A stretch of DNA of 28,405 bases. Origin: a virus. Location of the stretch: positions 1-28,405 of the IMG/VR virus record IMGVR_UViG_3300030109_004938, one strand, 5' to 3'. Below are positions 1 through 28,405 of this stretch, in pieces (within the stretch, counting starts at the first letter, position 1; the number at the start of each line of letters is the position of its first letter). The translations under genes and the position numbers were made by a program. The notes beneath the pieces are model-generated. The model searched no databases and had not been told where the DNA came from. It saw only the letters and a program-made list of their open reading frames with translations.

Positions 1-2
1 CC

Positions 3-566
3 TCAGGATTAACTCAGAAACCAGGAGAAGTCTTATCTCCAGCAGCCCCCTCAAAAAATTGGCCTCCAAATTTAGGTGGAATAATGAATGGAAATATGGT
101 AACTATTAATTCTGATAAATTGGTTTTTAATGCTAAAGGTGATGGTAATGTAAATAAATCAGATGGTGATATTCATATGTTAGCAAACAGAAATATAAAT
201 ATAAGTTCGAGAACTTCTGTCAATATTGAAGTTGAAGGTAATGGTACTATAAATTTAGGAGATTCTGATAGTCAAAATCCTTTAGTAAAAGGAAAAGAAT
301 TGACAGAATTAATTTCTCCTTTATTTTCTATCCTCAAAGAATTTGCTAATAAATTAAATTCTGATGATGTTGGACCAGCACAAATATCAAAAGCAGCTTC
401 AGAATTTAAAAAGGAGATGGAAAATTTAGAACCAAAAATATTATCTATTTTGAGTGATAAAGTTAGAATAGCTAATGACAAAAATGTTTCAGTAGCAGAT
501 GACGCGGGAGAAGTATATTCAGAACCTGATGCTATGTCTGAAACAATTTCAACTTCTTACACATAA
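3..566 (+). CDS. Baseplate spike/hub-like protein, 3' part (5' end outside window)
   Basis: The frame is open from the window edge (first full codon at 3). The ATG at 84 has no clear Shine-Dalgarno sequence and lies inside a continuous coding frame, so this is the C-terminal 187 residues of a longer protein. The visible part starts with a Pro-rich stretch, then has a Gly/Asn-rich beta region of short alternating strands (DIHMLANRNINISS, then TINLG), then PLVKGKELTELISPLF leading into an amphipathic helical tail. A run of short strands ending in 'INLG...LVKGxEL' followed by a helix is the pattern I associate with spike or hub proteins of contractile tails (gp5/gpV-like). The position just upstream of gp25 and gp6 agrees with that. 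No catalytic motif is visible, and any lysozyme or OB-fold part would lie upstream of the window. Family assignment is inference; the partial CDS itself is certain. Confidence 0.6.
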   Translation, partial: SGLTQKPGEVLSPAAPSKNWPPNLGGIMNGNMVTINSDKLVFNAKGDGNVNKSDGDIHMLANRNINISSRTSVNIEVEGNGTINLGDSDSQNPLVKGKELTELISPLFSILKEFANKLNSDDVGPAQISKAASEFKKEMENLEPKILSILSDKVRIANDKNVSVADDAGEVYSEPDAMSETISTSYT

Positions 567-583
567 TAAAAAGGAGATTGTAA

Positions 584-1090
584 ATGAGTAAAACATCCGA
601 TGCATTAAGAAAACTTATACAAACAGAAATTGATTATAGACGTGAAAGGGTAGACATTGAAGTTGATTTGTTAATAGAATTAGTTCGCTCGGGCAATCAG
701 AACGTTGGAAAAGCAATTGAAAAAATTGACAAATTATTATCCGATTTTAAAAAAGCTAGAGAGGTAGTGGATGAGACAGTCAGTACGGCTGATAGTGCAC
801 GTAAGTCTATAGATGCCAGTAAAAAAGCTGCTGAAATAGCAGAAAGAGCTTCTACCATAGCCTCTTCATTAAATCCAGCTGCAGCAGCTGCTGCTTATGT
901 CCAAAAGAATATAATCGGTAAAGTCCAAGTAGAGCTTCAAGATGTTACAAAAGAACTAAATGTAGTTCCAAAAATTTTAGAGAATTTAGACGACTTTATA
1001 GATAAAACAAAATTAAAATTAGAAGAATTAGATGAAGAGGTAAAAGAGGGCAAAAGAATTAGGAAAGAAAGAAGAGAAATGTTATCTTAG
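584..1090 (+). CDS. Coiled-coil protein in the baseplate operon, function unknown
   Basis: A 168-residue protein with a good ribosome site (AAGGAG, 8 nt before the ATG), 17 nt after the preceding gene. It is nearly all predicted helix. Residues 1-85 are charged heptad-like sequence (AIEKIDKLLSDFKKAREVVD), about 86-110 an Ala-rich segment (LNPAAAAAAYVQ), and 111-168 a second acidic/basic coiled coil ending in KEGKRIRKERREML. No signal peptide, catalytic motif or cysteine is visible. Its place between the spike-like gene and gp25 suggests a structural or assembly role in the tail, for example a tape-measure-like or chaperone helper. The Ala-rich stretch could be a short hydrophobic helix rather than a linker. 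I do not recognise the family. Confidence 0.75.
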   Translation: MSKTSDALRKLIQTEIDYRRERVDIEVDLLIELVRSGNQNVGKAIEKIDKLLSDFKKAREVVDETVSTADSARKSIDASKKAAEIAERASTIASSLNPAAAAAAYVQKNIIGKVQVELQDVTKELNVVPKILENLDDFIDKTKLKLEELDEEVKEGKRIRKERREMLS

Positions 1091-1121
1091 TATATTTATA
1101 TAAAACAATAAGGAGTTAGTT

Positions 1122-1601
1122 ATGGCTAAAACATCAAAATTAGTTAGTTTAATTAAAGAAATAGTTAGACAGGAAGTACAAAAAGAGGTTAGAGAGATAT
1201 TTATAAAGGAAGGAATGAAGTCTATGGCTAAGCAAACTACTTTAGTAGAAGATAGCGTCGTAGAAGTTCTACCTAAAAGAAAACCCAAACCTAAAGAAAA
1301 AGTTACATATACAAAAAATCCTGTGTTAAATGACATTCTAAATGAAACAGCTAATGCTGGAGAAATGGATGAATATCCAACAATGGGTGGTGGAACTTTT
1401 GATAGTTCAAAAATGGCTGAGGCTATGGGTTATGGAAATATGATGGGTGATGCTGAAAGTAGAAGAAAAGTAGCTGCTATACAAACTGCTCAAGCAGCTG
1501 GGGCTGATACATCAAACAAAGCAGTTCAAGATGTAATGGGTAATCTAACAAAAGATTACAGTGGAGTGATGAAAGCTTTAAAAAAGAGAGACAATAAGTA
1601 A
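1122..1601 (+). CDS. Small baseplate-operon protein, function unknown
   Basis: A 159-residue protein with the ribosome site AAGGAG about 8 nt before the ATG. Residues 1-45 are a charged amphipathic helix (LIKEIVRQEVQKEVREIF). Residues about 50-65 are a Lys/Pro-rich linker (LPKRKPKPKEKVTYTKNP). Residues 70-110 are Gly/Met-rich (MGGGTF, MGYGNMMG). The rest is an Ala-rich helix with a basic end (ALKKRDNK). The last base of its TAA stop is the A of the gp25 ATG (TAATG at 1599-1603), so the two are probably translationally coupled. This suggests a virion or assembly protein made with the wedge proteins. No known domain is recognised. Confidence 0.75.
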   Translation: MAKTSKLVSLIKEIVRQEVQKEVREIFIKEGMKSMAKQTTLVEDSVVEVLPKRKPKPKEKVTYTKNPVLNDILNETANAGEMDEYPTMGGGTFDSSKMAEAMGYGNMMGDAESRRKVAAIQTAQAAGADTSNKAVQDVMGNLTKDYSGVMKALKKRDNK

Positions 1602-2017
1602 TGAGTGTAATAGAAAATGATTTAGATGAAGATGTTTATATTGGCTTAAAGCTACCATTAGAACATAATCGTGATGGTTTTTTTAGCAGAACGAAAACTT
1701 CGGTAGAACAATCTAAATATAATATTAAAAATCTTTTATTAACAAGAAAAGGTGAGAGGCTTGGAAATCCACAATTTGGGTCGGATTTGATTAATGTCTT
1801 ATTTGAACAAGAAGAAGATGTCGAAAGTAAAATAGAAGAGTCAATTAGATCTTCTGTAAGTCAATTCTTACCTTTTGTAAATATTGTAAAACTTGATATT
1901 AATTTTTCTGAGAGTACTAAAAACTTAGTTGGTATTGAATTACACTTTTCTTTGAATACAGATTTAACTAATGTTGAAAAGTTAACAATTGATACAAAAA
2001 GTTATTCTAATAACTAA
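1601..2017 (+). CDS. 25: Baseplate wedge protein, gp25-like
   Basis: A 138-residue protein of the gp25/GPW family, close to the usual length. In T4 and in contractile injection systems this protein joins the inner baseplate to the sheath initiator. The visible signature is NIKNLLLTRKGERLGNPQFG at about residues 41-60, the conserved 'LLlT.kGER...P.FG' block. It is followed by a helix (DVESKIEESIRSSVSQFLPF) and a final beta pair (VKLDINF, IELHFSLNTD), as expected of the fold. The start overlaps the upstream stop (TAATG), and gp6 starts 19 nt after its stop. The gp25-gp6 order is the standard baseplate order in many myoviruses, which supports both calls. Confidence 0.9.
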   Translation: MSVIENDLDEDVYIGLKLPLEHNRDGFFSRTKTSVEQSKYNIKNLLLTRKGERLGNPQFGSDLINVLFEQEEDVESKIEESIRSSVSQFLPFVNIVKLDINFSESTKNLVGIELHFSLNTDLTNVEKLTIDTKSYSNN

Positions 2018-2036
2018 GAATAAATGGAGATAGATA

Positions 2037-3986
2037 ATGCCTTATTCTGCACCTAAAAAATCAGTAAAAGAAGTTAGATATTTAAATAAAGATTTTAAGT
2101 CTTTCAAAGACAATTTAATTGAATTTTCTAAAATATATTTTCCAAGAGAGTATAATGATTTTAATGAATCATCACCAGGTATGATGTTTATTGAAATGGC
2201 ATCTTATGTAGGCGATGTTCTTTCTTATTATGTGGATAATCAATTTAAAGAAAGTCTATTGGCTTTTGCTGAGGAAAAAAGAACAGTGTATAATATGGCG
2301 CAGTCTTTAGGTTACAAACCTAAATTGGCTACACCATCAACAGCAACATTAGATGTATATCAAACTGTTCCAGCTTCAGTAAGTGGAACAGGAGCTGATA
2401 CTGTTTCCTCTCCTGATTTAGACTACGCTTTAATTGTTAAAGAAGGTATGGAACTAACATCGAATACAGGAGTGGTTTTTACTACACAAGAAGACTGTAA
2501 TTTTAGCTTTGAAAGTATTTACGAACCAAAGGATACTACAATATATGAATCAAATGTTGTTCCTGTAACATACTTACTTAAAAAATCTATTAGGGTTGTT
2601 AGTGGAGATATAACCACAGAATTTTTCACATTTAACAATTCTGAAAAGTATAAAAGAATAGCTTTGGCTAATTCAAATGTAACCGAAATAATTTCTTGTA
2701 CGGATACTGATGGTAATAGTTGGTACGAAGTTCCTTTCTTAGCTCAAGATACCGTATTTACAGATATGGAGAATACATCTAAGAATGATGACCAACTATA
2801 CACTTACTCAGACCAAGCTCCATATCTACTAAAACTTTTAAAGACATCAAGAAGATTTACAACATTTATTAGAGAGGATGGTAAAACAGAATTAAGATTT
2901 GGAGCAGGAACATCGGATAGTCCTGATGAGGAGATAGTTCCAAATCCAGATGAAGTGGGTTCTTCTCTACCGGGCTCTCCATCTAAATTAGGACAAGCTC
3001 TTGATCCCTCTAATTTTCTTTCTACTAAAGCATATGGACAAGCACCATCCAATACTCAGTTAACAATTGTGTACAGACATGGGGGTGGAGTTGAACATAA
3101 TGTCGTATCAAATAGTATTAGAGCTATACAATCTTCAAGAGTTGTTTTAGATGAAACGGGATTATCATCAACCTTAGTAAATTCCACTAGAAATTCAGTT
3201 GCTGTAAACAATCCCTTACCTGCTGCTGGTGGTAGAGGAGCTGAAAGTGTTATTGAAGTTAAAAATAACACATTAGCTTATTTTCAAGCACAACAAAGAG
3301 CGGTAACAAAAGAAGATTATATAACAAGAGTATATGCTTTACCACAAAAATATGGTAATGTAGCAAAAGCTTATATTGTACAAGATTCACAATTGGATGC
3401 TAATAACTCTGTTAATCAAAACGATACTAATAGAATTGAAAATCCATTAGCTCTTAATTTATATGTTTTAGGATTTGATTCTAGTAAAAGATTAGCATCA
3501 CTTAATCAAGCAGTCAAAGAGAATATTCAAACTTACTTGACTCAATTTAGGATGGTAACGGATGCTGTAAATATAAAAGATGCTTTTGTGATAAATATAG
3601 GGGTTGATTTTGATTTACTAACCAAAGTGGGATATAATAAAGAAGAAGTAGTTCTAAGAGCTATACAAGAAGTACAATCATTCTTTGATATCGATAAGTG
3701 GCAGATTGGACAACCAATAGTGTTAGCTGATTTAGCTTACAAATTGTCATTAGTAGAAGGTGTATCAGCTGTAGTTCCACCAGAAAGTAATAATCCCAAT
3801 AATCTTCCAGTTTCGATAACTAATAAGTATAAAGAATCTGATGGTTATTCTGGAAACCTTTATGATATAAATGCTGCAACTAAAGAGGGAATTATTTTTC
3901 CATCTTTAGACCCAAGTTGTTTTGAACTAAAATTTTCATCTGACATTCAAGGAAGAGTTGTTGGTGATTCAGCTGGAGGTAACTAA
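2037..3986 (+). CDS. 6: Baseplate wedge protein, gp6/J-like
   Basis: A 649-residue protein, close to T4 gp6 (about 660). It forms the wedge ring around the hub and drives the baseplate switch. The N-terminus carries the family block FKDNLIEFSKIYFP, then SSPGMMFIEMASYVGDVLSYYVDNQ (about residues 44-69) and the helix with LGYKPKLATPS. The C-terminal half has the baseplate-J-like region: RAVTKEDYITRVYALPQKYG (about 421-440), LNLYVLGFD, and IKDAFVINIGVDFDL near 520. The ribosome site GGAGA precedes the ATG at 2037; an out-of-frame ATG at 2024 is ignored. The stop shares a base with the next start at 3986. The middle (about 120-390) is less conserved by eye and has a Pro/Gly-rich loop near 295-325. 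Confidence 0.9.
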   Translation: MPYSAPKKSVKEVRYLNKDFKSFKDNLIEFSKIYFPREYNDFNESSPGMMFIEMASYVGDVLSYYVDNQFKESLLAFAEEKRTVYNMAQSLGYKPKLATPSTATLDVYQTVPASVSGTGADTVSSPDLDYALIVKEGMELTSNTGVVFTTQEDCNFSFESIYEPKDTTIYESNVVPVTYLLKKSIRVVSGDITTEFFTFNNSEKYKRIALANSNVTEIISCTDTDGNSWYEVPFLAQDTVFTDMENTSKNDDQLYTYSDQAPYLLKLLKTSRRFTTFIREDGKTELRFGAGTSDSPDEEIVPNPDEVGSSLPGSPSKLGQALDPSNFLSTKAYGQAPSNTQLTIVYRHGGGVEHNVVSNSIRAIQSSRVVLDETGLSSTLVNSTRNSVAVNNPLPAAGGRGAESVIEVKNNTLAYFQAQQRAVTKEDYITRVYALPQKYGNVAKAYIVQDSQLDANNSVNQNDTNRIENPLALNLYVLGFDSSKRLASLNQAVKENIQTYLTQFRMVTDAVNIKDAFVINIGVDFDLLTKVGYNKEEVVLRAIQEVQSFFDIDKWQIGQPIVLADLAYKLSLVEGVSAVVPPESNNPNNLPVSITNKYKESDGYSGNLYDINAATKEGIIFPSLDPSCFELKFSSDIQGRVVGDSAGGN

Positions 3987-5113
3987 TGAATTATTTTATT
4001 TTTCCTGATATAGACACAACTATTTATCAAGCAAGTGGTTCTTCAAATGCTGGGTTAGACCAAATACTAGAAGTCAGAAAAGATATGAGCACTTCAGGTG
4101 GTAATATAAGAGTATCTCGTATTTTAATGAAGTTTGATTTGAATGAAGTTTCAAAATCAATCGTAAATGGAACTATCACAAATCCAAAATACTATCTAAA
4201 TATGTATGATGCTAACTCTCAAAACCTAAGCACATCTCAATCTCTATACGCTTATCCTATAAGTGGTAGTTGGCTTGAAGGACAAGGAACTGCACATGAC
4301 GATCCTATAACTAAAGAAGGAGCTAGTTGGAAGTATAGAGATGGGTTAACTCAGAAAACATTTTGGAGTGGCTCTTCAGGAGAAAACGAAGGTGGTGCTT
4401 GGTATACTTCTTCATTTGGTTCTCAGTCTTTTCAATATGAGACATCTGATATGAGAATGGATGTAACTCCTATTGTTAATAAATGGTTAGATGGAACACA
4501 TCCAAATGAGGGATTTATTGTTAAAAGAAGTGGTAGTTATGAAAATCAAGATACAAACACAGACGAAGGAAGCACGGATAGATTAGGTAATTTTAAATTC
4601 TTTTCAAGACAAACTCATACAATATATCCACCAAAATTAGAAATTGAATGGTTTGATACGAAATGGAGTACAGGATCTTTATCAGCGTTATCATCAACAG
4701 AATTAGAAGATTTAGTTTTTTATATGAAATCTTTAAGACCTGAATACAAAGAGAAATCAAAAGTAAAGTTTAGAATTGTTGGTAGAGGAAGATACCCAAC
4801 TAAATCTTATTCCAATACTGCTTCAGAATATTTAACAGCAAAATATTTACCAAGCGGAAGTGTAGAAAATATAGGTGGTGATGGAACTTACTACTCAGTA
4901 AGAGACACTCAAACTGAAGATGTTATTATACCTTATGGTACAGGCTCAATGGTAAGTTGTGATTCAACAGGAAACTATTTTAATCTTTGGATGAATGGTT
5001 TACAATCGGAAAGGTATTATAAATTTGAATTTAAAGTGATTAGTGGAAGTAATACAGTTGATGAAACTATACAATACTATGATGATGATTTTGTATTTAA
5101 AGTTGTGAGATAA
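3986..5113 (+). CDS. DNRLRE/CBM-like beta-sandwich structural protein
   Basis: A 375-residue protein whose first 225 residues look like a DNRLRE-type (TGF-beta-propeptide/CBM96-like) beta-sandwich. It shows the ordered motifs RILMKFDLNEV, then SGSWLEGQGT (the usual 'W.EG.GT'), GASWKYRDG, a W-rich turn (GAWYTSSFGSQ), MRMDVTPIVNKWLDGTHPNEG (the 'DvT..V..W..G...N.G' block) and FFSRQTHTIYPPKLEIEW. In bacteria such domains occur on cell-surface and carbohydrate-active proteins. In a phage baseplate operon one could dock fibres or bind host glycans. The C-terminal 150 residues form a second beta-rich unit (FRIVGRGRYPTKSY, ending in FEFKVISGS). The TAATG overlap with gp6 implies equal expression. 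The domain call rests on motif order only. Confidence 0.65.
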   Translation: MNYFIFPDIDTTIYQASGSSNAGLDQILEVRKDMSTSGGNIRVSRILMKFDLNEVSKSIVNGTITNPKYYLNMYDANSQNLSTSQSLYAYPISGSWLEGQGTAHDDPITKEGASWKYRDGLTQKTFWSGSSGENEGGAWYTSSFGSQSFQYETSDMRMDVTPIVNKWLDGTHPNEGFIVKRSGSYENQDTNTDEGSTDRLGNFKFFSRQTHTIYPPKLEIEWFDTKWSTGSLSALSSTELEDLVFYMKSLRPEYKEKSKVKFRIVGRGRYPTKSYSNTASEYLTAKYLPSGSVENIGGDGTYYSVRDTQTEDVIIPYGTGSMVSCDSTGNYFNLWMNGLQSERYYKFEFKVISGSNTVDETIQYYDDDFVFKVVR

Positions 5114-5116
5114 AAA

Positions 5117-5407
5117 ATGCCTTATAAAGTAGACGAACTAAATGATTTAGTATTTTATCAAAATTTAATCTCAGCAGATGAAGATGAGTATCTTCAAGTT
5201 AGACAAGCTTACATAGATGATTACGAAGAAAACAATAAAGATTCTATTAGAGATGATAAGGGTAATTTATTAATATTTGAAAATCCATATAGTGAAACCT
5301 TATTTAGGGATAAGTATTCAAAAGCTAAGCATTCTACAATAGTCGATCAGTTGAAGGATGATGATAGTATAAATGATATACTTGACAGAAATTTTAGAGA
5401 ACTATAA
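5117..5407 (+). CDS. Small acidic protein between baseplate genes, function unknown
   Basis: A 96-residue, strongly acidic, helix-rich protein starting 3 nt after the preceding stop and ending in a TAATG overlap with the giant baseplate gene. Visible sequence includes VDELNDLVFYQNLISADEDEYLQVRQAYIDDYEE and a C-terminal DDDSINDILDRNFREL. The ribosome site is weak (GTGAGAT within the end of the previous gene), so translation probably depends on coupling. No cysteines, membrane segment or catalytic motif were seen. Its tight placement between two baseplate genes suggests a small wedge or assembly subunit, but the sequence itself does not show this. Confidence 0.75.
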   Translation: MPYKVDELNDLVFYQNLISADEDEYLQVRQAYIDDYEENNKDSIRDDKGNLLIFENPYSETLFRDKYSKAKHSTIVDQLKDDDSINDILDRNFREL

Positions 5408-8400
5408 TGTCATATAATTTATCAGAAGAAGATAAGAAGCTACTAAATTCTTTTAAACAAAAAAGAGTAGGTGATAAGCCTTATGAAGATGGCTATTTTT
5501 TAAATAAGCCTGATGATTTTGTTTATTTTGAATTATACGATGAAGCTGAAAATTTAATTCAATTCAAAAATTTAAAAGGTCTTGGTAACTTTAGTACTAA
5601 TACCAATTACGAATTAGAATTTTATCCTGCAAGCGAAATAAGAAATCTAGGATTTACGGGTGGAACGTTTAATGTAAAATATAATTTCTTTAGAAAATTA
5701 GCAGGAGAAGATAGGGCTGTATTAGTAAGAACTAAAGAAGGGTTCGAAGGCGATATTGTACCAAATGATGCACAAATACATATAACGGAAAATGGAAAGG
5801 TATTTTTTTCAGATGAAGAATCATATTTAGCAAATCCAACAGGAGTAGAGCAGTTAGCTATAGAGGATTTAAAATATCAAATTGACGCTATATCTCCAAG
5901 TAGAACAGAAGTAAGATTAAAGGCAAAAAATATAGAAGGTTCTTACATTGATGACTTTATAAAAGTACAAGAATCTATAAGGGTAAGAAATGTAGATGGT
6001 ACTATCAATTTTGTAAACAACGATAGTGGTACTAAACAGATTACCATTTCAGGAACAGATTTTCAATTTACAGATAAAATGGTGAATGGAAACTTAATTA
6101 TTCCAGATGTATACACAGTAGAAGAAATTGTTGTTCCTAAGAAAACCAATGTTAATATTATTCAAAATCCAAGTGGTGAAATTCTTCAAACTGACAATTT
6201 TGGAGCTCCGATAAAGCCAACTGCACCTTGGGATTCAACATTACATAACGATGCAGTGCGTGTACAAGATTGGTCTACTGGTTATAATGGGTTCACTGGA
6301 GAGGGTGTTCATAAAGGAACTGCTAATTTCGGGTATCACGCAAAATGGGTAAAGGGAGAAGGAAAAACTGGTGGTAATTGCATGAAGTTTCCCGACACCA
6401 ATGATATATTTGAAGAACAATTTAGAAACAGCTTTATACCAAATAGTGTTCGAGCAGAATATGATGGTAACACTAAAAGGTGGTTGGGTATAGACCAACG
6501 CATGCAACCACTATCTTCATATGGAGTTCTAACGGAAGATGAAATAAATGTAAGCTTAGATGTAAAAACAACTGTTGCTAGTAAAGGAGTTGTTGTTGCT
6601 GCTAAGTTCAAAAATGGGTTAAAGACAGAAGAACAACCTACAGAACCACCAATGGGATTTGTAGACCCAACACAGCCGCCACCAACAGAAACAAAGCCTG
6701 ATGAACCAATAAATTTTGTTCCCAATACGGAATCAGGAGCATCATCAATTGAAAGTAAACCATCAGGAACTATATCTGCAATAAAAGAACAATTAGCTTT
6801 TATTGCTGGTAAAATTAATCCTGATTACAATGATGTTTTATTTGATGCTTCAGTTGGTGATACATTAGATGCTTTTTTTCCAGGCGTATCCGGCGTTTGG
6901 ATAATTTCTGAAATTGATTATGATAAAGACTTAGTTACATGGGCTCCTAATGTACAACCAAATTTAGAAAGTGATGATGTAAAAGGAACAAAGCAGGGAA
7001 AATTAAGTCCTGCAGGACAATGGATATGGAATGGCGTTGGTGATTGGGATACGGTTGCGCCTACACCATTACCTAGTGTTCCTGGTACAGTAAATTCGCA
7101 AAAGTATTCAAATGCTGTAAACGGTTATGTTTATACACCAGATAGTGCTCTCTACCCTTATATGAGAAGAGAGACGGAAAGAGAAAAAAATGAAGGTTGG
7201 CAAACAGGAACAACTGGTCCTGAAACTGAAAGAAAAGAAGTATTATTGTTTAAGGATGATTTAGTTTGGAAATCAATATACAAAGCAGATGATTTAGATA
7301 AATTCAGAGTCAACTCGATTGAATCTACTATGCCTGGAATATTTAGGGATACTGTTATCGATGGTATAACATTGTATGAAGATGTATTTATGGGAATGCC
7401 TGAATTAGATAAGCAGCCTGGCTTTATACAATCCGTTACAAGAATGAGACCATACGAACCTCAAGGGGAAGGTGATGAACAAGCTGGCGATACTAATATT
7501 TCTGGTAAAGTTGACGAGCCGTTACAAAGAGCTTTCATTGTTTTCTACAATGATGGTAGAGGTTTAGAAACTTCCAATAAATATTTTCTAACCAAAGCAA
7601 ATTCGTATAATAATAGAGGCAAACCAAGTGGTAATAATATTGTGACAGGTCAGGGTTTGGATGGGATACAGACATTAAAGAGTTTAAATGCGGATTTTAA
7701 TACCAAAGTTCTTGAAAATGACAATAAGTTTGAGGTAGCAGTAAAATTAGAAGGTTCTTTTAATAGCCGTTACTATGCATACTACTTTTTTGTGGGAAAC
7801 AAAGTTTACAGATTGGTAGATAACTTTGGTAACTTAGGAACAAGTGTTGATAATACAGGAAATGTAACGACAGCAACATTTGATAATGATTATCCTAAAA
7901 ATATTAACGATGTGGAAGATTTGTTAGGTAAAGATACAACTCCCGATGTAATTTTTGATGGTGTTGGAAAAAGTGCAATTTCTGATTTTTTCTATGCAAT
8001 TTTAGAAGATTCTTTTATAGAGAATGATGGAACCAGTAGACCAACAGAACAAGTATTAGAAGGCTGTGGTATATTAGGTAAAGAAGGTGTGAATTTACCA
8101 AAGGGGAATAGGAATCCTGCGGCTAGTCCGTATGAAGACGGAGACATAGAATTAAATATTTACGATGATGAAACAGGAGTAGTTCAATATCCTGAAGGTA
8201 TTGGTGATACTCTTATGATTGGTTCATTAAGTCCTGAAGGTCTTTATAGGTGGGATGGTTCTCAATGGGTTACTTTACAAAATGGTCCCCCATCATTTAC
8301 TCAGAGAGCTGTTTATTATTCTGCAAAACCAACGAGAGCAGGTGAATGGCAGAGATTTGATTTAAAAATCGCAATACCCGAAGACTGGCTTATTGGAGAA

Positions 8401-11400
8401 GATTGGATTTTTCGTGTATACGGTCACAATGGAGGAGCTGCTTCCGGTGTAACTTGGGCTGATAATTTTTATATGGATTTTACTTTGAAAAGTGAATCAG
8501 TTACTCAACCAGTTAAAAAACCATTTGAAGCGAAAATTGTTAGTGTTGTTAATACAAATCAAGTACAAGTAGATAAAAGCTATAATGATATTTCATTTGC
8601 ATTAGGTATTGAGGATACTGACTTAGATACAGATATATCGGTAGTAGATGGAAACATATCAGGATACGAAACTATTCCGCCTATTGCATATGAATCTTTT
8701 CAAGTATCATACCTAACACTAAATCCAAAAGATTTAAGAACTTATCTTAAATTTGAAAATGATTTATTCTTAACCACAAACTTTAAACAAGATAAAATAA
8801 ATGTTGATTGGCCACACTCTGTGGTGTACAAACTTTACGAGCCATTACCGAATGAATATAGAACATTAGATGAATGTATAATTGTCAAGCAAATGGCTGA
8901 TCCTTATGAAGATACTATAAAAATAGTAGATTTTGTTCCAGAAGAAACACCTAGTTTAGTATTAAAATCTCCTGATATGCAAAATGTACAAAGTCCAATT
9001 AAAAAAAGGTCAACTAGTTACAAAACCGAATCTGATATTTTAACAAGCGATAAAACAATATCTAATAATCTTAGAAATAGTTTTCTAAGTCAGAGTTTTG
9101 AAAGTGTAGAAGTAAATACAGAATATTCTCAATACAAAAATTTTGTTAATTTTAGCTCAACTGAAAAAAGAGTTAGGAATTTTAAATTAAAACTTGAACA
9201 GATAGAAGACCATAAAATTTCTAGTGCTTCCTATATTGGTGTGAGTGGTTCTTTAAAAGAAAGAAACTTATATCATTATAAAATAGAAGACATTAAAAAC
9301 AATTTTGATGGTTTTGAAAAATATATGTATTTCGAAAGTTCTTCATATGTTAGTAGCTCTATCGGAGTTTTCTATGATAATTCATGGCCAAAAACTAGCG
9401 GAGATGGTACTGTCGGTAACGAATATGTTTTGGCTCATACAACTTCATCACAAGCAAGCACTTGGTTTACAAATGCTATGGAATCTGCTTCATTGTATGA
9501 TGATGACAATCTATCTAAGCTTAGTTCTATATTACCTGAATACCTAGTACATGATGAAGACAATGATACTTATTTAAGGTTTGTCGATATGATTGGACAA
9601 CACTTCGACCATATTTGGGAGTATATAAATGCTTTATCAGATATAACAGACAGAAGAGATAAATTAGATGAGGGTATATCTAAGGATTTGTTATACAGTG
9701 TTGCTAAATCATTAGGTTGGAATTTAGATGATGCTAAAGACTTAGTTTCTTTACCAAGGTATGCTTTAGGTAAAGAGGTGACTGGTTCTGCTTACTCTGA
9801 TTATTCTGCTAAATCTGAAAGAGATATATCAAGAGAAATTTGGAGTCGTATTATAAACAATATGCCTTTCTTCTTAAAGAACAAAGGAACTATTAGAGCA
9901 TTAAAAGGATTAATAAATGTTTATGGTATACCATCTACAATATTAAGGGTTAAAGAATATGGAGGACCAAATCTACCAGATGATGCTTCGCCACAATATG
10001 AGATTACGAGAAAGTTTACGAGAGCTATAGATTTTAAAGGTGGACAATATGTGACAGTTCCTTGGGCTGACGATACAGATTCAAGTAGAAAGCCAGATAC
10101 GATTGAATTTAGATTTAGAGCAGTAAGTAGTTCTAATCAGATTTTGGTAAATAAAGATAATGATTTTATAATAAGATTAAAAGACAATGGTTCTACAGAT
10201 GATTATGGTTCTGTGGCATTTATGTTGTCAGGCTCTGGTGGATATGATGAAATAGAATCTACTTCTTTTCCTGTTTACGATGGTGATTTTTATTCTGTTA
10301 TGTTAGCTAGAACATCTGCTAGCGATAGTCCACATATATCACAATCATATGAATTGAATGTTGGTAAATACGATAGTAGCAGAAGTAAAATACATTTATT
10401 TAGTAGTACAACTATGACTATAACAGGTAGCATTGGTGGGTATAACGGAAATTATTCAGGAAGTGGTGATATTTACATTGGTGGTAGAACTAATTTTAGT
10501 TCGAGTAAAGATGGTTTTATTGGTGCGCCACTTACAGGTTCGCTGATGGAATATAGACATTGGACAGAAACATTAAATACATCATCTTTTAAAAATCATA
10601 TAGCAAATCCAAAAGCTTATGATGGTAATAGTGTTTCATCATCTTATGAAAATTTAGTTCTTAGATATTCTTTTGATGACAATAAAAGTTTGACTTCAGA
10701 TACAGAGGGTATTCGTGATGTGAGTTCCAATCAAACAGCAACTCTTTCAGGTTCACATAATGGATTTTCAGGCAATCCTTTTAGAAGTGTTGTGGATGAA
10801 CAAAAATCATTTATACCGAGCATAGGCGCACTTAGAAGAACTACCAATAAAATAAGGGTTGAAGATAATCCTTTGAAACCTGGTGAAATACTTTCGAGAA
10901 CTAAAAGGTCTACTTCGCCAGCATATGATAATGCACCTTTGGATTCAAATAAAGTTGGTATTTTCTTCGCACCAACAGATGTTATTAATAGAGACATTAT
11001 AGACTCTGTAGGTAATTTAGATTTCAATCAATACTTAGGAGATCCGAGAGACCAATTAAAAAATACATATAGGGGATTAGAAAGAATATCTGACCACTAT
11101 TGGAAAAAGTTTACTTCTACTAATAATTTTTGGGATTATATGAGATTGATAAAATACTATGACCAATCTTTATTTCCACAATTGAGAAAAATGATTCCTG
11201 CTAGAGCAAAGCCAGATATTGGTTTATTGATAGAACCAAATATATTTGAAAGACCAAAAGTTGTAGCAGCTAGAGATCCTGAAGCTGAAGATAGATATTT
11301 TTCTGGCTCAATAGATGTTTCTAAAGCTGTTGATGGTTTAATTGAAATAACTGGTTCGTTTAATGCAGGAAAAGTTATTTCAGATTATAGTTCCTATGAT

Positions 11401-12261
11401 GGTAGAATTGAAATGTATAGTTATGCAACCGAATCAGTTGTATCATCAAGTGGAGAAAATTTATTAAAAGAAGCTACTGGTTCAGTCGGAGATAGTTTTA
11501 TAGAATTAAGTATGTGGCAAAGATTGAATGATGCCGGACCTGGTATGACTAGAGATAAATACTATGCGACATCATCTATCGTATTTGGTGATTTACATTA
11601 TGATGAAGTATTTCAACCTATAATATCTGGATCTAGAATATATGGTAGGAATCAAAAAACAATGCCACATTATTCTTCTTCATTAAGTGCTTCTTTATAT
11701 ATAGCGTATTCTTCTTCTTTTTATAATGTAGATTTAGATAATCAAGTAGAAGAGGATACTGCTTTATTTAATAGAAATTATGCTGGAGTTAAAAATACAA
11801 AAAATACAACTATAGATGGTGGGCCTCCTGTTGAGATAATAATAACTGCACCAGCTAAATTAGTAACCACTAAAGATAGCGATTCTTCATTAAGAACAGG
11901 AGAGGGTATAGTATCTGAATTTAAAGATAAAGAACCTAAAAAAGATAAGTTCGATCCAAACATAATAGAAGAACCTCAAGCAATAGACCAACCTAAACTT
12001 GAAGGTAAACCAATCGGTAAACCAACAGCTATGAATCCAAAAGGAAAATTAAGAGGTCTTAAGGGATTAGCTAAATCAAAGCGTGGTACGCCAGAAAAAC
12101 CAATAACTGATGCTATGGTTGTGAGAGAAAAGCAAGAAAAAGTAAGAAAACAATTAGCAGATGATTCAAAATTTGAAAGTACAAATCAAGGAGTAAAAGG
12201 TAAAGGTCAAAAGAAAGTGACAATTAAAGGGAAAAAAAGTAAAGGAAAAGGAAAAAAGTAA
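5407..12261 (+). CDS. Giant baseplate protein with tail-protein-I-like and LamG-like regions
   Basis: One uninterrupted frame of 2284 codons, very large for a baseplate wedge protein. Residues 1-260 are beta-rich. About 265-400 and 970-1035 look like halves of carbohydrate-binding beta-sandwiches (GEWQRFDLKIAIPEDW at 978). They are separated by a Pro-rich linker (about 400-440) and two Trp modules (WIWNGVGDWD near 540, YRWDGSQWVTL near 947). About 1369-1530 resembles phage tail protein I: LSSILPEYLVHDEDND, HFDHIWEYINALSDI, then RIINNMPFFLKNKGTIRALK, ending VKEYGGP. Residues about 1540-1760 look LamG/concanavalin-like (DFKGGQYVTVPW, IEFRFRAV, IYIGGRTNF, GSLMEYRHWTETL). A second tail-associated region ends MIPARAKPDIGLLIEP (about 1930-1945). 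The last 110 residues are Lys/Pro-rich and probably disordered. It may fill the gpI or gp7 place between gp6 and the fibres. The frame is certain; domain names are by motif only. Confidence 0.75.
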   Translation: MSYNLSEEDKKLLNSFKQKRVGDKPYEDGYFLNKPDDFVYFELYDEAENLIQFKNLKGLGNFSTNTNYELEFYPASEIRNLGFTGGTFNVKYNFFRKLAGEDRAVLVRTKEGFEGDIVPNDAQIHITENGKVFFSDEESYLANPTGVEQLAIEDLKYQIDAISPSRTEVRLKAKNIEGSYIDDFIKVQESIRVRNVDGTINFVNNDSGTKQITISGTDFQFTDKMVNGNLIIPDVYTVEEIVVPKKTNVNIIQNPSGEILQTDNFGAPIKPTAPWDSTLHNDAVRVQDWSTGYNGFTGEGVHKGTANFGYHAKWVKGEGKTGGNCMKFPDTNDIFEEQFRNSFIPNSVRAEYDGNTKRWLGIDQRMQPLSSYGVLTEDEINVSLDVKTTVASKGVVVAAKFKNGLKTEEQPTEPPMGFVDPTQPPPTETKPDEPINFVPNTESGASSIESKPSGTISAIKEQLAFIAGKINPDYNDVLFDASVGDTLDAFFPGVSGVWIISEIDYDKDLVTWAPNVQPNLESDDVKGTKQGKLSPAGQWIWNGVGDWDTVAPTPLPSVPGTVNSQKYSNAVNGYVYTPDSALYPYMRRETEREKNEGWQTGTTGPETERKEVLLFKDDLVWKSIYKADDLDKFRVNSIESTMPGIFRDTVIDGITLYEDVFMGMPELDKQPGFIQSVTRMRPYEPQGEGDEQAGDTNISGKVDEPLQRAFIVFYNDGRGLETSNKYFLTKANSYNNRGKPSGNNIVTGQGLDGIQTLKSLNADFNTKVLENDNKFEVAVKLEGSFNSRYYAYYFFVGNKVYRLVDNFGNLGTSVDNTGNVTTATFDNDYPKNINDVEDLLGKDTTPDVIFDGVGKSAISDFFYAILEDSFIENDGTSRPTEQVLEGCGILGKEGVNLPKGNRNPAASPYEDGDIELNIYDDETGVVQYPEGIGDTLMIGSLSPEGLYRWDGSQWVTLQNGPPSFTQRAVYYSAKPTRAGEWQRFDLKIAIPEDWLIGEDWIFRVYGHNGGAASGVTWADNFYMDFTLKSESVTQPVKKPFEAKIVSVVNTNQVQVDKSYNDISFALGIEDTDLDTDISVVDGNISGYETIPPIAYESFQVSYLTLNPKDLRTYLKFENDLFLTTNFKQDKINVDWPHSVVYKLYEPLPNEYRTLDECIIVKQMADPYEDTIKIVDFVPEETPSLVLKSPDMQNVQSPIKKRSTSYKTESDILTSDKTISNNLRNSFLSQSFESVEVNTEYSQYKNFVNFSSTEKRVRNFKLKLEQIEDHKISSASYIGVSGSLKERNLYHYKIEDIKNNFDGFEKYMYFESSSYVSSSIGVFYDNSWPKTSGDGTVGNEYVLAHTTSSQASTWFTNAMESASLYDDDNLSKLSSILPEYLVHDEDNDTYLRFVDMIGQHFDHIWEYINALSDITDRRDKLDEGISKDLLYSVAKSLGWNLDDAKDLVSLPRYALGKEVTGSAYSDYSAKSERDISREIWSRIINNMPFFLKNKGTIRALKGLINVYGIPSTILRVKEYGGPNLPDDASPQYEITRKFTRAIDFKGGQYVTVPWADDTDSSRKPDTIEFRFRAVSSSNQILVNKDNDFIIRLKDNGSTDDYGSVAFMLSGSGGYDEIESTSFPVYDGDFYSVMLARTSASDSPHISQSYELNVGKYDSSRSKIHLFSSTTMTITGSIGGYNGNYSGSGDIYIGGRTNFSSSKDGFIGAPLTGSLMEYRHWTETLNTSSFKNHIANPKAYDGNSVSSSYENLVLRYSFDDNKSLTSDTEGIRDVSSNQTATLSGSHNGFSGNPFRSVVDEQKSFIPSIGALRRTTNKIRVEDNPLKPGEILSRTKRSTSPAYDNAPLDSNKVGIFFAPTDVINRDIIDSVGNLDFNQYLGDPRDQLKNTYRGLERISDHYWKKFTSTNNFWDYMRLIKYYDQSLFPQLRKMIPARAKPDIGLLIEPNIFERPKVVAARDPEAEDRYFSGSIDVSKAVDGLIEITGSFNAGKVISDYSSYDGRIEMYSYATESVVSSSGENLLKEATGSVGDSFIELSMWQRLNDAGPGMTRDKYYATSSIVFGDLHYDEVFQPIISGSRIYGRNQKTMPHYSSSLSASLYIAYSSSFYNVDLDNQVEEDTALFNRNYAGVKNTKNTTIDGGPPVEIIITAPAKLVTTKDSDSSLRTGEGIVSEFKDKEPKKDKFDPNIIEEPQAIDQPKLEGKPIGKPTAMNPKGKLRGLKGLAKSKRGTPEKPITDAMVVREKQEKVRKQLADDSKFESTNQGVKGKGQKKVTIKGKKSKGKGKK

Positions 12262-12338
12262 TAAAAACTTAAATTGATGATATTTATATATGAATCACAT
12301 TCATACCAAATATTTAAATTTATAATTAGGAGTTCACT
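12262..12338 (+). promoter_or_regulatory. Intergenic leader with hairpin before structural gene 12339
   Basis: A 77-nt AT-rich gap, the largest between structural genes after the giant baseplate gene. It contains a perfect inverted repeat TATGAAT-CAC-ATTCATA (12289-12305) and a strong ribosome site TAGGAG (12327-12332) seven nt before the ATG. No T-run follows the hairpin, so it is not a typical terminator. A fresh promoter, an mRNA processing site or an operator are all possible. TATTTATA at 12281-12288 reads as the T4-type late motif TATAAATA on the minus strand, where no gene would use it. Confidence 0.35.
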
Positions 12339-13007
12339 ATGGGATTTTTAAACAACACTAATGTAACAGTAGATGCTATATTAACTAAAAAAGGACGTGA
12401 ATTATTAGCGCAAGGAACTGATGCTTTTAATATCACAAAATTTGCATTAGCTGATGATGAAGTAGATTATAACTTATGGGATGTAACACATCCAAATGGA
12501 AGTGACTTTTACGGAAAGGTAATAGAGAATATGCCACTTTTGGAAGCTATACCTGATGAGAATCACGTTATGAGATACAAATTAGTAACTCTTCCTAAGA
12601 ATACAATTCAAATGCCAGTAATAAATGTTACACCAGGTTCAGTCACATTCGCTGCAGCAGCTGGTTTAAATCAACCACAACCAACTATTGTGGTAAATAC
12701 TGCTAACGTTAGTGACGCATCATACACATTTATTTTACATAACCAATCAGTTTGTTCAATGGCTGTAGATATAGCAGCTGGTGCTGGTGTAGGGGCGACA
12801 ACGCCATTTTTCTTAGGTGACGATGACGCACCAAATAGTAAAACAGTTGTTGCACAAACAGTTAAACTTGGTGTTATTCCACAAGACGCATCGAGAGCAA
12901 CTCAATTAACAATTATTGGTAATGATACTGGTGCTACAACATCTATTACTGTTACTAATAATGTAACTTTAAATACTTTAGCAGGCGGCGCAGGAGCGGC
13001 AGGATAA
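12339..13007 (+). CDS. Tail/appendage structural protein, function unknown
   Basis: A 222-residue protein preceded by a strong AGGAG site. The N-terminus (VTVDAILTKKGRELLAQG, then ITKFALADDEVDYNLWD) is the type of opening I associate with conserved structural proteins of marine T4-like phages. It is helical, then switches to beta structure. From residue about 100 the protein is Thr/Ala/Val/Gly-rich with short strands (NVTPGSVTFAAAAG, TQLTIIGNDTGATTSITVTN) and a Gly/Ala tail (LAGGAGAAG), consistent with an Ig-like or fibre-like domain. It is followed 15 nt later by the next structural gene. Role in the neck, collar or fibre base is inference. Confidence 0.65.
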   Translation: MGFLNNTNVTVDAILTKKGRELLAQGTDAFNITKFALADDEVDYNLWDVTHPNGSDFYGKVIENMPLLEAIPDENHVMRYKLVTLPKNTIQMPVINVTPGSVTFAAAAGLNQPQPTIVVNTANVSDASYTFILHNQSVCSMAVDIAAGAGVGATTPFFLGDDDAPNSKTVVAQTVKLGVIPQDASRATQLTIIGNDTGATTSITVTNNVTLNTLAGGAGAAG

Positions 13008-13022
13008 TATAAGGAGTAACAA

Positions 13023-14078
13023 ATGTCAGTATATAAAGATTTTAATATTCAAGACCCCGATAGTCCTCTATCAAGTGATATTGTAACAAATGTCAAAGAC
13101 ACTGTATCATCGGGAATGTGGGCAGATGGAGCAGGAACATTAACTTCTTTCTTCACCTCTTCTGCAGCTGAAGTGTCTTATGGAACTTATTATTTAGATG
13201 TTTGGGATAAAAATCCTACTTCTGATACTACTGCTACAGTACAATTTTCAGTTGCTTATGGACACATACACGGAAGTGGTAGTACTGGTGCACTTGGTGT
13301 AGATGGAAATAGAGAATCAGCAACTATATACAGACAATTAGCTAATACTCTTTTAGGACCAACTGAAGATAGATTTACTTTTGAGGCTTCTGATGGCGCA
13401 CATACTACACCATCTTATATATATGCTATTTCAATTGCTAGACAACAACTTCGTGAAAAGATGGATCCAGGCAATTGGGAATTACATTTAAGTGGTAGTG
13501 GTATATCAACAATGAAATTGATTGACGATAGTGGTGCTACAACTAATCCAACAGTAAATCAAGGTGGTAGAGTATTTAATGTTGTTAGTGGTTCTATATC
13601 AAGTGGTGTGGCTACAATTAAAACAGCCGCAGCTTCACAACCAGGTGGTGGACTTGGATTATTTTATCCTGATACAGGTATTATTGTATTAAATGGACCT
13701 GTAATTGGTTCAGTCTCTTCAGCTTCACTATCAGCTTCAGTTGCTTCAAATACAGAAGGCGATAATACAGGAAAGTTTTATGATAAACTCTCAGGTGGTA
13801 ATTACTTTCAGGCAAGAAGAGAAGAGGTAATAACTTCACAACATTATTTTTGTAGAGTACCTAATAAGGAATTTAACTTTAGTTCAAATCCAACATTTAC
13901 TTCTGGTTCAAATGGTAAATTTACTGTTCCTACATTTTATAAAAATCCAAAAGTATTCATAACACAAGTTGGATTGTATAATGATGACAATGAGCTTTTA
14001 GCAATCGCTAAACTGAGTAAACCATTACTGAAATCTTATTCAAGAGAAGCTATTATTAAAGTTAAATTAGACTTCTAA
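13023..14078 (+). CDS. Tail/appendage structural protein, paralogue A
   Basis: A 351-residue protein with ribosome site AAGGAG, 15 nt after the preceding gene. It is beta-rich and Ser/Gly-rich, with SGSGISTMKLIDDSGATTNP mid-protein and SVSSASLSASVAS near 240. The C-terminus reads FITQVGLYNDDNELLAIAKLSKPL and ends in KVKLDF. The same C-terminal block occurs in the next gene (YITKVGLYNDFNELLAIGQLAKP, ending QVRFDV). Both also have a 'DDSG-TT' segment, a tyrosine-rich region after an N-terminal head, and a Cys in a similar place ('HYFCRV' here, 'HSYTCMVGENEYN' there). The two are therefore paralogues and may assemble as a hetero-oligomer or as successive rings. The family is not recognised by name. 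Confidence 0.7.
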   Translation: MSVYKDFNIQDPDSPLSSDIVTNVKDTVSSGMWADGAGTLTSFFTSSAAEVSYGTYYLDVWDKNPTSDTTATVQFSVAYGHIHGSGSTGALGVDGNRESATIYRQLANTLLGPTEDRFTFEASDGAHTTPSYIYAISIARQQLREKMDPGNWELHLSGSGISTMKLIDDSGATTNPTVNQGGRVFNVVSGSISSGVATIKTAAASQPGGGLGLFYPDTGIIVLNGPVIGSVSSASLSASVASNTEGDNTGKFYDKLSGGNYFQARREEVITSQHYFCRVPNKEFNFSSNPTFTSGSNGKFTVPTFYKNPKVFITQVGLYNDDNELLAIAKLSKPLLKSYSREAIIKVKLDF

Positions 14079-14096
14079 GCTTGGGAGAGATAGGTC

Positions 14097-15083
14097 ATGT
14101 TTAAAAGACTCGACCCAAGAGACATCAATATAACACCATTCAAGGCTTACAAAGAGTTTACTGTAACCAATATCGATAGCGGTAGTGGTGTTTATGGTTT
14201 TTCTGCAAAAAGTGGCAGTTTAGGTGGTTTCGTTACGAGTACAGCAACTAAAACGGAATTTGAATCTGCTAGTTTTTACGAATTACCAACTTGGTTTATG
14301 TTAAATCATATGTACTATCGTGATACTGAAAACAACTTTAATAACTTTGGTCAAAATAGTGGTAAACAATATAGAGAGTTACATTCTGAAGCTACAGTAA
14401 TATCTGTACCACAAAGTTTATATGGTGAAACAATTAAGCCAAAATCAATAACTTTAAAAGACGATAGCGGGCCTACAACTTTGACAATTGTAGATGATGG
14501 AAACGGAAATCTATATGATAATGATTTTTCTGCCAGTTTTGCTGAATTTGCACAAGGCCATCCACAATTTTCTGCTAGTATTCATAAAACAGGAAGTTTT
14601 GTTGGTAATGTATTTTACAATCACGGAATATTGGTGTTTACAAATACAGGTTCTGCAGAAACTTCTCAATACAATGCTATTGGAACTGGAAGCGCAGCAA
14701 ATGGTTATAGTTTAACATACAAATCTCAAATAACAATTAAAGAACATTCATATACTTGTATGGTAGGCGAAAATGAATATAATGCAACTACGAACATATC
14801 GGTTACACCTGATAGAAGTGGTAGTATAAATGTCTCAGGTTCTGATAGTTGGAGATTATTTCCGCCAGGTCACGCAGCTGCTAAATCAGGTTCTTACAAA
14901 CACTATTATGGACAAGCATCTGAGTATAATAACTTTACAACACATTCTTTATTTACACCATACATTACTAAGGTTGGTTTGTATAATGATTTTAATGAAT
15001 TACTGGCAATAGGACAATTAGCAAAACCTGTGAAAAATGATAAAGAATTATTAATAGGTATTCAAGTAAGGTTTGATGTATAA
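14097..15083 (+). CDS. Tail/appendage structural protein, paralogue B
   Basis: A 328-residue structural protein with ribosome site GGGAGAG and an ATG 18 nt after the preceding stop. It is homologous to the preceding protein at the C-terminus (ITKVGLYNDFNELLAIGQLA) and over a central part (IKPKSITLKDDSGPTTLTIV). It starts with FKRLDPRDINITPFKAYKEF, unlike paralogue A, so the N-terminal attachment region has diverged. The middle is rich in short Gly/Ser/Tyr strands, typical of appendage proteins. The TAA stop shares a base with the ATG of the metallopeptidase (TAATG at 15081-15085). Tandem duplication with head divergence is the simplest explanation for the pair. Confidence 0.7.
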   Translation: MFKRLDPRDINITPFKAYKEFTVTNIDSGSGVYGFSAKSGSLGGFVTSTATKTEFESASFYELPTWFMLNHMYYRDTENNFNNFGQNSGKQYRELHSEATVISVPQSLYGETIKPKSITLKDDSGPTTLTIVDDGNGNLYDNDFSASFAEFAQGHPQFSASIHKTGSFVGNVFYNHGILVFTNTGSAETSQYNAIGTGSAANGYSLTYKSQITIKEHSYTCMVGENEYNATTNISVTPDRSGSINVSGSDSWRLFPPGHAAAKSGSYKHYYGQASEYNNFTTHSLFTPYITKVGLYNDFNELLAIGQLAKPVKNDKELLIGIQVRFDV

Positions 15084-15802
15084 TGGGTAAATTTAAAAAG
15101 ATGTGGGAAGTATCAAATCACTCATTATATAATGCAGATGAGGGAGAGCCAGATACAGGTTTTATCAGAGGAGATAAGGAAAGAATATTAGGTGGATTAG
15201 CTGGTAAACCTGAACCTTGGTTTGAAAGAGGTGGATATAAACAGGTTGAATTTCCTAAAGCTGATTACATTTATGGTAAAGGTGAAGAAGAAGATTACAC
15301 TGTAATAAAAACAGCATACATATCTAAAATAGATAAAGACTTTCAAAAACATTTCGAAAAATGGGAAGAGTGGGTTCCTGATGAAGATTTTGAACCACAG
15401 AATACTTTAAAGTTAAATGATTCAAAATACAAAAAGGTTATGAATAATTTATTGTTAGAAAGAATAGATTATTTAGATACAGCAGAAACTCTGATAAAAC
15501 AATATGGTTTGAAATCTAAAGTAAAGATTGGTAGGGGAAAAGACTTTGGAGAATATGTACCTGAAACCGATACAGTAACGATAAGACCATCATATCCAAA
15601 TGTAAAGGAATTCTTAATGACTGTATTGCACGAGATAGGACACGCATTAGATGCCAAAAGAATAGGTGTAAGGAAGTATATAAAAAAATATACACAGGCT
15701 GGCACAATGGCTGCTTATGATGGATTAGATCCTCACGATGATAATAAGTGGGAAGAGAAAGCAGAAAAGTTTGCTAAAAAAGAATTATCAAAATGGATGT
15801 AA
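15083..15802 (+). CDS. HEXXH zinc metallopeptidase-like protein
   Basis: A 239-residue protein with a clear metallopeptidase motif, VLHEIGHALDAKR, with H183, E184 and H187. A downstream acidic helix NKWEEKAEKFAKK (E224/E225) would supply the third zinc ligand in the gluzincin pattern seen in ImmA/IrrE-like and related small peptidases. An upstream strand 'DTVTIRPSYPN' before the active helix fits the usual edge-strand layout. The first 110 residues are Trp/Glu/Lys-rich and unlike any peptidase I know. No signal peptide or membrane segment is seen, so it acts in the cytoplasm or inside a virion. It is the last gene of the structural operon, coupled to paralogue B by TAATG. Possible roles are prohead or tail maturation, host-protein cleavage, or wall degradation; the sequence does not decide. 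Confidence 0.75.
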   Translation: MGKFKKMWEVSNHSLYNADEGEPDTGFIRGDKERILGGLAGKPEPWFERGGYKQVEFPKADYIYGKGEEEDYTVIKTAYISKIDKDFQKHFEKWEEWVPDEDFEPQNTLKLNDSKYKKVMNNLLLERIDYLDTAETLIKQYGLKSKVKIGRGKDFGEYVPETDTVTIRPSYPNVKEFLMTVLHEIGHALDAKRIGVRKYIKKYTQAGTMAAYDGLDPHDDNKWEEKAEKFAKKELSKWM

Positions 15803-15974
15803 AAAAAATTGTATAATAAATAATTTCTTTATATATATTAATAATACTAGTATTTAATTTGGTTATAAAAAATTCTGATAGGTTTTTTACTAAAATCTCT
15901 TTGCCTTCTTTATAATCTTAAAATTAAATATTAATAATTAACAAGTACAAGTAAACAAGTATCAAGTATCAACT
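15803..15974 (+). promoter_or_regulatory. Control region between late structural block and DNA-enzyme cassette
   Basis: The longest non-coding stretch in the window, 172 nt of very AT-rich DNA with no ATG on either strand. Visible elements: TATAAT at 15812-15817 overlapping AATAAATA (15815-15822, like the phage late motif NATAAATA); the perfect palindrome AATACTAGTATT (15843-15854); an A6/T6 inverted repeat (15867-15872 and 15883-15888) that could be a weak terminator; TATAAT at 15911-15916, about 60 nt before the nuclease ATG; then four CAAGTA units. No convincing -35 box pairs with either TATAAT at ideal spacing. A promoter for the DNA-enzyme cassette is the likely content; the exact one is uncertain. 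Confidence 0.4.
15942..15968 (+). repeat. Four direct repeats of CAAGTA just upstream of a start codon
   Basis: Copies of CAAGTA lie at 15942, 15948, 15956 and 15963, with gaps of 0, 2 and 1 nt, ending 7 nt before the ATG at 15975. The stretch replaces the expected ribosome site, and no GGAG-like sequence is present. It could bind a regulator on DNA or RNA or be a short iteron array. Direct repeats of this length can also arise by slippage. Confidence 0.5.
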
Positions 15975-16328
15975 ATGAAATCAAGAAGTGCTAAAAATAA
16001 AGGTAAAAGATTACAGAACAATGTAAGAGACCTTTTGTTAGAAACATTTAATCAGTTAGAGCCCGATGACATTCGTTCAGCAATTATGGGCGAATCAGGT
16101 GAAGATATTAAATTATCACCAGCGGCTCGAAAACTAATCCCTTATTCATTTGAATGTAAGAATCAAGAAGCTATTAATATATGGTCATCACTACAACAAG
16201 CCGAAGAAAATAGTGGTGATTACGATCCTGTGTTGATATTTAAAAGAAACAGAAGTAAAACATACGCTGTACTTAACATTGAAAAATTTATAGAACTAAT
16301 TAATGAAAATAGTAAATCTTCTAAATAG
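15975..16328 (+). CDS. PD-(D/E)XK nuclease-like protein
   Basis: A 117-residue protein with the layout of a small PD-(D/E)XK nuclease of the Holliday-junction-resolvase or VRR-NUC kind. It has a basic N-terminal helix (NKGKRLQNNVRDLLLETF), then GESGEDIKLSPAAR with D44 as the metal-binding Asp, then SFECKNQEAINIW with E60-x-K62 on the next strand, then a helix LQQAEENSGDY with the conserved Gln, then DPVLIFKRNRSKTYAVL. It would cut branched or terminal DNA structures during replication and recombination. The ATG lacks a ribosome site and follows CAAGTA repeats. The 3' end overlaps the primase start by 26 nt, which supports coupled synthesis. The fold is well supported by motif order; substrate specificity is not known. 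Confidence 0.75.
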   Translation: MKSRSAKNKGKRLQNNVRDLLLETFNQLEPDDIRSAIMGESGEDIKLSPAARKLIPYSFECKNQEAINIWSSLQQAEENSGDYDPVLIFKRNRSKTYAVLNIEKFIELINENSKSSK

Positions 16329-17244
16329 AGTAATAGGAAATAATGGTAGACTTTTAAGTAAAGCCAATGAGTATATGTATTGGTCTCCTTTCGTATCTCA
16401 CCATAAACCAAAATTACAGATTAACATAAAAACTCAGAAGTGGCATTGTTGGATTTCCAATCAAGGTGGTCATAATCTATTTCAGTTATTCAAAAAATTA
16501 AAAGCAAGTAAAGAACAATTTGACGAACTAGCAGATATAGTTGGAAAACCACGCCAATCACTATCATCAAATCGTGAGAAAGTCAAGGAAAATATTGTAA
16601 GATTACCAAAAGAATTTAAACCTCTATGGAAAAGTGCAGATAGTATTATTAAAAGACACGCTTTGAATTATTTAAAAAAACGTGGAATTACAATGGGAGA
16701 CATAATTCGTTATAATGTTGGTTATTGTGAAGATGGTGTTTATGGTAATAGAATTATAATACCATCTTATAGTAGTGATGGTGAACTTAATTATTTTGTT
16801 GGTAGAAATATTTATGATGGTGGTATGAAATATAAAAATCCACCTGTATCTAAGGATGTAATTGGATTTGAGTTATTTATAAATTGGGATGAACCTATTG
16901 TATTATGTGAGGGTTCATTTGATGCTATGGCTATCAGAAGAAATGCCATCCCCTTATTTGGTAAAACCATACCAAAAAAATTGAAAATGAAAATCTATGA
17001 AAAAAAGGTTAAGAAGATATATATATTATTAGATAGTGATGCTGTTAAAGACTCTATAAAAATAACAGATGATTTGATGAGAAATGGCATTGATGTCTAT
17101 TTTGTTAATCTAAGGGAAGAAGATCCTTCTGATATGGGATTTAAAAAAGTAATAAATCTTATAAAGGAAACTAAACAAACTTCTTTTTCTGATTTGATGA
17201 GGATGAAATTAAATGGCAAAACAAAAAAATATATGGAAATTTAA
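16303..17244 (+). CDS. 61: DnaG/gp61-type DNA primase with degenerate zinc ribbon
   Basis: A 313-residue protein, close to T4 gp61 in size. It makes RNA primers for lagging-strand synthesis with the replicative helicase. The N-terminus aligns with the zinc ribbon: WSPFVSHHKPKLQIN (residues 27-41) and KWHCWISNQGGHNLFQLF. Where the family has CxxC...CxxC, this protein has S28, V31, C49 and S52. The catalytic part has NRIIIPSYSSDGELNYFVGRN, then TOPRIM motifs EGSFDAMA (Glu before DA) and YILLDSDAVKDS (Asp-x-Asp), and EEDPSDMG. It overlaps the upstream nuclease gene by 26 nt and the next small gene by 32 nt. The start at 16303 is chosen because the ribbon begins about 25 residues later. Priming or helicase-coupled function despite the lost zinc ligands is inferred. 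Confidence 0.85.
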   Translation: MKIVNLLNRVIGNNGRLLSKANEYMYWSPFVSHHKPKLQINIKTQKWHCWISNQGGHNLFQLFKKLKASKEQFDELADIVGKPRQSLSSNREKVKENIVRLPKEFKPLWKSADSIIKRHALNYLKKRGITMGDIIRYNVGYCEDGVYGNRIIIPSYSSDGELNYFVGRNIYDGGMKYKNPPVSKDVIGFELFINWDEPIVLCEGSFDAMAIRRNAIPLFGKTIPKKLKMKIYEKKVKKIYILLDSDAVKDSIKITDDLMRNGIDVYFVNLREEDPSDMGFKKVINLIKETKQTSFSDLMRMKLNGKTKKYMEI

Positions 17245-17434
17245 TGATGATGAGTGGAAAGTTCATATATCAGATATTGCCTTGGTAAATGATATAAAAA
17301 TAAAATTTGATTTGAAAGATTCTACTACTATTTATTATGAGAGCGGAAGTCTCTCTGAAGAAACTTCTTGGGATATTGTAGTACCAAACGATAAAATAGA
17401 AGAAGTAAAAAAATTTATAGAGGATAATACTTGA
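17213..17434 (+). CDS. Small protein between primase and Mre11-Rad50 fusion, unknown
   Basis: A 73-residue acidic protein overlapping the primase end by 32 nt; its TGA stop overlaps the TTG start of the nuclease-ATPase gene (TTGA at 17431-17434). An AGGATG sequence lies ahead of its ATG as a possible ribosome site. It begins MAKQKNIWKFNDDEWKVHIS, continues with short strands (IKIKFDLKD, TIYYESG), and ends with SWDIVVPNDKIEEVKKFIED, suggesting a small alpha/beta fold. No known family is recognised. Double overlap with two DNA-replication genes makes a replication or repair accessory role likely by context. Confidence 0.7.
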   Translation: MAKQKNIWKFNDDEWKVHISDIALVNDIKIKFDLKDSTTIYYESGSLSEETSWDIVVPNDKIEEVKKFIEDNT

Positions 17435-20400
17435 TAAAAGAAAATGTTGTTAAAGTACCATTTCGTAAATTAAAATACATACACCACATTTCAGATATAC
17501 AAATTCGTAATCTTAAAAGACATATAGAATACGAAGAAGTTTTTGAACGCACATACGAACAGGTAAAAAAACATAAAGATAATGCCGTAGTCTATATCGG
17601 TGGTGATATAGCTCATTCTAAAACTGAAATGTCGCCTGAATTAGTCGATCAGCTCTCTCGTTTATTTAAGAATCTAGCAGATATATGTCCTACAATTATT
17701 ATTGCAGGCAATCACGATTGCAACTTAAATAATCTTTCGAGAATGGATGTTCTTTCTCCAATTGTAAATAATCTAAAACACTCAAATTTACATTACTTGA
17801 AACATAGTGGTGTGTATAAATGTGCTGATGTAAAATTTGTTGTTTGGGATGTATGGGAAAAAGAAGATGATTATATTGAAGCTAAAGACTTTGAGGGTGA
17901 GACAAAAATAGTTCTTTTTCACGGAACAGTTGATAAGTCGGAAACGGATTTAGGATTCTTTCTTCCATCAGATGTTAAGATTGCTAAATTCAAAGGTTAT
18001 GATTTGGGATTGCTTGGTGACATCCACAAAAGACAGCATCTCAATAAGAAGGAAACCATTTCTTATTGTGGTTCATTGGTACAACAGAATCACGGAGAGG
18101 GATTAAGTCATGGTTATTTATTGTGGGATGTTCCGAAAAGAAAGTCTGAGTATATAGAAATACCAAATGACTACGGCTATTATACAATTAATATTGATAA
18201 TGGTAAAGTGCCAGATTGTCCTGATATTCCAAAGAAAGCTCGTTTAAGAGTTAGGGTTTCTAATACAAAACCATCTGAATTAAAAAAAGCTATGAGTCTT
18301 ATTCATAGTAAATATGGAATCAAAGAAGTAACTGTAACTAAAACAGATTCTATATATTCTACTGAAAAAGTTAGAGGACAACATATAGCAGTTGGTAATG
18401 TAAGAGATTCTGATTATCAATACAATTTGATAGAAGAGTATCTTAAAACAAATCATTTTGTCGATGAGGATACACTTATCGATATTAAAAAAATTAATGA
18501 AGATTTAAATAGTAGATTGCCAGAAGATGATGTCCAAAGAGGTATAAACTGGCAAGTCAAAAAATTTGAATTTGATAATATGTTCTCATACGGAGAAGAT
18601 AATGTGGTAGACTTTACTAAACTAAGTGGTATTATTGGAATGTTTGCACCAAACGCTAGTGGTAAATCTTCTTTATTAGATGCTCTTTCATTCTGTTTAT
18701 TTGATAGGTCATCAAGAGCTTATAAAGCAATAAATGTTCTTAATAATAAAAAAGATTGGTTTAAATGTAAAGCTACTTTAGAAGTAGAGGGTAGAGAATA
18801 TTTTATAGAAAGAAATGCTAAAAAACAAAAGAATGGTCACGTTAAAGTAAATGTAGATTTTTATACATTTGCTGATGATGGCGAAAAGATTTCAATGAAT
18901 GGTGACCAAAGAAGAACTACAGATGTAAACATTCGTAAGTTAATTGGAACTTATGATGACTTTGTAATGACAGCACTTTCTCTACAAACTAATTCAACTG
19001 TATTTATTGATAAGACACAAAAAGAAAGAAAAGAGTTATTAGCTTCATTTATGGGTATAGGTGTATTTGACCAACTATATACTTTAGCTGCTGAAGAAAT
19101 TCACGATGTACAGGCTCTTCTTAAATCTTTTAGAGATAATAATTATGATACGGATTTAGCGAGTATAAAAGAAAGTTTGGCAGTTTTTAAGAAAGATTCT
19201 AAAAAACTTACTTCAAATAAAAAAGAAATGGTTGCTGATAAAAAACGTGAAGATAGAAAAATTATAAGTATTACTAAAAAATTAAAAAAAGTTGATAATT
19301 CTGCTTTAGATATATCTGAATTAGAAGAACGTAAAGTCAATTTAACAAACTCATTAAATAAATATGATGACAGAGTTGGTGAGATTGCCACTTTATCAGA
19401 AAAATATTCTGTAGAAGAAACTGAACTAAATGAAAAAATAAAAATCTATAAAGAAAATGAGATAGATAAAAAATTTGCACAATTAGAACAGTATAAATTA
19501 GACAAAAGTAATAATCAAATTGAGATTGACAAATTAAAAATTGAAGTTAAAAATAAATTAGATAAGATTGATAAGCTTGGTAATTTAGAACACGATCCTA
19601 ATTGTAGTTATTGTATGAGTAATCCATTTACATTGGATGCTATGGAAACAAAGAAAAGATTGAATGATGATAAGATGTTAGCAGATACTTTTGTAAAACA
19701 ATCTGATAATTTAGAAAGTATCATAAATGGATTATCACACATTACTGCACATAAACAACAGATGGATGAATCCATACAGAATTTAAGTTTACTAACATCT
19801 AATATAAGTAAATTAGATAGTGAGAAAAAACTAAATACAGAAAAAAGAAAGAATCTCATAAATCAATTAGCAATCATAGAAGATAAAATTAACCTTTATC
19901 ACGAACAAGAAAAAGATATTATTTACAATAAAGGTTTATACAACGATATAGATTCTGCACAAAACGAATCTGATAGGTTAGAAATTGAAATAGAAGATTT
20001 AGATAAAAAACTAAATGTTGTAAATGGTGAAATTAAAGTATTAGAAACAAATCGTAAAAGTATATTAGATAATATTAAAAAAGTAGAAGATTTAGAAGGA
20101 AAGTATGCTGCTTATCAATATTATTTAGATGCCATCAAACGTGATGGTATACCTTACGAACTAATATCAAAAGCTCTTCCAACTATTGAGGGTGCTGTAA
20201 ATGATATACTTTCTCAAATTGTAGACTTCTCTATGATATTAGAGATGGATGGTAAGAATGTAAATTGTTATATCGTTTATGACAATGATAATGTTTGGCC
20301 TCTTGAACTAAGTAGTGGAATGGAAAGGTTTATATCTTCATTGGCTATGAGAGTTGGTTTGATAAATGTATCCAATCTACCAGCTGCTAACTTTCTGGCA

Positions 20401-20586
20401 ATTGATGAGGGTTGGGGAACTATGGATTCGGATAATCTAAACTCTGTTTATAATCTATTTCAGTATCTTAAAACTCAGTTTCAATTTACAATGATTGTTT
20501 CTCATATAGATTCTATGAGAGATGCTGTAGACACACTATTAGAAATTAAAAAAGAGAATAACTTTTCTAACGTTTTATTTGATTAG
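17431..20586 (+). CDS. 47-46: Single-chain Mre11-Rad50 (gp47-gp46/SbcD-SbcC) fusion
   Basis: A 1051-residue protein starting at TTG, with GAGGA 6 nt upstream and no Met until residue 67. Residues 1-350 are the Mre11/gp47 phosphoesterase: HISDIQ (D22; Gln24 where His is usual), GGDIAHSK (D59), GNHD (93-96), FHGTVD (H164), GDIHKRQ (G196, H199). Residues about 375-1051 are Rad50/gp46: P-loop APNASGKSS (406-414), long coiled coils, zinc hook CSYC (725-728), signature ELSSGMERF (959-967), Walker B FLAIDEGWGTMD (988-999). The complex resects DNA ends for recombination and recombination-dependent replication. T4 encodes it as two proteins; here one frame covers both, with no break. The first P-loop Gly is Ala. 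It follows the primase cassette and ends convergent with the RHH-like gene, overlapping it by 20 nt. Confidence 0.9.
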   Translation: MIKENVVKVPFRKLKYIHHISDIQIRNLKRHIEYEEVFERTYEQVKKHKDNAVVYIGGDIAHSKTEMSPELVDQLSRLFKNLADICPTIIIAGNHDCNLNNLSRMDVLSPIVNNLKHSNLHYLKHSGVYKCADVKFVVWDVWEKEDDYIEAKDFEGETKIVLFHGTVDKSETDLGFFLPSDVKIAKFKGYDLGLLGDIHKRQHLNKKETISYCGSLVQQNHGEGLSHGYLLWDVPKRKSEYIEIPNDYGYYTINIDNGKVPDCPDIPKKARLRVRVSNTKPSELKKAMSLIHSKYGIKEVTVTKTDSIYSTEKVRGQHIAVGNVRDSDYQYNLIEEYLKTNHFVDEDTLIDIKKINEDLNSRLPEDDVQRGINWQVKKFEFDNMFSYGEDNVVDFTKLSGIIGMFAPNASGKSSLLDALSFCLFDRSSRAYKAINVLNNKKDWFKCKATLEVEGREYFIERNAKKQKNGHVKVNVDFYTFADDGEKISMNGDQRRTTDVNIRKLIGTYDDFVMTALSLQTNSTVFIDKTQKERKELLASFMGIGVFDQLYTLAAEEIHDVQALLKSFRDNNYDTDLASIKESLAVFKKDSKKLTSNKKEMVADKKREDRKIISITKKLKKVDNSALDISELEERKVNLTNSLNKYDDRVGEIATLSEKYSVEETELNEKIKIYKENEIDKKFAQLEQYKLDKSNNQIEIDKLKIEVKNKLDKIDKLGNLEHDPNCSYCMSNPFTLDAMETKKRLNDDKMLADTFVKQSDNLESIINGLSHITAHKQQMDESIQNLSLLTSNISKLDSEKKLNTEKRKNLINQLAIIEDKINLYHEQEKDIIYNKGLYNDIDSAQNESDRLEIEIEDLDKKLNVVNGEIKVLETNRKSILDNIKKVEDLEGKYAAYQYYLDAIKRDGIPYELISKALPTIEGAVNDILSQIVDFSMILEMDGKNVNCYIVYDNDNVWPLELSSGMERFISSLAMRVGLINVSNLPAANFLAIDEGWGTMDSDNLNSVYNLFQYLKTQFQFTMIVSHIDSMRDAVDTLLEIKKENNFSNVLFD

Positions 20587-20740
20587 AATATAATATATTC
20601 TTAGGTTTACTTTCACCTCTTTTTAAACTCAATACATATTGATTCAGGACTGCGCTCATCGTAGTGCTCTCTTCTTTAACATGCAGTCTAAACCAGTCCA
20701 TTAGGCTCTCTTCTATAGTAAATGAATATTTCTTTTTCAT
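20567..20740 (-). CDS. Ribbon-helix-helix-like small protein on opposite strand
   Basis: A 57-residue protein (62 if started at 20755) read on the minus strand. I chose the ATG at 20740 because GGAG, 9 nt upstream, is a good ribosome site, while the ATG at 20755 has none. The sequence has an RHH/CopG-like pattern: strand KYSFTIEE, helix SLMDWFRLHVKEE, turn, helix TMSAVLNQYVLSLKR, then a polar basic tail (ESKPKNILYSNQIKR). Such proteins bind DNA as dimers and act as repressors or antitoxins; no toxin-like partner is visible. The stop lies inside the end of the Mre11-Rad50 gene (20-nt overlap). It is the only convincing minus-strand gene in the window. The RHH call is by pattern and is moderately supported. 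Confidence 0.6.
   Translation of the reverse strand: MKKKYSFTIEESLMDWFRLHVKEESTTMSAVLNQYVLSLKRGESKPKNILYSNQIKR
20586..20600. promoter_or_regulatory. Perfect AT palindrome at the convergent gene ends
   Basis: GAATATA-A-TATATTC is a 7-bp perfect inverted repeat with a one-base centre. It begins at the last base of the Mre11-Rad50 stop and lies within the end of the RHH-like gene. It could be a regulator half-site pair or a weak end signal, but there is no T-run. Perfect short AT palindromes can occur by chance in this composition. Confidence 0.3.
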
Positions 20741-20755
20741 ACCGATAATCTCCAT

Positions 20756-20830
20756 ACTTTGTATTTACAATAAATATTAAAACATTTAAATAATGATATT
20801 TATTAACAATCAATAAATAGGAATTTTTTA
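20756..20830. promoter_or_regulatory. Divergent intergenic region with NATAAATA-like motifs on both strands
   Basis: A 75-nt AT-rich gap between the RHH-like gene (minus) and the fibre gene (plus). AATAAATA occurs on the plus strand at 20769-20776 (62 nt before the fibre ATG) and at 20812-20819. On the minus strand it occurs at 20797-20804, upstream of the RHH-like start. T4-type late promoters have TATAAATA or NATAAATA as the sole core element. These are candidates for divergent late promoters, but such motifs are not rare in AT-rich DNA. Confidence 0.35.
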
Positions 20831-23800
20831 ATGGCTGCTGTCAAACGATTCAATAAATTACTCGGACTTGAAAACATAGATGTATTAATTGATGATAGAG
20901 AAACTTCTAGATTTATCACTATTACTGATATGCCACAAAGTCTACCTCAAGGAAAGAGCGCTTTTCTTATAGAGGTCTCTCCGTATCTAAAAGAGGGAAC
21001 AGAGTTACAAATTGATTTTATAGATTCTAATGGACAGAGTATTTATTCAGAACCTGTACAGAATTATTTAGAGGGAACTTCTAGAACTATATCAGTAGAG
21101 GTTTATGATGATACTGCTGCTGGAATCGCCACGTTAATAATCGTAGGTGAGTTAGAATTTATACCACAAGATCCTGGTCAATTTAGTGATGTAACACCTG
21201 TGCCAGAAGAGTTTCGAGGAGCATATAATATAAGACTTACTCGTGAAGTTATTATAAATCCAGCAGAGATAAATACTCAACCTATAAAATTTTACGCTTC
21301 TCCACAATTAAGAGCCATTGAACAAAGATTTGGTACATTAGAAAGAGAAGAAGGATCTCCAATTGCTTCATCTTCAATATTTCAAATTGAGGGTTTACCA
21401 GCATCAGGATTTGAACTAGCACCAGCTTCAAGCGGTGAAGATGAAATCTTAGCAAAGGGTGCTGGAATAAAAGAAAAAAGAGATGTGAAAAGGGAAGGTC
21501 CTCCAAAAGGTGATGTAAAAGGGGATAAAGCAGATAAAGAATTTAATAAACGATCTACCAAAAAACAAAGTGTTAGAAAAGATAGTAGGTCATCAAGATC
21601 TAGAAGAATAAAACGAAGAAATTCTCCAATAGAATATCCATATAGTTTTAGAATTATAGGTGGAGACCACACATTTGATACTACTCAAATAGGTGGTGAT
21701 ATTTTATTTTCAGATATAACATCTTCTATTTATGACAATAGAGCTTTATCAGATGTTGGATTAGGAACTGCTGATGATATTTCTTTTCAAATAGTAACTG
21801 ATACGAGAGATAGAAATCATCCAACACATTATACAGCATCAATCGCACAATTAGAAAATAATACAACAGCATATGTAAGTACACCTTTCACAAAACAAAA
21901 TAGAGAGGGAGAATATATAGTATTACCTTTACAAGCAAATGCTCAAGTATTTTATGAAGTAGAACCTAGCGCTTCTTATAGTTTAAAAAATATAGTTTCT
22001 TATGCCGATGTTAGATTAGGAGATATGAGAACTTTTTCAGGTGATATATTTAAAGCAAAAATTTATGTTAGGGCTGAGGGTTCTTTTGATGATTTTAAAT
22101 TATTAGCCGAAGTTCCATTAGAGTCACCTGAACTTATGGTAAATTCTGATTCTATAGGTGTTGGTGAGAGAACAGGTTACTTTGTATCTGAAGAAGATAA
22201 AAATACATATTGGGTTGTTTCAGGTAGCACAAATGGTTTGTCAGCCCCAACATCAACTACTGTGGCTTCTTTTGATAATGAAACAATGTTGGATTCCGTT
22301 ATGCTATCAGGAAGTGTATCGACATTTACAGACCAAATAAAATTTCAATTAAAAGAAGATTACAAATTTGATTTAACTGATGGAATAGATTATACTTTAT
22401 CTTTTAAAGCTAAAGCAGAAAAGGGAACTGATAATCGAGCATTAATGTTGTTATATGTTTCAGGTTCTTCTATGAATAAAGCAATAGATTTATTTACTGA
22501 TGATGTTACAGGAACTCAAATATCAGAACCATTTCAATACGGAAAAAGAATGGGAGCTTTGGAAATAGATTCAGATGAGGCTTCAGTAAAAGATTTCAGA
22601 ACAGTAAGTCACAATTTTAACTCAGATTTAACTGGTGATGCCAATGTTCAGTTTAGAGTCGTTTCAGGAAAATGGAACATATCAGATGTTTCTGTTAGAC
22701 CAGCTGCTGACACAGGATTCTCACCAGCCTTTATTCAATTTAAACAAGAACTGCCTGCTGAATTACAACATAAGAGACCTGAGACTTTAGAATTTTTAAC
22801 AGAATTTTATGATATAAATAATAATATAGCAGATGAAATCGCTTTTACAACTGGTTCGGTATTTACTGGCGCTAACATAGTAATAAGTGGTAATGATAAT
22901 ATTCAAAGTGGTGATATGTTTTTGGGTGGAGATACGACTGGAAGTGGTATTCACTTTGGTGGTGTAGATTCAAAACTACCTGAAACTGGTAAAGATGGTG
23001 CTGATGGGTCTGGCTTTATTCGTTCTATAGGCTATCAAGGATTTATATCAGCATCAGCTCAATCAGGCTCTTATGGATTTATGATTTATAGTGGTTCTGT
23101 ATTGCCAGATAGTGGGGATAGTTACAAAGGTGTTGGTTTAGAATTAGTTGGAGAAAGTGGTTCTTTAAAATTTAGAACTAGCCCAAGCGTATTTGATGTG
23201 CAAGCAGATGCTTTCTTTGTGGGTAGACAGAGTTTACAATTTTTAAGTGGTTCTAGTGGTAATATAGAAATAAGTTCATCTAAATTTCACGTAGATAGTA
23301 AAAATGAAATTTTTAGTGTAGGACAACCAACTGGTAGTAGAATACAATTTGATGGAACTGATTTGATTATGAGTTCATCTAAATTTTTCTTAGGTGGTGG
23401 TGGACAATTTGTTAGTGGTTCTGAGGGTAATATAGAAATAAGTTCTTCTAACTTCCATCTAACACCAGAGGGCGATGTTACTATGAGTGGTATTATAACT
23501 GCTGAGGGTGGTAATATTGGAGACTTTCAAATAATAGATGGACAGATTAGTGGTAGTAATATCACAATGAACGCAGATAATTCTACAATATTTAAGACAG
23601 ACCAAGGTCCAGGTAGTGACTCAGGTGAATCTAATTTGTCATTAAAAAATGAATACTATATAGATTTTTCACCGACAGTAGAAAACCCTGATAATGCTTT
23701 TGTTAAATTTGGTCCGAACTTTACAGTAGATAAAGATGGTGTTCTTATAGCGAGTGGTGCTACATTCATTGGAACAATTACTGCTAGCGCTGGTAAGATA

Positions 23801-26800
23801 GGTGGATTCACTACTGATAGTCATTCGTTTCATAGCGCTAATATATTCATAAGTGGTAGTCCAAAAGCAGGTGGATTGCCAACAGATGAATATATGTTTA
23901 TTAGTACTTCAAACTTTAACGTAAAAGAAAATGGTGATGTAACTGGTTCTTCAGTTTTATTTACAGGTGGAATAATTGGTGGTGCTTCAATAACAGAAGA
24001 TAAACTTGCTTACAAAGACAATTGGGCAATATCAGCTTCAGATAATCAGAATGAAGTTTTTATACAATCTGATAATTTTAATGTAAAGCAGAGTGGTGAT
24101 ATAACAGGTTCAAAAGTATTACTTACAGGTGGTAAGATAGGTGGATTTGTATTGACTGGCAATTCCGTATCAAGTTCAAATGGAAATTTAAGATTAAAAG
24201 ATAGTGGTCAAATAACAGGTTCACAAGTATTATTTAGTGGTGGTAAGATAGGTGGATTTAATATAGAATCTAATAAAATTATAAACGCAGAAGAAACAGT
24301 AGAATTAAGTAGTGTTACACACGGATTAAATGTAAAAGATAATTTAGGTGTTGAAAGAGTATCTATAAAATCAGGATCGTTTCAAACAATAGGTGGTGGA
24401 ACACAATATATCGAAAACAAAAGTTTTGAAGATCAGACAGTAGCAGCTGGTAGAAATCGTAGGTCTGGCTCTAATATTACCAGTTGGTCTTTTTCTACGA
24501 CTGGTGGCGCTTTTATTGCTCTAACAGATAGAAGTGGTTATGTATCTGATGATGATGCAGTAAGTGGTGATATTACTTTAGATGTTGTTGTTCCAGGTGG
24601 TTCTGACAATTATTCAGGAAGTAATCAGTATGAAATAGTTCAGATTATGACAGCATCTTTTGCTGCTGGTGATACTTTAAGTTTTAGTTCTGTTGCAAGA
24701 TTTAGTTCATCGTTTGGGGCATTAGGAAAAGACAGAGCATTAGGTCCTCAATATTTTAGATTAGAGTATAGTGGTTCAGATGAAGTTGGATACATACCAT
24801 TTTTACCAGCAAATGAATATACTGCTTCAAACGGATATGGTGAATACTTTTTAGGAAGTGGACAATATAATAGTTTTGGTGCTTCAGCAGAATTGCCAGC
24901 TGCCGCAGGATTTGTCAAACTAATATTAACAGGAAGTATTAATGACGATGGTGGATTCAATATTGAAAAACCACTTTTTGCAGCTAACAAAGGAACTGTA
25001 AATTCAGATTTAGGTAAGAAAACATTTACTAAAACAGTAGTTGGAAGTACGAGTAAAGAATTTCCTGAAACAGAAATAACATTTGATAATTTTTCTGTTC
25101 GTAGTAATACGAGAAAAGTTGAACTAACACCACAAGGTTTATTAATATATAACTCAGAAGATAGTTTCATTAAAATGACAGGCGCTGGTATTGAAGTCAG
25201 AGGTGGTAGTGGAGTAGCTAATTTTGGAACTTCTATAAATAGAGAAAGTTTTACAAACGATAGTCAGGTTGCTGGTACACTAGCCGCTCCATCATTACAA
25301 GCATATCAGGCAGATCCAGAGGCTATAGGAACAACTGCTTCTGATGGAAATGTAGCTGATTACGCAAAAGGTAATCACGTTCATATAATAGCTGGTAGTA
25401 CGATTAATAGTGCTTTAGATGGAACTACCATAACCAATGGAATTTGGAATTCTACATTTGGTGCAACTGCTAATTCTTTAATTAGTGGTTCTTTCACAGC
25501 TTTATCTTCTTCATTAGCTGGTAGAATTACAGATGAAGAAAGTGATTTTACAGCAGCTGGCATTAGTGGTTCTTTTCAATCATTAACTTTAACTGCTGGT
25601 GATGGTTTAACTGGTGGTGGAACATTAGCTAGCGACAGAACTTTTGCAGTAGGAGCTGGAAACTTTATAGATGTTCAAGCAAATCAGGTTGATGTTGATT
25701 TATCTGAGGCAGCTGAAGCGGCTATCGCTAATGGTGATTACGTTTTATTTTTAGATGGTGGTGCTACTGGCACATTAAAGAAAGATGCTTTAGCAGACTT
25801 AGTGACACTACTTGCTGGCGCTGGTATGACAGCAACAAATTCAGTATTGAATGTTATAGGTGGAACAGGCATTGATGTAGCAGCTAATGAACTTACAGTA
25901 GACTTTTCAGATTCAGATTTACAGACTGCTATTAGTGGTTCTTTTACGGCACCAAGTTCTAGTATAGCATCAAGAGCTACAGCATTAGAGGGTAGAACAT
26001 TAACTGCTGGTGATGGTTTAACTGGTGGTGGAACATTGGCTAGTGACAGATCATTTGCTGTTGGAGCTGGAACTGGTATTGATGTAGCATCTGATGCTAT
26101 TTCTGTAGATGTATCAGACTTTATGACCAATGGTTCGGATAATAGAGTCTTAACTGCAACTGGTGCAGACGCAATGAATGCAGAAGCTAATCTCACATTT
26201 GATGGAACAGACTTAGGTGTTGCAGCCAAAATATTTCACGTAGGTGATGCCGATACATTTATAAATTTTACAGATGATGATATAAACATTCAAGTCGGTG
26301 GTGTTAATTTTATAGACCTTACTCAAGATAGTACGAGCGAAATAACTTTTAATGAAGCTGGAGCAGACTTAGATTTTAGAGTTGAGGGTGATACTGACGC
26401 AAATCTGTTTTTTGTTGATGCTGGTAATGATAAGATAGGCATAGGAACAAAAACTTCATTAACATCATTACTTACAGTAGACGGAGACATAACAGTTACT
26501 AATTTTACTGCTAGTGGTGATATAAAAACTTCAAATTTATTTGTAACATCTAGTGGTGAAAGTGTTGTTCAAATTGGTAATAAAGGTACTACCTTAAATA
26601 AATTTGAACTTCATCGTGATGGTGAAAGAAAATGGGTTTTTTATAATGATGGTAGAACCAATGGATTTGCTGGACAAGACTCATTAGTTTTTAAACACGG
26701 TGTTTCTAGTGATGGGGATGACCATATTAATTTCTATATGAAACCAGATGACCAAAATGTTTATTTTGAGGGTAATGTAACGAGTTCAGCTACAGGTTCA

Positions 26801-28405
26801 TTTGGCGCAGTCAATGTGGCTGGATTTGCTGGAGCATCAACCAACCTAACAGACTTTTCAGCTTCTATTTCATCTAGACTTCAAGTTAGTGAGGGAGACA
26901 TTACGAGTGTAACTGCTGGTGATGGTTTAACAGGTGGTGGTGCTACTGGCGCAGTCACACTAGACGTTGGTGCTGGAACTGGTATAACTGTAAATGCTAA
27001 TGATATTGCAACGGATGATTCAGCAATTGTTCACGATGATTTGAGTGGATTTGTAGCAAACGAACACATAGACCACAGTGGAGTTTCTATAACTGCTGGT
27101 GATGGTTTAACGGGTGGTGGAACAATAGCCTCAACAAGAACTATTAATGTTGTTGGTGGAGATGGTATAACTGCAAATGCCAACGATATTGCTATTACAG
27201 CAGCTCAGACTACAATAGAGTCTATATACAAAGCAGACTTAGTAATTGGAGAAGATTCCCAAACTAAGATAGATTTTGAAACAGTAAACGAAATACATTT
27301 TGATGTAAACAATAAAGAATTATTAAACTTAACAGGCGATATAGTTAGTGGTTCAGCTGCTTCTACAGGTTCTTTTGGAAGAATTGAAGCTAGTGGAGTT
27401 TCTGATACATTAGCCGCAGCCATAGTAGCTGAAATTGATAATGACGAAATACCGATTGCTAAACTAGCAGAAGATGCTGTGACAATAACTGCTGGTGATG
27501 GTTTAAAAACTGGTGGTTCTGTAACATTAGGTGGTTCAGTAACATTAAATATAGATGTAAGTGATTTTGTAGGAGATGGTTTACAAGACCTTGGTTCAGA
27601 AAATATAGGAGTAGATGTTAGTGACTTCGCAGGAACTGGACTTAAAGATGAAGGCTCAGAAAATTTAGCAGTTGATTTTGGTGATTCTACATTAGCCGCA
27701 AACATTAGTGGTTCTTTTACTGCTCTTTCATCATCATTAGCTGGTAGAGTTACAACTGAAGAGGGTAATGTAGATGACTTAGAAGCTATAACTTTGACTG
27801 CTGGTGATGGTTTAACAGGCGGTGGAACATTAGCTAGCGACAGAACATTTGCTGTAGGTGCTGGTAATTTTATAGATGTACAGGCAAATCAAGTCGATGT
27901 AGATTTATCTGAAGCTAGTGAAGCGGCTCTGGCAAATGGAGACTATGTATTATTTTTAGATGGTGGTGCTACTGGCACATTAAAGAAAGAAGCATTTGCT
28001 GATGTAGCTACATTATTGGCTGGTGCTGGTATGACGGCTACCGATTCAGTATTGAATGTTATAGGTGGAACAGGTATTAGTGTAGCAGCTAATGAGGTTA
28101 CAACAGATGATGGAGCAATTGTTCACGATAATTTAAGTGGATTTGTTGCTAATGAACATATAGACCACAGTGGAGTAACATTGACTGCTGGTACTGGTTT
28201 AAGTGGTGGTGGTACTATAGCAGCTAATAGAACTTTTAATGTAGACTTTTCAGATTCAGATTTACAGACTGCTATTAGTGGTTCTTTCACAGCACTCTCA
28301 TCTTCTTTGGCTGGAAGAGTTACAACCGAAGAGGGTAATGTAGATGACTTAGAAGCCCTAACTTTAACTGCTGGCGATGGTTTAACTGGTGGTGGAACAT
28401 TAGGA
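20831..28405 (+). CDS. Giant repeat-built tail fibre, N-terminal 2525 residues (3' end outside window)
   Basis: One frame open from the ATG at 20831 (AGGA 8 nt upstream) to the window edge: 2525 codons with no stop. Residues 1-205 are a conserved-looking head (MAAVKRFNKLLGLENIDVLI) likely for attachment. Residues 208-270 are a basic linker with SRSSRSRRIKRR. About 270-780 are beta-rich modules with a short collagen-like GKDGADGSG near 720. About 800-1140 carry repeats of the types SGNIEISSS and TGGKIGGF. About 1195-1395 resemble a carbohydrate-binding sandwich. From 1588 to the end there are eight LTAGDGLTGGG-type units with SFTALSSSLAGR and ANEHIDHSGV modules, plus a LDFRVEGDTDANLFFVD module near 1850. 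It is a host-receptor fibre or similar appendage. The end, where an intramolecular chaperone might lie, is not in the window. Minus-strand frames opposite it are shadows. Confidence 0.8.
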   Translation, partial: MAAVKRFNKLLGLENIDVLIDDRETSRFITITDMPQSLPQGKSAFLIEVSPYLKEGTELQIDFIDSNGQSIYSEPVQNYLEGTSRTISVEVYDDTAAGIATLIIVGELEFIPQDPGQFSDVTPVPEEFRGAYNIRLTREVIINPAEINTQPIKFYASPQLRAIEQRFGTLEREEGSPIASSSIFQIEGLPASGFELAPASSGEDEILAKGAGIKEKRDVKREGPPKGDVKGDKADKEFNKRSTKKQSVRKDSRSSRSRRIKRRNSPIEYPYSFRIIGGDHTFDTTQIGGDILFSDITSSIYDNRALSDVGLGTADDISFQIVTDTRDRNHPTHYTASIAQLENNTTAYVSTPFTKQNREGEYIVLPLQANAQVFYEVEPSASYSLKNIVSYADVRLGDMRTFSGDIFKAKIYVRAEGSFDDFKLLAEVPLESPELMVNSDSIGVGERTGYFVSEEDKNTYWVVSGSTNGLSAPTSTTVASFDNETMLDSVMLSGSVSTFTDQIKFQLKEDYKFDLTDGIDYTLSFKAKAEKGTDNRALMLLYVSGSSMNKAIDLFTDDVTGTQISEPFQYGKRMGALEIDSDEASVKDFRTVSHNFNSDLTGDANVQFRVVSGKWNISDVSVRPAADTGFSPAFIQFKQELPAELQHKRPETLEFLTEFYDINNNIADEIAFTTGSVFTGANIVISGNDNIQSGDMFLGGDTTGSGIHFGGVDSKLPETGKDGADGSGFIRSIGYQGFISASAQSGSYGFMIYSGSVLPDSGDSYKGVGLELVGESGSLKFRTSPSVFDVQADAFFVGRQSLQFLSGSSGNIEISSSKFHVDSKNEIFSVGQPTGSRIQFDGTDLIMSSSKFFLGGGGQFVSGSEGNIEISSSNFHLTPEGDVTMSGIITAEGGNIGDFQIIDGQISGSNITMNADNSTIFKTDQGPGSDSGESNLSLKNEYYIDFSPTVENPDNAFVKFGPNFTVDKDGVLIASGATFIGTITASAGKIGGFTTDSHSFHSANIFISGSPKAGGLPTDEYMFISTSNFNVKENGDVTGSSVLFTGGIIGGASITEDKLAYKDNWAISASDNQNEVFIQSDNFNVKQSGDITGSKVLLTGGKIGGFVLTGNSVSSSNGNLRLKDSGQITGSQVLFSGGKIGGFNIESNKIINAEETVELSSVTHGLNVKDNLGVERVSIKSGSFQTIGGGTQYIENKSFEDQTVAAGRNRRSGSNITSWSFSTTGGAFIALTDRSGYVSDDDAVSGDITLDVVVPGGSDNYSGSNQYEIVQIMTASFAAGDTLSFSSVARFSSSFGALGKDRALGPQYFRLEYSGSDEVGYIPFLPANEYTASNGYGEYFLGSGQYNSFGASAELPAAAGFVKLILTGSINDDGGFNIEKPLFAANKGTVNSDLGKKTFTKTVVGSTSKEFPETEITFDNFSVRSNTRKVELTPQGLLIYNSEDSFIKMTGAGIEVRGGSGVANFGTSINRESFTNDSQVAGTLAAPSLQAYQADPEAIGTTASDGNVADYAKGNHVHIIAGSTINSALDGTTITNGIWNSTFGATANSLISGSFTALSSSLAGRITDEESDFTAAGISGSFQSLTLTAGDGLTGGGTLASDRTFAVGAGNFIDVQANQVDVDLSEAAEAAIANGDYVLFLDGGATGTLKKDALADLVTLLAGAGMTATNSVLNVIGGTGIDVAANELTVDFSDSDLQTAISGSFTAPSSSIASRATALEGRTLTAGDGLTGGGTLASDRSFAVGAGTGIDVASDAISVDVSDFMTNGSDNRVLTATGADAMNAEANLTFDGTDLGVAAKIFHVGDADTFINFTDDDINIQVGGVNFIDLTQDSTSEITFNEAGADLDFRVEGDTDANLFFVDAGNDKIGIGTKTSLTSLLTVDGDITVTNFTASGDIKTSNLFVTSSGESVVQIGNKGTTLNKFELHRDGERKWVFYNDGRTNGFAGQDSLVFKHGVSSDGDDHINFYMKPDDQNVYFEGNVTSSATGSFGAVNVAGFAGASTNLTDFSASISSRLQVSEGDITSVTAGDGLTGGGATGAVTLDVGAGTGITVNANDIATDDSAIVHDDLSGFVANEHIDHSGVSITAGDGLTGGGTIASTRTINVVGGDGITANANDIAITAAQTTIESIYKADLVIGEDSQTKIDFETVNEIHFDVNNKELLNLTGDIVSGSAASTGSFGRIEASGVSDTLAAAIVAEIDNDEIPIAKLAEDAVTITAGDGLKTGGSVTLGGSVTLNIDVSDFVGDGLQDLGSENIGVDVSDFAGTGLKDEGSENLAVDFGDSTLAANISGSFTALSSSLAGRVTTEEGNVDDLEAITLTAGDGLTGGGTLASDRTFAVGAGNFIDVQANQVDVDLSEASEAALANGDYVLFLDGGATGTLKKEAFADVATLLAGAGMTATDSVLNVIGGTGISVAANEVTTDDGAIVHDNLSGFVANEHIDHSGVTLTAGTGLSGGGTIAANRTFNVDFSDSDLQTAISGSFTALSSSLAGRVTTEEGNVDDLEALTLTAGDGLTGGGTLG
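23240..24280 (+). repeat. Coding repeats SGNIEISSS / TGGKIGGF in fibre
   Basis: Within the fibre frame, two copies of a 'SGS-GNIEISSS-F' unit occur (about residues 803 and 863). Related 'SxxFNVKxxGDVTGSxVLFTGGxIGGF' units follow near residues 888, 983, 1043, 1097 and 1133, at irregular spacing of about 36-95 residues. They look like rungs or trimer segments of a beta-helical shaft. Nucleotide copies differ at many positions, so they are old coding repeats, not a recent DNA duplication. Confidence 0.6.
25592..25890 (+). repeat. Copy 1 of a long internal duplication (735-residue period)
   Basis: About 100 codons match 27797-28095 in the same order with no gap: LASDRTFAVGAGNFIDVQAN, VDVDLSEA, GDYVLFLDGGATGTLKK, LLAGAGMTAT, SVLNVIGGTGI. 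The offset is 2205 nt. Many differences are at third codon positions, for example GGAGCTGGA versus GGTGCTGGT. Confidence 0.75.
27797..28095 (+). repeat. Copy 2 of the long internal duplication
   Basis: The partner of 25592-25890. It diverges after GGTGI, where this copy continues with a TTDDGAIVHDNLSGF module also seen at about 27000-27060, while copy 1 continues with VDFSDSDLQTAISGSF. That last module reappears downstream of this copy, at 28241. The modules have therefore been shuffled as well as duplicated. Confidence 0.75.

Follow-up and report, generated by a model that had tools for sequence, protein, structure and literature searches.

A single-chain Mre11-Rad50 protein encoded by a tailed phage

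Does a tailed phage encode the Mre11 nuclease and the Rad50 ATPase in one polypeptide, or does a long open frame in a metagenomic contig only give the appearance of such a protein? The question is raised by positions 17431-20586 (+) of IMG/VR record IMGVR_UViG_3300030109_004938, of which the whole analysed stretch of 28,405 nucleotides is termed the window. That these enzymes usually are two polypeptides, as a sequence-only reading of the window had stated, agrees with the records that we examined, as T4, T5-like phages, herelleviruses and E. coli all have two genes for them. T4 gp47/gp46, T5-like D12/D13, and SbcD/SbcC of herelleviruses and E. coli comprise by motif the same two activities and share with the window gene the order nuclease then ATPase, but each is a pair of separate polypeptides, whose genes frequently have small ones between them, and identity to the window protein is 22-30% where they are matched.

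One frame for nuclease and ATPase

ORF analysis of the window gives a single open frame of 1051 codons (coordinates with the stop included) that begins with TTG; a GAGG lies shortly 5' of this start, and the TTG overlaps by four bases the TGA of the preceding 73-aa ORF. All motifs named in the sequence-only reading are present in this one frame, with GGDIAHSK, GNHD and GDIHKRQ in the nuclease half, and the P-loop APNASGKSS, CSYC, SSGMER as signature and LAIDEG as Walker B in the ATPase half. In profile searches, PF00149 (Metallophos) matches residues 17-200 and passes its cut-off (E 1.6e-8), SMC_N matches residues 376-1044 with E 4e-8 and 33.4 bits, which is under its cut-off of 40, and the SbcC-like phrog_77 matches residues 372-1048 (E 1e-43). 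The protein is neither a canonical SbcD nor a canonical SbcC by the curated NCBIfam cut-offs, as it scores 26.2 bits against 77.65 for TIGR00619 and 92.4 bits against 478.5 for TIGR00618. Walker A, signature, Walker B and a CxxC hook between coiled coils characterize the second half as Rad50/SbcC ATPase, and a Mre11/SbcD domain followed by a Rad50/SbcC domain in one uninterrupted frame is the arrangement of R555-type fusions. An AlphaFold2 model of the single chain (mean pLDDT 82, pTM 0.46) has PDB structure matches that include E. coli SbcCD, T. maritima MR and M. jannaschii MR. The window protein is a genuine one-chain Mre11-Rad50 of a tailed phage (Table 1).

Table 1. Coordinates of the fusion gene, its parts and its neighbours in the window
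Feature	Position	Strand	Basis or remark
RusA-like or PDDEXK nuclease gene	15975..16328	+	PF24608, phrog_244; overlaps primase gene
DnaG-like primase, directly upstream in overlapping gene string	16303..17244	+	DNAG_N, phrog_47
73-aa ORF, function unassigned	17213..17434	+	without family match (Pfam, PHROG); overlaps primase and fusion gene; in 41 loci
Fused Mre11-Rad50 (SbcDC) gene, 1051 aa	17431..20586	+	220 co-linear loci; whole-chain dN/dS about 0.07-0.12
Calcineurin-type nuclease domain, residues 1-233	17431..18129	+	PF00149, conservation, model
Putative capping domain, residues about 234-305	18130..18345	+	model strands 238-277, helix 281-295; assigned by position
Low-confidence, probably flexible segment, residues 306-326	18346..18408	+	pLDDT 40-49 at 306-320; between cap and helix-loop-helix
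Helix-loop-helix, helices 327-341 and 346-361	18409..18513	+	model, alignment; presumed Rad50-binding role (T. maritima, human Mre11)
Inter-domain linker, residues 362-372, roughly 11 residues, unstructured	18514..18546	+	model, alignment spacing
Rad50 ATPase N-lobe, residues 373-543, Walker A APNASGKSS, Q519	18547..19059	+	profiles, alignment
Coiled coil, residues 544-902, zinc-hook apex	19060..20136	+	model helices; fastest-evolving segment
Zinc hook C725-S-Y-C728	19603..19614	+	both Cys in 79/79 homologues
Rad50 ATPase C-lobe, residues 903-1051: signature, Walker B, D-loop, H1025	20137..20583	+	profiles, alignment
Weak terminator-like hairpin after fusion gene	20649..20667	+	2 sites vs 0.9 expected; weak

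The RusA-like gene, the primase gene, the 73-aa ORF and the fusion gene form a tight string and are probably co-translated. A primase match ends less than 600 nt upstream of the fusion in 183 of the 205 loci with enough upstream sequence. Two baseplate wedge proteins, one of them gp25-like, are encoded in the window as well, which places it in a contractile-tailed phage. Two giant ORFs, at 5407-12261 (2284 aa) and 20831-28405 (more than 2525 aa), are without convincing Pfam or PHROG match, the PHROG scan of the second covering its first 1500 aa; many relatives have them next to the fusion gene, too, the first in 92 loci and the second in 151.

Relatives of the fused gene and selection on both halves

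Full-length single-chain homologues, for which a search of phage and metagenome proteins had been suggested, exist in hundreds of water-borne phages. The IMG/VR scans indicated at least 588 relatives, and the 80 with the highest scores in each scan were fetched, so that close relatives only are represented, and both halves lie in one frame at 220 of the examined loci, which come from many metagenomes and may be independent or related. In a tblastn search of phage records, two matches covered at least 80% of the query, Mel-JY01 (39%) and LR756508 (40%, in two pieces). Exceptions to the single frame are a split herellevirus system, the interrupted LR756508 gene, two records that match in the ATPase half only, three contigs truncated within the gene, and pT24, in which only the nuclease half was matched while the annotated CDS is a 1310-aa fusion. 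No split at the linker was found among the close relatives examined. The genome contig scan gave one match, a full-length homologue with 51% identity (L083, PCAX01000028.1, Chloroflexi MAG), and among the plasmid matches listed there were only distant ones to the ATPase half and no full-length fusion. The L083 contig carries a RusA-like gene and a primase gene upstream and, albeit binned to a bacterium, is probably a phage contig.

Could a stop or frameshift near position 18500 have been missed, so that two adjacent genes appear as one through an assembly or sequencing artefact? The window itself is represented by only one metagenomic contig, which leaves room for such an error, but the identical frame continues across the join in 220 loci, isolate genomes are fused as well (Mel-JY01 with a CDS of 3201 nt, pT24, PTm1, PAU and MA9V-1), and synonymous sites have diverged while the protein has been kept. 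As 220 loci hold both halves in one frame, assembly error and chance are excluded as explanations, and we consider an artefact vanishingly improbable. A stop or frameshift near 18500, or homologues that are always split at this point, had been named as observations that would speak against the fusion; the frame shows no stop or frameshift, and among close relatives no split homologue was found. An apparent stop in L131 lies upstream of the real start and is no real interruption, and apparent stops in L128 and L142, which come only a few codons into the match, are read likewise.

Whole-chain dN/dS is about 0.07-0.12 at a synonymous divergence (dS) of about 0.6-1.4. The values are 0.02-0.06 for the nuclease domain in the usable comparisons, 0.02-0.04 for the ATPase C-lobe and about 0.12-0.20 for the coiled coil, with the L031 row left out, as the comparison is ungapped and these sequences contain indels. 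Purifying selection acts on both halves.

In LR756508, a 484-kb phage, an insert of about 1 kb (L002 6680-7597) interrupts the fusion gene directly after GDIHKRQ. It contains an HNH/TnsA-like endonuclease ORF (PF08722, phrog_1271), and the gene halves lie in ORFs of 243 and 861 aa. An Rfam search gave no intron match for the insert, which represents either a homing-gene split or an unrecognised intron. In another relative (L117, 6001-9177), an additional loop of about 20 residues is found at the same site (residues about 186-222), and the loop after the metal-binding GDIH tolerates insertions.

Active site, linker and putative mode of action

Conservation and spacing were assessed in an alignment of 79 homologues. 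We take D22, Q24, D59, N94, H164, D197 and H199 to be the metal ligands and H95 to be the catalytic His, with the correspondence to Mre11 positions taken partly from the literature (PMC3175470). Seven of these eight positions, D22, D59, N94, H95, H164, D197 and H199, are identical in all 79 sequences, as are the ATPase-side columns G411-K412-S413, C725, C728, S962-G963, D992-E993 and H1025. The invariant nuclease positions include the equivalents of P. furiosus D8, D49, N84, H85, H173 and H208. Motif II reads GDxxH instead of GDxxD, with H62 in 79/79, and an Asp (D197) occupies the position of P. furiosus H206, likewise in 79/79; both departures from SbcD have been reported for Mimivirus R555 (PMC3175470). 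At the first metal-ligand position (P. furiosus H10), 59 of the homologues have His and 20 have Gln, and the window clade, with relatives down to 52% identity, has DxQ instead of D-x-H in motif I (Q24, window 17500-17502).

Because Gln replaces the first metal-ligand His in the window clade, nuclease activity of the window protein is uncertain. With Q24 in 20 of the 79 homologues including the window, and D197 in all of them, nuclease chemistry might be altered or lost, and the main function of the fusion might then be to clamp or tether DNA ends. Both Gln and Asp are capable of metal binding, however, every other ligand and the catalytic His are invariant, and the low nuclease-domain dN/dS in the usable comparisons speaks for retained activity, which renders a mere clamp or tether quite unlikely.

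As to the join itself, the sequence-only reading had placed a short linker at about residues 350-375. A short link is indeed present, but in the model much of this range is the second helix of the helix-loop-helix (346-361), and the unstructured part comprises only about residues 362-372. Between residue 361 and the conserved W374, 77 of the 79 homologues have a spacing of 13 and the other two a spacing of 14. For the T. maritima complex, 9-12 residues have been estimated to bridge the 28 A from the end of Mre11 to the start of Rad50 in native geometry (PMC3175470). As in R555-type fusions, cap and helix-loop-helix are retained and the linker length is near these published values.

The sequence-only reading had also supposed an effect of the fusion on the way in which the complex opens for cutting. 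This supposition is not borne out by the anatomy, in which the join is C-terminal to the helix-loop-helix, the link has about the length predicted for native geometry, and a flexible segment before the helix-loop-helix is kept. The helix-loop-helix of Mre11 binds the coiled-coil root of Rad50 in known complexes (PMC3175470; PMC12446458), and in P. furiosus Mre11 a 14-residue loop joins nuclease and helix-loop-helix (PMC8824468). As the additional peptide bond lies past the helix-loop-helix and the flexible stretch before it is kept, the fusion would not be expected to hinder the usual nuclease motion.

From the observed domain order, conservation, linker length, single frame and neighbours, we infer that the protein most likely functions as a dimeric, R555-like single-chain Mre11-Rad50 in phage recombination-dependent replication and DNA-end processing. 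Two chains would pair via their nuclease domains and their ATP-bound ATPase heads to an M2R2 assembly with two zinc-hooked coiled coils. Each helix-loop-helix would probably dock in cis, at the root of the coiled coil in the same chain, and nuclease and ATPase would be produced at exactly 1:1. The active site would be blocked by the ATP-bound heads, and DNA-end binding and ATP hydrolysis would permit the nuclease to cut. DNA ends could thereby be resected or trimmed for recombination-dependent replication, with participation of the adjacent primase and RusA-like nuclease, as in the case of T4 gp46/gp47; it is this T4 analogy, together with the neighbouring primase, that suggests the replication role. 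Host-DNA degradation or SbcCD-like removal of DNA hairpins could instead be the main task, given that the T4 gp46/gp47 record describes these proteins as needed for recombination and host-DNA degradation, and that SbcCD cuts hairpins. The conserved site adjoins a primase and not host-takeover genes, which is not decisive but lets us regard such a main task as less likely.

Relation to known fusions

Mre11-Rad50 fusions as such are not new. To the question whether they had already been described, the answer is that Yoshida, Claverie and Ogata in 2011 reported fusions in Mimivirus (R555), a Bacillus phage, plasmids and eukaryotes, with R555 and twelve further fusions as well as 249 GOS and 288 BIOME homologues, 93% of the latter from viral fractions; they found primases on GOS scaffolds and suspected a phage origin for some of the abundant aquatic metagenomic homologues (PMC3175470). 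In the accessible text of a 2021 jumbo-phage survey, SbcC/SbcD is near universal and the fusion is unmentioned. The window protein is a well-supported further example of the R555-like viral type. It shares with Mimivirus R555 the domain order, GDxxH, the Asp for P. furiosus His206, the helix-loop-helix and the short linker, and with the R555 class the abundance in aquatic viral metagenomes and the primases as neighbours, but it comes from a tailed phage and not from a giant virus, has 1051 instead of 1351 aa, and its clade has DxQ instead of DxH. The best predicted-structure matches, in BFVD, are full-length "DNA repair exonuclease" proteins of giant viruses (17-26% identity), with those of Tupanvirus, Harvfovirus, Yasminevirus and Catovirus ahead of pT24 and PTm1.

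Among phages, Microcystis phage Mel-JY01 encodes a full-length homologue (WWT39521.1, 37-39% identity, hence more than 60% of residues differ from the window protein) with a primase two genes upstream, annotated just as "AAA domain containing protein". The proteins of the jumbo phages pT24, PTm1 and PTm5 (Tenacibaculum), PAU (Sphingomonas) and MA9V-1 and MA9V-2 (Chryseobacterium) are likewise single chains with N-terminal phosphoesterase and C-terminal Rad50-like ATPase, but have about 1300 aa and no annotation beyond DNA repair, metallo-phosphoesterase or gp288; the identity of pT24 to the window protein is about 29%, over part of the nuclease only. A single-chain version also occurs in a 735-kb phage. 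A BFVD entry of Listeria phage LMTA-57 (1009 aa) might be another fusion, while Listeria phage WIL-1 is split.

Of 14 long contigs of the family (115-276 kb), all of which may be incomplete genomes apart from the Mel-JY01 record, none has a strong SbcC-like match besides the fused ORF, and their further phosphoesterase matches fall in short ORFs of 220-278 aa that stand alone. A tree built from 22 fused sequences and 6 split ones has a branch with support 96/94 with the fused sequences, those of the Tenacibaculum, PAU and Chryseobacterium phages among them, on one side, corresponding to one change; its sampling of split forms is thin, and several of its branches are long. Tentatively, a single ancient fusion may have been exchanged between phages and Mimivirus-like eukaryotic viruses and may be the sole Mre11-Rad50 that a large group of aquatic phages has; the 2011 paper, from which this reading departs, took the fusions to be recurrent.

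With its natural 1:1 ratio, about 1050 residues and short coiled coils, the single chain could suit structure work, and the Gln that naturally takes the place of a metal-ligand His is amenable to testing. For the fusion class, many full-length phage members are added, where the metagenomic homologues of 2011 were mostly short pieces of uncertain origin, and by supplying such members the present analysis supports the suspicion that many of these metagenomic homologues are of phage origin.
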